From positions 62,001 to 126,000 of IMG/VR virus record IMGVR_UViG_3300023174_000036: a stretch of 64,000 nucleotides of DNA; one strand, given 5' to 3'. The notes beneath the pieces are model-generated. The model ran no database searches. It was not told where the DNA came from and worked only from the letters and a program-made list of their open reading frames with translations. A program made the translations under genes and the position numbers. Source of the DNA: a virus. Below, piece after piece: positions 1 to 64,000 of the stretch; the first letter of the stretch is position 1; every line of letters starts with the position of its first letter.

Positions 1-3000
1 TTGTTGCGGTTGGCACAATTACGTTACCTTGCACAACACCAGTACCACTGCTGAGTGTGATTAAATTACCACTGCTGGCAGTCTGTTGAATACTTGGAGT
101 ACGTGCGGCAGATCCTCCACCAAATGTTATATTTTGTCCCACTGTTAATCCAGCGGAACTTGCCACGTTAATGGTGTTATTCGTACCAGTCATTGCGGTT
201 GCCGCAACTGCCAATGCTGTATTGGTTTGATAATTTACACCACTGATTGCAAGGGTACCTGTTGGTGCAAAACTGGTGCTGACTGTGTAAGTACCTGCTC
301 CTCCCGACCCACCCACAAACGCTGTGATATAACCTGTCAAACTGTTACCGTAAATGGTGTTGGTTTGTGTGATATTGTGACTTATACTCAAAGTATAACT
401 TAAACCGCTGAATGAAGTTCCGCCAGCAATGGCTGCGGTTGTTGCTGGAGTAATATAGTAAGTGCCTGCGGCACCTGGTGCATAGAAGTTGTATGTTCCA
501 GAACCGTCAGCAATAAAGTTGTTTGACAATGTGATAGTTGTGCTGGCTATGCTAGTCACATAGGTGTTTGTTGGAATACCAGTTCCTGTAACTAACTGTC
601 CGTTGGCAATACTTGCGGCACTGCTCACAACAAACTGATTAAATCCAGCTACCCCAAAACCAGCTGTTGCAGTCAATGTTGGACTAGCAACTGCGGCCAC
701 ACTGCTGGTTACTTGTGCAGTTACAAATGCTGCCGAGCTGGTGATAGTTCCGCCAGTTCCAAGATCGTTTGTTAATGCACTGTAGAAACGTACAAAAGTT
801 GCGGTACATGCTGAAACAACCCATGATGTGTTATATGCACTAACACTTGTACCTGTAATGTCAATACGTTGTCCAACAGCAAATGCCGCTGATCCAGTTG
901 AAGCATAGTTTACCCTAACTTCAAGTCCGTCTGTTACAATGCTGGTGATGTTGAGAAACTGTGCTTGAGGAATTGTCGCAGGGCCACTTAGCACTGCGCC
1001 TGGAACAACAGACCCAACACCCACTGCACTCACAGTCATAACTACTGGAGTTGCAACTATGCTTGAAGTACTTGCAAGTGTTTGTGGAATATTCACAGTC
1101 CATGTGCTTGATGCACTTGTGCTGGTGCCTGTTAAGTTTCCAGTGATATAGTTCCCGCCAAGTACATTGTTTCTAGTAGGATCAAGTGTGCTGATGCTCA
1201 ATACCATACCAATGTTTAGGCCAGCACCGCTTGGTGCTGATGTCACAGTCAATATGTTACCACTGATACTGCCTGTAAATGTAACATCAGTACCTTTGGC
1301 CACACCAGCGAACCAGCTGGCAGTTGCTGCCGCTGTGATAGTTGTGCCAGTTGCAACGTTAGGGCCAGCAATAAACATACCGCTTGTTGGAGTTCCTGTT
1401 GTTGCACCTGGAATCGATAATGCTGTTCCAATAATTTGTTGGAAGTTTGATGTATAACTGTTGCCACTTAGAGCTTGTCCAAGTGCCACAGTACCAGTTA
1501 CTGTTCCGCCAACTGTTAATGTTGTTCCTGATACACTGCTTGCAGATGATGTAAATGCAGTAGTTCCAGTAATAAAAGTAGGAGTGCTTTGAACAAATCC
1601 AAATGTAGTAACTGTGGTTGTTAAACTGCTGGTAAATTGTATCTGACTTGTTGTTGGCGTACCAGTAACCGTCCATGATCCGTTGTAACCAGTAGGAATA
1701 GCACCTACAATTCTAACAGTTTGTCCAGTAACAAACGGAATAGTCTTTTGTGTGGCATATGTCACTGTTACTGTAGTAGAATTTCCGCTCATTGCTGTGA
1801 TAACAATGTTTTGTGCAGTTGTGACACCTGTGCCAGACAGCACCATACCCACTGCAAGGCTTCCAGATTGAGCCATACCTGGACTTAAAATTCCGTTGGC
1901 ATCAATACGAGATGTACCGCTCAATAATGCCACTGCTCTGTTGGCATTTGTTGTTGTGGTTGTTACTGTGGCTACTGATGGTACTATACTTTGTCCTGTG
2001 GCAAGGCCAGCGGTACTACTCAAACTCACCAAATTGCTACCAGGAGTTGTACCAGTAAATGTTGGTGTTAGTTTGCCAGCTGTTGCCAAGAAAGTTCCTT
2101 GACCGTATTTGATGTTGCTCCACGCAGACACTTGCGGCAACACAGTTGCTGGTGTACTCCAAGTGATACCATCAAGAGAATAAGCTGTTGCTGTACTACC
2201 TTGTGCCACTGCTACAAATCGTCCGTTACCATATGTAATGCTGGTCCAGTATGCCAACGCTGGCAATGTACCTGCTGTCCATGACACACCATCAGCTGAA
2301 TATGCAGTAGTTTGTGAAGTACCAATGCTACCGCCAGCAATGGCCACAAACTTAGCAGGGCCGCTGCCGTATGCTACTGATACATAATTGGCAGAAACCA
2401 TACCGCCACCGTTTGTCCATCCTGTGCCAGTTGTGCTAAATGCACTCACAGTGCCATTTGATACAGCAACAAATCGTCCGTTACCAAATGCCACGCTGGT
2501 CCAGTTACCGGCTGGCAAACTGCTCATTGATAACCAAGAATCTCCACCAGTTGTAGTGTATGCAGAAACTGTACTACCAGCGCCACCTGCAACGGCCACA
2601 TGATAAGTTACTGTACTAATTGTTCCAGAAGCCAAACTTACCCAGTTTGTGCTGCCAGAAAGAGCACCTCCTGAAATCCAGTTAAATCCGTCAATAGATG
2701 TTGCTGACACAGTTGAACCGTTGGCAATTGCAACAAATCGACCATTACCAGAAGCATACGATGTTGAAATCCACTTGACAGTGCTTGGTAAAGTTCTTGC
2801 TGTTGTCGCAAATGAGCCAGCTGTAAATTGTACTCTTGGTTCAATACTGTAAGTTGTTGTTGAATCTAAACCTGCCACAATCGCAGTTCCAGGAACAACA
2901 TGATCCCAGCCTGCGGCATGTATAATCATGGTACTGGCAGTTTGATTGCTCAAACCAGCACTAATTACTGGGCCACCACTTATAGAAGCAATACCAATGG

Positions 3001-6000
3001 TGTTGTTTACGGCATCTATATTAGCAACATAGTAAACAGTTGACAATGCAAATCCACCAATAGTTGTTCCAGTAAATGTGATTGGCATTCCAACATAGAA
3101 GGTCACAGTACTTGGAACAGTAATCAATGCGCCAGTTGCTGTTACTGCTGATGCTGTAACTGTGGCAAATGATTCTTTTGCAATAATACCAGTTTTTGTT
3201 CCTGCGCTATAAGAAGTAAAGTATGCAGTTTGTCCCACACCTACTCCACTGATGATGATAATTCTCATACCAAGATATGCGCCGCTGACTGCTGTATCTG
3301 CGGCCGCAATAGTGACGCCAGTCGCTGTTCCTGATTGAGCAACGTTAACGGAATTAACATATCCTGCACCACTGGTCAACATTCTATTTTCAAATACAGC
3401 GTTATCACGCACTTCGTCACCAATTGCATTGGCATTAATACCGCTTGGGCTATTAAATGTGTAAGCTGTTCCTGTATTGGCATATGAATTACCAGCATTG
3501 GTATATTCCAATCTAAGAATAGTGTTGCCGCTAGTAAATGTATTTCCAACAATGGCTTGTAGTGCTCTGTTGTTTACTGTGGCTGTGATAGGAGTTTCGT
3601 TAGAGTCAACACCTTCGGACACTGAACCAAATTTACCATATGAGTTGTTGCCGTTGGTAGCACGAATTTTGCCGCCGTTTTCTGCCAAATAACCAATATG
3701 GCAATAGTATGTAAACACTGATACCAACTCAGATTTTCCTAAGTTAGTAACCCAGTAACCAATACCGTCGCTGAGAATTTGTGTAAAGTCGTTAGCAACG
3801 ATGGATTTATTTCCGCCATTATGTAACGAACCATCAATTTTCATACCAACACAGCCAGTACCAAATGTACTGACGTTTTGTATGTAAGGGCTTCGACGGA
3901 AAATCCAAACGCTTGCATCATCAACGCCAGTTCCCGGATCTAAACTCACATAGGCACCTGCTGTTGGACGCTGAGTTCCGTAGGCATTTGCGGCACCAAG
4001 AGTTCCACTCAGTCCTTGCAATGTCACGTTGCGAATACCAGATCCGTTGCGCACATAGAACATGTTGCTGGCAGTGTATCCGCTGGCTGGTTGAATTACT
4101 GTGCTACGTAATTCATCTCCAATCAATGCAGTATTTTCTGGAACGCTGATTGGAAGAACTTCGCTGTATGTACCTGTCTTAATAAAGATAGATGTAAATG
4201 CACCAGTGGTTGGTGTTGGGATTCCAGCTGTGCTTTGTGCTGTCAATGCATTTGTTATAATAGCCATCAAATTAGTGATAGTAGCTGATGCATTGGCTTC
4301 AGCCGCAGATCCTGAACTTGAAAATGTAACTGCTGGAGTAAAACTGGTCAAAGTTTGATAATTGTTAGCTGGAGCAGTTCTTGTCACTGCATTGATCATC
4401 AAATCTCTTAATTTGTTCAAAGCCGCAATAATAAACGGCATTGCTGAAGCTGTTGAGGCATTGTAAAAAGTTGTTGGGCCACTGAAATATGATAACGCGG
4501 CAATGACAGTTTGTTGATTGCTGTTACGTGTCATGTCTTGACGAATAGCGTCAATAACAAATTGAGAATCTCTAAAAGATTTGGCCGCGTCAAATACTGA
4601 GCTTGGGCTGTAGGGTGAAATACTGTTGGCCTTGGCATACACTTGATACTGAGCCAACTCACGCGGTAACCAAGCAATGTTGTTTCCAATTAATGTATTG
4701 GCATTTGTGTATGCTGTACCAGTAGCCGCAACTTGGCAAGCATATTTGATTGTTAAGAATGGTTTATCCAATGTGCCGCCGTATCCAGCCGCATCGGTAC
4801 CTGTAGGAGCAACATAATAAACGTTGTTGATGTCTCCAAAAGTATCCCAAGTAAGATTACTGCCAGTTACACGTAATACTTGTCCGTCAGTGCCAATAGG
4901 TAATCTTGCAGGACCACTACCGCCATAGTATGTGATGTCGCCTTGTGTGGTCATTACCGCAGTTTCAACACCGCCAGTTAGTAAATTCCAGTAAGTTGAT
5001 GATACATCATTATCAGGACGATTACCAGTGGCCGCAGTATGTGGCAATATACAAACATATGAATTGTTGTTATACTTGATAGTGTCGCCTAAAATATAAC
5101 CTGTAGACGTAGTCCAAGAACCTAACCATTTAAAACCAGGGTTAAGTTGTTGCCAGAAACTTGTGTTGGCTGGTTTATTTCCTGCGCCTGCTGTGTGGTC
5201 AGCTGTGGCTAGGTAAGTGTAGCCGCCTGATCGTACAACGTTACCAACTTTATAGGCTGTTGATGTTGTCCAGTCACCGCTGAATAAAAATCCTGTGCTG
5301 AACAAAGACCAATATGCAGTTGCAGTTGATGGTGTTTGATTTGAGTGATTTTGAATAGCCGCGTATGTATAGCCGCCGTAAGTAACAATATCACCAGCTT
5401 GATATGCAGTTGAAGAACTCCATGTGTCTTCGAATTCTAAGCCTTCAACAAATTGGCTCCATTTAGTGTCGTCAAATGTTGAAGCAGATGTGTAATATGC
5501 TGTGCAAATCCAAAGACCAGCACCCCATTTCACAACATCGTTGTTTTTATATCTAGTTGAAGTTGCAAATGTGCCTTTGTAATCAAAACTTTGATTAAGT
5601 ACATCCCACTTGCTTTGATCATTTTCAAGACCTGATGCCAGTGTTCCTGCACTAGTGTGTCCTAATTTACATCTGTAAATTGTTGCTCCATATTTTACAA
5701 TGTCGCCAATTTTATATGCTGTGCTAATGGCCCATGCATCTTTCCAATCAAATGCAGATGCAAATGTATCCCATTTAGATGAATCTGCTTCAAGTGTAGA
5801 TTGACTTGTGTGACCAAGATTACAAACATACACGATTCCACCGTATTTTACAGTGTCACCAATTTTATAAACTGTTGTTCCGGCCCAAGTACCTAACCAT
5901 ACTTGACCGTCGGATGCTAAATTCCAATTTGTTGTTAAGTCTGTATAAAAGTTAGAAGTAGAAGTATGTCCTAAAATACAAACATACGTTTTTCCGCCGT

Positions 6001-6092
6001 AGCGGACCACATCGTCTTTGATATAGGTGGTTGAGCCAGCCCAAGTATTTTTCCATACAAATCTGATTCTACCTAATTTAAATTCTGCCATT
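1..6092 (-). CDS. Giant tail fibre protein, 3' end outside window, frame break near start
   Basis: About 2,030 codons are visible and the frame is still open at the left edge, so the gene is partial. The ATG at 6092 follows GGAG. The first 11 codons read MAEFKLGRIRF, as in the paralogue at 6137-9823, but a run of four A (plus strand, 6059-6062) puts the rest one base out; the long frame resumes at GTATGG (6058). From codon 12 to about 400 there are seven or eight repeats of the form W..sT.Y..gD.V.Y.G..Y.C...HTs, resembling carbohydrate-binding module 5/12 folds. Next come a VYYVAPTGTD...LDKPF block (about residue 420), typical of right-handed beta-helix fibres, a helical insertion of about 150 residues absent from the paralogue, the beta-helix, and then blades of the type GNGRFVAVA.GS (about 1085-1350), a propeller-like BNR/kelch pattern. 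The last visible part is Thr/Ser/Gly-rich. Role inferred: receptor-binding fibre. Translation of the rightmost frame was done by hand. Confidence 0.75.
4002..4120. repeat. 119 bp perfect direct repeat, copy 1
   Basis: This segment is identical base for base to 8163-8281. Both copies encode the same part of the beta-helix region (LIGDELRSTVIQPASGYT and onward) in the two large fibre paralogues. Flanking homologous DNA differs at many positions. Confidence 0.95.
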
Positions 6093-6136
6093 TTCTACTC
6101 CAAATTTAACGTTATAATTATTTATCATTATCCATG

Positions 6137-9100
6137 TTAGCGCATCTGCGCTATAAAATACGAGCTTGCCAACATACTGCCATCTACTCCGCCTGTAAAA
6201 TTAACTCTAGCGGCAAAGTTGATTGATTTTGCAGGATCAGTATTTGTTATGTTACTTGAAACTGCGGCTCCAATTGTAGTTTGATTAAATGAAATTTGTC
6301 CGCTCACCACAGTGTTGGCATTGAGACTTGCACCACCACCACCAATTCTTGATGAAATGTAATTTTTTAATGCTCGTTGTGTGACAATCACATTGTCTGA
6401 ATTCAACGGTAGTGTTGAATCTGTTGAGATTTCAGTAATGGTTGCACTGGTTCCTCCCAACACAATACCGCCCAGTGTAAGTTGTGTGAGTCCATTTAGA
6501 TCAAAGAAGCTGGCGTTCAGTGTGGCAATACCGCTGGCTTGTTCTACTTTAAACAAGTTACCTACTCTATAGTTACCGTCTTGGTCTGTTGCTGTATAGA
6601 AACATCTGCCGCCACCATTTTCTACTGCAAGATTTCCAGTGCGCACTGTGGTAGTATCCACATAAGGATAGTTGGTAGTTGAAAAATTACCAGTTCCTAT
6701 TTCTAACCAGTCGTGACCTGTTAATCTGTTCTGACTATAGTCAGATCTAATTTGAATACTAGTTCCGTGTGCTGGTGCATCTTTCAGTTCAAGTGTTGGG
6801 TTCAGTTGCAATCTGCAACTGTACGGACCTGATCCACTAATTTGGCTCACCGTGACCAATCGATACACTGTTGGCACTCCAACTATTATTATGTTTGCTC
6901 CCGGTGTAGGTACCACTGAGATACCAGAAACATACAAATATGCACCAAATTGGAAACTGTCTGCATATCCTACCCCTGACACAGTTGCAGTTGCTGTCAA
7001 ATATGCTGTTCCACGGTTACTGAATGTGGGTTGTCCCAATACACCATTTCCAACTCGAACAGTATACGTTGCGGCAGATTGTCCTGGTGATATCAATGTC
7101 ACTGTTGGAGGTGTGCCTGAATTATAACCTGATCCAGGATTGATAATTCTAAATCCGCCAATTCGGCCGCCAGATACAGTTACCCTTGCAATGGCTTGAG
7201 TACCACTGGTTGGTGCGGCAATAACTACTCTAGGTTCAATGTTGTATTGACTTGTGGTGTCTAAAACAGACAGTGCGCTGCCTGGTAGGAAATGATCCCA
7301 CCCTTGCGTACCATCAGTTTCTTTGTATATTGTAGCAACTTTGGTAGTTGCATTGTAATCCTGTATGTATCCGTATTGTCCAGCACCTTTACCTGAAATA
7401 ACAACAACTCTCATGCCAAGATAATTTGCTCGAACATTGCCGTCGCCGGCTGCTATGGTAATTGTTCCAGTTGTAGATCCAGCTTGTGCATAACTTTGCG
7501 AAAATATAAACCCGCTGCCGCCAGCACTGTCGCCGTTGAGTGGGTCTCGCAAGCGAATTTCAAAAATTCCACCATCAGTAACTGTGGCCGCAGAAACAAC
7601 TGCTCCTGATCCTGAACCACCAAACGTGTATGCGGCCGCTGAGTCATAGTTTTGTCCTGCATTGGTATATTCTAAAGCAATTATTTGTGAGCCGTTTGTA
7701 AACGCATATCCTATTGATGCTTGCTGGCTGCGATTATTAACTGTGCCAGTAATAGGCACTTCATCTGTATTTGACCCTTCACTAACTGCACCATAGTCTC
7801 CATATGAGTTATTGCCGTTGGTTGCACGAATCTTTCCACCATTTTCTGCCAAATAACCAATGTGACAGTAGTAGGTAAAACAAGAAACCAATTCTGATTT
7901 GCCTCGATTGGTAATCCAATAGCCAATACCATCACTGATAATCATTGTGAAATCATTGGCCACAATGGATTTATTTCCTCCACCATGCACTGCACCGTCT
8001 ACTTTTAATCCAGTACATCCGCTACCAATAGCAGTGACGTTTTGTATATAAGGAGATTTGGTTGTAATTCTAGCTTCGGTAATAGCAATACCAGTTGGAT
8101 CCAAACTTATAAATGCACCTGCGGTTGGGCGTTTTGTCAAGAACGAATTAAATGGTCCTAACGTTCCACTCAGTCCTTGCAATGTCACGTTGCGAATACC
8201 AGATCCGTTGCGCACATAGAACATGTTGCTGGCAGTGTATCCGCTGGCTGGTTGAATTACTGTGCTACGTAATTCATCTCCCACCAATGCCACATCCGCA
8301 GGAATTGTGATTGGCAATATTTCACTGTAAATGCCCGTTTTAATAAAAATTGTTGCGGGCCCAGTAACGTGTTCACATGCATATTTGACTGTTTGGAATG
8401 GCTTGTCTAAGGATACACCGTAACCCAATAATTCATTGTCCGTACCTGTGGGTGCAACATAATAAACTTTTGGAATAACGCCCCATGATTTATATGACAA
8501 TGCTCCGCTGGTGCCTACACGTAATAGCTGTCCGTCGGTACCTACTGGTAACCGCTTTTTAACTCCAGCATCGTACCAAGCGATGTCACCTTGATTGGCC
8601 AGCACGTTGGTAGTTGTGCCTTCAATGTATATTTTCCAGTATGTGCCAGACCCTGCAACATCAGTTACTGGTGCTCGTGGTGTTGATGCAATATGCGCCA
8701 ATTTGCATTCGTATGTTGTAGAACCCTGAGTTGCAAGATCACCCAGTTTAAATTCCACTGGAACAGTTAATCCAATCGTGACTGGATCAGGGTCTGTTAA
8801 TCTCCATAGTCCTCTCCAAGCGTTACCTTGATTTAATACTTTCCAATAGGTTGCATTAGGAGGTTCTATACCTGTATTATCTAGTATTGCCAAATACAAG
8901 TATCCGTTTAATCTAACGACATCCCCAACTCTATAATCCAAAGGACCTACTGGATCCACTGTAGTTGCTGACCATGCTCCTCGAAATTCATAGTTTTCAG
9001 TTACTAATCCCCAATAAGCATTGGCTGTTGCTTGAGGTTGCTGACCAATATTAGTTTGCAATGCTCGATACACATAACCACCATAACCAACAATATCACC

Positions 9101-9823
9101 TTTTTGATAAGACTGCGATGAAGACCAAGGTAATGACTCCCATTGTAGGCCGTCTAGATAGACATCCCAATTAGACACAGTAAATACACTTAACAAAGAA
9201 GTGTGGCTGGTATTGCACTTCCACAACGTTCCGCCATATTTTACTACATCTCCAACCTTGTATCGAGTACTGCCAGTCCAATTGGATTTGTACTCAACCT
9301 GCTGAATAACCAATTCCCATTTGCTAAGATCAGTCTCTAAACCATCTTCCGGTATTGCGGCACTGGTGTGAGCAGTTACACAACGATAAACTTGTGCTCC
9401 GTATTTTACAATGTCATTGACTTTGTATTGTGTTGAGGTAGTCCATGCATTTTTCCAATCTTCAGTTTTGGCCAAAGTAGTCCAAGCGCCTTGATTAGCT
9501 TCCAATCCCAATACAGTTGTTGCCGCGCTGGTGTGACTTGTAAGTGCTCTATAGGCAATTCCACCGTATCTTACTATGTCTCCTGGGTTGTATAAAGTAG
9601 CAGTTGACCATGCTCCTCTCCAAGAGCCACCGTCAAACATCAATACCCAGCGAGGAGTAGCTGCCGTTAAATCAGCAAGAAATGTTGTTGATGCAGTGTG
9701 CGTTACAAAACAAACATAAGATTTTCCGCCGTAATAAACAATGTCGTCTCTTACATATTGTGTAGTTCCGCTCCATGTACCTTTCCAGGTATATCTAATT
9801 TTTGCTATTTTAAAATCGGCCAT
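6137..9823 (-). CDS. Large tail fibre protein with CBM5/12-like repeats and beta-helix
   Basis: This gene encodes 1,228 residues; its ATG follows AAGAGAG. It is a paralogue of the gene at 1-6092. The N-terminal 420 or so residues hold about eight repeats with the pattern W..tT.Y..gDiV.YgG..Y.C...HTs, resembling carbohydrate-binding modules 5/12. At about residue 455 comes KVYYVAPTGTD followed by LDKPFQTVKYACEH, then a predicted right-handed beta-helix containing LRSTVIQPASGYT and NGGKIRATNGNNSYGDYG. Glycine-rich GSGY...PTVTL repeats follow, and a C-terminal domain of about 200 residues ends in YFIAQMR. Unlike its neighbour it lacks the helical insertion and the propeller blades. Role inferred: tail fibre or baseplate-attached adhesin. 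A late-promoter-like octamer lies 52 bp upstream, inside the end of the preceding gene, so it may be transcribed separately. Confidence 0.8.
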   Translation of the reverse strand: MADFKIAKIRYTWKGTWSGTTQYVRDDIVYYGGKSYVCFVTHTASTTFLADLTAATPRWVLMFDGGSWRGAWSTATLYNPGDIVRYGGIAYRALTSHTSAATTVLGLEANQGAWTTLAKTEDWKNAWTTSTQYKVNDIVKYGAQVYRCVTAHTSAAIPEDGLETDLSKWELVIQQVEYKSNWTGSTRYKVGDVVKYGGTLWKCNTSHTSLLSVFTVSNWDVYLDGLQWESLPWSSSQSYQKGDIVGYGGYVYRALQTNIGQQPQATANAYWGLVTENYEFRGAWSATTVDPVGPLDYRVGDVVRLNGYLYLAILDNTGIEPPNATYWKVLNQGNAWRGLWRLTDPDPVTIGLTVPVEFKLGDLATQGSTTYECKLAHIASTPRAPVTDVAGSGTYWKIYIEGTTTNVLANQGDIAWYDAGVKKRLPVGTDGQLLRVGTSGALSYKSWGVIPKVYYVAPTGTDNELLGYGVSLDKPFQTVKYACEHVTGPATIFIKTGIYSEILPITIPADVALVGDELRSTVIQPASGYTASNMFYVRNGSGIRNVTLQGLSGTLGPFNSFLTKRPTAGAFISLDPTGIAITEARITTKSPYIQNVTAIGSGCTGLKVDGAVHGGGNKSIVANDFTMIISDGIGYWITNRGKSELVSCFTYYCHIGYLAENGGKIRATNGNNSYGDYGAVSEGSNTDEVPITGTVNNRSQQASIGYAFTNGSQIIALEYTNAGQNYDSAAAYTFGGSGSGAVVSAATVTDGGIFEIRLRDPLNGDSAGGSGFIFSQSYAQAGSTTGTITIAAGDGNVRANYLGMRVVVISGKGAGQYGYIQDYNATTKVATIYKETDGTQGWDHFLPGSALSVLDTTSQYNIEPRVVIAAPTSGTQAIARVTVSGGRIGGFRIINPGSGYNSGTPPTVTLISPGQSAATYTVRVGNGVLGQPTFSNRGTAYLTATATVSGVGYADSFQFGAYLYVSGISVVPTPGANIIIVGVPTVYRLVTVSQISGSGPYSCRLQLNPTLELKDAPAHGTSIQIRSDYSQNRLTGHDWLEIGTGNFSTTNYPYVDTTTVRTGNLAVENGGGRCFYTATDQDGNYRVGNLFKVEQASGIATLNASFFDLNGLTQLTLGGIVLGGTSATITEISTDSTLPLNSDNVIVTQRALKNYISSRIGGGGASLNANTVVSGQISFNQTTIGAAVSSNITNTDPAKSINFAARVNFTGGVDGSMLASSYFIAQMR
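8163..8281. repeat. 119 bp perfect direct repeat, copy 2
   Basis: Identical to 4002-4120. It lies inside the second fibre gene at the matching position of the beta-helix, and its ends coincide with abrupt loss of identity on both sides. Confidence 0.95.
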
Positions 9824-9837
9824 AGTTCTCTCTTAAA

Positions 9838-10209
9838 TTATGTTGATGATATTCCGCTAGGATATGTGTATTTTGTATTTATTCGGGCTACTAATTGGCC
9901 ACTTACCGGATCAACATAATAGTATACATTTCGTTCGTCCCAACGATATTGTTCATACAACAAGTTTTCATATACAATATTATGAAACACATCTCTGCCT
10001 TCAAAGAAATCCGTTCCAATTTCAAAACCTTCGTAGTTATTATCAATGTCACCCGGATTGTTGATTGAAATAGAATCTGATCGACTCAACTGGTTAACAC
10101 GAGTAAGTGTAATTTCGCCGTCATCATTTCTTTTAATACCGTAGAAGTAGGTTGGTTGATCGCCTATTTGTTCTTCTTTTGATCTTCCAAATGAATAATT
10201 TCCTGACAT
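9838..10209 (-). CDS. Small structural protein of unknown function (123 aa)
   Basis: The protein has 123 residues and starts at an ATG preceded by AAGGAGATTAT. It is polar and aromatic-rich, with N-terminal MSGNYSFGRSKEEQIGDQ and a Tyr-rich C-terminal half (YENLLYEQYRWDERNVYYY). There is no signal peptide, membrane segment or catalytic motif. It sits between a large fibre gene and a small beta-rich protein, all on one strand with gaps of about 10 bp, so a fibre-attachment or baseplate role is likely but only inferred from position. I do not recognise the family. Confidence 0.7.
   Translation of the reverse strand: MSGNYSFGRSKEEQIGDQPTYFYGIKRNDDGEITLTRVNQLSRSDSISINNPGDIDNNYEGFEIGTDFFEGRDVFHNIVYENLLYEQYRWDERNVYYYVDPVSGQLVARINTKYTYPSGISST
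9876..9883 (-). promoter_or_regulatory. Late-promoter-like octamer AATAAATA
   Basis: On the minus strand the sequence reads CGAATAAATACAAAA. It matches the T4 gp55-dependent late box TATAAATA at 7 of 8 positions and the extended form AATAAATAC seen elsewhere in this window. It lies inside the end of the 123-codon gene, 52 bp before the 1,228-codon fibre gene. Confidence 0.5.
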
Positions 10210-10219
10210 AATAATCTCC

Positions 10220-10549
10220 TTATGCTATCTCAGCATAGCTGGCAACTGCGTCAATACTGCTGGCAGTATCACTAGTTATGGTTAGTTTACAACTGTTTGC
10301 TAATACAATTTTTTCACCGTTAGTGACTACCTTTGCACTAGTATACGGCGGAATAATTAGTTGTTTGATATAAAATGCAGTCCTAGGCACAGCATCCGTA
10401 ACGGTAATATCAACAATAACATCATAGTCTGTGGTGTTGGCCAAGTTCAAACCCATAATAGTATAAATGTTTGACGGACTTGTTGTTAAAATGTCAACCG
10501 GAGTTGTTCCTATGTTTGTTTGCGCTGTAGTTCTAAAATATGTAGTCAT
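10220..10549 (-). CDS. Small beta-rich virion protein (109 aa), paralogue of 15274-15618
   Basis: The protein has 109 residues with alternating hydrophobic strands. Its layout of I.gLnlaN...y...v.v......IkqliIP....akvv..geKIVLAnsckL resembles the 114-residue protein at 15274-15618, which has MIICNLFAFD..., IPITAGETLSLDQEKLVLANGDML. Both therefore look like copies of one small beta-sandwich protein placed among fibre genes. Such proteins are common in aquatic T4-like phages, but I cannot name a function; a fibre-joining or decoration role is a guess. It is 3 bp from the next gene downstream and 10 bp from its upstream neighbour. Confidence 0.7.
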   Translation of the reverse strand: MTTYFRTTAQTNIGTTPVDILTTSPSNIYTIMGLNLANTTDYDVIVDITVTDAVPRTAFYIKQLIIPPYTSAKVVTNGEKIVLANSCKLTITSDTASSIDAVASYAEIA

Positions 10550-10552
10550 GTT

Positions 10553-12046
10553 TTATCCAATAATTAATGCAGTTGCAATACCAATATCTGTTGCCACGTC
10601 GGCAGTTACACCAGCGGCTGAACCAGCAACGCTGAACCATGCACTGCCAGTCCACATTTCAACAAGATTTAATTCTGTATTGTAACGTATCATTCCTTGT
10701 TCAGTTTCTGATTGGCTTGGTCTTGCACCAACTGTACCAATAGGAATAACAACGCCGTTGGTTCCTGTGATTTTTACATAGCCGCCAAGTGGAGTTCCAG
10801 TCATTGCAGTTGGAGAAACTACTGGTGATGTTAAAGTAACATAATAAGTTCCAGCGCCGCCTGATCCATTTCCAAAACCTGTAATGTAGGTGCCTGCGGA
10901 TACTCCGCCTGAAACAACCATTTTATAAGAAATAGTTCCAGTGACTGATGTAGCTGTTAGCACCAACGGGGTTGCTGTCATTGTGGTTGAGGCAGCGGCC
11001 TGGCTGTTATTAACTAACCACTGGCTGGCGGAACTTGTTCCAGTTCCGCTGATGTTACTGACAATATATGTGCCTGCTTGTACTCCAGGCCCGGTCAGCA
11101 ATTGTCCTGGAACAATAGTTCCAGTTGGTGCTGTTGACACAAACAACGTAGTTCCAGCAATAAGTCCAGTAAATGTTAGTGGAACTCCTTGAGCAACGGT
11201 TCCAGTCCATGTAGTTGCTGGAGTTACTTGTTCGATTGTTGTTACTGCACCAGCCACTACGTTGGTAATTTTATTGTCAGAAAACCTAACATTACCAATC
11301 TGTGTTCCGCCAGAACCAGTTGATATCAAATTAATATCTGTATTGGTGTTTATGGTACTGATTGTTGAGCCGGTAAAATCCAATGCTGAAGTTCTAGCTG
11401 TTGTGGTATTTAAAGTTGTGGCATTGGCATTTACAATGTTGCCGTTTTGTGCATAAACATTTAACCATTGTTTGCCAACGCTACCCAAGCTGTATGTGTT
11501 ATTGATATCTGGCACAATATCACTGTTGATTTCGCCGCCAAATGTGATATTATCAGTGTTGGCATCGCCCAGTGTTAAACTACCATCAGCGGTGATACTG
11601 CCAGTTGCATGTAAATCGCCATTGACCAACACATTGCCGTTGAACTTGGTTTGGCCTGTGCCGGTGGTATTGATAATTAAATCTACGTTGGTTCCAACTG
11701 TGGAAATCACATTGCCCGTCATGGCCAACTGAGTTCCAATAGTTGCACGGCCCTGATACACTACACCGTTTGCGCCACTTGGTACAAAATTAATAGTTGT
11801 ACTGGTGCTACTGATTGTGTTACCGGTTAAAGTGAATGATGCAATAGCTGCCTGATTGGCAGCTTCAATATTTGTTGTTTGTGTTGTTCCGTTTACATCT
11901 AATTGGTACAAGGGCGTGGCGGTATTAACACCTACGCGGCCATTTTTAACATCTAAGTAAAGTAGGCTCGTCTCAAAGGCCAGATTTACACCATTGCGGA
12001 GTAAATTATCCTTTAAGAGCGGACCCGATATTCGACCAACAGCCAT
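10553..12046 (-). CDS. Tail fibre-like structural protein with RISGPLL N-terminus
   Basis: About 497 residues. The frame opens further upstream at a GTG, but the ribosome-binding site AAGGGAG lies just before two tandem ATGs (12049 and 12046); spacing favours 12046, giving MAVGRISGPLL. The N-terminus (RISGPLLKDNLLRNGVNLAFE...LYLDVKNGRVGVNT) is shared with 12168-14264, so it is probably a common attachment domain. The middle has repeats of GDLHATGSITADGSLTLGD and AGTYYV..SPVVSPTAMTG type, beta-prism-like and Gly/Thr-rich. Near the C-terminus is GMIRYNTELNLVEMWTGSAW, a motif also found in the next two fibre genes upstream. Role inferred: fibre or whisker component. A late-promoter-like octamer lies about 100 bp upstream. 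Confidence 0.75.
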   Translation of the reverse strand: MAVGRISGPLLKDNLLRNGVNLAFETSLLYLDVKNGRVGVNTATPLYQLDVNGTTQTTNIEAANQAAIASFTLTGNTISSTSTTINFVPSGANGVVYQGRATIGTQLAMTGNVISTVGTNVDLIINTTGTGQTKFNGNVLVNGDLHATGSITADGSLTLGDANTDNITFGGEINSDIVPDINNTYSLGSVGKQWLNVYAQNGNIVNANATTLNTTTARTSALDFTGSTISTINTNTDINLISTGSGGTQIGNVRFSDNKITNVVAGAVTTIEQVTPATTWTGTVAQGVPLTFTGLIAGTTLFVSTAPTGTIVPGQLLTGPGVQAGTYIVSNISGTGTSSASQWLVNNSQAAASTTMTATPLVLTATSVTGTISYKMVVSGGVSAGTYITGFGNGSGGAGTYYVTLTSPVVSPTAMTGTPLGGYVKITGTNGVVIPIGTVGARPSQSETEQGMIRYNTELNLVEMWTGSAWFSVAGSAAGVTADVATDIGIATALIIG

Positions 12047-12147
12047 CATCGCTCCCTTGTACACCGAGTTTCACGGATAACCACCTTACATAGCGGGTTT
12101 ACCACTGTTGAATATCGTAAAAACTTGGTCAGTCTTTACAGTAATAG

Positions 12148-12155
12148 TATTTATT
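12148..12155 (-). promoter_or_regulatory. Late-promoter-like octamer AATAAATA
   Basis: The minus strand reads ATATAATAAATACTATT, matching TATAAATA at 7 of 8 positions and the extended AATAAATAC form. It lies in the only sizeable gap (12065-12167) between fibre genes, about 100 bp upstream of the start at 12046. The long leader is unusual for this window. Confidence 0.55.
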
Positions 12156-12167
12156 ATATTTTGGTTT

Positions 12168-14264
12168 TTAACCCAGTATAAGGGCCCAAATGTCCTGTAT
12201 AGCACCAACTTCAGTTGAGCTAAGTACTGGGCTAGTTCCAATGATTGGAATCCATTTGCGTTGTGATGTTAAATTACTGCCGGCAGGCAATGTGTTTAGC
12301 AACGGAGTATTGATTGTTACAGATGTGTTTGTTGACACTGCTGTTATTATTGATCCTCCAGCAAATGCAAGAAGATCAGAAGTAGAAGATATAAAATCTC
12401 CCACATTAAATCCCACAGTATTAGTAGTAAAAATTTGTGTAGCGCCGGCTGTGGCAGTTACTGAATTTGTTGATAAGCTAACAACCTGAGTGTTACTTAC
12501 ATTGGCATACACTTCAATATAATTCACATCGCTATTGTAGCGCATAGTTCCAAGTTCTGCGGCAGCTGGGCGTTGTAGTGTTGTGCCTTTTGGAATTACT
12601 AGTCCTCGTGTGCCGCCGAATTTAGTATAACCAATACCAGTAGCACCAAACTCCAAAGGTACAACAGCATTGTTATGCGTAATTGTGTTGTTTTTAATAT
12701 AAATTTTATTGTTTAAATTTACTTTTCCTGTGCCGCTAATTGTTATGTTAAAAGTTTCGGTGCCTGGATTAACGGAATTGCCAGTTATTGTTAAGCCGCT
12801 TTGCGCCCATGTTCCTGCTGTGACAGTTGTTGAAAACAAATCAGTAACAGTTAAATTTTGAGAATAAACATTGTTCCAATTTTTTGCGCCGCTTCCTAAA
12901 CTATATGTATATGGTGTAGAAGTTGAATCTGTAAATAAATTTTGATCATCTTCTGTTAGAAACAAATCCAAAGTCTCTGTTATCAATTGTTCAGAACTAC
13001 CAACTATTACACCTGTCAGTATTGATGGTATCAAATCACTGCTGACATCTGCGGCAAAAGTGATGTTGTCAGTATCGTCATTACCCAATGTGATGTTGCC
13101 GTCAAATGTGATATTGCCAACAGCATGTAAATTACCATCTATCAAAACACCAGTGTTTTGTTGTATTAAAAAAGGGCCTGATGTATTAAAAGACACTCCG
13201 CCGTTATTGATTATTGTTTGTGTTCCACTAATATCTGTAAGAAATGCTCCACTGTTGGCCACAATTAACAACAACTTTGTATTTGCGCTGTTAGCTAATG
13301 CTGTTGTGGGAACTGAAATACTGGCCGCAACTGGGTCGTAATAGTTTGAACCCACAGTTAATTTTATTTGTGTTAGTTGTCCAATAAAATTATATGCTGT
13401 ATTATAAACCCACCCAATGTATCCGGTTGTTCCTGAATAATTTGTAGCTGTTACATAACTATTAACAGATTTAATTCCATTTAAAAATAGTGCTGTCTGT
13501 CCACTGCTATCTCGTGTTACTGCAAGATGATACCATGTGTTTGTAGACATTGTGGGTACGGTGAATGTGATAGCATCTTGCATGGCCCGATCAACTTGGA
13601 TTATACTGCTAGTCAAAAAGAATATGCTCATTCCAAGGGGAGCATTTGCTCCTAGTATGGTCTGAATTGACGAGCTAAAGTTGCCAGTGCTGTAAAAGAA
13701 ACATTCAAAAGTAAACGCTTGGGTGCCGATTGTTTGGGCATCACTTAGAGAAAGATAGTTACTGCCTGAAAAACTAAGACTGGCAGCAGGTGTGGTACTT
13801 CCAATAATAGTTTTGCCAGTAGGACTAATGTTTATTTCAGTATTAGTAGTACCAGTTAGTGAATTATTTAAAAATGCAAAGTAGCCAGTTGACCCTAATC
13901 CGTTAAAAGTAACCAACTGATCGCCCACGGCTGGGCTGATAGTGATGTTGTTATTGGTAAAGTTCTGTATTTTATCAGTGTCATTGAAAGTGAGATTACC
14001 AATGGCAGCTTGAGCTGTTACTATAAGATCAGATAATGCAGAATTAGTTCTTGCAAAACGGCTGTTGCCTGGAGCAGTCAGTGTTCGTGTTGGAGTGTTT
14101 GTTCCAAAACCCACATACTTGTTTGTAACATTTAAATATAACTTGTCAGTATCAAAAGCAAGATTAACACCGTTGCGACGTAGATCTTCTGACAATAAAG
14201 GACCGCTGATACGTCCTAGCTCTTTACCGCCATTTAAGTTACCACCCGTAAGCGTTAGAGCCAT
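12168..14264 (-). CDS. Fibre-like protein with LamG/concanavalin-type lectin domain
   Basis: The protein has 698 residues; its ATG follows AAGGAG. The N-terminus (GRISGPLLSEDLRRNGVNLAF...LYLNVTNKYVGFGTNTPT) matches the gene at 10553-12046. Residues about 166-340 form a LamG/jelly-roll lectin-like domain: FTFECFFYSTG, NTWYHLAVTRDSSGQTALFLNG, and the closing IGQLTQIKL strand are the classic order. Repeats of VLIDGNLHAVGNITFDGNITLGNDDTDNITF type follow, then VIPKGTTLQRPAAAELGTMRYNS, the motif common to these fibre genes. Role inferred: fibre subunit in which a sugar-binding lectin domain has been inserted between the shared N-terminal and C-terminal parts. Confidence 0.75.
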   Translation of the reverse strand: MALTLTGGNLNGGKELGRISGPLLSEDLRRNGVNLAFDTDKLYLNVTNKYVGFGTNTPTRTLTAPGNSRFARTNSALSDLIVTAQAAIGNLTFNDTDKIQNFTNNNITISPAVGDQLVTFNGLGSTGYFAFLNNSLTGTTNTEINISPTGKTIIGSTTPAASLSFSGSNYLSLSDAQTIGTQAFTFECFFYSTGNFSSSIQTILGANAPLGMSIFFLTSSIIQVDRAMQDAITFTVPTMSTNTWYHLAVTRDSSGQTALFLNGIKSVNSYVTATNYSGTTGYIGWVYNTAYNFIGQLTQIKLTVGSNYYDPVAASISVPTTALANSANTKLLLIVANSGAFLTDISGTQTIINNGGVSFNTSGPFLIQQNTGVLIDGNLHAVGNITFDGNITLGNDDTDNITFAADVSSDLIPSILTGVIVGSSEQLITETLDLFLTEDDQNLFTDSTSTPYTYSLGSGAKNWNNVYSQNLTVTDLFSTTVTAGTWAQSGLTITGNSVNPGTETFNITISGTGKVNLNNKIYIKNNTITHNNAVVPLEFGATGIGYTKFGGTRGLVIPKGTTLQRPAAAELGTMRYNSDVNYIEVYANVSNTQVVSLSTNSVTATAGATQIFTTNTVGFNVGDFISSTSDLLAFAGGSIITAVSTNTSVTINTPLLNTLPAGSNLTSQRKWIPIIGTSPVLSSTEVGAIQDIWALILG

Positions 14265-14275
14265 GTGCTAACTCC

Positions 14276-15274
14276 TTATTGGTCAAAACCAATCAGTGCA
14301 GTAACAGCTTTGCCTGGAGGAACAGGACTGCTAAAATACAAATAATATCCAGTACCTGCTTGGCTTGATTTTGTAATGGTGATTGCAGTGTTTGCATCTA
14401 TTACAGATCCGCTTGTTGCGGCACTTAACACAACACTGGTCAATGCACCGGTATTGGTGTTGGTAGCATAACTTAATACTGTTCTACCTGTAATTGCACT
14501 GCTTCCAGACAGGGTTGCTCCGGTAATGTTCACAGCAGGATATATTGTACTGGCCGCTTCAATTGTTCCGCTGGTTGTTTGAGCGCCTGTGGCAGTGTGT
14601 GCATACGATACTGAAGAAGCAGTTGATCCAGTAACTGTAAAAGAACCATTGTATGCATACGGAATTACTCCAGAAACTATGATTGTTTCTCCAATAGCAA
14701 ACGGTGCAACAGTTCCAGGTGTAAACGTTAATGTAACTGTTGTACCCGTTCCGGATGCAGTCAATGTTGACACTGTTGTATTAAAATACAATGTTGAACT
14801 GCCAATTGCAGAACTTACACTAGTTTTGCCCGCATACACTTCCGAAGGAAAAGTTGGATTTTGTACAACTGTGTAGTTAGTAGTATGTAGTTGTAAAACA
14901 TTTTCAACCAGCACTAACAAGTTAGCGCCAGACCAAGTGTAGCCGCGTTGTATATTGCCAGTTGGTGCTGGATTTAATGGACCGTAATATATTGTGTCAC
15001 CGTCACCGATGCCCAATGTCTGTTGCGTAATTGATCCAGATTCTCTGTAGCGCAATGCTCTCCAAGTACTGCCTTGATATACTTCTATATCTAATGATGT
15101 TGTGTTGTAACGTATCATACCATTGACTGGAACTGATGGTCTAGTCCCATCTGGACCGCTTGGTAATGTCAAATTGTTTTGGCTACCCATTACAATTGCA
15201 TTGTTCGTGTCTACATAAAGCGTATTATCATACACTGCTCTACGATTAAGGGTTTGTCTTCTTAGGAATCTCAT
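14276..15274 (-). CDS. Fibre-like structural protein (332 aa)
   Basis: The protein has 332 residues. The start codon overlaps the stop of the upstream gene as TAATG, so translation is coupled. The N-terminal part has LPSGPDGTRPSVPVNGMIRYNTTSLDIEVYQGSTWRALR, the same MIRYNt....iEvy.gs.W element found at the C-termini of the two fibres downstream. The C-terminal 200 residues are Thr/Ser/Gly-rich beta repeats (TLTASGTGTTVTLTF..., GETIIVSGVIPYAYNGSFTV) and end in GFDQ. It looks like a detached fibre C-terminal domain turned into its own gene. Function inferred from similarity and context only. Confidence 0.7.
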   Translation of the reverse strand: MRFLRRQTLNRRAVYDNTLYVDTNNAIVMGSQNNLTLPSGPDGTRPSVPVNGMIRYNTTSLDIEVYQGSTWRALRYRESGSITQQTLGIGDGDTIYYGPLNPAPTGNIQRGYTWSGANLLVLVENVLQLHTTNYTVVQNPTFPSEVYAGKTSVSSAIGSSTLYFNTTVSTLTASGTGTTVTLTFTPGTVAPFAIGETIIVSGVIPYAYNGSFTVTGSTASSVSYAHTATGAQTTSGTIEAASTIYPAVNITGATLSGSSAITGRTVLSYATNTNTGALTSVVLSAATSGSVIDANTAITITKSSQAGTGYYLYFSSPVPPGKAVTALIGFDQ

Positions 15275-15618
15275 TATACTGTCAATGTGCTTATGGCCAT
15301 TACCAGTGTACTTGCTACACTTGATTTAGCATACAACATATCTCCGTTAGCTAAAACTAATTTTTCTTGATCTAAACTAAGAGTCTCCCCTGCTGTGATA
15401 GGAATAGCATTAACAATTAAATGGTTTGCTGTTAAAGTTACACCAGCTGGAACTGCATACAAAGATAAATTTGCAGTGTTATTTGTTGGATTCGCTGGAT
15501 CAAATGCAAATAGATTGCAAATAATCATGCTGGTGATTGCATTACTGCCGGTGCTAGTGTAAACTGGACTTGCTGGTAAATTTGCCGCGTATGCAATTGG
15601 TGTTGATGTCAATGCCAT
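15274..15618 (-). CDS. Small beta-rich virion protein (114 aa), paralogue of 10220-10549
   Basis: The protein has 114 residues; its ATG is preceded by AAGGAAAGAAC. Predicted all-beta, with ITSMIICNLFAF, LSLYAVPAGV and IPITAGETLSLDQEKLVLANGDMLYAKSS. The last segment matches the KIVLANSCKLTITSDTASS region of the protein at 10220-10549, suggesting an ancient duplication. The N-terminal 20 residues are Ala/Pro-rich. Overlap TAATG couples it to the 332-residue gene downstream. Probably a minor virion protein linked with the fibres; no enzymatic motif is visible. Confidence 0.7.
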   Translation of the reverse strand: MALTSTPIAYAANLPASPVYTSTGSNAITSMIICNLFAFDPANPTNNTANLSLYAVPAGVTLTANHLIVNAIPITAGETLSLDQEKLVLANGDMLYAKSSVASTLVMAISTLTV

Positions 15619-15627
15619 GTTCTTTCC

Positions 15628-16593
15628 TTATAGTAAAATACTCAATAAAACTGCTCTGCTTCTAGATACCAGTTCGTCTGAGGTATTTACATTTTTAAAA
15701 AATAGTCCAGATTTTCCCGGACCCACTGTTGGTGTAGAATATAATTTAGTTAAACCAGATATCACTGGCGGATCAATGCTTTGATCTGACAAATTCAAAA
15801 CAGCATCAATTTTAACATTATTATTAATTGCAGTCAGTACCAAACTGTTTGACGAAGTGTTTGTAATTGTATCTGTAAACAAGTTAATGTTATTAACACT
15901 CACACCAACTGGGCTAATTGTTGCTCTAATTTGCTGTCCAACAAAAAATTGTATGTTGGTTTGAAATGCCTGTACCTTACTGTCTTCCAATCCAAAACTT
16001 GCACCTGGGGGAAAATACATACGGTCCACAGTTGCAACACCGTTGCTGGCAGCAACATAATTTGTGACAGTTTTCCAATTGGGAATATCATTATCGTTGA
16101 CCACTCGTAGATAATAGTTTGTGCTGTTAGCAACGCTTAGTACACCGCTGGATGATTGCATATCAAAAACTAGATTGCTGGAACCATCATTCACGATTGT
16201 GGCCACTTGCAAACCAGCTTTTTTACCATCGTTGGTTTTTAATACAAATGTTCCGCCCACGTTTGTGGTATTTGGAAAATCATAATGATTTACATTTTCG
16301 TCAAACAAAAACTGGCCTGCTGGGCGAGTACCACGACTAATTTGCACACCAGATTGACCACTAATTGGCGATGCAAGAGTAATGCCTGCACCAGTTTGAT
16401 TCTTGTTCAATACAATAATATTATCTTCAATAGCTAAGTTAGTTGTATTGACTGTTGTTGTTTCGCCTTGTACTACCAAGTCACCTGTGACAATCACAGT
16501 ACCAACATCTACGCCGGTATCCAATGTTATAGTTCCACCGCTAGCAGTTTGTAATCTATAATTGCTTTGACTGACTTTTAGTACTCTTGACAT
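15628..16593 (-). CDS. Structural/fibre-like protein (321 aa)
   Basis: The protein has 321 residues; its ATG is preceded by AAGGATATAGA. Residues about 35-65 contain VTGDLVVQGETTTVNTTN followed by LAIEDNIIVLNKNQ, an element common in phage fibre and neck-appendage proteins and also present in the plus-strand fibre gene at 59618 (LTVEGNLTSVNTTNVEIADKLIEL). The rest is beta-strand-rich with a DDGKK-like turn and a C-terminal GPGKSGLFFKNVNTSDELVSRSRAVLLSILL. Likely a fibre or head-decoration component. A hairpin (16612-16627) lies between it and the gene upstream. Confidence 0.7.
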   Translation of the reverse strand: MSRVLKVSQSNYRLQTASGGTITLDTGVDVGTVIVTGDLVVQGETTTVNTTNLAIEDNIIVLNKNQTGAGITLASPISGQSGVQISRGTRPAGQFLFDENVNHYDFPNTTNVGGTFVLKTNDGKKAGLQVATIVNDGSSNLVFDMQSSSGVLSVANSTNYYLRVVNDNDIPNWKTVTNYVAASNGVATVDRMYFPPGASFGLEDSKVQAFQTNIQFFVGQQIRATISPVGVSVNNINLFTDTITNTSSNSLVLTAINNNVKIDAVLNLSDQSIDPPVISGLTKLYSTPTVGPGKSGLFFKNVNTSDELVSRSRAVLLSILL

Positions 16594-16611
16594 TCTATAT
16601 CCTTATAGTTG

Positions 16612-16627
16612 GGGGACCTAAGTCCCC
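16612..16627. other. GC-rich hairpin between structural genes
   Basis: GGGGAC-CTAA-GTCCCC forms a 6 bp perfect stem just after the stop of the 229-codon gene and before the ribosome-binding site of the 321-codon gene. It has no T-run on either side, so it looks like an mRNA-stability or processing hairpin more than an intrinsic terminator. Confidence 0.45.
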
Positions 16628-16635
16628 GTTCCTAA

Positions 16636-17325
16636 TTAAGCGTTGGCTAATGTTACTGATACACCGTTCACAGCAGAACCCAATGTCCACTTGACTGGCA
16701 CGCCAGTAGCAAATTGTGTTCCTGAATTACGTACCAATACCACCGTACGGTTAGTAATTTTTCTAACCCAGTATGTTCCGCTTGCGCTGTCAGTTGCAAC
16801 AATGGCCATTTCTCCGGCGGCTGCTGGAGTAGCTTGAACTAATTTACAAATTGCTACGCCGTCTTGTGTACGAACTTGAAAACGTCTGCTACCAGTTTGA
16901 CGAACAATATCATTACCGCTTGTGCGATTAGTTGAACCAATTGTGATTGCTTGCACTGATAATGCATTTGGTACTGAAGAAGTTGTCAATGTTGCTACAG
17001 GAGTAGCTGAACCTGTACCACCAGCAACGCTGCCGTTGAATGTGATGGTTGGAGCCGCTGTATAGCCCGTGCCTGGAGATACCACTGTTACTGTATAAGT
17101 TGTTGCGGCAGTTACCACAACACTCAACACTGCTTTTCTACCACCGGCAATTTGTGGTGCAGTAATACTGGCCGCTGGGATGGTATATGTACCATTTACT
17201 AGTGTACCTAATGTACCAGCTGGTGCTGTTACACTTGCTACACCCTCACCGCCAGTTTCTTCTGCTCTGTTTGATGCGTTTGGATTTCTATCTCCAAAAA
17301 ATCTACCATTTAAAGGACGTCCCAT
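16636..17325 (-). CDS. Virion structural protein downstream of the major capsid gene (229 aa)
   Basis: The protein has 229 residues; its ATG follows AAGGAGAAACTAAA. N-terminus MGRPLNGRFFGDRNPNASN, then GGEGVASVT, a VVSPGTGYTAAPTITFNGS repeat of the GsGYt..PtvtftG type, and a C-terminal domain with RQTGSRRFQVRTQDGVAICKL. Proteins with this start and domain order are often found near the capsid gene in aquatic T4-like phages, so a capsid-decoration or minor head role is plausible, but that is recall and not a search. It follows the capsid terminator and has its own late-promoter-like octamer 89 bp upstream. Confidence 0.7.
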   Translation of the reverse strand: MGRPLNGRFFGDRNPNASNRAEETGGEGVASVTAPAGTLGTLVNGTYTIPAASITAPQIAGGRKAVLSVVVTAATTYTVTVVSPGTGYTAAPTITFNGSVAGGTGSATPVATLTTSSVPNALSVQAITIGSTNRTSGNDIVRQTGSRRFQVRTQDGVAICKLVQATPAAAGEMAIVATDSASGTYWVRKITNRTVVLVRNSGTQFATGVPVKWTLGSAVNGVSVTLANA

Positions 17326-17414
17326 TTTAGTTTCTCCTTAAGAAATAACAGCGTTCTAGGCTGTACGCGGTTGGATTTCCGCATAAAATTCACACCATGT
17401 GAATCATTACTATG

Positions 17415-17422
17415 TATTTAGC
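17415..17422 (-). promoter_or_regulatory. Weak late-promoter-like octamer GCTAAATA
   Basis: On the minus strand GCTAAATACATAG lies just beyond the capsid terminator and before the 229-codon structural gene. It matches TATAAATA at 6 of 8 positions and keeps the trailing C common to this window's boxes. Position is its main support. Confidence 0.4.
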
Positions 17423-17429
17423 CGAGAAT

Positions 17430-17455
17430 AAAAAAGGACCCGAAGGTCCTTTTTT
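17430..17455. terminator. Bidirectional intrinsic terminator after the major capsid gene
   Basis: AAAAAAGGACC (17430-17440), loop CGAA, GGTCCTTTTTT (17445-17455): a perfect inverted repeat with an A-run on one side and a T-run on the other, so it can act on both strands. It sits 28 bp past the stop of gp23, the expected place to end the head operon transcript and limit read-through into the fibre genes. Confidence 0.9.
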
Positions 17456-17482
17456 AATATTACTTCTAACTTTAATTTCAGA

Positions 17483-18655
17483 TTAACTGAATTTAACGTT
17501 ACCACTAGTAATAGCAACGCGACCTAAGTAGTCAGCGGCATTACCTAGTGAGCTTGCTGTGTTTGACAACTCAACATAGCCATAACGTGTCATGAATGAT
17601 ACGACTGGCTCAAATGTTGATGGGTCTAAAACAACACCACTGCTCATCAATGGAATGTATGGGCAATAGAATGCAGGAGCATCAGACTCTGAACCGCCTT
17701 TGTAGCCGATTAGAACGTCTGTTGAATCTTGTGCATAGCTGTTTACATATACTTTCATTGCATTGTTCAATGTACCAACAAACTTGGTGTTTGTAGGTGC
17801 TTCGAATGTACCTTCTGTTGTACGAGCAAATGCGCTTGTAGTAGCAGACTGTAGAATTGTCAATGCAAATGGGCTAACAACTGCATAGTTACCAGCGCCA
17901 CGACGTGTACGCTGAGCAATCAAGTTAGCAACACGGTTGATCTGAACTGCCAATGCGGCATGCTCATCACCAACGAATGTGGCTGTACCAGATACAGCGG
18001 CTTGGTCGTAAGTTTGTGAAGCTGAACCAGCTAAAGAGATTAGAGATGCAATGATCTCTTGGTCAATTTCAGCTGTAATTTCTTGTGCAAGAGCGGCCAT
18101 GATTTCTGCTTCAACGTCAATGCCTTGTTGGGCTTGTGCGTCTTGAGCGGCTTCAAACGTCCAGCGAGCAGACAATTTACGTGTCTTAGCTTCAACTGTC
18201 TGTTTCAAGATTTGAATAGACATACGCTTACCTGCTTGACCTTCAAGAGTCGCTGTGCTAGCGGCTTTGGCAGTAGAACTGTCATTACCAGAATAAGCAG
18301 CCGCAATCTTGAATGGGCTCAATGCCTCTTCACCAGCTACTACAGAGTCAGCTGTTGCATTGTCTGCATAGCGTACACGTAGAGTGTGAATTTGGCCAAC
18401 TGGGCCAGTCATTGGTTGTACACCAACTAACTCGTTAGCAATAACGGTTGGCATAACACGACGAATCACCGGTAAAATTACGCGGTTTAATGTTGCAACG
18501 TTGCCGGCAGAAGTGGCACCAGCTGATGGGCTTTCTAGCAAATACTTGCGAGTATTTTCAAGTGTTACACCCATTACTGATTTTTTTGTGCCTTGTAAGC
18601 CTTCTAATAGGGCTTCTTTAGTTTCTGCCCAACGTCCGTTTAGTAGTTCTGACAT
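17483..18655 (-). CDS. gp23: Major capsid protein gp23
   Basis: The protein has 390 residues; its ATG is preceded by AAGGAGAATTTAA. It forms the hexamers of the head shell. T4-type landmarks are the N-terminal delta-like arm rich in charged residues, ILPVIRRVMPTVIANELVGVQPMTGPVGQIHTLRVRY near residues 60-95, and a C-terminal ALTILQSATTSAFA...YVNSYAQDSTDVLIGYKGG. It is shorter than T4 gp23 (about 520 residues), as in many aquatic relatives. Candidate gp21 cleavage sites of the (I/L)xE type are LLE at E18 and E41 (KYLLE/SPSAG); E41 just precedes the conserved shell domain. It is the last gene of the head operon gp67-21-22-23 and is followed by a strong terminator, as expected for the most abundant product. 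Confidence 0.95.
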   Translation of the reverse strand: MSELLNGRWAETKEALLEGLQGTKKSVMGVTLENTRKYLLESPSAGATSAGNVATLNRVILPVIRRVMPTVIANELVGVQPMTGPVGQIHTLRVRYADNATADSVVAGEEALSPFKIAAAYSGNDSSTAKAASTATLEGQAGKRMSIQILKQTVEAKTRKLSARWTFEAAQDAQAQQGIDVEAEIMAALAQEITAEIDQEIIASLISLAGSASQTYDQAAVSGTATFVGDEHAALAVQINRVANLIAQRTRRGAGNYAVVSPFALTILQSATTSAFARTTEGTFEAPTNTKFVGTLNNAMKVYVNSYAQDSTDVLIGYKGGSESDAPAFYCPYIPLMSSGVVLDPSTFEPVVSFMTRYGYVELSNTASSLGNAADYLGRVAITSGNVKFS

Positions 18656-18666
18656 TTAAATTCTCC

Positions 18667-19767
18667 TTAAATTTTAAGTCCAGCAAGTCTGCGAATATCA
18701 ATAATGTTATTGTTTTCGATCTCACTGCTACGGTTGGTGTTGGAAATTACTTTATTTCCGGTTACTTCTTTAGCCTCTACTAGTGCCTGTTTCTTCTGCG
18801 GAGCCTTGCCATTCAATACTGACGGCAAATACTTTTCAAAACTTTCGTTTAGACGTTCTGTTTTCACAGTCTCCATTAGTTCACCCATGATTGCTTTTTG
18901 TTCCGTGTTTAGTGGAGACAATAGTTCACTCATGATTGCTTTTCTTTCTTGAGCTTCTTTCAAAGCACGTACTTCTGCTTCTTTACTTTCTATTATTTTT
19001 TCAGCTTGCACAACTGCCTGAGCGGCTTCTTGCATTGCCAAATCTTTCATGTCTATGACTTTGAGTAATTTTGCAGTTTCCGATTTGTCATTTAGGTAAC
19101 TCGCTTGGTATTCGGAAGCAAACGCTTCAAATAACTTGCGACCGAAGTCTTGACGACGAGCGGCTTCAATGTCTTCTTTCAATGAAGTAATTTCAGAACG
19201 TAGTCCTGTAGTTACAACACCTTCGACCATTGCGGCTGCACGTTGAACAAATGCTTCTTTTACTTTCTTGATTTCTTGACGACCTTCACGGACTAGGCGT
19301 ACCTTAGTTTCCGCAAGATCTTGTTTGTCTTTGTAAAATTCTGTAATTTCTTGAGCAAGAGCTTCAACTACGAAATTTTCTAATTTACCAAATTTACTTG
19401 CCATTACAACTTGATCTTCGTGCAATTCAGCAACTTCTGACGCTAATTGACGTGTAACGAATTCCTTCATTACCGCAGTGTCTTGCTTCATCTTTTTAGC
19501 ATATTTGACTTTCATCTCAGCTAATTGCTTACGATCATCGGCAAACTCAACAAGTTCAACAGCCAGTTGTTCAGAGATCATGCGATCTACTGCTTCAACC
19601 ATTGCTGACTTATCGTGTTCGTATTTTTGTGCAAATTCTTCGCGTAATTGTTGAGCGACTTGTGTACGAGCTTCGTTTACACGACTTTCGAAAGCCACTT
19701 CAATAGACTCTTTGATCTCTTGTGAAATCACGTTGTTTTCAAATAAACTTTTTAGCGCATCCAACAT
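18667..19767 (-). CDS. gp22: Prohead scaffold (core) protein gp22
   Basis: The protein has 366 residues; its ATG follows AAGGAGAATCAC. It lies exactly between gp21 and gp23 as in T4, where gp22 is the major internal scaffold degraded by gp21 during maturation. The sequence is almost entirely charged alpha-helix and coiled coil, with many Lys/Glu/Ala/Gln runs (VAQQLREEFAQKYEHDK, IESKEAEVRALKEAQERKA) and no cysteine. The N-terminal LKSLFENNVISQEIKESIEVAFESRV resembles the gp22 start. The protein is longer than T4 gp22 (about 270 residues). The C-terminal IIDIRRLAGL may be the capsid-binding tail (inferred). Confidence 0.88.
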   Translation of the reverse strand: MLDALKSLFENNVISQEIKESIEVAFESRVNEARTQVAQQLREEFAQKYEHDKSAMVEAVDRMISEQLAVELVEFADDRKQLAEMKVKYAKKMKQDTAVMKEFVTRQLASEVAELHEDQVVMASKFGKLENFVVEALAQEITEFYKDKQDLAETKVRLVREGRQEIKKVKEAFVQRAAAMVEGVVTTGLRSEITSLKEDIEAARRQDFGRKLFEAFASEYQASYLNDKSETAKLLKVIDMKDLAMQEAAQAVVQAEKIIESKEAEVRALKEAQERKAIMSELLSPLNTEQKAIMGELMETVKTERLNESFEKYLPSVLNGKAPQKKQALVEAKEVTGNKVISNTNRSSEIENNNIIDIRRLAGLKI

Positions 19768-19780
19768 GTGATTCTCCTTA

Positions 19781-20407
19781 TTATTGGAGTTTGTTTATTA
19801 TTGATAATAAACTCTCTTTGAGATATTTCTGTGCCTTAGGATCACCTTTCACCTCTTGCGCTATGCGTAAGGCATTTAATCCGCCTCGACTATTCATCAA
19901 GTGTTCATAAATTGGTGTAGGATATGCTCCTGGAGCACTAGGTTGAGCTACCATATCTACTGTGATAATCTCAAAATCTGAAACTTCACCGGAACCGTCT
20001 TCTTTGACGTTTCCGGATCCGCGTGAACTGACACCCAATTTGACCCCTGACTCTAACATAGTACGAATCAATTGTCCCATTGGGGTTGGTAAAATTTTCA
20101 GTTTACCGTAACCATTAGGACCGTCCATCCACATATTTGTTATCATGTGGGACACACGGTCCAGGTTAATTTTTAGATCATCTGGATGATCCACTTCTCC
20201 GAGTACTGAATAACCGTTCTGAATCTGATCGTTTAGGGTTTTGACAGCCTTGCCAATCTCATTCACAGGGTAAACACGCTGGTTAGCGTTACGAATACCG
20301 CCCTGGATACAAATCCCGGACATGTATAAGTTTTTCCCATCTTTGTCATCAGACTCAACGATCATTTTTGCTTCGTTGAAACTGAGATTCTCTCGGAGAT
20401 ATAACAT
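19781..20407 (-). CDS. gp21: Prohead core protease gp21
   Basis: This is a serine-type prohead maturation protease of about 208 residues. It has the conserved core YMSGICIQGGIRNANQRVYP, the histidine motif GEVDHPD (His at about residue 74 from this start) and the serine motif GVSSRGSG (about residue 127), followed by FEIITVDMVAQPSAPGA; the last element is typical of the gp21 family. It would cleave scaffold and shell proteins after (I/L)xE. Start choice: the open frame begins with a TTG at 20416 that is well spaced (5 nt) from AAGAGA, while the first ATG (20407) is 14 nt away, so a TTG start giving three more residues is possible. It sits between the gp67-like and gp22 genes. Confidence 0.92.
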   Translation of the reverse strand: MLYLRENLSFNEAKMIVESDDKDGKNLYMSGICIQGGIRNANQRVYPVNEIGKAVKTLNDQIQNGYSVLGEVDHPDDLKINLDRVSHMITNMWMDGPNGYGKLKILPTPMGQLIRTMLESGVKLGVSSRGSGNVKEDGSGEVSDFEIITVDMVAQPSAPGAYPTPIYEHLMNSRGGLNALRIAQEVKGDPKAQKYLKESLLSIINKLQ

Positions 20408-20429
20408 ATTTTTCAATGTTGTCTCTTAA

Positions 20430-21338
20430 TTACTTGGCACGCTTTGGTGCGCCGTTCAACATACTAGTTGTGAATTTTTCACCATCACGACTGTTTTTGC
20501 CCGTTTCTGCACCTACGTTTTGTCCTGCTGGCGAACCTTTACGCTCAGCACCGTGACCTGGTTCTTTCTTTTTAAACGCTGTCTTACCTGCGTTGCCGCC
20601 TGGTACATTTACGTTTCCAAAGTTTTCTTCTTTAGTACTTGGGTTTAACAGACCACCCTTTGTACCACCGGTGCCTGATTCTTCTCTGCTACCCGCCATT
20701 AAGTTTGCGCCACCCATTCTGTTTGGCTTTGCAACTGGGCTTTTTGTATTTTGTCCATTGTCGCCATGCTTAGGAGCTGGAACTTTGTTTTTGTACTCTA
20801 ACATTAGTTCGTCGTCGCCTTCCATTGGCTCCATTGCCATCATGTCATCACCTTCTTCTGGCATTACATCCATGGAATCCATGTCGCCCATGTCGTCACC
20901 GCCCATGTGCTCTTCGCCTTCTTCGCCAGCCATTAGCTGTTCAAATTCTGCTTTTAATTCTTCTAAAGCGTCTTCTAGATCTAAAATGCGATCTGATTGT
21001 TCTGCATCATCCATAGAACCTTCTTCGTCGCCTTCTTCGTCGCCAAAATCCATTTCGTCTTCGCTGTCGTCTTCGCTGTCGTCTTCGCTGTCGTCATCCA
21101 TGTCAGCGTCGTCGGCTTCGTCGTCAGCTGGTTCTTCGCTGTCGTCTTCTTCGTCGCCAAATGCTTCTTGAGCATATGGGTTACCTGAGTCAGTTGCTTC
21201 AAAATCTTCAGATAGTAACTCTTCATAGATTTCACGTGATTTAGCAACTACGATATTGTGGAATATTTCTTTTGCTGTTTCTTGATCTTCGTTGATCAAA
21301 GCTTCAAGCATTGCTTCAAATTGAGCGCGGTCAGTCAT
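20430..21338 (-). CDS. Acidic prohead core protein, gp67-like
   Basis: The protein has 302 residues; its ATG follows CAGGAGAATAAAC. T4 gp67 is a small, very acidic prohead core protein encoded between gp20 and gp21, and this gene lies in that interval. The N-terminal helix (FEAMLEALINEDQETAKEIFHNIVVAKSREIYEEL) resembles the T4 gp67 start, and it is followed by a long Asp/Glu/Ser tract (DDSEDDSEDDSEDEMDF), as in gp67. It is nearly four times longer than gp67: a second acidic Met-rich tract (GGDDMGDMDSMDVMPEEGDD) and a basic, Gly/Asn/Lys-rich tail of about 110 residues (KKKEPGHGAERKGSPAG) are added. The acidic tract is partly built from a 12 bp tandem repeat. Function by analogy: scaffold core; the tail is unassigned. 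Confidence 0.72.
   Translation of the reverse strand: MTDRAQFEAMLEALINEDQETAKEIFHNIVVAKSREIYEELLSEDFEATDSGNPYAQEAFGDEEDDSEEPADDEADDADMDDDSEDDSEDDSEDEMDFGDEEGDEEGSMDDAEQSDRILDLEDALEELKAEFEQLMAGEEGEEHMGGDDMGDMDSMDVMPEEGDDMMAMEPMEGDDELMLEYKNKVPAPKHGDNGQNTKSPVAKPNRMGGANLMAGSREESGTGGTKGGLLNPSTKEENFGNVNVPGGNAGKTAFKKKEPGHGAERKGSPAGQNVGAETGKNSRDGEKFTTSMLNGAPKRAK
21059..21094. repeat. 12 bp tandem repeat, three perfect copies
   Basis: CTTCGCTGTCGT is repeated three times in a row inside the gp67-like gene and encodes the (D)DSE acidic repeat on the minus strand. Degenerate copies continue on both sides. Confidence 0.9.
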
Positions 21339-21376
21339 GTTTATTCTCCTGTGATTTGTGATACAAGGCTGTAATA

Positions 21377-21384
21377 TATTTACA
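21377..21384 (-). promoter_or_regulatory. Late-promoter-like octamer TGTAAATA
   Basis: Minus-strand TGTAAATATATT matches TATAAATA at 7 of 8 positions. It lies 38 bp before the gp67-like gene in the 107 bp gap that separates gp20 and its small follower from the core-scaffold-capsid genes, so it could drive gp67-21-22-23 independently. Confidence 0.45.
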
Positions 21385-21407
21385 CTTTAATTACAAAAGT
21401 GGGTAGA

Positions 21408-21439
21408 TATAGCATAAATTTAGCCTTTTTTATGCTATA
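21408..21439. other. 11 bp inverted repeat between portal and head-core genes
   Basis: TATAGCATAAA (21408-21418) and TTTATGCTATA (21429-21439) are perfect complements around a 10-base loop. The hairpin follows the stop of the 79-codon gene. It lacks a downstream T-run on the transcribed strand, so it may be an attenuator or RNA-processing site; function is not shown by the sequence. Confidence 0.5.
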
Positions 21440-21445
21440 GTTTGA

Positions 21446-21685
21446 TTATTGTGGTGCTGCCAGTGGTGCGGCATACATTGAATGTATAAATTCTAATTCA
21501 TTTTCCTGTTCTAGAATATGTGCTTCACTACTTTTTCTAAGTTCATTGATTTGTTTTAATGTTAATCTTGTTTTACGAGTGTCGTCAGTATGTAACATAG
21601 TGTCGTCACGCTCGGGGCTATAACGTAACTCGTTACCTAAGTCACGAGTATTTGGATCAATATAAAACAATTCTCTAAGTATCAT
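21446..21685 (-). CDS. Small conserved-type protein after the portal gene (79 aa)
   Basis: The open frame extends upstream into gp20, but the ATG at 21685, 7 bp after the gp20 stop, gives a sensible 79-residue protein (MILRELFYIDPNTRDLGNEL...). It is charged, mostly helical, and has LRKSSEAHILEQENELEFIHSMYAAP at its C-terminus. In T4 this interval encodes the small prohead core proteins gp67 and gp68; this product lacks the acidic tract of gp67. A head-assembly role is inferred from position only. No ribosome-binding site stronger than AGATG-type sequence is obvious, so translation may depend on coupling to gp20. Confidence 0.6.
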   Translation of the reverse strand: MILRELFYIDPNTRDLGNELRYSPERDDTMLHTDDTRKTRLTLKQINELRKSSEAHILEQENELEFIHSMYAAPLAAPQ

Positions 21686-21692
21686 CTTGTAT

Positions 21693-23426
21693 TTATGCGG
21701 CAGGTGCAGTTGCTGGGCCTGCAGGTGCAACTGGAGGAACCGCTCCTTCTTCAGGCATAGCATCTTCCATGTCTTCTGGAGGAGTCATGTCGCCTGCGGC
21801 TCCTAAGTCGCCTTCAATACCAGCGGCGCTGAGTCCTGCACTGCGTAGTTCGCCGGCAGCGTCAGTACTGGTTGGTTGACCTTTACCGCTTTCTTCGCCC
21901 CACATGCGTTCGTTTTCTGCTACTTCTTCGTCTGTTAATCCCAAGAAACGTTTTAGTGCAAATCGTTTGCTCATGTAAGGCACGGCTTGCACTGTGTTAA
22001 ATGTGTTGATACGTTCAGCATCAATACTGGCTTGCTTGCTACTTGCAAAGTTTAACGGCGGATTAAACTTTAATTCAAACAAGTTTGCATCTATATTCAT
22101 GCCTTTGAAATACATGAATCGTTTGAATTCCACATCAAAAACAGTTGCTACCAGTGCTTGTAATCGTTCACAATACTTGTTGAATCGCAGTTCTTGAATG
22201 TATGCTGTGCCCACACGTCCGTCATTAAAACTTGCTTGACTATCGTCTGCACCTGTTGGCAAGTAGCTACTGGGTATACGTAAACCACGGAATAACTTGT
22301 TGGTAAAATACTTTAAATCGTCAATTTCGCCAAGATTTGTGCCGCCTGCAAGTGTTTCTACCTTGCTGCCGCGACCTTCAGCTGTTGTTGGAAAGAAGTA
22401 ATCTTCGTTGATGCTTAGTGGATTATACGCTGAATCAATAACGTTTTGGCCGCCGCCGCTTTGACTTGGAATACGTCTTTGATGGATTTCGTTTTTAACA
22501 CGTTCTACAAATGCCATGGCCAAGTGACTTGGCATGTTGCCCACGTCAATATGAAACACTCTACGCTCCGGAGCACGTTGTATACGATAGATTAAAATTG
22601 CATCTTCAAGCAACTCTTTCTGTTTGTAAACTTTAAAAATGTTTTCTAAAAGACTGTTACCAAATGGAAAATTGTTGTCTAAACCTTCACTTAGACTCAA
22701 ATGAATCACATGTTCCGCATCAATAGCATGTTCAGTTTCGCTGATGCCAAATCTATTTGAGCCGCCACTTGTTGGAAAAGATCCGTTGGTGCCTTTGTTT
22801 GAGGCCATGCCGGTTAGGCCGCTGTTGGGCAATCCACCACCTGCATTTTTAGGGTTAATATTGGCAGTGATCTGTGTGGCCACCAAACTCATAAAGTTAG
22901 GAGCAAGATCTTTAACTATGTACTGCTCTGGCTTTTTGCCGTCACTTTCATTCACAATGACTTTGACCAGCTTGCTTGGATCCATCCAGTTCCACTTTTG
23001 TGTTTCAGGATCACGTATGAAAAAACAATCACCGTATTTGAAAGTATTGCGTAAAATTCTAAAGATTCTAATGTCAAACTGTTGCAACTTGACCCACTGT
23101 TGCAAGTACTCAGCTAATATTCTAACTTCGCTGTTAGTGGCTTTGTTTCTCCATTGCACAGTGAACGGACTTTTGCCGTCTTTGAGTTTTTGTGTGCAAA
23201 ATTCTGCAAGAATATCCAAAGCCGCATTGACTTCTGGATCGCTGTCCATGACTTCGTATTGTTGATAACGTTCAATTCTGTTTGGGCTACCTGTGTACAC
23301 ATCGGGCAAGTAGTTACTGTAGTTTGTCTGGCTTGGCCCAGGACGACTGGCACCACCCATATTTCCCGAAATAGGGCTAAGGGACGATGACACATCCGCA
23401 GGCGTAAAATATTTTTTCCATGACAT
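21693..23426 (-). CDS. gp20: Portal vertex protein gp20
   Basis: The protein has 577 residues (T4: 524). It forms the dodecameric portal through which DNA enters and leaves and on which the prohead is initiated. Family landmarks are the N-terminal NRIERYQQYEVMDSDPEVNAALDILAEF, the IFRILRNTFKYGDCFFI segment, APERRVFHIDVGNMPSHLAMAFVERVKNEIHQRR and IPSSYLPTGADDSQASFNDGR. The C-terminal 60 residues are Pro/Ala/Glu-rich and disordered-looking. An AAGGA lies 14 bases before the ATG and overlaps the stop of the putative tape measure gene 15 bp upstream, suggesting coupling. Assignment is firm. Confidence 0.95.
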   Translation of the reverse strand: MSWKKYFTPADVSSSLSPISGNMGGASRPGPSQTNYSNYLPDVYTGSPNRIERYQQYEVMDSDPEVNAALDILAEFCTQKLKDGKSPFTVQWRNKATNSEVRILAEYLQQWVKLQQFDIRIFRILRNTFKYGDCFFIRDPETQKWNWMDPSKLVKVIVNESDGKKPEQYIVKDLAPNFMSLVATQITANINPKNAGGGLPNSGLTGMASNKGTNGSFPTSGGSNRFGISETEHAIDAEHVIHLSLSEGLDNNFPFGNSLLENIFKVYKQKELLEDAILIYRIQRAPERRVFHIDVGNMPSHLAMAFVERVKNEIHQRRIPSQSGGGQNVIDSAYNPLSINEDYFFPTTAEGRGSKVETLAGGTNLGEIDDLKYFTNKLFRGLRIPSSYLPTGADDSQASFNDGRVGTAYIQELRFNKYCERLQALVATVFDVEFKRFMYFKGMNIDANLFELKFNPPLNFASSKQASIDAERINTFNTVQAVPYMSKRFALKRFLGLTDEEVAENERMWGEESGKGQPTSTDAAGELRSAGLSAAGIEGDLGAAGDMTPPEDMEDAMPEEGAVPPVAPAGPATAPAA

Positions 23427-23441
23427 ATAAGTGTTATATCC

Positions 23442-25967
23442 TTAACCGAATCTATTACCTGACAGTCGTTTAGTGGCTTTAACTTGCTTAGTTGCAGTTT
23501 CAACTGTTTCGGCGCTGTGTTCTATTAGTTGTCGTATGCTTGTATTTAACTGAATTAATTGTTCGTTAAGATCATTTAGGCCAACTTTGTTTGATTGTTC
23601 TTCAAACTTTGGTTCTTCGGTTTTGTATTCAATTTCTTCCAAATCATTTGGTACAGCTTTATCAGTACTGGGTTTGGTTATGGAATCTATAGACTCTGAT
23701 TCAGCATTGTTAATTTTAGCTCTGTTAATTTCAGGTGTTACAGCATTATTAATTTTAGCGGCTTGTGCTTCTACTTTCTTTTGAGCATCTACCTGGCCCA
23801 ATCCCTGTGATATATTTTTCTGTATATCAGTAATGCTTACTGATTTTGTGTTGGGTTCTGTAACAGTTTTAGTTGTGGTGCCCGCACTGATTCGAGCTTC
23901 TATCTTAGAAGATATTTCTAACATTTTTGCTTCAAGTGCTTTGGCCTGTGGATTATCTTTCATGGCCCGTATAACATCTATGCCTTTGGCATCTGGTCCA
24001 AGATTGCTTTTTACTTGAGATCGTATGCCATCTCTATCTGTTTGATATTGTGCTTTGACTGCTTCTAATTCTTTCTTAGCGGCTTTGGCATCATCATTTT
24101 CAACACTGGATCTGGTAGTAGAACCACCACCACTTACTGAACTAATTGTAGTTGTGATCTCTTTTAAACCGCTGGTAATTTTGCTAACATCAAGTCCACC
24201 AGCACCAACGGTTGGTGTTTTAGTTGTTGCAGATTTCATTACATCATTAATAGCATTGCTTGCTGAACCAGACAACAAGTTCTTTAATTGTTCAGGAGTT
24301 ACCACTGTTTCCCCTTTGTGTAATTTTGCCACTACATCTTTGGGTTCAGTTGCTTGTCCTATTTCACCTAGTGTACCGTGTTCGCGTTTAGGACCTTCGC
24401 CGGCTGCTTTTCGTTGTTTAGCAACTTCAGAAGACTGTCCTGGTGCCACAGTTTCTACTATTTTGGTGCCGGCTGCTTTAAATCGTTTATCGGCTTCATC
24501 TTGATTTGTGTTATTACCAAATGCTCGCTCTAATGTTTGTCTAACTGCATTGATTTTGTCAGGACTTTGTCCTAATTCTTTATTAAATCCTGCCAATGCG
24601 CCGCTTGCTGCCGCGGCATTCATCCTTGCAGATTCATATACCGAGTTTAGTGCTTGAGTAGCTCGTGCGCCTTCGTTTTGTGTACCCGGGGCTCCGTAAG
24701 GACGATCTCTGCCTTCTTGAGTTCTACCACTTATGGCTGCATCTCCCAGTCCAACTAGCTGTGCTTGTTGTGCTTGTTCAGCAGTTAGTCCTGTACGTTG
24801 TGCGGCACCTTGGCCAAATTTTTGAGTATTTTCTGCTTGAGCTCGTTCGTAAGCGGCTTTTTGATTTGGATCTTGTGTAGTCAGTGCTCGCTGTGCAAAT
24901 TGTTTGCTGTTTTGATATTGATTTGCTCTAGCAACTTCAGATCTCATGCGTTCTTCTGCCGCAATTTTTTGAGGATCGTCTTCAGCTAGTCCAGCAGTTC
25001 GTCTAACATCTCTGGCAGCTCGCATGTATTGCCCTGCTCGTCCACCGGTAGAAACTTGCAATTGTGTTCGTTGATCTTTACTAAGAGCGCCACCGGCTAT
25101 GATAGTACTGGTGATGTTTTGCATAGATTGCCCTAGTCCGGCAGTTGCTAATCTAGTTGCTTGTAATGCATCTCTAGTTTGATCATTGCCAACTGCTTGC
25201 AGTTCCAATTGCCCTCTAGCAGATTTGTTATACTCTTGCATACTTGCAATAATCTGTTCTCGCCCAACTCCAGTAACAGTTGACAGTCTGTTGATGTTAT
25301 TGGACATTTCAGCAGTCTTGGCCAATAACTCTTCTCTGCCTTCTTTTGAATTCAGTTGGGTAGTTTTGCCTCCAGCCGCAATGGCGGCAATTTGTGCAAT
25401 CTCTTCTGGACTTACCCCAGCTAATCCTTTTAACTTTTGTGCTTGTGGAGTACCTTGTACGTCTTTAGCAAACTCTAAAAATTTTCTAGAACTTAATTCA
25501 TTAGATTGGTCAATAGTTTTTAAACTGTTTCCAGCAGTCTTAGTTAATTGGTCAATATAGTCTTTACCGTTTTTATATCCTGCTTTTTGTGCGTCTGCGG
25601 TTAATTGTGTGTAGTCTAGCTGGCCTATTCCAATCTTATTTGCTTGGTTAGCTAAGTCTCTGTATTCTTCTATTAATTTATAACTTGCCTTGCCTAATTG
25701 CCCACCTATGGATGCAACAGCCTCTAAGCTATTTTTGGCAGCATCACTGGCATTTCTAACATTCATAAATCCACTAGCAAGCTGTGGTAATTCTCTTGTC
25801 ATCAGACCGAGGAAATCGCTAGTACCTTTATTAAAAATTTCTAGTGGGTTACTGGTTGGGGCAGCAACCGGAGAAGCGGCTTTCTTGGCTTCTGAATTGT
25901 TGCCTAGAGCTTCTTTTATTGCTTCAAGTAGCTTAGTTGCTATTTGTCCGTAATCTAACTCTGCCAT
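23442..25967 (-). CDS. Putative tail tape measure protein (gp29-like role)
   Basis: The protein has 841 residues from the ATG at 25967, which follows GGGGAT by 8 bases; the five extra upstream codons start with TTG and are unlikely. It is largely Ala/Gln/Lys-rich alpha-helix. Tape-measure-like features are LASGFMNVRNASDAAKNSLEAVASIGGQLGKASYKLI near the N-terminus, a KLHKGETVVTPEQLKNLL segment near residue 560, and the C-terminal LNEQLIQLNTSIRQLIEH...VKATKRLSGNRFG, which matches my memory of tape-measure ends in aquatic T4-like phages. The divergent neighbour is gp26 with a frameshift product resembling tail assembly chaperones, which usually sit beside the tape measure gene. No strong membrane segment is evident. 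A different minor virion role remains possible. Confidence 0.6.
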   Translation of the reverse strand: MAELDYGQIATKLLEAIKEALGNNSEAKKAASPVAAPTSNPLEIFNKGTSDFLGLMTRELPQLASGFMNVRNASDAAKNSLEAVASIGGQLGKASYKLIEEYRDLANQANKIGIGQLDYTQLTADAQKAGYKNGKDYIDQLTKTAGNSLKTIDQSNELSSRKFLEFAKDVQGTPQAQKLKGLAGVSPEEIAQIAAIAAGGKTTQLNSKEGREELLAKTAEMSNNINRLSTVTGVGREQIIASMQEYNKSARGQLELQAVGNDQTRDALQATRLATAGLGQSMQNITSTIIAGGALSKDQRTQLQVSTGGRAGQYMRAARDVRRTAGLAEDDPQKIAAEERMRSEVARANQYQNSKQFAQRALTTQDPNQKAAYERAQAENTQKFGQGAAQRTGLTAEQAQQAQLVGLGDAAISGRTQEGRDRPYGAPGTQNEGARATQALNSVYESARMNAAAASGALAGFNKELGQSPDKINAVRQTLERAFGNNTNQDEADKRFKAAGTKIVETVAPGQSSEVAKQRKAAGEGPKREHGTLGEIGQATEPKDVVAKLHKGETVVTPEQLKNLLSGSASNAINDVMKSATTKTPTVGAGGLDVSKITSGLKEITTTISSVSGGGSTTRSSVENDDAKAAKKELEAVKAQYQTDRDGIRSQVKSNLGPDAKGIDVIRAMKDNPQAKALEAKMLEISSKIEARISAGTTTKTVTEPNTKSVSITDIQKNISQGLGQVDAQKKVEAQAAKINNAVTPEINRAKINNAESESIDSITKPSTDKAVPNDLEEIEYKTEEPKFEEQSNKVGLNDLNEQLIQLNTSIRQLIEHSAETVETATKQVKATKRLSGNRFG

Positions 25968-25993
25968 AAAAAAAATCCCCAAAAATATGCGTA

Positions 25994-26001
25994 TATAAAT
26001 A
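25994..26001 (+). promoter_or_regulatory. Late promoter TATAAATA for gp26
   Basis: An exact match to the T4 gp55-dependent late box, 30 bp before the gp26 ATG, with AGGAG as ribosome-binding site in between. It overlaps the transcription start region of the opposing late box at 26013-26020. Confidence 0.75.
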
Positions 26002-26012
26002 GCTATACATTA

Positions 26013-26020
26013 TATTTATC
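26013..26020 (-). promoter_or_regulatory. Late promoter GATAAATA for the tape measure/gp20 operon
   Basis: The minus strand reads CCTGATAAATATAATG, matching 7 of 8 positions of the late box, 45 bp before the ATG at 25967. The paired box on plus (25994-26001) lies 11 bp away, so two late promoters fire across each other. Confidence 0.65.
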
Positions 26021-26031
26021 AGGAGTCAGAT

Positions 26032-26859
26032 ATGTCCCAAAATCCCTTACAACAGTTTTTTAGACAACCAAAAATTTATATTACATTGCCCAGCAAGGGT
26101 GTTTTTAATAGTCCAGAGTCGTTGTCGGGAACTTTTGAAAATATGCCAGTTTATGGCATGACTGGCATGGATGAAATTATTTTAAAGACTCCTGATGCAT
26201 TGATGTCCGGCGAAAGCACTGTTAAACTAATTCAAAGCTGTTGCCCCAGTATCAAAGATGCTTGGTCATTGACCACACTGGATACCAATCTAGTGTATGC
26301 CGCTATACGGATTGCCACTTACGGACATGAATTGTCAGTAACACAAACGTGCGCAGAATGTGAAACTGAAAATGATTTTGACATTGATTTGAATCATGTT
26401 GTAGAACATTATGGCAATTGCCATTACAATCACAAGTTGGTGTTGGATGGATTAACTGTTAAAACTAGACCGTTGACATTTAAAGAATCCAACGATTTTA
26501 GTTTGGAAAATTACAACTTGCAACAAAAATTAAATCAAGCAGATCAAATTGAAGATGTTACTGAAAAACAACGATTGTTCAAAGAACTGTTTGAAGAACT
26601 GTCAGTAACTCAACAGAAAATATTTTCAAAGAGTGTGGAAGCTGTTGAAGTTGGCGATCAGGTGGTTACTGATACAGTTTATATTGAAGAGTGGCTGAAA
26701 AATTGTGACAAGAGTGTGTTTGAAAAACTCAAAAAACATGTTGAAGACAACAGAACAGCTTGGGACATGCCCACATGGCCAGCAAAATGTGAAAAATGTG
26801 AAGCAGAGTCTAAGATTTATATTGAGCTTGATAACTCTAGTTTTTTCGACAACGCCTAA
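26032..26859 (+). CDS. gp26: Baseplate hub protein gp26
   Basis: The protein has 275 residues and is a member of the T4 gp26 baseplate family (Pfam T4_baseplate). The recognisable core is KIYITLPSKGVF, then MPVYGMTGMDEIILKTPDALMSGESTVKLIQSCCPSI near residues 39-74. Two CxxC pairs, C107/C110 (TCAECE) and C253/C256 (CEKCE), probably bind one zinc. It begins a plus-strand unit with a perfect late box and AGGAG. The last codons contain T-TTT-TTC (26841-26847), a canonical -1 slippery heptamer followed by a stem-loop, so a fraction of ribosomes should bypass the stop at 26857 and make a 349-residue form. The gene ends convergently against the 399-codon minus gene. Confidence 0.85.
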   Translation: MSQNPLQQFFRQPKIYITLPSKGVFNSPESLSGTFENMPVYGMTGMDEIILKTPDALMSGESTVKLIQSCCPSIKDAWSLTTLDTNLVYAAIRIATYGHELSVTQTCAECETENDFDIDLNHVVEHYGNCHYNHKLVLDGLTVKTRPLTFKESNDFSLENYNLQQKLNQADQIEDVTEKQRLFKELFEELSVTQQKIFSKSVEAVEVGDQVVTDTVYIEEWLKNCDKSVFEKLKKHVEDNRTAWDMPTWPAKCEKCEAESKIYIELDNSSFFDNA

Positions 26860-26901
26860 TTAGATTCTCTCCCGAAGAGATACTTGAAGAACTAGTTAGG
26901 C
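26841..26901 (+). promoter_or_regulatory. Programmed -1 ribosomal frameshift signal in gp26
   Basis: The slippery heptamer T-TTT-TTC occupies 26841-26847 in the gp26 frame. After a 6-base spacer, GCCTAATTAG (26854-26863) can pair with CTAGTTAGGC (26892-26901), giving a 10 bp stem with a single G-U wobble; an inner stem TCTCT/AGAGA (26866-26870 with 26876-26880) nests inside. The gp26 stop codon lies in the outer stem. These are the three parts expected of a -1 frameshift site at usual spacing. Confidence 0.8.
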
Positions 26902-27080
26902 TGGACAAACAGGCCAAAGAATTTAAACAAGAGTTGTTTAGAATCAGTTGGTACATGCGGGGAGGTGTAACAGTAAATGAACTACTGCACATCTACAGCT
27001 ATGAAGATCGACAGGCAATCTACGCTGTGATCAATGAAAACATTGAAATAACCAAAGAATCAAACATGCCTCTGTTGTAA
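26841..27080 (+). CDS. gp26 frameshift extension, tail assembly chaperone-like
   Basis: This open frame lies -1 relative to gp26. It is bounded by a TAG at 26838, has no ATG before codon 36 and no ribosome-binding site, yet looks fully coding. The 77 codons after the slip (from CGA at 26847) give RQRLIRFSPEEILEELVRLD, a helical acidic segment, then ISWYMRGGVTVNELLHIYSY and EDRQAIYAVINENIEITK, ending NMPLL. Total fused product 349 residues. Short proteins with a WYMRGG...L...R..I..VI..NIE.TK pattern occur next to baseplate genes in T4-like phages as I recall, and frameshifted two-form tail chaperones (lambda G/GT, P2 E/E') serve the tape measure protein. The stop is 1 bp from the end of the convergent gene. 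Confidence 0.72.
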   Translation, partial: FFRQRLIRFSPEEILEELVRLDKQAKEFKQELFRISWYMRGGVTVNELLHIYSYEDRQAIYAVINENIEITKESNMPLL

Positions 27081-27081
27081 G

Positions 27082-28281
27082 TTAATATCGTTTGACACGC
27101 ACATGATTGTTCATGCGATTGACTTCAAACCCGTTACCCATGTCTTCCCAATCACCGTTGGGATTTTTATTTGGCAACATTTTTCCAGCAGTATTTGTAT
27201 TGGTGGGATTAGTATCAGTTTGGCTATCAGCATCAGCTGGCGTTACTTTTCCAGCTTGTTTTTTCTTTTCTGCTTCAGCGTCTGCTGGATTGTTTGGATT
27301 GGGATAATCAGTTGGCAATAACCCAGCAGGAATGTCAGAGTCTTTGTAAGCAGTTGCTTTTAAAAACTTGACCCATTCTTTTTTAATTAAATCTTCAGTC
27401 CACACCAGCGGTTGACCAATCACACTGGCAATTGTGACTTTGTCGCTGAACAACAACGGACCAATAATAGGAATGGCATTGAGTTGCCACAGCATAAAGT
27501 TGTCAATGAAGTTTCTTACACTGAGGTCGCCGCCAAACTTGTGTGCGTCCAAGAATGACAACCATAAAGTTTTACCAGCAAGTCCAGTAACTTTGTTGGA
27601 AACAATAGCACTAGCCCAACCCAACACTGGCACTTTGTTCCATGCACTTGGGAAAGTTGCAACTAATTGTGCAAACAGCACTGCTAAAACTTCTTTGTGA
27701 TAATCGTGAAATGCTTCAAGATCAAATCCAGGCTTGCCATCTTCCGCAATGCCGTCTGGGCCAACTGACAGTTTATCCAATGCCCAGTCCATCTGTTTCC
27801 AGTATAGGTTTACTGCTTCCCAGATGTCTGCGGCTTGCCAAGCATACAGAACTTTTGATAGACCGTTTGCAGTTAATGATTTCCAAGATGATCGTGCTTT
27901 ACGAGCTTGATTTCTTATGTGCGCTGGTAACACCGCAGGAGCATCAGGTTCTTCTCTAGGTTTGGGTTTTGGCTTATTGATGGCTTTCCAGTCGTTGTAC
28001 AATTTGTTGTGATAACCAACTGTGTCTTTTTCAACTTGTTCAATAAATTCTGGATCGTTCTTGTATTGACTCTTGCTGATGCGCTCGTCCAGCATTTTAT
28101 CCAGTTCAGCACGAGGCACTTTGATGCCTTTTTTGGTATAAGTGTTGAATACTTGAGAGCCTATGTCAGTGGCCACTTCACGACCAAATGCGGCTTTGGC
28201 AGTTTGTTTGCCAAGAAACTTCCACGCATATTCAGCAGTTTCACCTGCGGCACCTTCAAGAATAACATCCAACACTTTCAT
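27082..28281 (-). CDS. Candidate internal head protein with capsid-targeting N-terminus (399 aa)
   Basis: The protein has 399 residues. N-terminus MKVLDVILEGAAGETAEYAW: T4 internal proteins begin with a short capsid-targeting peptide (MKTYQEFIAE/A in the IP proteins) cleaved by gp21 after (I/L)xE, and ILE/G here fits that rule at residue 9. The middle is amphipathic, with long hydrophobic stretches VLAVLFAQLVATFPSAW and VPVLGWASAIVSN...LAGKTLWLSFL (about residues 200-245) and IPIIGPLLF that could touch membrane. The C-terminal 70 residues are Asn/Thr/Lys-rich and end in RMNNHVRVKRY. A perfect late box lies 21 bp upstream. I do not recognise the family; packaging in the head and ejection with DNA is an inference. 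Confidence 0.65.
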   Translation of the reverse strand: MKVLDVILEGAAGETAEYAWKFLGKQTAKAAFGREVATDIGSQVFNTYTKKGIKVPRAELDKMLDERISKSQYKNDPEFIEQVEKDTVGYHNKLYNDWKAINKPKPKPREEPDAPAVLPAHIRNQARKARSSWKSLTANGLSKVLYAWQAADIWEAVNLYWKQMDWALDKLSVGPDGIAEDGKPGFDLEAFHDYHKEVLAVLFAQLVATFPSAWNKVPVLGWASAIVSNKVTGLAGKTLWLSFLDAHKFGGDLSVRNFIDNFMLWQLNAIPIIGPLLFSDKVTIASVIGQPLVWTEDLIKKEWVKFLKATAYKDSDIPAGLLPTDYPNPNNPADAEAEKKKQAGKVTPADADSQTDTNPTNTNTAGKMLPNKNPNGDWEDMGNGFEVNRMNNHVRVKRY

Positions 28282-28302
28282 AGAGATTTTTCCATTATGA
28301 CA

Positions 28303-28310
28303 TATTTATA
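28303..28310 (-). promoter_or_regulatory. Late promoter TATAAATA for the 399-codon gene
   Basis: The minus strand reads GTGTATAAATATG, an exact late-box match 21 bp before the ATG at 28281, the same spacing as most plus-strand late boxes here. Confidence 0.75.
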
Positions 28311-28410
28311 CACTATCAAGATGAACTACGTTCATCTGTTCATCGCTTGCGCTCGAACTTTTCTTTCTTTTTCAACAGTAGCACATGATTAACTGCGAAG
28401 CAGTTTAAAT

Positions 28411-28486
28411 ATTATCTAGATTGTTCAGTCACACTTTGCCCTGGCGGGCAAAAATGAAACATTATCTGAGTTGAACATGTCACACT
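28411..28486. repeat. Imperfect direct repeat pair, 50 bp apart
   Basis: ATTATCTAGATTG...GTCACACT at 28411-28435 recurs as ATTATCTGAGTTG...GTCACACT at 28461-28486. The GGGCAAA hairpin lies between the copies. Could be protein-binding sites; nothing further is shown. Confidence 0.5.
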
Positions 28487-28787
28487 AGCGTTACAGCAAT
28501 TACAGAGGCGGTTGTCCGGTACCTCGAGCTGAGTCTTTATACAACGGCGGGTCTTAATATATACGCTAACACACATCAAGCCGTGGGTATTTCTCCCTCT
28601 TTTAGCCTTTTTTACTGGGTTTCATAAACTAAACGGGTTATAGGCATATCCCATCAGCATCCTTGCGGGTAGTAGTTTACTGGTCTGTCGCCAAGCAGAT
28701 ACACCTTACCGTCACACATCAGAACGGATTCAGGGCACACTATCAACGCCTGTGCGGGCTTATTTGGCGATTAAACGGCCTGAATTA

Positions 28788-29213
28788 TTAGCCTTTGAGT
28801 ATATGCGAACCATGTACACGGACACTGATCTGGCCGTTATAATAGTCTTTTGATTCTAGAACTTTGTGGGTAAACTGTTCTCTGGCCTCGATGTAAGAGC
28901 ATTGCGCCTTGGATGTGCAATAATATAGGATTTCTCTTGTGAAGTTTTCTTTGCCTAATTTCAATACGTCCACGTTTAATTCCAGGTTTGACCCATAATA
29001 ATCACGCCAGTCGCTGTCGACTTTGCTACGTATTTTCTTTTTTTTCTTAGTGCCGTTCTTAAGTTTAACTACTTTGTAGCTGGTCTTAGCGAACTTGGCT
29101 AGTTTTTTGCCTATATATTTGCGTCCAGAGATGACATTTGTTATCAAGTACACGAAACCAACACAATCTTCGGGCAGTGTTTCAACAATTTCGTTTTGAT
29201 AAGTCCATGACAT
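28788..29213 (-). CDS. GIY-YIG family endonuclease, Seg-like
   Basis: The protein has 141 residues. The N-terminal part has the GIY-YIG layout: FVYLITNVISGRKYIGKK (residues about 20-37), then a lysine-rich loop and SDWRDYYGSN, followed by LGKENFTREILYYCTSKAQCSYIEAREQF with the conserved Glu positions. This matches the small GIY-YIG proteins of T4-like phages, related to Seg free-standing homing nucleases, that begin MSWTY and end in ...LKG. The gene lies between a noncoding island and the gp46/47 genes. Whether it is mobile or a fixed phage nuclease cannot be told from sequence alone. No good ribosome-binding site is visible before the ATG, so translation is probably weak or coupled. Confidence 0.8.
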   Translation of the reverse strand: MSWTYQNEIVETLPEDCVGFVYLITNVISGRKYIGKKLAKFAKTSYKVVKLKNGTKKKKKIRSKVDSDWRDYYGSNLELNVDVLKLGKENFTREILYYCTSKAQCSYIEAREQFTHKVLESKDYYNGQISVRVHGSHILKG

Positions 29214-29228
29214 GCAGTAGTTAGCATA

Positions 29229-29480
29229 TCATTCCGCCGTGTCACCTTTCTTTTGAGCCTTGGTTTCGTCCAAATGTACTCTGTACTGTTGAACTTTTTC
29301 CCTGCGTTCACGTGCAATGATACGAATCTGCGCTAGCCAGTAGCGCATATTTTCTCCTGCCCGTCTTGTGCCTTTGTTGATCCAGTTTTGATTTGCTTTG
29401 AAATATTGCCTAAAGGCTTCCATTAAACGCTCATGCGTTTCTTCGTCCTGATAATCTAATGGAGGTACCCGTTTGCTCAT
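29229..29480 (-). CDS. Small basic protein of unknown function (83 aa)
   Basis: The protein has 83 residues. Its start overlaps the gp46 stop (TAATG), so it is translated with the recombination genes. Helical and basic: AFRQYFKANQNWINKGTRRAGENMRYWLAQIRIIARERREKVQQYR. The N....(T/G)..AG...R.wL..IR.iA.eRR pattern resembles short proteins I have seen in other large myoviruses near recombination or structural genes; some are suspected DNA-binding or histone-like, but no function is established to my knowledge. Here the tail is hydrophilic (DETKAQKKGDTAE). Confidence 0.65.
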   Translation of the reverse strand: MSKRVPPLDYQDEETHERLMEAFRQYFKANQNWINKGTRRAGENMRYWLAQIRIIARERREKVQQYRVHLDETKAQKKGDTAE

Positions 29481-31258
29481 TATTCTGTTACTTCTAAGTC
29501 GTTGGCATAGTTTGTAAAGCCATTTTCCTTAATAACTTTAAGAACATTGTTCACACGACCAATTAATTCGTCCTTGTGACTGATCAAGAAAATATTCTTC
29601 TTGCGTTCACGTGCCATTTTCTTAAGTACAGCCAATGCGCCTTCAACTCCTGATGCGTCTAAGCCGTTATCCACTAACTCGTCAACAAACAACAAGTTAA
29701 TTGATTGATATAAACTTTCCCAAACATCACGGAAACTCCAACTCAAACCTAGTATCAAACGATTGCGTTCACCACGGCTCAAGTTATCAAAGTCAAGATC
29801 TTGCCCCAGCTGTGTGATAATAACAGTTAAATCGTTTTGGAACACCACAGTATGCGGTAATCCCATCTTGTCAAGATAATATGTAAGTCTATTGTTGAGA
29901 TATGCCAAGTTCTGATCAATAATCTTCTTACGGATAAAACTATCCTTGCTGGTCAACAGCTTTAGCAAGAACTCTTGATGATCTTTAAGCGTGTTCAGTT
30001 GATTAACATTGTCCCATGAGATAGTCTGCATGGCAGTGTGCTGTAGTTCGTCAATTTGCTCTTGATAAGGATCCGTTTCGCCTGCTTTGATTGTTAATTG
30101 CGTTTCCAGTGTCTTGAGATTGTTTTGATGTTTGAGTGCTTGCTCAACAGAGTCGTAATAAGTGTTGGGACGTCCAGACACTTCACCAATGCCTTTGATC
30201 TCTTTCATGATCTTGGTCAAGTCGCTGTTAACTTTGTCCAAATACTTTTGTGCTTCTGCCAAATGTTGTTGAGCAGTGGTACTCATTTCTTCATGTTTGT
30301 GATCATGTAGTTCTTGCTCACAAGCGTGACACTTTTTGTCTTTCAACTTAGCAAGCTCGTCAGCGTACTTTTTTACGCTTCGCTCCGCTTGCGCTGTCGC
30401 GCTGTCTAACGTAGCCCGTTCCTTATTTAGGCTTTTCAGCTTCGCTGTCTGTTCTTCGAACAGTTTCAAGTCATTATGCTTGGTCAGCTCAGAATCAATG
30501 TCTACATTTTCTAATTCCACAATAGCTCTTGCTATTTTTTCTATTTCTTCAGTGTGCTGATTGTTCCATGCATTTTGTCTAGATGTTAATGAGTCAATAC
30601 TTTGTTGTATTTTTTCGTTAGACTTTTTTGCGGCTTCAATATCTGCATTTTCTTGATAGATATTGTCCTTGGTAGTCTTAATCATCTCTTTAAGACCTTC
30701 AGCTTTTTCACTGAGTAAGGTAATACCAAGCAACTGCTCAATAATTACACGCTGATCATTTGCCTTCATAGATAAGAAAGGCTCTGTATAAGTGTTAAGC
30801 GCAACAATGTGCCTAAACATATCATGACTCATGCCCAACAAGTCGTCAAGATCTCGTTGCGTTTCACGCATATCGCCTTGAGCATCGTCAGTTTCTTCTG
30901 TATCCTGTGCTTGGTTATTAACAAAGAATTGCAACACGTTGGGTTTACGCCCACGTTCAATGCGATATTCAGTGCCGTCTTTATCAAATGTAAGTGTAAC
31001 CAACATATTTTTATTGTTGATTTTATTGATCAAGTTGTCTTTTTTGATGTTAGTGAGCGCATTACCGTATAACGCATAGCTTAATGCATTTACAATAGTG
31101 GTTTTACCAGTACCGTTACGTGATCCGCTGTCATCACCGCCTTGATCCAAGTTCTCTCCAAGGACAAGTGTTAGATTTTCTTTATCAAAGTTTACAGCCT
31201 GGGTTTGATTACCCACACTCATGAAATTCTTAACTGTTAAATCTTTAATCTTTATCAT
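29480..31258 (-). CDS. gp46: Recombination endonuclease subunit gp46 (Rad50/SbcC-like)
   Basis: The protein has 592 residues. It is the ATPase half of the gp46/gp47 complex that resects double-strand ends for recombination-dependent replication and helps degrade host DNA. Visible motifs are Walker A GSRNGTGKTT (residues 45-54), preceded by an acidic loop; two long coiled-coil arms (about 170-300 and 315-420) around a zinc hook KCHACEQEL (about 310); ABC signature LSRGERNRLILGL (about 489); Walker B INLLFVDEL (about 520); and the H-loop IFLISHKDEL. Start ATG overlaps the gp47 stop as ATGA. Length is close to T4 gp46 (560). Confidence 0.95.
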   Translation of the reverse strand: MIKIKDLTVKNFMSVGNQTQAVNFDKENLTLVLGENLDQGGDDSGSRNGTGKTTIVNALSYALYGNALTNIKKDNLINKINNKNMLVTLTFDKDGTEYRIERGRKPNVLQFFVNNQAQDTEETDDAQGDMRETQRDLDDLLGMSHDMFRHIVALNTYTEPFLSMKANDQRVIIEQLLGITLLSEKAEGLKEMIKTTKDNIYQENADIEAAKKSNEKIQQSIDSLTSRQNAWNNQHTEEIEKIARAIVELENVDIDSELTKHNDLKLFEEQTAKLKSLNKERATLDSATAQAERSVKKYADELAKLKDKKCHACEQELHDHKHEEMSTTAQQHLAEAQKYLDKVNSDLTKIMKEIKGIGEVSGRPNTYYDSVEQALKHQNNLKTLETQLTIKAGETDPYQEQIDELQHTAMQTISWDNVNQLNTLKDHQEFLLKLLTSKDSFIRKKIIDQNLAYLNNRLTYYLDKMGLPHTVVFQNDLTVIITQLGQDLDFDNLSRGERNRLILGLSWSFRDVWESLYQSINLLFVDELVDNGLDASGVEGALAVLKKMARERKKNIFLISHKDELIGRVNNVLKVIKENGFTNYANDLEVTE

Positions 31259-32268
31259 AGGCTATTATAAATGTTCAGTAATAGATTCTTATCGAACTGA
31301 TCAGAATCAATGTTTACGATTTGACTGCTAACAATTTGATCAACACTTTCAAAAGATTGCACATCAATATTGGTATTAATTTCAATCTCTTTCTTTTCCG
31401 CAATCAAGGTAAGTTCGCGAATATTATAATCAGCAATAAACTTTTCTTTAATGAAACTTGCTTCTTCATAACTGATATCAATATCCAGTGCAACCCGCAA
31501 ATGTTGTTTGGGTTTGATAATTTTATCAGCATCGTCGATCAATTGGCTTAGTTTAACAGTACGGAACGTAGGTTGAGCAGGCCAACTGTGATATTCAGGT
31601 TGCCCATCCCACTCTAATATCATCATACCGCGGTCGTCATCCCATGTATCTGCATAATTGTGGGGAAACGCATTGCCAATATAGATCATATTACGCTGTT
31701 GCTGACGTTTGTGGAAGTGTCCACTAAATCCTAGTTCGTAATTTTGAAAACTATCTAGTTGAATCTCGCCATGATCTGGCATCTGTACCATAGCGTTCAT
31801 AAAGAAGCTGGGCAATTCAAAGTGTCCAAAGATGTACTTGCCGCCTTTCTTACCAATGCTTCGCCACTCATCTCCTACAAGCCACGGGCAGAGTGTAACA
31901 TCCCCAATGGTAGTCGGTTCGTGTACCACAGTGATTCCGGGAATATACTTGCCAAACTCAACGGAATGGATATCACGTTTGTCTTTATAATATAAATCAT
32001 GATTACCAGGAAAAAAGTAAAACTGATCAAATGCTTTACCCAGTTTTTCCAGTGCTCGAAGCGAGTAGTCCATAGTAGTGATATTAAGACTATTGCGATT
32101 GTGATGCCAATCGCCCATAAAAATTCCTGTGTCACACCCTTCCTCCTTTGCTTTAGCAATGTACCAATCCACAAAGTCTTCGCAATCTTGATTGTGTACA
32201 CTACTATTGCTTTTTAATCCAAAGTGTATGTCTGTGAAACACGCTACTTTTTTAAACAAATTACTCAC
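31255..32268 (-). CDS. gp47: Recombination endonuclease subunit gp47 (Mre11/SbcD-like)
   Basis: About 337 residues. Metallophosphoesterase motifs are in order: ACFTDIHFG (near residue 13), GIFMGDWHHNR (about 48), FFPGNHDLYY (about 90), IFGHFELP (about 150) and GFSGHFHKRQ (about 182). The frame is open to a GTG at 32319, but GTG at 32268 is preceded by GAGGAC at good spacing and gives (M)SNLFKKVACFTDIHFG; this start overlaps the last codons of gp55 in GTGAGTAA. Its stop overlaps the gp46 start. Together with gp46 it forms the end-resection nuclease. Confidence 0.92.
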   Translation of the reverse strand: MSNLFKKVACFTDIHFGLKSNSSVHNQDCEDFVDWYIAKAKEEGCDTGIFMGDWHHNRNSLNITTMDYSLRALEKLGKAFDQFYFFPGNHDLYYKDKRDIHSVEFGKYIPGITVVHEPTTIGDVTLCPWLVGDEWRSIGKKGGKYIFGHFELPSFFMNAMVQMPDHGEIQLDSFQNYELGFSGHFHKRQQQRNMIYIGNAFPHNYADTWDDDRGMMILEWDGQPEYHSWPAQPTFRTVKLSQLIDDADKIIKPKQHLRVALDIDISYEEASFIKEKFIADYNIRELTLIAEKKEIEINTNIDVQSFESVDQIVSSQIVNIDSDQFDKNLLLNIYNSL

Positions 32269-33094
32269 TAGACGTGTCCTCGTTGTGTCGTTTAAGTGCG
32301 GCCGCATGTTCGCCAGCACCAGTTCTGCTGTAACTAGGGTTCATGCCATTTATTTCCAAAATGTCATCACGAATATTTTGGTTACGCTTCTCGATATTAA
32401 TAACACGTACAAAACTATTTGTAACAGCCGCCGTGAAATACGCAAACGGGTTATCCGATTTACTTTCATCAAACTGTAATCCTATTTGTGTTAATTGCAA
32501 GATTGCCTGACCCTTCATTTCGTCGTTGTAAGTGTAACCACGAACATTGCCTCGTGTGGCATATCGCTCACACAATTTTAACATCATCCGAGCTAAAGTT
32601 GGAGTAATTTGGCCCGCATCTTTATCAAACTTGCCTTTGATTAGATCACCCTTCCAATGACTCTTGCCCACACATACTAGTTCGTCTTTGTCATCAAACT
32701 TCCAGTGTTGGAATGGAGGAAAGTTTACTTTGTCTCTATGATCAGCAAGTGTTTTTGGATTTTTCTTTCTGATACCGTTAAGTGGAATATGATCAAATGT
32801 CATGATCCTGAATACTAAATCGGTTTTTAACATTTTTTTGTAGTCTACTTCGCAGTCTGCTTGTTTGACTTTTTCACCAGCGGCTTTGCGCCTTTGGTAT
32901 TCCGCATCGCCAATGCGTTTGGCCCTTGCACGTTTGGCTTCTGCTATGGTTCTGATGTTAATTTTAGATATATCGGATAAAATCAAATCATATTGGTGAT
33001 AAATTGGGTCTGTAAAACTGCAATATGAGCTTTTACTTCTATGTATTTCCAACAACATATCCTTGTTGTTTAGGTAATTAACTTTCACTGTCAT
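32261..33094 (-). CDS. gp55: Late transcription sigma factor gp55
   Basis: The protein has 277 residues; its ATG follows GAGGAC. gp55 directs host RNA polymerase to TATAAATA late promoters. The conserved part is LKLCERYATRGNVRGYTYNDEMKGQAILQLTQIGLQF..., followed by NPFAYFTAAVTNSFVRVINIEKRNQNIRDDIL (about residues 165-250), the sigma region 2-like core of T4-type gp55. It is longer than T4 gp55 (185 residues), with an N-terminal extension of about 100 residues that includes a KRARAKRIGDAEYQRRKAAGEKV helix and a segment LNGIRKKNPKTLADHRDKVNF also seen in aquatic relatives as I recall. It is first in the gp55-gp47-gp46 operon, under a sigma-70 promoter. Confidence 0.9.
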   Translation of the reverse strand: MTVKVNYLNNKDMLLEIHRSKSSYCSFTDPIYHQYDLILSDISKINIRTIAEAKRARAKRIGDAEYQRRKAAGEKVKQADCEVDYKKMLKTDLVFRIMTFDHIPLNGIRKKNPKTLADHRDKVNFPPFQHWKFDDKDELVCVGKSHWKGDLIKGKFDKDAGQITPTLARMMLKLCERYATRGNVRGYTYNDEMKGQAILQLTQIGLQFDESKSDNPFAYFTAAVTNSFVRVINIEKRNQNIRDDILEINGMNPSYSRTGAGEHAAALKRHNEDTSSE

Positions 33095-33116
33095 TAGATG
33101 AGTCCTCGTAAGTTAC

Positions 33117-33145
33117 ATTATAAACTACGCACTTATTAAAGTCAA
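33117..33145 (-). promoter_or_regulatory. Host sigma-70 promoter for gp55-gp47-gp46
   Basis: On the minus strand, TTGACT (33145-33140), a 17-base spacer, and TATAAT (33122-33117). The -35 differs from consensus at one base and the -10 is perfect. The predicted start (about 33110) leaves a leader of only about 16 bases with GAGGAC in it. It would serve early or middle expression before gp55 is made. Confidence 0.8.
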
Positions 33146-33152
33146 ATAAATA
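33145..33152 (+). promoter_or_regulatory. Late promoter AATAAATA for the baseplate operon
   Basis: CAAATAAATAATAC on plus, 23 bp before the ATG at 33176, with AGAGGGA as ribosome-binding site. It matches 7 of 8 positions of the late box and shares base 33145 with the -35 element of the divergent gp55 promoter. Confidence 0.65.
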
Positions 33153-33175
33153 ATACACCAAAGAGGGATATTATT

Positions 33176-34183
33176 ATGGGTTTATTTGATACAGGTGCCA
33201 GCCTTGCTTCAACATTAGGCAAATCTGCCAATGCAATAGGCGCAATTGGCAGTGCAGTAGGTACAGCTGGTCGATTGAGTTCTGCTATCTCTGCCGGATA
33301 CAATGTTGGCGGAGTTGCCAGTGCAATTCGAGCAATAAACTTACCCGCCGCTGGAGAAGCAATTGGAGATGTCTTAGGAGCAGTGGCTGAATTTACAGAC
33401 TCTGACAATGCAAATGATTGGCGAGTTAGATTAAGCATGGCCAAATGGACCAGTTTCAAAGGTAGTCCAGTGCTACAACCATTAAAAGATGCAGGCGGAT
33501 TAATATTTCCTTACACTCCTAAAATTAACATTGCGTCAAAAGCAAACTATGGCACTATCCCAACTACTCACACAAACTACACATTTCAAAACTTTAAAAA
33601 TAGTGATCCTGGATCGATAACTATTACAGCACCTATGTATGTTTCTGACGCCGCGGAAGGGTTGTACTGGATCGCAATGGTACACTATTTAAGAAGTCTA
33701 ACCAAAATGTTTGCAGGAAATGATCCAAAAGCCGGCAACCCACCTCCCATTGTATTTTTAAATGGATATGGAAATTATGTTTTTAAAAATGTTCCAGTGG
33801 TTGTGACATCTATGCAAGTGAGTTTAGAAAATACTTGTGATTATATCAGTGTACCAGTTGTTGGATCAGCGGCAGGCGAAATAGAAGGACTTGCTGATTC
33901 AATCAGTGGCACTGCCAGTGCATTAGGCGGATTGTTTGGCGGATCAGTTGCCAGTGTTGCTGGAGCAGTTGGTAGTATTGCTGGTGGCATAGGACAAGTT
34001 GCTGGACTTGCAGGAAGTTTAGGGTTTGGCGGATCAGTCAGCGGTGGTATATCACATGTTCCAACAAAAAGTTCTTTTACCGTAACAGTACAACCAATCT
34101 ACAGTAGAACTAGTAGTCGTAAATTCAGTCTTGATAGATTTGTATCAGGTGGATATCTTAACAGTCCTTTTGGATATATTTAA
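33176..34183 (+). CDS. Baseplate tail-tube cap/initiator-like protein (gp48/gp54 type)
   Basis: The protein has 335 residues and is first in the plus-strand baseplate operon. Flanking Ala/Gly/Ser-rich segments (residues about 5-75 and 235-300) surround a conserved core: LQPLKDAGGLIFPYTPKINI, YGTIPTTHTNYTFQNFKNSDPGSITITAPM, LYWIAMVHYLRSLTKMFAG, NPPPIVFLNGYGNYVFKNVPVVVTSMQVSL. That order is the one I know from proteins annotated gp48 or gp54 (baseplate-tail tube junction) in cyanophages and other aquatic T4-like phages; they share a tube-like fold. Which of the two it corresponds to cannot be settled here. Its stop is directly followed by the gp53 ATG. Confidence 0.62.
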   Translation: MGLFDTGASLASTLGKSANAIGAIGSAVGTAGRLSSAISAGYNVGGVASAIRAINLPAAGEAIGDVLGAVAEFTDSDNANDWRVRLSMAKWTSFKGSPVLQPLKDAGGLIFPYTPKINIASKANYGTIPTTHTNYTFQNFKNSDPGSITITAPMYVSDAAEGLYWIAMVHYLRSLTKMFAGNDPKAGNPPPIVFLNGYGNYVFKNVPVVVTSMQVSLENTCDYISVPVVGSAAGEIEGLADSISGTASALGGLFGGSVASVAGAVGSIAGGIGQVAGLAGSLGFGGSVSGGISHVPTKSSFTVTVQPIYSRTSSRKFSLDRFVSGGYLNSPFGYI

Positions 34184-34184
34184 A

Positions 34185-34487
34185 ATGGGTGCAACTTACA
34201 AAAATACAAGTCCGTGGTTTTCTACTCCTATTAAAAAAAACTATCTGGATGTTTTAAGAATTAGGACAGTTAGTGCTGAGCCCGATGACTTCTTATATGG
34301 GATAGAAAGTCAATACACTTACCGACCCGACTTGTTGGCGTTTGACTTGTATGGTGATCCTACATTGTGGTGGGTGTTCATACAACGAAATCTTGATGTG
34401 TTACAAGATCCAGTATTTGATTTTGTTCCTGGAAAAAACATATACATTCCAAAAAAATCAAGTCTGTTTAACATACTAGGATTATAA
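34185..34487 (+). CDS. gp53: Baseplate wedge protein gp53
   Basis: About 100 residues from the ATG at 34185, one base after the preceding stop; an upstream in-frame ATG at 34131 lies inside the previous gene and is less likely. The C-terminal half has YRPDLLAFDLYGDPTLWWVFIQRNLDVLQDPVFDFVPGKNIYIP, the strongly conserved gp53 region, which binds other wedge components at the baseplate periphery. It is about half the length of T4 gp53 (196), as in other aquatic relatives. Its stop overlaps the next ATG (TAATG). Confidence 0.85.
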   Translation: MGATYKNTSPWFSTPIKKNYLDVLRIRTVSAEPDDFLYGIESQYTYRPDLLAFDLYGDPTLWWVFIQRNLDVLQDPVFDFVPGKNIYIPKKSSLFNILGL

Positions 34488-36730
34488 TGAGTTTTCTTGA
34501 CCAAGCAACAAGTGCAGTGGGCAAAGTGGCAAAAATTGCCGGAGTTGCAGTTGTGGCTTCTAAAGTAGTTTCTAGTTTAGGATCTGCTTCAGGCTTGTCA
34601 TCTCTAGTTGATGCTGTATCAGGAGCGTTTAAATCTTTTAATACAATCTTCAAACAGCTGGACGGTGTGTCTTTACCCATGCCTAATCCGTTACATGCAT
34701 ATGCAAGTTATAATTATATTATAGGTTTAGGGGTATTAACAGACGACGAGCTAAACGACCCGGCCGCAAGTTACATGGGAGTATCTAGACCACGCTTGAT
34801 TTGCAAATCTGCCGCAATGGATCCAAATAATCGTGTGGAAACTGCTTACGGAAAATTTGATTTCTTCATTGATGATTTAGTACTGGAAAGTCAAATAGGA
34901 TTACAAGATGGTGAAAACACCAATGTCAGCAACATAACTTTCAAGGTAACTGAACCATACAGTATGGGCATGTTTTTAACGGCGTGCCAACAACTTGCAC
35001 TTGAGCAAGGACACGATACTTGGCAAGAAGCACCATACATATTAAGTCTTGAGTTTCGAGGCAATACAGAAACTGGAAAATTGGTCAGCATTCCAAAAAC
35101 TTCTCGTTATATTCCCATACTTATTAGCGACATAGATTTTACAGTCACTGATAAAGGTACAGTTTATGAAGTAAAAGCAATACCGTTTGGCGGCATAGCA
35201 CTTACTGACGCCAACAGCAATCTTACCAGCGATGTAACTGTTACTGGTGCAAGTGTACAACAGTTATTACAATCTGGAGAAAAAAGTTTACAGGTTGCAC
35301 TTAATAAAAGACAAAAATTATTAGTTGATGCTGGTGTAATTGATGTAGCTGATGAATATCTTATACTATTTCCGCAAAATTTATCTTCAGAATCAACCAG
35401 TTCATCATTTGGAGATTCTGAAAATTTTGCCCCAGCAAGCGGCAGTACTGATGTTGCATCAAGCTCAACAGTGGAAAAATCATTGGGTGTTTCAAGAAAT
35501 GGCCCAAACAATAATTTACAGCAAAGCGGCGACCAAGCCAACGAAATTGGCAAGGCATTACTGGATTTTGATAAAGACAGTGCGACCCGAGATGCAGTGC
35601 CAGCTGGAAAAGACAGCGAAGTTTATGATAACAAATCAGGAACATTTTTCAAAGGCAAATTAACAATAGATCCGGGAAAAAGTGACTTCAAATTTTCACA
35701 AGACAGTGACATTGTTAATGCAATTAATCAAGTAATTTTAAAAAGCACATATATTAAAAAAACATTTGACGCACAAAACTTAACACCTGAAGGATACAGA
35801 AATTGGTGGAGAGTGGATGCTCAAGTGTATAACATTGGACCAACCAGAGCCAACACTGGCACAAAACCTAAATTATATGTGTATAGAGTCGTGCCGTATA
35901 ATGTACACTCCAGCAGATTAATGCCAGCGGGCAAACGAGCGCCAGGTTACGACAATTTAAAATTACAAGTTGTGAAAGAATACAACTATATCTATACAGG
36001 CGCCAACGTTGACATTTTAAAATTTGAAATAAAATACAATACTGGTTTTTCATATGAACTTGCCGCTGACGGATTACAACGAACTCAAGACAGTGTTAAA
36101 GAAACAGCCGCTGGCGGCAGCAAAGACAATGAAAAAGAAATAGTTAATCCTATGCCACCTGGACAACTACCTACTCCAGGCACCACTTCAACGGTTATAA
36201 AATTTATAAAAACACTAACCGGAACCGACAAAGGCGGAGGTGGATCTGCAGATAGTCAAGCAACTCGTGCGGCGCGGCTGTTCCACGATGCGGTAACTAA
36301 TAGCCAACAATCGATGATGGATTTAGATATGGAAATTATTGGAGATCCTTATTTTATTGTACAAAGCGGCCAAGGCAATTACACCGCATCGGCAACACAA
36401 TACACTAATCTAAACGACGACGGCTCAGTAAATTATCAAAACGGTGAAGTTGACATAATTGTAAATTTTAGAACACCAGTAGACATTAATCAAACAAGCG
36501 GGCTATACAATTTTGGCGGCGGAGCTACTGCCTTAATGACACAGTGGAGCGGATTGTATTCTGTGACAGATGTCATAAGCACTTTTAGAGATGGCCAGTT
36601 CAAACAAACGTTGAAGGGCTTTAGAAGGCCATTGCAAGAATTGCTAGAAGAAGCAGGCGTAGCTGACACATATGGAACAACAAAAGATGCCCAGCCAAAA
36701 GCAGAAGACGTGGCCACAGAGGAAGAATAA
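34487..36730 (+). CDS. Baseplate hub-type structural protein (747 aa, gp27 position)
   Basis: The protein has 747 residues. The N-terminal 60 residues are an Ala/Val/Ser-rich helical segment, followed by PMPNPLHAYASYNYIIGLGVLTDDELN and a beta-rich domain (GKFDFFIDDLVLESQIGL..., TFKVTEPYSMGMFLTACQQLALEQGH, SRYIPILISDIDFTVTDKGTVYEVKAIPF). A linker rich in Ser/Asn/Asp (about 300-390) precedes a second domain with LTPEGYRNWWRVDAQVY and VKEYNYIYTGANVDILKFEIKYN. It lies immediately before gp5 with a TAATG overlap. In T4 gp27 is the hub partner of gp5, so a hub role is inferred from context; similarity to gp27 itself is not evident by eye. Related proteins occur at this place in aquatic T4-like phages (recall). 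Confidence 0.55.
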   Translation: MSFLDQATSAVGKVAKIAGVAVVASKVVSSLGSASGLSSLVDAVSGAFKSFNTIFKQLDGVSLPMPNPLHAYASYNYIIGLGVLTDDELNDPAASYMGVSRPRLICKSAAMDPNNRVETAYGKFDFFIDDLVLESQIGLQDGENTNVSNITFKVTEPYSMGMFLTACQQLALEQGHDTWQEAPYILSLEFRGNTETGKLVSIPKTSRYIPILISDIDFTVTDKGTVYEVKAIPFGGIALTDANSNLTSDVTVTGASVQQLLQSGEKSLQVALNKRQKLLVDAGVIDVADEYLILFPQNLSSESTSSSFGDSENFAPASGSTDVASSSTVEKSLGVSRNGPNNNLQQSGDQANEIGKALLDFDKDSATRDAVPAGKDSEVYDNKSGTFFKGKLTIDPGKSDFKFSQDSDIVNAINQVILKSTYIKKTFDAQNLTPEGYRNWWRVDAQVYNIGPTRANTGTKPKLYVYRVVPYNVHSSRLMPAGKRAPGYDNLKLQVVKEYNYIYTGANVDILKFEIKYNTGFSYELAADGLQRTQDSVKETAAGGSKDNEKEIVNPMPPGQLPTPGTTSTVIKFIKTLTGTDKGGGGSADSQATRAARLFHDAVTNSQQSMMDLDMEIIGDPYFIVQSGQGNYTASATQYTNLNDDGSVNYQNGEVDIIVNFRTPVDINQTSGLYNFGGGATALMTQWSGLYSVTDVISTFRDGQFKQTLKGFRRPLQELLEEAGVADTYGTTKDAQPKAEDVATEEE

Positions 36731-38397
36731 TGGGTTCTGAAAATAATTTTAACTATGCGTCCACAGGATCACCTGATTCCAGGCCAGGACCGTTTCTTGC
36801 CACAGTAATCGGCCACCAAGACCCCACATACATGGGCACCATTGAAGTGGAGTTGTTAAGACCAACAGGCAACACCAGCGACGAAACTTCAATCCATCAA
36901 GTAAAATATATGAGTCCATTTTACGGAGTTACTTCAGCAAGTCACCTTGGCGAAAACGATGACTATAGTAGCACACAAAAAAGTTATGGCTGGTGGGCAG
37001 TACCTCCTGATGTGGGTACCACGGTTGTGGTAATTTTCATTGACGGCGATGCTCGTCGTGGTTACTGGATTGGTTGTGTACAAGATGAAGGCATGAATTT
37101 TATGGTGCCTGGTCTTGCGGCAACACAAAAAGTTGTTGAAGATGTAGAGTCTGATAATGCAGGTAATTATGGCAGAGTTCCAGTAGCAGAATACAATAAG
37201 AAAGTAAATGATTTAAAAGACCCAGACGTTACACAATTACTTAAACCTAAACATCCGTTGGCAGACGCTTTGGATCGTCAAGGTTTGTTGTTTGATGACA
37301 TTAGAGGTATCACAACCAGCAGTGCCAGACGAGAAGTTCCAAGTATGGTGTTTGGTATCAGCACACCAGGCCCAGTTGATAAACGAGATGGTGCTCCCCG
37401 CGGCCGCATTGGAAAAAAAGAATGGAAAATTGACAATGCATTTGTTGGTAGACTTGGCGGCAGCACTTGGGTAATGGACGACGGCGACTCTAGATTTTTG
37501 CGAAAGAAACCAGCAAGCGAAGGCCCTCCAGAATATGCATCTTTAGAAGATGGTGATACTGATGGTGATGTAGAAATTCCACACAACGAATTAATTCGTA
37601 TTAGAACTAGGACTGGACATCAAATACTGTTACACAACAGTGAAGATTTAATTTATATTACCAATGCTAGAGGAACAGCATGGATTGAATTGACCAGTGA
37701 CGGTAAGATAGATGTTTATGCAAAAGATAGTATAAGTGTAAGAACAGAAAACGATTTAAATTTTTATGCTGATAGAGACATCAATATGGAAGCAGGACGC
37801 AACTTTAATCTAAAAGTTTCGGAGCGTCATCAAACGGAAGTGGGGAAAGATAAAATTTGTATTGTAAATGGAAATGTTGCCATAAAAGTTGACGGTACAC
37901 AGGACGAAACAATCACCGGAGCCCACACCCAATCATTTGAAGCAACATGGGATGTTACTACTGGTGAGCAGACCAATATAACTGTTGGAGCAGGATTTGA
38001 TTTGAACACAAGTGACTCTAACAAATTAACATCTGGTGGAAATATGGAAATCGCCGCCGCTAACACTACAATATCTGGTGGAAATATTAATCTTAATGGT
38101 CCATCGGCCGCATCGGCTGGATCAGCTACTGCCGCAACAGTGCCAGAACCTTTAGAAACAATTGACAATCCTACAGAAATAGAAGGCGACACTATTACTA
38201 GTATCATGGCCCGTGTTCCTACTACTGAACCATATCCACATCATGAGAATTTAGATGGTTCTAAGTTTAAGCCAGACGCAACGGACAGAGAAGCAGTAAC
38301 CGCTATAGAAGTTCCAACAGCTTGGAAAACATATTCAACGACTAATGATACATTTAAAATAATTCCGCCAGAAGCACCACCAGAGGAGCAACAATAA
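36730..38397 (+). CDS. gp5: Baseplate hub spike protein gp5 without lysozyme domain
   Basis: The protein has 555 residues. The N-terminal OB-fold domain (about residues 15-130) shows PFLATVIGHQDPTYMGTIEVEL, KSYGWWAVPPDVGTTVVVIFIDGDARRGYWIGCV, the gp5/VgrG-type signature. There is no T4-lysozyme-like domain between it and the C-terminal part. From about residue 300 the pattern LIRIRTRTGHQILLHNSEDLIYI...GTAWIELTSDGKIDVYAKDS leads into a beta-helix spike of repeated strands (EAGRNFNLKVSERHQTEVG, GNVAIKVDGTQDETITGAHTQ). It forms the membrane-puncturing needle at the tail tip. Both ends overlap neighbours by TAATG, suggesting tight coupling of hub proteins. Confidence 0.85.
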   Translation: MGSENNFNYASTGSPDSRPGPFLATVIGHQDPTYMGTIEVELLRPTGNTSDETSIHQVKYMSPFYGVTSASHLGENDDYSSTQKSYGWWAVPPDVGTTVVVIFIDGDARRGYWIGCVQDEGMNFMVPGLAATQKVVEDVESDNAGNYGRVPVAEYNKKVNDLKDPDVTQLLKPKHPLADALDRQGLLFDDIRGITTSSARREVPSMVFGISTPGPVDKRDGAPRGRIGKKEWKIDNAFVGRLGGSTWVMDDGDSRFLRKKPASEGPPEYASLEDGDTDGDVEIPHNELIRIRTRTGHQILLHNSEDLIYITNARGTAWIELTSDGKIDVYAKDSISVRTENDLNFYADRDINMEAGRNFNLKVSERHQTEVGKDKICIVNGNVAIKVDGTQDETITGAHTQSFEATWDVTTGEQTNITVGAGFDLNTSDSNKLTSGGNMEIAAANTTISGGNINLNGPSAASAGSATAATVPEPLETIDNPTEIEGDTITSIMARVPTTEPYPHHENLDGSKFKPDATDREAVTAIEVPTAWKTYSTTNDTFKIIPPEAPPEEQQ

Positions 38398-38840
38398 TGA
38401 GTTCAAATGCAAAATTATATAAAAAAATAACCCTGCCCGCGGCGAGTCAGCCTGATAATCTTGGCGAAAAAAAATACAAAGGATTTAGTACAGTTAACAC
38501 TAACACAGAAAACTATAATCTTTATGACTTTGAGTTAATTAAACAAGATTTGTTTAATCATTTTTACACACGTCAGGGTGAGAGATTGATGCAACCCGAT
38601 TTTGGAACAATTATTTGGGACTTGTTGTTTGAACCATTAACACCAGAAATAAAAAATCTAGTGTTAGAAAATATCAATCAAATAGTCAATTATGATCCGC
38701 GAGTAAAGGCAGAAAACGTTACAGTGACAGCGTATGATCAGGGCATACAGGTACAATGCACCTTGATATTTTTACCTTATAATATTTCGCAAACTTTGCA
38801 GTTACGATTTGATCAAGCTAACGGTCTACTAATGCAGTAA
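38397..38840 (+). CDS. gp25: Baseplate wedge protein gp25
   Basis: The protein has 147 residues and belongs to the GPW/gp25 family, the conserved inner-wedge protein that nucleates the sheath in contractile systems. Key segments: YDFELIKQDLFNHFYTRQGERLMQPDFGTIIWDLLFEPLTPEIKNLV, with the family hallmark GERLM.P.FG....LFEP, and a C-terminal beta hairpin GIQVQCTLIFLPYNI. Starts in a TAATG overlap with gp5. The adjacent downstream gp6 has its own late box. Confidence 0.93.
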   Translation: MSSNAKLYKKITLPAASQPDNLGEKKYKGFSTVNTNTENYNLYDFELIKQDLFNHFYTRQGERLMQPDFGTIIWDLLFEPLTPEIKNLVLENINQIVNYDPRVKAENVTVTAYDQGIQVQCTLIFLPYNISQTLQLRFDQANGLLMQ

Positions 38841-38861
38841 AATACGCAGTTAATCTTTGAA

Positions 38862-38869
38862 AATAAATA
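38862..38869 (+). promoter_or_regulatory. Late promoter AATAAATA for gp6 and the giant gene
   Basis: GAAAATAAATACAATAC on plus lies 17 bp before the gp6 ATG, in the only gap of this operon. It matches 7 of 8 positions of the late box plus the trailing C; AGGAT follows as ribosome-binding site. Confidence 0.65.
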
Positions 38870-38886
38870 CAATACTAGGATAAAAT

Positions 38887-41800
38887 ATGAGCTCTATTGA
38901 TAGACAAAATAACTTGCTGATTACTGAAGATTGGAAAAAGATTTATCAGTCTTTTAAAAATGCAGATTTCCAAAGCTATGACTTTGAAAATCTTCGCAGG
39001 ACCATGATCACCTATCTTCGAACAAATTACCCTGAAGATTTTAACGATTATATTGAATCCAGCGAGTATCTTGCTCTAGTGGATCTTATTGCTTTCCTTG
39101 GACAAAGCATTGCGTTCCGTGTAGATTTAAATGCTCGCGAAAACTTTTTAGAGCTGGCAGAACGCCGTGACAGTGTACTACGTTTAGCACGATTAATCAG
39201 CTACAATGCCAAGCGTAATATTCCAGCCAAAGGTTTATTAAAATTTACTACAGTGCGAACAACTGAAACTGTAGTAGATAGCAACGGAAGAAACTTAGCA
39301 GGTCAAGTTATCACATGGAACGACCCATCAAATGCCAACTGGTTAGATCAGTTTACCAAAGTGATGAATGCTGCCATGCCTGCCACACAACAATTTGGAA
39401 ACCCTGCATCCAAAGCAGATATCTACGGCATTCCAACAAGTCAATATAGATTTCAAGGATCCAACACAGATGTGCCAGTGTATGCTTTTTCAAAATCAAT
39501 AGCAGGTAAATCTATGAATTTTGAAATTACCAGCACCACATTCACAGGCGAAGATTATATCTATGAAGAAGCTCCAAAAGTAGGTAACAGTCCTGCTTGT
39601 GTTTATAGAGACGACGGCCATGGCGCCGCCAGTATTAACACTGGATTCTTTTTCAATTTTACACAGGGCACGTTAAATGCAGGAGCATTTACTATTAGCC
39701 AACCTAGTACAAATGAAAGTATAGATATTGCAACACAAAATATTAATAACACAGATGTGTGGCTTTATAGATTAGATCAAAATGGTGCAGAATCAGAATT
39801 ATGGACTAAAATTCCAGAGCTAACTGGTAACAATGTCATTTATAATAGTCTTAATAAAAGTATAAAAAATATATATGCTGTAGTTACTAGAACAGGAGAT
39901 GCTGTTAGTTTAGCATTTAGTGATGGTACATTTGGCACATTGCCTCTTGGAGATTTTAGAACTTACTATCGAATTAGTAACGGACTTTCTTATATTATAA
40001 ATCCTGCAGATGTTAGAAATATTTCTATATCTATTCCATATACTTCTCGCAAAGGACAAAATGAAACGCTAACAGTTACATTAAGTTTAGTAAGCACTGT
40101 CTCCAATGCCGCAGCCAGCGAAACTAATGCATATATTAAAGCAAATGCATCAGCCACTTACTATACACAAAACAGAATGATAACAGCCGAAGACTATAAC
40201 ATTAGTCCGTTGTCAGCTAATCAACAAGTTGCTAAAATAAAATCAGTTAATAGAACATCTAGCGGTATTAGTAGATATTTTGATCTTAAAGATCCTACTG
40301 GGAAATACAGTAGTACTAATTTATTTGGAAATGACGGGGTTATATTCCAAGAATCATACACACTGCCTATCAAATTTAAATATACCACTAAGGTAGATAT
40401 TGAAGGAATAATTTATAATCAAATCGTTGATATCATCAAAAATGAAGATTTGAGAAATTTTTATTACTCAAACTTTATTAACTTTTTATCTACAAGTTTA
40501 AACATTGTATGGTATAACAAAACATCTGATACAACTTCTAGTACTGGTTATGTTGGAGAATTAAACGACACCAGACCTTATCCGGTAGGCTCTTATACAG
40601 CAACAGATTTAAAATATTTAACAGCCAATGCTTTGGTAAAATTTACAGCCCCGACTGGTTACTATTTTGACCTCAATAAGTCAAACGCATTAAAAGTTGG
40701 AGATGCCACATTGTCTGGCCGCTCAAGTTATATATGGGCACAAGTGGTATCTGTTAACGCAAACGGCACTGCCGCTGGAACAGGAATTCTTTCCAGCGGT
40801 CTTGGGCCTATTACTTTAAATCAAGTGATTCCCTCAACTGCGCAGATAACACAAATTATTCCTAAACTATCATTATCAATTCCCAGCTCAGTAATAACAC
40901 AAATGATAGATTTAATATACAGTAACAGACCATTTGGACTGCGCTATGATGCAACTGATCAGAGCTGGAAAATTATCTTTGAAACTAATTTGGATGCAAC
41001 ATCTGGTTTTAGCTTGTCTAATCAAGGCAGTTTATCTAATTTAAAGAACGATTCAAGTTGGATATTATTGTTTACTACTGATAACGATTTTTATACAATT
41101 ACAACTAGATTGTTGCGATATGTATTTGAAAGTGATGACGAAATAAGATTTTTCTTTGAAGATAATACAGCAGTTTATGACAGCACTTCTAATTCAGTTG
41201 TGAAAGATTTAATTAATATTTTAAGTATAAACACAAAACCTGGATCATCTGGCAAGCCTTTTACACAGGATTTAAAATGGGATATTGTAGCATCATTTAA
41301 CGGATTAGACGGTTACATTGATAATAAAAAAATAGTGGTATCGTTCCAAGATTCAGATAACAACGACATAGTTGATAATCCTCAATTGTTCCTTGATATT
41401 GTTGATTACCAGAATATTCAAAATTCTTTTATAGTACAAGAAAAATACGCTATCTCAGCTGGACAAAATGATTATCGTTATAGAAGTAATTCTGATAACA
41501 AAGTATTATTTTTTGCAACTCAAAGCAGTATTGGATCGTTATCTCAATATAAAGACGGACAGTATTTTTACTTCTCAGATACTGGAGTAGTTAAAAAATT
41601 AAATTTAACAAAATCTTTATTGGTGCCAACATTGGATTACAAAGTATATGTTGGCAGAGATAATTTAAAATTTCAGTACATTCATAGAGCCGATTACGAA
41701 TCTAGAATAGATCCAGGTGCAAGCAACATCATGGATATTTACGTATTAACCAAGAGTTACGACACACTATTCCGTCAGTGGTTGGATGGCTCAACGGTGG

Positions 41801-42339
41801 TTAAGCCGTTACCTCCAAGTTCAGCTGAATTGTACAATTTAATTGCTCCAAAATTGAATTTAATCAAATCAATCAGCGATGAAATTGTGTACCACCCAGT
41901 TACATATAAATTGTTATTTGGAACTTCGGCAACAATTGATTTGCAAGCCAGTTTTAAAATAACCAAAAGTTTAAATTCAGTAGTTTCAGAAAACGATATC
42001 AAATCAAGGGCAATAACTGCAATCAACCAATTTTTCACATTAGATAATTGGAATTTTGGAGATATATTTTATTTTACAGAATTATCAACTTATGTAATGA
42101 CACAGCTTGCTCCTGATATTACTAATTTTATTATTGTGCCAAGACAAGACGGATCTTACTTTGGTAGTTTATTTGAAATAAAATGCCCAAGTGATCAGAT
42201 TTTTATCAGTAGTGCAACGGTAGATGATATTGAAATAATTACCGGAATAACTTCAGGCAATATTAAATCAGTGACTGGACAAGCACTCAGCGCAGTATCA
42301 TCACAAAACACAACTAGCTCAACATACGGAAATATCTAA
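38887..42339 (+). CDS. gp6: Baseplate wedge protein gp6, enlarged
   Basis: The protein has 1,150 residues (T4: 660). gp6 is the baseplate-J-like wedge protein that forms the inner ring. The N-terminus is diagnostic: LITEDWKKIYQSFKNADFQSYDFENLRRTMITYLRTNYPEDFNDYIESSEYLALVDLIAFLGQSIAFRVDLNARENFLELAERRDSVLRLARLISYNAKRN. The C-terminal DIVASF... and FKITKSLNSVVSENDIKSRAITAINQFFTLDNWNFGDIFYFTELSTYV...IIVPRQDGSYFGSLFEIKCPSDQIFIS is also gp6-like. The extra length is in the middle (about residues 200-800), consisting of beta-rich inserts. It ends in a TAATG overlap with the giant gene, so the two should be made in linked amounts. Confidence 0.9.
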   Translation: MSSIDRQNNLLITEDWKKIYQSFKNADFQSYDFENLRRTMITYLRTNYPEDFNDYIESSEYLALVDLIAFLGQSIAFRVDLNARENFLELAERRDSVLRLARLISYNAKRNIPAKGLLKFTTVRTTETVVDSNGRNLAGQVITWNDPSNANWLDQFTKVMNAAMPATQQFGNPASKADIYGIPTSQYRFQGSNTDVPVYAFSKSIAGKSMNFEITSTTFTGEDYIYEEAPKVGNSPACVYRDDGHGAASINTGFFFNFTQGTLNAGAFTISQPSTNESIDIATQNINNTDVWLYRLDQNGAESELWTKIPELTGNNVIYNSLNKSIKNIYAVVTRTGDAVSLAFSDGTFGTLPLGDFRTYYRISNGLSYIINPADVRNISISIPYTSRKGQNETLTVTLSLVSTVSNAAASETNAYIKANASATYYTQNRMITAEDYNISPLSANQQVAKIKSVNRTSSGISRYFDLKDPTGKYSSTNLFGNDGVIFQESYTLPIKFKYTTKVDIEGIIYNQIVDIIKNEDLRNFYYSNFINFLSTSLNIVWYNKTSDTTSSTGYVGELNDTRPYPVGSYTATDLKYLTANALVKFTAPTGYYFDLNKSNALKVGDATLSGRSSYIWAQVVSVNANGTAAGTGILSSGLGPITLNQVIPSTAQITQIIPKLSLSIPSSVITQMIDLIYSNRPFGLRYDATDQSWKIIFETNLDATSGFSLSNQGSLSNLKNDSSWILLFTTDNDFYTITTRLLRYVFESDDEIRFFFEDNTAVYDSTSNSVVKDLINILSINTKPGSSGKPFTQDLKWDIVASFNGLDGYIDNKKIVVSFQDSDNNDIVDNPQLFLDIVDYQNIQNSFIVQEKYAISAGQNDYRYRSNSDNKVLFFATQSSIGSLSQYKDGQYFYFSDTGVVKKLNLTKSLLVPTLDYKVYVGRDNLKFQYIHRADYESRIDPGASNIMDIYVLTKSYDTLFRQWLDGSTVVKPLPPSSAELYNLIAPKLNLIKSISDEIVYHPVTYKLLFGTSATIDLQASFKITKSLNSVVSENDIKSRAITAINQFFTLDNWNFGDIFYFTELSTYVMTQLAPDITNFIIVPRQDGSYFGSLFEIKCPSDQIFISSATVDDIEIITGITSGNIKSVTGQALSAVSSQNTTSSTYGNI

Positions 42340-45300
42340 TGACTGATTTTACAAATCCATCAGGGTCTAAAGGACTTAGTGTAAATTTAATACCTAACTT
42401 TTTTAAAACAGATGCTAATAAACGATTTTTACAAGCAACAGTAGATCAGCTGGTAGCACCTGGCACGGTTAAAAAAGTTAACGGATTTGTTGGCAGACCG
42501 TATTCAAAATCAACTTCAGGTACAGATTTATTCATTGAAGCTCCAAATTTAGTTCGTCAGAATTACCAATTGGAGCCAGCATTAACTGTACAGGATACAT
42601 TAGGTAATAATACTTTCTTTAAAGACTACATTGATTACATAAACCAACTGAGTGTATTTGGAGCCAACGTATCCAATCATGATAGGCTTAATAAACAAGA
42701 ATTTTATTCTTGGAATCCTCATATTGATTGGGATAAGTTTGTTAATTTTCAAAATTACTACTGGTTATCGTACGGCCCTGAGACTATTAAAATATTTGGT
42801 CAACAACTTACAGCACAGAGTACTTATAAAATTGCCCTTGAATATCAAGGACAAAACAATCAGTATGTGTTTACTCCCGACGGGTTAACTCCAAACCCTG
42901 TGATTAAATTATACAGAGGACAAACTTATAAATTTATTATATCTAGTCCAAGCAATCCAATCAGCATAAAAACTGCAAGATCAACCGGTATCGACGATAG
43001 GTATGAAATACCGGGGATAGACTCTTATGGAGTTGAAAGTGGAGTAATCACAATGACTATTCCTGTAAACTCTCCAAATGTTTTATATTATCAAAGCGAG
43101 ACTGATGTAAATTTAGGCGGACTCTTTGAAATATACAATATAGATGAAAATTCATCCATTAACATTAAATCAGAAATTTTAGGTAAAGTTAACTATACAC
43201 TAAGTGATGGCACTGCATTGAGTAATGGCATGAAGGTATCGTTTGGTGGACAAGTTTCTCCCGCGGAATATGCAACGGGTGAATACTATGTTGAAGGAGT
43301 AGGCACTGCTATTCAATTGATTGAAAAATCAATTTTAGAAATCTCAACAACTTATACAGAATCTGAAACATTGTTATTTGATTCTAACCCCTTTGATATA
43401 GATGCGTTTAGCGATTCTACCGGCTTTGCAAAAACATTAGACTATATGGTTATTAATAGAGCAAGTCGAGATCATAACCCTTGGTCTCGATATAACCGAT
43501 GGTTTCATAAAGATGTAATAAATGCCAGCGCATCATTTAATAAAACGATAGCATCTTTGGATCAAAGCCTTAGAGCAGTACGTCCTATTATTGAATTCAA
43601 TGCAGATTTAAAATTATTTAATTTTGGTACAGATGCAATTTTTGATATTGACTTAGTTGATTCGTTCACAACAGATGCATTTTCAACCATTGAAGGCAGT
43701 CTGGGATATAGCATTGATGGAATCAGTTTATCTGAAGGACAAAAAATATTATTTTTATCGGATACAGATAGATTAGTTAAAAATAAAATTTTTAAAGTAG
43801 AGTTTATAGATGTTAAGCATCTATCTGCTAATTCACGCCAAATTCATTTAGTTGAACTACACTCACCAGCTGATAATGAAGTAGTACTAGTAAAACAAGG
43901 AATTGCAAATCAAGGATTAATGTATTGGTTCACTGGTACCACATGGATTTCAGCACAGCAAAAAACTAATACCAACCAGTTTCCGTTGTTTGATGTAGTT
44001 GATGCAACTGGAACTAGTTTTAGCAATATAGACAAGTATGATGGAACTACTTTTAAAGGAACTTACTTATTTTCTTATAGGGTTAATCCAACAGGAATAA
44101 GCGACTCGAATCTTGGATTTGCGCTTTCTTACAGAAATATAGAAAATATAGGAGATATTGTTTTTGATTTCAATTTTGATACAGACGTATTTTCTTATAG
44201 AGAATCTGTTAATATTATAACTGTTCCTGTTAATACAGGGTATCTCAGTACAAAAGATTATGCAGGAAATACAATTTACAAAAATGCATGGGAAACTTGT
44301 ACAGCACCAAATACTCAAGCTGGTATACGAATTTACAAAAATTCAAACAAAACTAATAATTTTAAATTAGATATCTTTGATAATATTTCAGATCTTAAAG
44401 ATTTAGTAGTTCGTGTATACATTAATGGTAAACGTTTAGCAACTGATCATTGGTCGGTAGTTGATGCCCCAGACTACAAAACAATTAAATTAAAAGCAGA
44501 TATTTTAAAAACTGATGTATTAACAATAAAAACATACGCCTCACAGCCAATAAATTCTAATGGATTTTATGAAATTCCATTAAATTTACAACACAATCCT
44601 TTGAACAGCGGATTAACAACATTAACGCTGGGTGAAGTAATTGATCATGTAGACAGCATTGTTGATAATATCTATGCAGCCGATGCTGGCAACATAGAAG
44701 GAAATAATTATGATGTAAAGTCTGATTTTACAAAAACTCTTACTTTTATTGGAACCTTCCCAGGCGCAAGTAATTTACGAGATTTAGGTAATATAACACC
44801 GTACGGTACTAAGTTTGTACAACACAGTAGCCCTTCAAGTATTTCTTTATATCACATTACAACTGAAACCAACAATGTGATCCGAGCAATACAAGAAAGC
44901 AGAGACAAGTATATTCAATTTAAAAAGAATTTCTTAGCAGTGGCATTAAATTTAGGAATTGAAACTACTCCGTCTAAACAAGTTGATTTAATACTGGAAC
45001 AAATTAACAAAGATAAATCTAAAACAGATCCATATTATTTTAGTGATATGGTGCCGTATCGTGCCGGCGTAAAAACAAATATCACAGTTGTTGATCCTCG
45101 AATAAAAACATATCCGTTAAAAACAAACTTTATATTAGATACTTTATCCAATAAAGCTGTTATTGTCTATGTTAACGATTTACAATTAATTTATCAAGCA
45201 GATTATTATTTTAATGAGCAAGGATTTGTTGTTATCAACCATACTCTAGTTGAAAACGATACAATATCTATTGTTGAATATGACAGCACAGACGGCTCAT

Positions 45301-48300
45301 TCATTCCAGAAACTCCAACTAAATTAGGCATGTGGCCAAAATACAAACCAATGCTTTATTTAGATACAACATTGGTTACTCCACGTTGGATGATACAAGG
45401 ACACGATGGTAGTCATGTACTTGCATACGGTACATACGGCGCAAGCGGTGTTGCCGACTATCGAGATGCAATTATCCTTGAATTAGAAAAAAGAATTTTT
45501 AACAATATCAAAGTAGAATACAATACAGAAATTTTTGATATTGCAGAACTAGTACCTAGTTATAATAGACCTGGAGATTATTCTAGAAAAGAATTTGATC
45601 AAGTACTAGCTCCTTCGTTTTATCAATGGGCTTCGTTAGTTGATAGAGATTTTACAAAACCGTTAAGTTTTGACAGAAATAATCCTTTTACTTTTAAATA
45701 TAATTCCTTTAGCACTCCTGATGGTCAAGAAACTCCAGGATACTGGCGCGGAATTTATCAGTGGATTTATGATACAGACCGACCAAATATTTGCCCGTGG
45801 GAAATGTTAGGATTTAGTATTGAACCGTTATGGTGGAAAACATTATACGGCCCAGCACCGTATACCAGCGATAATCTTGTGATGTGGAAAGACATATCCG
45901 AAGGCTTTATACGAAACCCAAATGCACCAGCAGTTCAGACAAAAAAATATATTAAACCGTTTTTATTAAAACATTTACCTGTAGATGCTACTGGTAACTT
46001 GGTTAATCCGTTGGTATCTGGATTTATTTCTGGAACAATAACAGCTCATTCTCAAACAGATTTTGTATTTGGTGACGGTAGCCCTGTTGAAACTGCTTGG
46101 AGAAGAAGTAGCCACTATGCGTTCAGCGTTATATTAACAGCGATCTTATTAAAACCTTCTGATACTTTTGGAAAATTATTAGATAGGTCTAGAATAACAA
46201 GAAATCTTTGCGGACAACTGATTTATAATGAAACTGGTTTACGAATCAAATCGGAAGTTGTTAAGTTTCCAAGCATCTATTCCAGTACCGAACGTGTACA
46301 GACATCGGGCATTATCAATTATATTATCAATTATATTCTAAGTGATAATTTAAAATCTTACGATACGTATGCTTATGATTTAACTTATATTAATACAAAA
46401 TTAAGTCATAGAGTAGGCGCATTTACATCAAAAGAAAAATTTAAATTATTACTAGACTCTAAATCTCCGTTGTCAACTAGCAGTGTGTTTGTGCCTCCCG
46501 AAGATTACACTGTAATTTTAAATTCTTCTTCTCCAATAAAGAAATTAACATACAGCGGAGTAATTGTTAGTAAATTAGCCGACGGTTATGAAATTAAAGG
46601 ATACAGTAGAAGTACTCCTTATTTTAAATACTATCAGTATCAACAGTCTGGTATCACTATAAACATTGGCGGAATATCTGAAAATTTTGTTGCATGGACA
46701 GCCAACGAACGTTACGGGCTTGGCCAAGTTGTCAAATATAATAATCAATATTTTAGATCATTAGTAACGCACACCACTTCAGGCACTTTTAGTGATTCCT
46801 ATTACGAAGCATTACCGCGTTTACCAATTATTGGCGGTCGCGATGCAGTGATAAGAAAATCGTGGGATAAATCTATTATCAACACTAGCCCGTACGGTAC
46901 TAAATTTGAAAAAATACAAGACGTTGTTGATTTCTTGTTGGGATACGGTGAGTGGTTAAAAGATGAAGGATTTATATTTGATGAATTTAACCCAATACTA
47001 AACGCAGTCACTAATTGGGAAACCAGTGTCAAAGAATTCTTGTTCTGGACAACACAAAATTGGAGCACAGGCGAGGATAAATGGGCCGAGTGGACGCCAG
47101 GTATGCGTATGACATATGGCGATATAGTTCGTTATAACGGCGACTATTTCAAAGCTAATAAAAATTCAACTGCCTCAGTGTTTTTAGAAACTGACTTTAC
47201 AAAATTAGACGGCCTTAACAACAACGGTGGTTCCGCAATAAGTCTAAGTCCTGCAGCCGCAAAGCTGACATTTAAAACAGAATTAAGCGTAATAGATGAC
47301 ATCCGAAATCCATTTAACGGATATGAAATTTTTAAAGTTGATGGCACACCTCTTGAACCTACTTTCATTAATTCTTATAGAGAAGACAACGCAGTTAGTT
47401 ACAGTCCGCGCGGAGAAGATGGTATCTACGGCGCAACATTTTATCTAATACAGCAAGAGCATGTTGTTTTGTTAAACAATGTTACTATATTTAATGATAC
47501 AATTTTCAAACCAGAAACTGGTTATAAACAGGATAGAATTAAAGTTGCAGGTTATGTCAGCACCAACTGGTATGGTGGGTTAGATATTCCTGGATTTATT
47601 CTTGATGTTGCTAAGATACAAAATTGGACTCCGTGGGAGGATTACGACCTTGGCGATATTGTAAAATACAAGCAATTCTACTATACTGCAAGTAGATTTT
47701 TACCAGGAGCAGTTTCTTTTGTTAATGAAGATTGGATATTGTTAGATAAAAAACCAGTAACGCAACTATTACCAAACTGGACATATAAGGCAGAACAGTT
47801 TACTGACTTTTATAGTTTAGATAGTGATAATTTTGACACTGCACAACAACAGTTAGCTCAGCACTTAATTGGGTATCAAAAGAGACAGTATCTTACAAAC
47901 ATCATCAAAGATGATGTAAGCGAGTTCAAATTTTATCAAGGAATGATTCGCGAAAAAGGAACACAAAACAGTTTAAACAAATTGTTTGATGTGAAATCTG
48001 CACTTGGCGAAGAAAGTTTAAAATTTTACGAAGAGTGGGCAATTAGAACTGGTCAGTACGGAGCTAGCGAAGCATTTGAGGCTATAGAATTTGTGTTAGA
48101 AGAATCAAAAATGAGAAGTAATCCTCAAGGGTTTTACCTATCAGAAAATTTTGACGATCCAAACGATTTCATAATCACATACAATTCGAGCCAAGTATAT
48201 TTAAAACCAGTTGGATACACATCTAATCCATGGCCTGTATTAACACAATATCGTCCTTATTTAAGAAGCGCAGGTTATTTTAGATCTGACGAAGTGTATA

Positions 48301-51300
48301 CTACTGTAAAATCTCTTGAAGACATTGTATCAACAAATACAGACCCATCACTTTTTCAACCAAACATATCTGTAGCAGTTACTTTTGAAGGAACTGGATG
48401 GAATGTGTACAAATATATTGATTCTAATGTTACTGTTACTAATGTAGATTACAATAACAGTACAAAAACTTTAACTATTAAATTAAGCGAACTAGTAGAT
48501 TTTGCAGTTGGCTCTTACATAGGCATAGACCAAGTTGATTTAATAAAAGGATTTTATAAAATTCTTTCAGTATCACTGAATACATTCACAGTCTCTGCAA
48601 CAATTCCAAGTTGGGTTCCTCCATTTACGCAATCTCAGAATGTAATAATTTTTAGATTTGTTAGCCAAAGGTCAGCGGCAATGGATTTGGTTGATAATCT
48701 AACACGCCCTCCTTTGATTCCTGGTGACAAATTATGGATTGATTCTGATAGTAATAATAAATGGGCCGTGTGGGAATATTCCCCAGTATACAGTAGAAAA
48801 CTTATTCCAAACTCTAATCCTGTTGATGGTGTAAATTATGGAAAAACTATTTCTTGTACCAAACTAGGAAAAATTATTGCAATTGGTTCTAACTCTGGCG
48901 ACACAGAGATATGGGATAAATCTGGATACAATGCGCAGTGGATACAAAGACAACTTGTTACTAAACCGTTTGTCAGCTATTCGCCTAATGTATCTAAACT
49001 AGCAACGGTAGTTGCATTATCGTTTGACGGAAAATGGTTAGCTACAGGAAGTCCGCTAGCAAGCAATGCATACACAAAATTAAAAGGCAATTTTAATACT
49101 AATACTGCATATGTTACAGATGATATTGTATACCTAGGCAACAGCGGTGCATATACTGGATTTTATCAAGCACTACAAAACAATACCAATAGTACAATGC
49201 CACGTCCAGATGGTGTTGCGGGACTAATACCCAATGTATCATCTTGGAAAAAAATAAAATATGTTTCCACAATACTTGGTGGAACATCTAGCAATTTAAC
49301 AGAGCAAGGTGTTATTAGTCTTTATAGCAAAGATGCTAATAATATTTTTACACTTGTTGACACAATCATAAGTCCGTTCCCAACCAATAATGAAAAATTT
49401 GGTTCTCAATTAGCATTTGCTAACGACATCTTATATATTTCAGCAGTTGGATATAATAGTAATGCCGGTCGTGTTTATAAATTAAAACATTCAGTGGATG
49501 TTCAAGCAACTACATATTATAATCCTGTTGGCAGTTTAGGTACTACATTAAAAGTTACTTCTACAGTAGGAGTTTTACCTGGCATGCTGATTACTGGTGT
49601 TGGATTCACTTCTGGCCAAATTGTATCTTCTGTAACAGATTCAACAACACTGACAATTTCACAACGACCAGATATAACACCTACAGGTCTAATTAAATTT
49701 TCAACTGTGGGTTGGGGATTTGATCTATCGGCAACTTTATCTGGAGATGTTGCAAATCGAAATTTTGGATCAGGCATAGTAGCAACTGACGACGACAGTA
49801 CGTTAGTAGTTACTGCCAATAACGATTCTTTATCTGGACAAATTAAAATTTATAGATCAGGAACACTATCTCAAACTATAACAGGAAACAATTTAAATTT
49901 TGGAAAGAGTGTTGATATTTCTGATAATGCAGACTACTTGGTAATTTCTGATAGTTTAGCAGATAATGAAAAACCTAAAGCAGGTACAGTAAATGTTTAT
50001 AAATTCACAGCATCTGTATTTGTGCAATATCAAACATTGAAAAATCACAAACCAGAAAATTCAGGATACTTTGGAAGTAAAGTTGCATTTATAGATGATT
50101 ATAAAACTATTGTGATTTATAGTTCTGATGAAGATACTGTTCTAAAAACTATCTTTGACGAAAACGAAACAATTTTTGATAAAAATTCTACTAATGTATC
50201 ACAACTGGCAACTGAGTCTGGCCGTGTTGATGTGTACGACATGTACGAAACAAAATGGATTTATAGTGAAACTTTAGAAAATTTACAGACAGCCGGCGCA
50301 GGATTTGGACAAAGTATTGCTACAGGCAATAATCATATTATTGTAACGGCTCCTTTTGAATTCGATCAAAATTTACAATCGGGTATAGTGATTGATTATG
50401 AGAAAAAAGAAAATACTTTTAGCTGGACAATTAAACATCAGCAAACAACTGTGCCTGATCCTTCTAAAATAAAATCTGCATTTTTATACAACAAAGCTAC
50501 TGGCGAATTAGTAAAGTACATAGATGTTATTGATTTAGCACAGGGTAAAATTGCAGGCCCGGCCAGAGAAGAAATCAAATATTCATGTTACTATGATCCT
50601 GCCACTTACTCTATTAGCAATGCCAGCGATGATGTAACAGTTGACTCTGGTGCTCCGTGGGGCAAATCACAAGTTGGTTATATCTGGTGGGATTTACGAA
50701 CTACTAAGCTAATTGATGCTTACGACAACTCTGTAGTCTATAGAAATAGCGTATGGAATTCATTGGCAGTTGGAGCAACAGTAGACTTGTATGAATGGGT
50801 TGAAAGCACATTATTACCGGCAGCATGGGATGTTCAGTCTGACACCGAAGCTGGGATTGCTAATGGTATCAGCGGTAAGAGTTTGTACGGAAATAATGTT
50901 TATTCTATCAAAGAAAGATTTGACACTGGATCTCAAACAAAGAAGTACACGTATTATTATTGGGTGAAAAATAAAAAAACTATTCCTAATATACCTAGTA
51001 GGAATTTATCGGCTAGCGATATTGCAAGTTTAATTGAGAACCCACGCGGTTCTGCTTACACATATCTTGCATTAACTGGAACAAACTCATTTAGTTTAGT
51101 AAATGCCGCAGAATATTTACAAGATTCTAATATAGTACTATCAGTAGAGTATTGGACTGTAAATAATACATCTCAAAATATCCATAGCCAGTGGAAAATT
51201 ATTAATAATGATTCTGCCACAGTAATTCCTGCACATCTTGAACAGAAATGGTTTGACAGTTTATGCGGCAAGGATGCCATAGGTAGAGATGTTCCAGATG

Positions 51301-54300
51301 CTTCGCTGGCAGAAAAACTTCGCTACGGCATAGAAAATCGACCTAGACAAAGTATGTTTATCAATAGATTTGAAGCATTGAAACAGTTGGTCGAAGAAAC
51401 CAATGCAGTGCTGTTGGAAAATCCAATTGTTGACAGTCGAAATATTGCCAACATTGACGTAAAAGAATCTGCACCTAATCTAGTATCTGGATTGTATGAT
51501 ACTACTCAAGCAACTTCGGAAGAGCTACGTTTTGTGAACGTTGGGGCTTTTAGAAGACCAGTGATAGACAGTTGTACTATTGTTGATGGTAAAATAACAG
51601 ACATCAACATTTCTTATACTGGTAGAGGATACTTAGTTGCTCCGTATATTTCAATATCAGGCAGCGGCGAAGGTGCAATAGTTAGAGCTGTATTAAGTAG
51701 TAATGGAACGGGACAAATTGTTGGAGTAACTATTATAAACTCAGGAGAAGGGTATGATGACAATACCGTTGCAACTGTTCGAGATTATTCTGCATTAGTA
51801 ATAAATGATTCAGGAGCTCGAGGTGTTTGGAGTATATACTCGTATGATCCAGATGGAAAACTTTGGTCTAGAACAAAATCTCAATCGTACGACGTAACTG
51901 CATACTGGAAGAAAACTGATTGGTTTGCATCCGGTTACAGTCAATTCACTGCAATTGATCATGCAGTAGATATGGTTTCGGATTTAAAAACACTAAATGA
52001 CACTGTTGGACAAATTATCAAAGTTCGAACAACTACCACAGGTTGGTCATTATTAGAAAAAATATCCAACATAGAGTCGTTTGATTATACACAAATGTAC
52101 AAAGTGATTGGTTTGGAAAACGGCACAATACAATTAAGCTCCGCACTGTATCAGTCGTCAACCGTTAGTACAGGATACGATGGAACAACGTATGATGGAA
52201 TCGCATTTGATAATAATCCTAATTTAGAACTTAGAATTATTTTAGAATCTTTAAAGAACGATATTTTTACTGATGACTTGAAAATAAAATATTTAAATCT
52301 ATTTTTTACAACAGTAAGATATGCATTAAGCGAACAAGTTTATTTAGATTGGATATTTAAGACAAGTTTCATTAAAGCACGTCACAATGTTGGAGAACTG
52401 TCAACTCCGGTAACATACAACAACGATAATTTGTCAAACTTTCAAGATTATATAAATGAGGTAAAACCATTTAAATCTAAAATTAGAGAATATGTTAGTG
52501 GTTATCAGTTGGTAGATCCAACTCCTACTATGGTTTCAGATTTTGACTTGCCGCCTATATATAGAAATAATGCGATAACAACAATTGCTACAAATGCAAC
52601 TCGAGGAGTTATAACAGCAGACGATGCTACTATTAGACAATATCCTTGGAAAAACTGGTTAGACAATGTTGGATTTATTGTAACAGATATAAAAATTATC
52701 AATGGAGGATCTGGTTATATCGGAGAACCTGTTGTAAAAATTACAAATGATTCTGGAAGTGGCGCAACTGCTAGAGCATTTTTTACAAATGGAGTAATTA
52801 ATCGAATTATTCTACTTACTCACGGTACCGGATACCTATCAGCACCAACTGTGACACTTACAGGTGGATTGTCTCCAACTGGTGTTGCGGCTCGTGCAGT
52901 TGCAATTATTGGAAATAGTGTATCGTCTTCTGAACATCACGGTGTTATTAGATCCAGTTTAATTAAAATAAAATTTGATAGAATATCAAGTTCTTATTTC
53001 TTTGTTAACCTAGAAGAAACTGAGTTTATTAACACTACTGGAAATTTACAATATAAACTAACGTATGCGCCGGATGTTATCATCGGGGCCGCAACAGTTA
53101 CAATTAACAATATTCCAGTATTGCGAGAAAACTATAAATTAACAACAGTTACAACAACAACTGATTATACTAAGTATTCAGGATTGATAACATTTGTGCC
53201 AGGTACGCAACCAAAGTCTGGACAAGTGCTTAAAATTGTTTATCTAAAGAATCAATCTTTGTTAAATGCTGCCGATAGAATACATCATTATTACAATCCA
53301 CAAGACGGTGATATTGGTAATGATTTATCGCAATTAATGACTGGAGTGGACTACGGTGGAGTAATAATACAAGGTCTTGGATTTGACATCAGTGCAGGTT
53401 GGGGAACAACGCCTTGGTTCACGGACAAGTGGGATAGTTTTGATCCGTTATTCGACGACTACATACTAACTGTAGCAGCCAATACACATTCTTTTACATT
53501 GCCGTATACTCCTTCCGTGGGAACTAAAATTAATACGTATTATGTAGGTTTAAATTTAACTACAATACCAGTAGTGACTAATACATTGATTTATCCGTAC
53601 ACTTACATTGGAACAAATCCCACAGCAACATTGGTAAGAAATGCAACAGCAGGAGGAACATCAGCAAATTATATTCCAGTGGGAGCTTATGATCCAACTT
53701 CAGTTATTATAAAAGTAGCAAGTGTTACTGGCATATTGCCAGGGATGTCTGTACTAGGTGTAGGTTTTACTTCAAAACAAATTGTATTGTTAACTAATCC
53801 TACATATAACACAGTTACATTAAGTGCTCCGCCAAATGTACAACCTAACGGTACTTTGTATTTCACTAAGAGTGTTGCAGGATCTACCACATTATCGTTA
53901 AGCAGTACAATTGGATTAAAAGTTGGTGATAAGGTATCTACATCTTCCGCACCTTCTTTTGGTGTTGACACTGTAATTAAAACGATTCTAAACAGCACAG
54001 AAATTTTGTTGAATCAAATAATTTATGTTACAGTTCCAACAGCGGCAACTCTTGTGTTCACTAGACCTTTAAACAAATATACTGACATAACTATTTCTAA
54101 TGGATTTGTAAACTTAACGAATTCCTTAACTTCTGGAAGTGTTATCAATATTACCAGCACGTTACCAAGTGTTAAATTAGACGACGAAAATTTTGGAACA
54201 CCTCAGCAAACTAATACCAGCGCAATCGTATCTACGTTTGTTGGCAACGGCAATTCAAACATTATAACTATTCCTAATACTTTTACAGTATCAGCTGGCG

Positions 54301-56807
54301 ACAAATTTATACTTCGAAAGAGTACCAGCGATGGATCAATTGTTCCCCAGGATATTGATTACGACTCATTGGTTACCGGTGGCGATATGAATTATGCCAC
54401 TGCTTCAGGTCTAAATGCAGATGATATCTTAATTGACGGCGATGGATTTGTAACCCCAACTAGTAGCCCTGCTCCTGAAGAAGTAGTGCCTGGGCAAGTG
54501 GTTGATGCAGTTGCTATCAAAGTATACGATCAGCCAAATTCTGGAGCCGCTAATATTAAAGTTGACAATTTTGTTGGAGATGGGTTAACACGAACATTCA
54601 AAATGTCTCAAACGCCAAACAGCGCAGAATCAATTGTTGTTAAAAAATCTAATATTATTTTAAATTCAGATCAATACACAATTGATTATAGAAATAGAGA
54701 AATATCATTAACATCAACTCCACCAATCGGGGAAATAGTAAGCATTTATAACATAGGATTTAACGGCAATAATATCTTAGATATTGATTATTTTGTTTCC
54801 GACGGAACAACAACTGAATTTATTACTAAAGCTCCTTGGTTATCAGCAGTGACTAGTATTGTTTATATAGATGGTGTTGTTGCAACTCCTGAATTGTTCC
54901 AAACAGATGCAAGTTATGAAACTGCAAATCGTGTTGCACTACGATTTGAATCAGCACCTGCTAATAATGCATTGATAAATTATGTTATTGTTTCAGGCAA
55001 CCAAAAAACATTTGCAATAACTAAAAAAGAAAAAATTGTTACTACAGGAACAAACACTTACACACTGGCATTCCCAGTGGGAAATAATTTACCTGCTGAA
55101 GCAAACATGATTGTTAGAGTAAATCAAAACATTTTACCTTCACCTATCAGCAGTTATTTTACAATAAAAAATAATAAATTATCTTATAAAGTTGATCCAA
55201 CAAGGATAGTTCCGTATTCTACTCCTATTACAAATATTTTGGTCATTGTTGGGACAACAGTTCTAAAGTTGGGAACCGATTATACTGTAGATCCAGGTGG
55301 CTTAACTATCAAAATAAACAAGATAACTTATGCAACTTATGTTAATAAAACATTAATAGTGACAGTAAACAGCTCGCAAGGTTACCTGTATAACCCAACT
55401 AATAATACCATTGTGTTTTCGCAATCGTATACCAGTGCAGATGTAGTTGAGGTTATTAGTTCTTATAATCATGACATATTAGATTTGCAAAGAACTGCAA
55501 TCACAATCAGTACTAATTTATCAATAACTCAAAATTCAACAGAGTACTACACTTATAAAGAAGCGTTATCTGGATTGATTGCACTTGACAGAACTGTGAT
55601 TTCTGATGAATACATATGGGTCATAAAGAATAATACACTACTAACACCGTCAGTAGACTACAAATTGAACGACAACAAACAAAGTATTCAACTTGCAACT
55701 ACACCTGCTATTAGTGATGTGTTCACATTGATTACATTTGGTAATAATGTTTTAGGATCAACAATATCTTATATGCAATTTAAAGACATGTTGAATCGTG
55801 TGCATTACAAACGATTAAGTAGAAATAAACAAACACGATTGATGCAACCTTTAAAATTCAATGATACCAGCATAGTGGTTGATGATGCAAGCAATTTTGA
55901 TGCTCCAAATCCTTCTATTAATCGTCCAGGTATTATTGAGATTCGTGGCGAGCGCATAGAATATTTTGGTCTAACAGGGAATACATTAAGCAAGTTACGC
56001 CGCGGCACATTAGGTACTGGTGTACCAACATTGCACAAAATTGGAACTTTGGTACAAGATATAGGACCATCGGAAACATTGCCTTATACTGAATCCTCTG
56101 TAATACAGCAAATAGAATCTGACGGTTCGTCTGTTATCAACTTAAATTTTGTTCCTACAAAAGTAGTAGAAACAGCCGTTAATTTTACAATAGGCCGCCA
56201 ATATAAAATTGTTACTCTGGGAACAACAGATTGGAATAAAGTTGCCAACACAACAGGAGTGTTGTATGCTGTTGGCAGTACAGTGACCATAGCTAAATCA
56301 GCAACAGGTACGGGCACAGCAATATCTACATCTTATGGCCAGAGTGATGAAATAGAAGTGTTTATTGGCGGTTATAATATTGATACAGTTTGGACTTCCA
56401 ACGTAGCTTATGCAGTTGGTGCAATAGTTATTTCAGGTAGCTATACATATCAAGCAACCGTTGCGCATACCAGTAAGGCAAACTTTAAACAAGATTACGA
56501 TTTGGGTTATTGGAAGTTATTTGTTGGCAACACTCGATTAAAGAAAACGCCTTACATAGTACACCACGAATTGCAAAGTTCAGTGGAATCGCTAAATCCT
56601 AGCAATTTTGATCAACTCATGGCTGCTGAATTCACCGTGGACGGTATTTCTGCGGCTGTTCAACTAACAACACCTGTTGATATAGGAGTCAAAGTAACTG
56701 TTGTTAAGAGAATGGGTACAGATTGGGACAGCAAGTTAAATATACAATACGATTCGGGTGCTATAACTGAATTTTTAAAAGCAACTCCGGGTATTTGGTA
56801 TTCATAA
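42339..56807 (+). CDS. Giant multidomain baseplate/fibre protein (4,822 aa), gp7 position
   Basis: A single uninterrupted frame of 14.5 kb, overlapping the gp6 stop by TAATG, where T4 encodes wedge protein gp7. N-terminal region: NKRFLQATVDQLVAPGTVKKVNGFVGR, and YSWNPHIDWDKFVNFQNYYWLSYGP (about residues 125-150). CBM5/12-like modules (W....Y..GdiVkYn..yY.a) are at about 1450, 1580, 1760, 2250 and 4690. Residues about 2160-2700 form an FG-GAP/propeller-like domain (FGKSVDISDNADYLVISD, GFGQSIATGNNHIIVTAPF). Two GsGY...P.v.itg..GsGA.A repeats are at about 3085-3150 and 3450-3510, and LPGM.i.GvGFTs.QIV elements at about 2400 and 3800. No membrane segment or signal peptide is visible. Role inferred: giant wedge-to-fibre scaffold with adhesive domains. 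I know only that very long structural proteins occur at this place in aquatic T4-like phages. Confidence 0.8.
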   Translation: MTDFTNPSGSKGLSVNLIPNFFKTDANKRFLQATVDQLVAPGTVKKVNGFVGRPYSKSTSGTDLFIEAPNLVRQNYQLEPALTVQDTLGNNTFFKDYIDYINQLSVFGANVSNHDRLNKQEFYSWNPHIDWDKFVNFQNYYWLSYGPETIKIFGQQLTAQSTYKIALEYQGQNNQYVFTPDGLTPNPVIKLYRGQTYKFIISSPSNPISIKTARSTGIDDRYEIPGIDSYGVESGVITMTIPVNSPNVLYYQSETDVNLGGLFEIYNIDENSSINIKSEILGKVNYTLSDGTALSNGMKVSFGGQVSPAEYATGEYYVEGVGTAIQLIEKSILEISTTYTESETLLFDSNPFDIDAFSDSTGFAKTLDYMVINRASRDHNPWSRYNRWFHKDVINASASFNKTIASLDQSLRAVRPIIEFNADLKLFNFGTDAIFDIDLVDSFTTDAFSTIEGSLGYSIDGISLSEGQKILFLSDTDRLVKNKIFKVEFIDVKHLSANSRQIHLVELHSPADNEVVLVKQGIANQGLMYWFTGTTWISAQQKTNTNQFPLFDVVDATGTSFSNIDKYDGTTFKGTYLFSYRVNPTGISDSNLGFALSYRNIENIGDIVFDFNFDTDVFSYRESVNIITVPVNTGYLSTKDYAGNTIYKNAWETCTAPNTQAGIRIYKNSNKTNNFKLDIFDNISDLKDLVVRVYINGKRLATDHWSVVDAPDYKTIKLKADILKTDVLTIKTYASQPINSNGFYEIPLNLQHNPLNSGLTTLTLGEVIDHVDSIVDNIYAADAGNIEGNNYDVKSDFTKTLTFIGTFPGASNLRDLGNITPYGTKFVQHSSPSSISLYHITTETNNVIRAIQESRDKYIQFKKNFLAVALNLGIETTPSKQVDLILEQINKDKSKTDPYYFSDMVPYRAGVKTNITVVDPRIKTYPLKTNFILDTLSNKAVIVYVNDLQLIYQADYYFNEQGFVVINHTLVENDTISIVEYDSTDGSFIPETPTKLGMWPKYKPMLYLDTTLVTPRWMIQGHDGSHVLAYGTYGASGVADYRDAIILELEKRIFNNIKVEYNTEIFDIAELVPSYNRPGDYSRKEFDQVLAPSFYQWASLVDRDFTKPLSFDRNNPFTFKYNSFSTPDGQETPGYWRGIYQWIYDTDRPNICPWEMLGFSIEPLWWKTLYGPAPYTSDNLVMWKDISEGFIRNPNAPAVQTKKYIKPFLLKHLPVDATGNLVNPLVSGFISGTITAHSQTDFVFGDGSPVETAWRRSSHYAFSVILTAILLKPSDTFGKLLDRSRITRNLCGQLIYNETGLRIKSEVVKFPSIYSSTERVQTSGIINYIINYILSDNLKSYDTYAYDLTYINTKLSHRVGAFTSKEKFKLLLDSKSPLSTSSVFVPPEDYTVILNSSSPIKKLTYSGVIVSKLADGYEIKGYSRSTPYFKYYQYQQSGITINIGGISENFVAWTANERYGLGQVVKYNNQYFRSLVTHTTSGTFSDSYYEALPRLPIIGGRDAVIRKSWDKSIINTSPYGTKFEKIQDVVDFLLGYGEWLKDEGFIFDEFNPILNAVTNWETSVKEFLFWTTQNWSTGEDKWAEWTPGMRMTYGDIVRYNGDYFKANKNSTASVFLETDFTKLDGLNNNGGSAISLSPAAAKLTFKTELSVIDDIRNPFNGYEIFKVDGTPLEPTFINSYREDNAVSYSPRGEDGIYGATFYLIQQEHVVLLNNVTIFNDTIFKPETGYKQDRIKVAGYVSTNWYGGLDIPGFILDVAKIQNWTPWEDYDLGDIVKYKQFYYTASRFLPGAVSFVNEDWILLDKKPVTQLLPNWTYKAEQFTDFYSLDSDNFDTAQQQLAQHLIGYQKRQYLTNIIKDDVSEFKFYQGMIREKGTQNSLNKLFDVKSALGEESLKFYEEWAIRTGQYGASEAFEAIEFVLEESKMRSNPQGFYLSENFDDPNDFIITYNSSQVYLKPVGYTSNPWPVLTQYRPYLRSAGYFRSDEVYTTVKSLEDIVSTNTDPSLFQPNISVAVTFEGTGWNVYKYIDSNVTVTNVDYNNSTKTLTIKLSELVDFAVGSYIGIDQVDLIKGFYKILSVSLNTFTVSATIPSWVPPFTQSQNVIIFRFVSQRSAAMDLVDNLTRPPLIPGDKLWIDSDSNNKWAVWEYSPVYSRKLIPNSNPVDGVNYGKTISCTKLGKIIAIGSNSGDTEIWDKSGYNAQWIQRQLVTKPFVSYSPNVSKLATVVALSFDGKWLATGSPLASNAYTKLKGNFNTNTAYVTDDIVYLGNSGAYTGFYQALQNNTNSTMPRPDGVAGLIPNVSSWKKIKYVSTILGGTSSNLTEQGVISLYSKDANNIFTLVDTIISPFPTNNEKFGSQLAFANDILYISAVGYNSNAGRVYKLKHSVDVQATTYYNPVGSLGTTLKVTSTVGVLPGMLITGVGFTSGQIVSSVTDSTTLTISQRPDITPTGLIKFSTVGWGFDLSATLSGDVANRNFGSGIVATDDDSTLVVTANNDSLSGQIKIYRSGTLSQTITGNNLNFGKSVDISDNADYLVISDSLADNEKPKAGTVNVYKFTASVFVQYQTLKNHKPENSGYFGSKVAFIDDYKTIVIYSSDEDTVLKTIFDENETIFDKNSTNVSQLATESGRVDVYDMYETKWIYSETLENLQTAGAGFGQSIATGNNHIIVTAPFEFDQNLQSGIVIDYEKKENTFSWTIKHQQTTVPDPSKIKSAFLYNKATGELVKYIDVIDLAQGKIAGPAREEIKYSCYYDPATYSISNASDDVTVDSGAPWGKSQVGYIWWDLRTTKLIDAYDNSVVYRNSVWNSLAVGATVDLYEWVESTLLPAAWDVQSDTEAGIANGISGKSLYGNNVYSIKERFDTGSQTKKYTYYYWVKNKKTIPNIPSRNLSASDIASLIENPRGSAYTYLALTGTNSFSLVNAAEYLQDSNIVLSVEYWTVNNTSQNIHSQWKIINNDSATVIPAHLEQKWFDSLCGKDAIGRDVPDASLAEKLRYGIENRPRQSMFINRFEALKQLVEETNAVLLENPIVDSRNIANIDVKESAPNLVSGLYDTTQATSEELRFVNVGAFRRPVIDSCTIVDGKITDINISYTGRGYLVAPYISISGSGEGAIVRAVLSSNGTGQIVGVTIINSGEGYDDNTVATVRDYSALVINDSGARGVWSIYSYDPDGKLWSRTKSQSYDVTAYWKKTDWFASGYSQFTAIDHAVDMVSDLKTLNDTVGQIIKVRTTTTGWSLLEKISNIESFDYTQMYKVIGLENGTIQLSSALYQSSTVSTGYDGTTYDGIAFDNNPNLELRIILESLKNDIFTDDLKIKYLNLFFTTVRYALSEQVYLDWIFKTSFIKARHNVGELSTPVTYNNDNLSNFQDYINEVKPFKSKIREYVSGYQLVDPTPTMVSDFDLPPIYRNNAITTIATNATRGVITADDATIRQYPWKNWLDNVGFIVTDIKIINGGSGYIGEPVVKITNDSGSGATARAFFTNGVINRIILLTHGTGYLSAPTVTLTGGLSPTGVAARAVAIIGNSVSSSEHHGVIRSSLIKIKFDRISSSYFFVNLEETEFINTTGNLQYKLTYAPDVIIGAATVTINNIPVLRENYKLTTVTTTTDYTKYSGLITFVPGTQPKSGQVLKIVYLKNQSLLNAADRIHHYYNPQDGDIGNDLSQLMTGVDYGGVIIQGLGFDISAGWGTTPWFTDKWDSFDPLFDDYILTVAANTHSFTLPYTPSVGTKINTYYVGLNLTTIPVVTNTLIYPYTYIGTNPTATLVRNATAGGTSANYIPVGAYDPTSVIIKVASVTGILPGMSVLGVGFTSKQIVLLTNPTYNTVTLSAPPNVQPNGTLYFTKSVAGSTTLSLSSTIGLKVGDKVSTSSAPSFGVDTVIKTILNSTEILLNQIIYVTVPTAATLVFTRPLNKYTDITISNGFVNLTNSLTSGSVINITSTLPSVKLDDENFGTPQQTNTSAIVSTFVGNGNSNIITIPNTFTVSAGDKFILRKSTSDGSIVPQDIDYDSLVTGGDMNYATASGLNADDILIDGDGFVTPTSSPAPEEVVPGQVVDAVAIKVYDQPNSGAANIKVDNFVGDGLTRTFKMSQTPNSAESIVVKKSNIILNSDQYTIDYRNREISLTSTPPIGEIVSIYNIGFNGNNILDIDYFVSDGTTTEFITKAPWLSAVTSIVYIDGVVATPELFQTDASYETANRVALRFESAPANNALINYVIVSGNQKTFAITKKEKIVTTGTNTYTLAFPVGNNLPAEANMIVRVNQNILPSPISSYFTIKNNKLSYKVDPTRIVPYSTPITNILVIVGTTVLKLGTDYTVDPGGLTIKINKITYATYVNKTLIVTVNSSQGYLYNPTNNTIVFSQSYTSADVVEVISSYNHDILDLQRTAITISTNLSITQNSTEYYTYKEALSGLIALDRTVISDEYIWVIKNNTLLTPSVDYKLNDNKQSIQLATTPAISDVFTLITFGNNVLGSTISYMQFKDMLNRVHYKRLSRNKQTRLMQPLKFNDTSIVVDDASNFDAPNPSINRPGIIEIRGERIEYFGLTGNTLSKLRRGTLGTGVPTLHKIGTLVQDIGPSETLPYTESSVIQQIESDGSSVINLNFVPTKVVETAVNFTIGRQYKIVTLGTTDWNKVANTTGVLYAVGSTVTIAKSATGTGTAISTSYGQSDEIEVFIGGYNIDTVWTSNVAYAVGAIVISGSYTYQATVAHTSKANFKQDYDLGYWKLFVGNTRLKKTPYIVHHELQSSVESLNPSNFDQLMAAEFTVDGISAAVQLTTPVDIGVKVTVVKRMGTDWDSKLNIQYDSGAITEFLKATPGIWYS

Positions 56808-56848
56808 ATTCAATACTTATAACATTAAACTAGCAGATAATAATACTT

Positions 56849-56856
56849 GATAAATA
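56849..56856 (+). promoter_or_regulatory. Late promoter GATAAATA
   Basis: CTTGATAAATACAATATAAAG on plus, 20 bp before the ATG at 56877, with AAAGAGAG as ribosome-binding site. Matches 7 of 8 positions of the late box and the trailing C. Confidence 0.65.
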
Positions 56857-56876
56857 CAATATAAAGAGAGTCTACT

Positions 56877-57491
56877 ATGCAGAGTCAAGAAACAACTGGA
56901 ATCCACATTGAAGGGCATATTAAAATATGGGACCCTGAGTCTAAAACCGTCTATATTAACAAGCGTAATGCTATTCATTATGAAAACATCAGCATAGCAT
57001 TGGCTAACAGTATAGCAAACAGCGGTAACGGATTTGTGTACGAGATGGCATTTGGTAACGGCGGAACTGCCATTGACCCAACTGGCATTATCACATACTT
57101 AACTTCAAACAGTTCGGGATCTAATGCTAGTTTATACAATCAAACTTTCCAGAAAGTAGTTAATCAAAATTCCGTTAATAACAAAGACCCCAGCAGAAAC
57201 TTCATTGAAGTTAGACACGTTACTGGCACAAACTATACAGATGTATTTGTAACCTGTTTATTAGACTATGGCGATGGAAACACTTCGGGACAGCAGGCCT
57301 TTGATAACACAACAGATGCAAACGGTTCATTTGTGTTTGATGAACTAGGTTTAAAATCTTACAGTGCCAGTGGATCTAGTTTGTTGTTGACACATGTGAT
57401 TTTTCACCCTGTACAGAAATCTTTAAATCGACTAATTCAAATTGATTACACTGTGCGTATACAAAGTTTGACTGGCATTGTGGGAGTATAA
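56877..57491 (+). CDS. Conserved-type virion structural protein (204 aa)
   Basis: The protein has 204 residues. N-terminus GIHIEGHIKIWDPESKTVYINKRNAIHYENISIALANSIANSGNGFVYEMAFGNGGT; the pattern of a hydrophobic EGHi.I.D...k....k.NAIh.eN.s.AIA..i....nG.i..m.FGNGG is one I recall from aquatic T4-like phages in proteins found in virions. The rest is beta-rich with FIEVRHVTGTNYTDVFVTCLLDYGDGN. It is first in a unit that continues 3 bp later with the fibre gene at 57495. Likely a baseplate/fibre adaptor; function not demonstrated. Confidence 0.72.
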   Translation: MQSQETTGIHIEGHIKIWDPESKTVYINKRNAIHYENISIALANSIANSGNGFVYEMAFGNGGTAIDPTGIITYLTSNSSGSNASLYNQTFQKVVNQNSVNNKDPSRNFIEVRHVTGTNYTDVFVTCLLDYGDGNTSGQQAFDNTTDANGSFVFDELGLKSYSASGSSLLLTHVIFHPVQKSLNRLIQIDYTVRIQSLTGIVGV

Positions 57492-57494
57492 CAC

Positions 57495-59618
57495 ATGAGT
57501 TATCAAGTTACATTCACCGAAACAACTAATCCTGCAAAACCTGCGCTAACTGTAGCAGATCAAACTTTAAATTCACAAACAAGTTTAACTTTTGTAGGAA
57601 AAAATTATGCGGGTTATGCTCCAGTTGTTGCAAACAACTTTTTGCATTTATTAGAAAATTTTGCAAATAACACAGCCCCGGCAAATCCAGTTGAAGGGCA
57701 ATTATGGTATGATAATACCAGCGGTGTAAGTTTGTTAAAAGTGTTTGACGGAACAATTTGGACATCGGCGGGTTCTGTAAAAAAAGCAGGTGCGGCTCCT
57801 TTAGCCGCTAACAGCAATCCGGGAGACTTGTGGGTCAACACTACCACAGCACAGTTATATGTGTTCTCTGGTAGCAATTGGCTGTTGGTTGGTCCGCAGT
57901 TCAGTTCTGGCAGTTTAACAGGCACGGTAGTTGACACAATTGTTGACACATCCAACGTAACTCACAGTGTGATATCTTTATACGCCAACAACTATCAGTT
58001 GGCAATCATCAGCAAAGAAACATTTACTCCAAAATCAACAATTGTTGGATTTACAACTATTAATCAAGGTTTTAATCTTAGCTCAACTGATTCAACTAAC
58101 ACCACAAGTTTATCAAGAATATGGGGAACTGCCAGTAACTCTGATGCATTATTAGTTTCAGGCGTTTCAATACCTTCTGCAAATTTTTTAAGGTCTGATA
58201 CATCTAGTACTAGTAACTTTCCTTTAACAATCCGAGCTGACGGCGGCTTGACTATTGGTAGCAATTCCAGCTTTAATATTGGACGAGATGGCACCAGCAC
58301 AGTTTTATATTCAAAGTCTAGTGGAGATAGTGTTGATTTTAGATTAAACAACAACAGCATACCAGTCACAGTGTTACATATTGATGCTTTAGCTAGAGTA
58401 GGTATTGGATCAAACAACACTGCACCCACTGCTACATTGGATGTTGCTGGAACATTTACATCTAGCGGTGACTTATCAGTAACCAGCACCACTAATGCAA
58501 CATCGTTAACTACTGGAAGCATTAAAACAACAGGCGGACTTGCAGTCAGCAAAAATATCAGAGTTGGTAAAGATGTAACTATCAACGGCCAACTATATTT
58601 GAATACATTAGACCCTGCTACGGGATTAGAATCTCCAGGTTCTGTAATATTACCATCCACAACTGGAATATTTGATATTGGTTCCAGTACTGCATCTTTT
58701 AGAAATATATATGCTGATTCTTTTGTGGGAAATTTTTCCGGAACATTCACTGGAACATTACAGGGCAGTATTAGTGGATCAGCCGCAAGACTAGCCAGTC
58801 CAACAGTTTTTAGTATGCAAGGCGATGTCAGTAGTGATAATATCAGCTTTACAGGACAAAGCTCATTAGGAACTGCAACATTTACAACAACAATTAGTCA
58901 AAACTTTATTAGTAACAAACCAGCGGCAACTGATTCATTATTATCTGATCAAATTTTAGTTTATCGTAGCGGCAGTAGTAACTTGCTACGAATGACCAAA
59001 GAAACGTTGTTGAGCCATGTGGCAACAGTTCCTATTGGTGTAATAATGCCATATGCAGGAACAACAGTACCTGACGGTTATTTGTTATGCGATGGTAGTG
59101 AAGTTAAAACAGCTGATTATCCTGCGTTGTACGGAGTTATAGGATACACATACAAATCAGCAACATTATTACAAGGCGCCGCAACATTTGCATTACCTGA
59201 TTTGAGAGGTCGATTCCCGTTAGGTAGAGACAGCATGGACAACGGCCAGCGTATTCCGTCAAAAGACGATGCCAGTATTTTGATTGATGCTGGCGGCGGT
59301 TCAGCTAATAGAGTCACTGACGTCACAGCTGACATAGTTGGTACAGGGTCCGGCTCGCAAACAGTTACGTTGTCAATTAATAATTTACCAGACCATAAAC
59401 ATAATCTCAGCAGTACATCTGCTCAGTATTATGCGGCAGGATTGCCCAGCGGTGTTAGTGACACGGCAGCAGTTCCAGGATTAGGTCTTCCAAATTCAAG
59501 TACTGGTTCTGGATTACCAAATAGTGGCGGAATCATTTCAAGTACACTAGGATCAGCAGTTACAATAATGAATCCGTATACAACTATAAATTATATAATT
59601 TTTACTGGTGTCCTATAA
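57495..59618 (+). CDS. Tail fibre with C-terminal tail collar domain (gp12-like)
   Basis: The protein has 707 residues. The N-terminal module (about 100 residues) has SLTFVGKNYAGYAPVVANNFLHLLENFANNTAPANPVEGQLWYDN, shared with the next two genes. The middle has beta-prism repeats (VGIGSNNTAPTATLDVAGTF, GSVILPSTTGIFDIGSSTASF). The C-terminal part is a phage tail collar domain: IGVIMPYAGTTVPDGYLLCDGSEVKTADYPALYGVIGYTY and FALPDLRGRFPLGRDSMDNG (about residues 510-595), as in T4 short tail fibre gp12. After it comes a Gly/Ser-rich receptor-type tip with LPDHKHNL. Role: receptor-binding fibre on the baseplate, inferred. It overlaps the next gene by TAATG. Confidence 0.85.
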   Translation: MSYQVTFTETTNPAKPALTVADQTLNSQTSLTFVGKNYAGYAPVVANNFLHLLENFANNTAPANPVEGQLWYDNTSGVSLLKVFDGTIWTSAGSVKKAGAAPLAANSNPGDLWVNTTTAQLYVFSGSNWLLVGPQFSSGSLTGTVVDTIVDTSNVTHSVISLYANNYQLAIISKETFTPKSTIVGFTTINQGFNLSSTDSTNTTSLSRIWGTASNSDALLVSGVSIPSANFLRSDTSSTSNFPLTIRADGGLTIGSNSSFNIGRDGTSTVLYSKSSGDSVDFRLNNNSIPVTVLHIDALARVGIGSNNTAPTATLDVAGTFTSSGDLSVTSTTNATSLTTGSIKTTGGLAVSKNIRVGKDVTINGQLYLNTLDPATGLESPGSVILPSTTGIFDIGSSTASFRNIYADSFVGNFSGTFTGTLQGSISGSAARLASPTVFSMQGDVSSDNISFTGQSSLGTATFTTTISQNFISNKPAATDSLLSDQILVYRSGSSNLLRMTKETLLSHVATVPIGVIMPYAGTTVPDGYLLCDGSEVKTADYPALYGVIGYTYKSATLLQGAATFALPDLRGRFPLGRDSMDNGQRIPSKDDASILIDAGGGSANRVTDVTADIVGTGSGSQTVTLSINNLPDHKHNLSSTSAQYYAAGLPSGVSDTAAVPGLGLPNSSTGSGLPNSGGIISSTLGSAVTIMNPYTTINYIIFTGVL

Positions 59619-61300
59619 TGAGCTATACAATTACAAAAACAGATGGTACAACAATAACACAAATTGTTGACGGAAGTTTAGATCAAACTTCAACAGACCT
59701 TACTCTTATTGGAAAAAATCTTGCAGGCTACGGTATTTTTATCAATGAAAACTTAGTTAAATTATTAGAAAATTTTGCAAGTACTTCACAGCCTTCCTAT
59801 CCGTTAACTGGACAATTATGGTTTGATACTACTGAAAATAGATTAAAAGTGTACGACGGCAACAATTTTAAAGTCAGCGGCGGCACTATTATTTCTAAAA
59901 CTCCTCCAAGTTCAATCTCAGCAGGAGATATCTGGATTGACAGTACTAGACAACAGCTATATTTTAATGACGGATTATCAACAAAACTTGCAGGACCAAT
60001 TTACACATCGGCTCAGGGAATTACCGGATTCAATGCTGAAGACATACTTGATACTGTTGGTGTTTCCCATACTATTTTAAAATTATATGTAGCACAATCT
60101 TTGTTAGGAATTTTCAGTAAAGACTCGTTCACGCCAGGCTCAGCAATTGCTGGGTTCTCGGGAAGTATTGCATCTGGATTTAATGTCAGTACATTATCTG
60201 GAGTAAAATTTGCAGTGCCAACATCTCAAGCAGACTCGTTGTTAGCCGCAGATGGTACTCCAAGAACTGCTGCCAATTTTTTATCTACACTAGACGACTC
60301 TGCCACAACTGGTACAATATCTATACAAAATGCAGTTCCGTTAGTGTTAGGAGAAGGTGCAAGTACTGAAATTAATGCTACTACATCTATATTTCAATTT
60401 AAATCAAATACTAGCAATCAAAACTTTGGTGTTAATTTATTAAGTGGCAGCGGTTTAACAACTGCATTTTTTATTAATGCCACAAGTCAGCGCATGGGAG
60501 TATATACTGAACTTCCAACAGCAACTTTAGATGTTAACGGAGATGCACGTATTCGAGGAAGTTTAACAGTGGAAGGTAATTTAACTTCAGTTAATACAAC
60601 CAATGTTGAAATAGCCGACAAATTAATCGAGCTTGCAAAAGTAGCTTCTCCTTCAAATTCTACAGCCAATGGCGGCGGACTCTCAGTCGAAGGCGGCACC
60701 GACGGTGATAAAACTCTTACTTGGAACAGCACTGGATCAACTTGGTCGTCTTCTGAAAATTTCAATCTAGCAACTAACAAAGTATATAGAATTGCAGGTT
60801 TTGATGTATTGAGTCAAACTAGTTTAGGCACAACTGTTGCAAGTGCGCCAGGTTTGACCAGTGTTGGAATATTAACTAGCTTGCAAGTTAGCAATTTAAA
60901 TTTTAGCAACACTACGATAGCTAGCACAACAGCTAATGCTAATATTGTGCTAAGTCCCAACGGATCTGGAACGGTAAGTGTGAATAATGCTAATATTTCA
61001 AATTTAGCCACTCCTACTGCACCGGGGCATGGTGCCAATAAATCATATGTAGATTACACAGTACGAATAGCTTCACTAGGATTAAGCGCAGATACTACTG
61101 GTTTAACTCCTGCACAAATTGCTACAGTAATTCTTGCAAAAATATTCCCGCCCACTGAGCACGAATCTGGTACAAAATTGCGTTTAATCTGTACAGATAA
61201 ACCAGAAGCTGGAACTGATCTTAATAGTCGATACAAACAATTTAACTTAACACCAACCGTTGGCGATACAAAAGAATGGCAATACGGTGGCCCGCTATAA
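59618..61300 (+). CDS. Tail fibre paralogue (560 aa)
   Basis: The protein has 560 residues. It shares the N-terminal module of its neighbours (DGTTITQIVDGSLDQTS, LIGKNLAGYGIFINENLVKLLENFAS, YPLTGQLWFDTTENRLKVYDG). The middle carries LTVEGNLTSVNTTNVEIADKLIEL, an element also present in the minus-strand gene at 15628-16593. The C-terminal part has LSPNGSGTVSVNNANISNL and then a short APGHGANKSYVDYTVRIASLGLSADTTGLTP segment, and lacks the collar domain. The tail end GDTKEWQYGGPL has an aromatic finish. It starts in a TAATG overlap and is followed by its own late box for the next gene. Function inferred: fibre subunit, partner or alternative to its neighbours. Confidence 0.78.
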   Translation: MSYTITKTDGTTITQIVDGSLDQTSTDLTLIGKNLAGYGIFINENLVKLLENFASTSQPSYPLTGQLWFDTTENRLKVYDGNNFKVSGGTIISKTPPSSISAGDIWIDSTRQQLYFNDGLSTKLAGPIYTSAQGITGFNAEDILDTVGVSHTILKLYVAQSLLGIFSKDSFTPGSAIAGFSGSIASGFNVSTLSGVKFAVPTSQADSLLAADGTPRTAANFLSTLDDSATTGTISIQNAVPLVLGEGASTEINATTSIFQFKSNTSNQNFGVNLLSGSGLTTAFFINATSQRMGVYTELPTATLDVNGDARIRGSLTVEGNLTSVNTTNVEIADKLIELAKVASPSNSTANGGGLSVEGGTDGDKTLTWNSTGSTWSSSENFNLATNKVYRIAGFDVLSQTSLGTTVASAPGLTSVGILTSLQVSNLNFSNTTIASTTANANIVLSPNGSGTVSVNNANISNLATPTAPGHGANKSYVDYTVRIASLGLSADTTGLTPAQIATVILAKIFPPTEHESGTKLRLICTDKPEAGTDLNSRYKQFNLTPTVGDTKEWQYGGPL

Positions 61301-61311
61301 CAGCAAATTAG

Positions 61312-61319
61312 CATAAATA
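61312..61319 (+). promoter_or_regulatory. Late promoter CATAAATA
   Basis: TTAGCATAAATACTGAAATAAGG on plus, 22 bp before the ATG at 61342. It matches 7 of 8 positions of the late box with the trailing C, and AAGGAAAAGAG follows. Confidence 0.6.
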
Positions 61320-61341
61320 CTGAAATAAGGAAAAGAGCGCA

Positions 61342-62817
61342 ATGGCATACACTATAAACAGATATAATGGAGCACAAATTACAGTAGTTGCTGACGGCAC
61401 TATTGATACTACGCTCGATGTTAAATTAATTGGTAAAAATTACGCAGGTTATGGTGAAATACAAAATGAAAATCTTGTATTTTTACTTGAAAATTTTGCT
61501 AGCCCCACACAACCTCCACGCCCACTTTCGGGACAAGTATGGTTTGATAGTTCTAACAACAAGTTAAAATTTTACGACGGCACAAAATTTAAAACAACTG
61601 GCGGTGCTGAAGTTTCTACCACACCTCCAACTGGATTATCAGAAGGTGATTTTTGGTGGGACAAATCAAACACCCAACTACATGCATGGACTGGATCTAG
61701 ATTTGAATTGATTGGTCCGCAAGGCGTTGCTGGATCAGCAACAACACAGATGCGCTCAGTTAGTTTAACAGATACCAACGGTGCTCCTCATGCAGTTATA
61801 CAAGGTATTTCCAACGGACAAACTATTTTCACTATTAGTTCTGATGCAGATTTCACACTAAACGCCGCTGTTAATGCAATTACTGGTTTTACAAAAATTC
61901 GTCAAGGTGTTACCTTATGCTACACTAACTCAGAAGGTTCACAACTTGGTCAAACCACCAGCGGACACAGATTCTTTGGAACAGCAACAAACTCGGAAAG
62001 ATTGGGCGGATACGAAATTAGTGAATTTGTAAGAGCTGGCGCAACTAGTTTTACTTCTTCAATCAATTTTGCTGATGTAGGATACACAGTTGGTAATCCA
62101 GTTGTCAAATTACGTGTATTCAATGACAGCGCCACTACTCCAACAATTTATAACCAGCAAGGTGACACTATTGTTTTTAAAACAACTGTTGCAAGTGCCG
62201 AAAAGACTCCAATGAAACTGGTAGGTACTGATATTGTACCTGGTATAACTCTTACTTCCAACTTAGGATCTCCTACATTAAAGTTCAAAGACGTGTATGC
62301 AAACTACATATACGCCACAATTGAACAAGCAGATAAATTAACTGTTAATGGTGTTTACAGATCTGCAAGTACTGACCCTGGCATTAACACTATTGCCGCT
62401 AGAGATGGAATAGGAACTCTTTCAGCAATTTTATTCTCAGGAGTAGCAACACAAGCTAATTATGCTGACTTGGCAGAAAAATATCTTGCTGATGCTGAAT
62501 ATGAAGTTGGTACAGTTTTAATGATTGGCGGTGAAAAAGAAGTTACTGCTTGTACCATTGGTAGTCGAGCAATTGGCCCAGTGTCTGCAAATCCTGCCTA
62601 TTTGATGAATAAAGATTTAGAAAACGGAACAGTCATTGCATTAAAAGGAAGAGTTCCAGTGAAAGTTACTGGGCCTATTGTTAAAGGTCAGCATTTGGTT
62701 GCTGGTTTAAACGGAACAGCACAGTCCGCTGGTGCTGGAAATCCAGACACGTTTGCTATAGCATTAGAAAGTAACATTGATCCTTTAGTTAAATTAGTTG
62801 AATGCATAATATTATAA
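61342..62817 (+). CDS. Tail fibre paralogue with YADLAEKY C-terminal domain (491 aa)
   Basis: The protein has 491 residues. Third copy of the N-terminal module: INRYNGAQITVVADGTIDTTLD, LIGKNYAGYGEIQNENLVFLLENFASP, PLSGQVWFDSSNNKLKFYDGTKF. The middle is beta-rich. The C-terminal 130 residues form a compact domain: YADLAEKYLADAEYEVGTVLMIGGEKEVT..., RAIGPVSANPAYLMNKDLENGTVIALKGRVPVKVTGPIVKGQHLVAG. This domain recurs at the ends of fibre proteins in aquatic T4-like phages (recall) and resembles intramolecular-chaperone-type C-terminal domains, though I see no catalytic residues I can vouch for. Role inferred: fibre subunit. Confidence 0.8.
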   Translation: MAYTINRYNGAQITVVADGTIDTTLDVKLIGKNYAGYGEIQNENLVFLLENFASPTQPPRPLSGQVWFDSSNNKLKFYDGTKFKTTGGAEVSTTPPTGLSEGDFWWDKSNTQLHAWTGSRFELIGPQGVAGSATTQMRSVSLTDTNGAPHAVIQGISNGQTIFTISSDADFTLNAAVNAITGFTKIRQGVTLCYTNSEGSQLGQTTSGHRFFGTATNSERLGGYEISEFVRAGATSFTSSINFADVGYTVGNPVVKLRVFNDSATTPTIYNQQGDTIVFKTTVASAEKTPMKLVGTDIVPGITLTSNLGSPTLKFKDVYANYIYATIEQADKLTVNGVYRSASTDPGINTIAARDGIGTLSAILFSGVATQANYADLAEKYLADAEYEVGTVLMIGGEKEVTACTIGSRAIGPVSANPAYLMNKDLENGTVIALKGRVPVKVTGPIVKGQHLVAGLNGTAQSAGAGNPDTFAIALESNIDPLVKLVECIIL

Positions 62818-62827
62818 AGGAATCACT

Positions 62828-63709
62828 ATGGCCGGCGCAAACACTGCTGTTTTAGCAACTGATTACAATACTATACAATCTAAAGTCAATAATATATTGG
62901 GTACTGGCTCAGGTGACTACGGCTACGGGCAACCAGTTACTAGTAGCCAAGTTGCTAGAACAAACAGGATTACAGTGGCTCAATGGAACGCTTTAAGAAA
63001 TGATTTATTAAAAGCACGTAGACATCAAACTGCAACAGATGAAAGCGGACTTTTATCTATTGCATCGACTACGACTCGTATAAGAGAATCTGACAGATTG
63101 GCTTATAACACATTTTCTGATACTATCACCACAAACAGATTGGTAACACCTCCTAGTGATCAAGCGTCGCTGACAAATTTACAAACCGTAACCAGAACCT
63201 CCCCATGGGCAACTACTATTAGTCATCAGGTAACTGTAACTTTTGCATCAGCAGATGAAAGTAGATATTTTTTTAATAGCGGCAGTTCTATCAAATTTAG
63301 TTCTTCAATGACTGGATATTCCGCTGGTCTTAGTTTATTGGTCAATCAATCATGGGCCACCTTGCTAGCAAACATGGGAATTATTAGTTTTAATGCGTAC
63401 TCAACTACCAAAACCGGAACAGGAACTGCTCAAACAATTGGTTTTTATAATTTAACCACTACAAATCAATTGGTTTTCACTAAACTAGTTGAAGCAGGTA
63501 ACCAGTATACTCCTAATCGTTATGAGCTGTACGTAAGAAAATCTGGAAACAGCATCATTTTTACGCCAACTTGGAGTTATGTAGAAGATGGAAATTATGG
63601 AAATTTTGAACCAGCGGATGGCACATTGACCAGTCTGATTCAGGCATACACTGCTAGCGGAGCCAACGTTTCAGTAACACCTCCAACAAGTTCCACAACT
63701 AATTTATAA
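62828..63709 (+). CDS. Virion structural protein (293 aa), first of a tandem pair
   Basis: The protein has 293 residues; its ATG follows AAGGAATCACT. N-terminal conserved module: LATDYNTIQSKVNNILGTGSGDYGYGQPVTSSQVA, then QWNALRNDLLKARRHQT, a pattern I recall from small structural proteins of aquatic T4-like phages. The C-terminal 150 residues are beta-rich (VTFASADESRYFFNSGSSIKFSSSM, NRYELYVRKSGNSIIFTPTWSYVEDGNYGNF), possibly a carbohydrate-binding-type jelly roll. The same N-terminal module begins the next gene. Function unknown; fibre-associated by position. Confidence 0.7.
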   Translation: MAGANTAVLATDYNTIQSKVNNILGTGSGDYGYGQPVTSSQVARTNRITVAQWNALRNDLLKARRHQTATDESGLLSIASTTTRIRESDRLAYNTFSDTITTNRLVTPPSDQASLTNLQTVTRTSPWATTISHQVTVTFASADESRYFFNSGSSIKFSSSMTGYSAGLSLLVNQSWATLLANMGIISFNAYSTTKTGTGTAQTIGFYNLTTTNQLVFTKLVEAGNQYTPNRYELYVRKSGNSIIFTPTWSYVEDGNYGNFEPADGTLTSLIQAYTASGANVSVTPPTSSTTNL

Positions 63710-63751
63710 AAATGTGTAAGTTAAGGTATTTTTTGATACCAATACTTTGAT

Positions 63752-63759
63752 AATAAATA
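63752..63759 (+). promoter_or_regulatory. Late promoter AATAAATA
   Basis: TGATAATAAATACACATATAATAGG on plus, 21 bp before the ATG at 63781. It matches 7 of 8 positions of the late box with the trailing C; AGGGGAC is the ribosome-binding site. Confidence 0.6.
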
Positions 63760-63780
63760 CACATATAATAGGGGACAGTA

Positions 63781-64000
63781 ATGGCAGCAGGCGTCGGATC
63801 TAAAGTAGAATATTTAGATTACAATCAAATACAAACTATATTAAACAATGTTCTTGGCTCGGGGTCAGGAGACTCGGGCTACGGACAAACAGTTAGTAGT
63901 AGTCAAGTTGCCCAAAATTCGCTAGTCACAGTTTCCCAATGGAATTCGTTAAGAAACGATCTTCTCAAAGCTAGACAGCATCAAAGCGGTGTGGATGAAT
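63781..64000 (+). CDS. Virion structural protein, second of the tandem pair, 3' end outside window
   Basis: The first 73 codons are visible, in an open frame to the window end. The start MAAGVGSKVEYLDYNQIQTIL, then NNVLGSGSGDSGYGQTVSSSQVA and VSQWNSLRNDLLKARQHQSGVDE, parallels the N-terminus of 62828-63709 almost position by position. It therefore arose by tandem duplication and likely has the same attachment role with a different C-terminal part. It has its own late box and AGGGGAC ribosome-binding site. Confidence 0.75.
   Translation, partial: MAAGVGSKVEYLDYNQIQTILNNVLGSGSGDSGYGQTVSSSQVAQNSLVTVSQWNSLRNDLLKARQHQSGVDE

Follow-up and report, generated by a model that had tools for sequence, protein, structure and literature searches.

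Gene 26 and its surroundings

The window analysed here is a stretch of 64,000 nt, positions 62,001-126,000 of the IMG/VR record IMGVR_UViG_3300023174_000036, a 356-kb record of a T4-like jumbo phage. It contains a homologue of T4 gene 26 with an overlapping open frame at its 3' end and, on the other strand, a divergent neighbour:

23442..25967, minus strand: divergent neighbour, 841 aa, ATG at 25967; candidate tape measure or structural protein, located where other jumbo phages have a 'structural protein'
26032..26859, plus strand: gp26 ORF, the short form, 275 aa; candidate TAC-N (PF12322, phrog_150, AF2 model)
26841..26847, plus strand: slippery heptamer T TTT TTC in the gp26 frame (read directly; conserved in relatives)
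26847..27080, plus strand: -1 frame extension, 77 residues and stop TAA; candidate TAC-C (conservation, dN/dS 0.13, gp51-type profile match, AF2)
26854..26863, plus strand: 5' arm of a stem, GCCUAAUUAG, 6 nt past the heptamer (fold, covariation)
26857..26859, plus strand: 0-frame stop TAA of gp26 (read directly)
26892..26901, plus strand: 3' arm of the stem, CUAGUUAGGC (fold, covariation; 97.3% of cells paired)

The product of the first frame, gp26, matches PF12322 (T4_baseplate, E 1.1e-16) and phrog_150 (baseplate hub, 3.9e-20), and in BFVD its AF2 model (pLDDT 85) finds predicted structures of T4-like baseplate hub assembly proteins (E 1.7e-21). A single copy of phrog_150, namely this gene, was found in the 356-kb record; therefore, both forms of the protein would come from one gene, as opposed to two in T4. 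The gp26 model also matches proteins of about 500 aa from the jumbo phages Erwinia Special G, phiEaH2 and Ralstonia RP12 (BFVD), which, judged by their predicted structures, are possibly unrecognised homologues of tail-assembly chaperones (TACs). In the alignment of the gp26 clade, two CxxC pairs are invariant (residues ~107-110 and 253-256) and may form a zinc site; for T4 gp51, there are weak matches to zinc ribbons.

Read directly, the last codons of gp26 are ...AGT TTT TTC GAC AAC GCC TAA. The sequence-only reading of this locus had described a -1 frameshift cassette, and its anatomy is borne out: a canonical X XXY YYZ heptamer lies in the gp26 frame at 26841-26847, three codons ahead of the TAA, the spacer comprises 6 nt (26848-26853), and the -1 frame runs without a stop from 26841 up to a TAA at 27078-27080. 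A shift after TTC joins 272 residues to 77, so that the products would have 275 and 349 residues. As had also been proposed, the extension lacks a start of its own near the shift site: the earliest ATG, GTG or TTG of the -1 frame in the window is a TTG at +93, and the next is an ATG at +114, in the middle of the domain. The ingredients of a -1 cassette (X XXY YYZ heptamer, spacer of 5-9 nt, downstream structure) are thus present as TTTTTTC, 6 nt and a 10-bp stem; a search for an Rfam family at the shift site found none. TTTTTTC is not a rare string: the window contains it 22 times and the 356-kb record 134 times. The heptamer alone therefore says little, and its significance derives from conservation, coding signal and pairing.

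That gp26 adjoins a tape measure gene is at most probable, the candidate being the divergent neighbour. The counterparts at the same place are a structural protein in PA5oct (annotated by ESI-MS/MS) and a gene with the note 'tail tape measure' in RaK2; the sequence similarity of the 841-aa protein to the jumbo-phage structural proteins at this place is weak. A DNA similarity search against public phages gave matches only in the neighbouring recombination endonuclease gene. Elsewhere in the window, two large phage proteins carry chitin-binding modules: a single ORF of 4822 aa (42339-56807, plus strand) has a C-terminal CBM_5_12 module (7e-11), and an ORF of 1228 aa (6137-9823, minus strand) has five CBM_5_12 repeats (5e-39).

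Conservation of the heptamer and the RNA stem

TTTTTTC stands in register at 24 of 24 loci of the window's clade, i.e., the window and 23 IMG/VR loci related to it by the extension (61-100% identity). At all 24 loci, the match to the extension starts at the heptamer, the distance from the start of the heptamer to the 0-frame stop is 10 or 16 bases, and the extension measures 79 codons counted from the heptamer (one ends at a contig end). Codon choice within the clade is uniform, too: the first Phe of the site is always TTT, and T is the last base of the preceding Asn, Ser or Thr codon in every case. For the second Phe, TTC is used in 13 of 13 cases, compared to 74 TTT and 21 TTC in the rest of gp26. 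Beyond the clade, the heptamer is in register at 151 of 151 further distinct IMG/VR loci, which were gathered by three different queries; 68 of them were retrieved via the pattern I[SCA]WYMRG and hence independently of the shift site.

Each of 13 public jumbo relatives has a -1 frame that continues beyond the gp26 stop, and 12 have TTTTTTC in register (Atu_ph07, Phosso, 121Q, GAP32, PA5oct, RaK2, BF, XaC1, SCTP-2, Vibrio 2.275, CBB and LR756511), the remaining one, CM1, having TTTTTTT. The cyanophages P-SSM2 and S-PM2 and the Vibrio phage KVP40 have TTTTTTC as well, and Cr30 and HTVC008M have TTTTTTT. Conservation of the slippery site and the -1 overlap downstream of gp26 orthologues, which had been named beforehand as a test of the frameshift, is thus seen in most of the sampled T4-like superfamily.

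The stem at 26854-26863/26892-26901 is present as originally described, with 10 bp and one G-U pair. The 65 nt downstream of the site fold with -16.5 kcal/mol (z = -3.18), a value reached by 1 of 200 shuffles. Across 15 distinct sequences, the 10-bp stem is paired in 97.3% of cells, and two pairs have changed on both sides (UA/CG and GC/AU; 8 double-change cells). Both the covariation score and the paired fraction exceed those of all 500 shuffles and all slid versions of the stem; the counts of covarying pairs and of pair types are not above the 500 shuffles, and the covariation is therefore good, not overwhelming. A second stem, which had been described as enclosed by the first, appears in the fold of the window and is not kept in relatives. 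Further afield, strong stems follow the site in Atu_ph07 (z -4.5), P-SSM2 (-3.1), S-PM2 (-4.1) and KVP40 (-4.0), and a moderate one in Phosso (z -2.5); folding found no strong stem after the site in RaK2, BF, GAP32 and HTVC008M, where it is weak or absent.

The extension and its counterparts in T4-like phages

That the extension is a conserved domain, as had been suspected from its sequence, is confirmed by the alignment of its relatives, which contains the conserved block FKQELFRI(S/A)WYMRGG. The extension is under protein-level selection: the median dN/dS is 0.13 in the -1 frame and 0.91 and 2.2 in the other two, and differences by codon position (0.24/0.10/0.49) are biased towards the third position. 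Its AF2 model (pLDDT 76) is all-helical, with helices at residues 11-38, 45-50 and 54-74. Searches of Pfam and PHROGs with the window's extension returned no family; the extensions of some relatives match the unnamed phrog_18291. For the extension and gp26 alike, a sequence search of the PDB with profiles gave no credible relative, and a Foldseek search of the PDB with the models gave no fold match.

In T4, PF12322 matches both gp26 (8.8e-64) and gp51 (3.9e-52), and gp51 has ~50 additional C-terminal residues; by sequence, it is clearly a gp26 paralogue to which a C-terminal extension is fused in frame. The T4 pair thus resembles the window in that gp51 equals a gp26 domain plus an extension. 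It differs in that the two T4 genes are divergently transcribed, in that a search near the end of T4 gene 26 found no slippery site, and in the length of the extension, which has 77 residues in the window. The profile phrog_150 covers T4 gp51 up to position 280 of 282, and its end (positions 227-281) matches the -1 frame after gp26 in cyanophages. The extension of the jumbo phages aligns with gp51-type extensions at E 1.7e-4 by hhalign, with a probability of only 49.5%, and both occupy the same position and begin with the same FF. A search of this genome with phrog_634 gave no match, which, like the low probability, speaks against an equivalence. Position and the common FF start favour homology, though only moderately, and the extension of the window is probably the counterpart of the gp51 C-terminus.

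Two more distant groups end gene 26 in other ways. In Ackermannviridae (Kuttervirus-type, phiEa2809), gp26 ends with an invariant ATT TTC AT(T/C) TAA; a conserved -1 extension comes next, and a search of these gp26 ends for an X XXY YYZ heptamer found none. In the Rhodothermus phage RM378 (region 25785-26465), the gp26 homologue ends TCC TTT TTT TGG, and the +1/-2 frame at the T7 run may encode a gp51-like extension, which suggests that RM378 might use a different kind of shift there. A tentative idea, which we consider rather doubtful at present, is that one orthologous chaperone gene has switched its route to two products several times: a canonical -1 heptamer in jumbo phages, cyanophages and KVP40, duplication and fusion in T4, a non-canonical -1 shift in Ackermannviridae, and a +1 or -2 shift on T7 in RM378. 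If this were true, the site in Ackermannviridae would represent a new class among -1 sites.

A probable tail-assembly chaperone in two forms

We consider it very likely that gene 26 encodes a tail-assembly chaperone in two forms, TAC-N and TAC-NC, the latter made by a -1 programmed shift. That a -1 shift yields gp26 in two lengths, in the manner of lambda G/GT, had been proposed from the start and is still the best reading in the light of conservation, coding signal and stem. Sequence anatomy, conservation, coding selection, stem covariation and gp26 homology are observed; from these we infer the occurrence of the shift, its rate and the chaperone role. Most ribosomes would stop at 26857 and release the 275-residue TAC-N, i.e., gp26. 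A minority would meet the stem (26854-26901) while on UUU-UUC and slip back by one base, both tRNA-Phe re-pairing on UUU UUU, and would then read on to 27078 to yield the 349-residue TAC-NC as the minor form. By analogy to lambda gpG/gpGT, the shared N-terminal part might coat the tape measure protein, the helical C-terminal part might link it to hub or tube assembly by recruiting the tube or hub, and neither form would stay in the virion. T4 would obtain these two products from genes 26 (short) and 51 (extended). The likeness to lambda lies in a minor long form that arises from a -1 shift at the 3' end of the gene for the short chaperone; the slippery site of lambda differs from that of the window, and the lambda tape measure gene lies downstream of G/GT, whereas the window's candidate is divergent.

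The shift could be real and its products still not be tape-measure chaperones, the long form acting only in central hub assembly. This is improbable, but it is the alternative that survives best: gp51 classically bears the name 'hub assembly catalyst', and PMC3004832 places T4 gp26 and gp51 among the hub assembly chaperones, gp51 being essential and of unknown function. On the other side, the two-form organisation resembles G/GT, and a TAC assignment for T4-like phages has been published, according to the passages of PMC10885494 and PMC12846349 that cite it. The two roles may also coincide, because T4 gp29 is annotated as both hub subunit and tail length protein.

Less probable still is an independent small gp51-like gene, with a start of its own or with translation coupled to the gp26 stop, and without any fusion. 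Public records do treat the extension as a gene product in its own right, either a hypothetical protein or a hub assembly catalyst (121Q_595, GAP32_242, BF_0247, CBB_249, XaC1_326, SCTP2_87, KVP40.0327 and P-SSM2 gp51), and in cyanophages such as P-SSM2 an ATG lies two bases past the gp26 stop, which makes separate initiation possible there. A free-standing gene with its own start in all close relatives had been named as an observation that would count against the shift; cyanophages and KVP40 are indeed annotated with a free-standing gene, 'gp51', but retain the heptamer. Were the gene separate, there would be no need for the heptamer to be invariant. Moreover, the extension is conserved from the heptamer on, T4 gp51 is the fused form, and the sole start common to all 12 clade members examined is the ATG at +114, inside FKQELFRI(S/A)WYMRGG, so that initiation there would forfeit half of the conserved domain. 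In a few clade members, a TTG comes before this ATG, or another ATG precedes the heptamer, at places that do not recur in the rest.

Transcriptional slippage on the T6 run, rather than a ribosomal shift, is less probable again as the source of the -1 product. The run of six T, and of T7 in three relatives, would suit it, but nearly all relatives keep six T followed by C without lengthening the run, and a covarying RNA stem at a fixed distance is typical of ribosomal -1 sites and would be superfluous for polymerase slippage. A sequencing error or a broken gene, in which both frames were once one ORF, has nothing but the frame break itself in its favour and is refuted by conservation, since the frame is broken at exactly this heptamer in distinct contigs and complete genomes numbering well over 150.

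The sequence-only reading knew of no standard annotation of this kind for gp26, but the phenomenon is not new. A TAC frameshift in T4-like phages has already been published by Vladimirov, Gautam and Davidson (2022, Virology 566:9-15), as cited in passages of PMC10885494 and PMC12846349. The passage in PMC10885494 (PRFect) states, citing this work, that in some T4-like phages two TAC genes, a short one and a fused long one, take the place of frameshifting, and the one in PMC12846349 (on phage Adele) that polyT -1 signals are known in T4-like TAC-N genes. As far as these passages go, the T4-like TAC-N/TAC-NC pairs (gp26/gp51) share with the window a gp26-homologous short form, a polyT -1 signal near the 3' end and, probably, a gp51-type extension, while the window stands apart by its 356-kb jumbo genome and an extension of 77 residues, which exceeds the ~50 of T4. 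The Vandenendeviridae chaperone of phage Adele (PMC12846349) likewise has a polyT -1 shift and a downstream ORF misannotated as a hypothetical gene, its motif being GTTTTT as opposed to TTTTTTC. The principle is thus in the literature, and the present case is well supported and unsurprising to a specialist. The abstract of the 2022 study reportedly names genes 26 and 51 and is said to describe the frameshifting as conserved in several T4-like groups.

For jumbo T4-like phages, the findings mean that a strictly conserved -1 shift very probably gives rise to the two forms of the tail chaperone. The small ORFs after gene 26 that are annotated as 'hypothetical' or as 'gp51 hub assembly catalyst' would then be explained as the tail of a fusion protein, and the locus in the window would offer a single-gene system for testing the role of the long-mysterious gp51 of T4.
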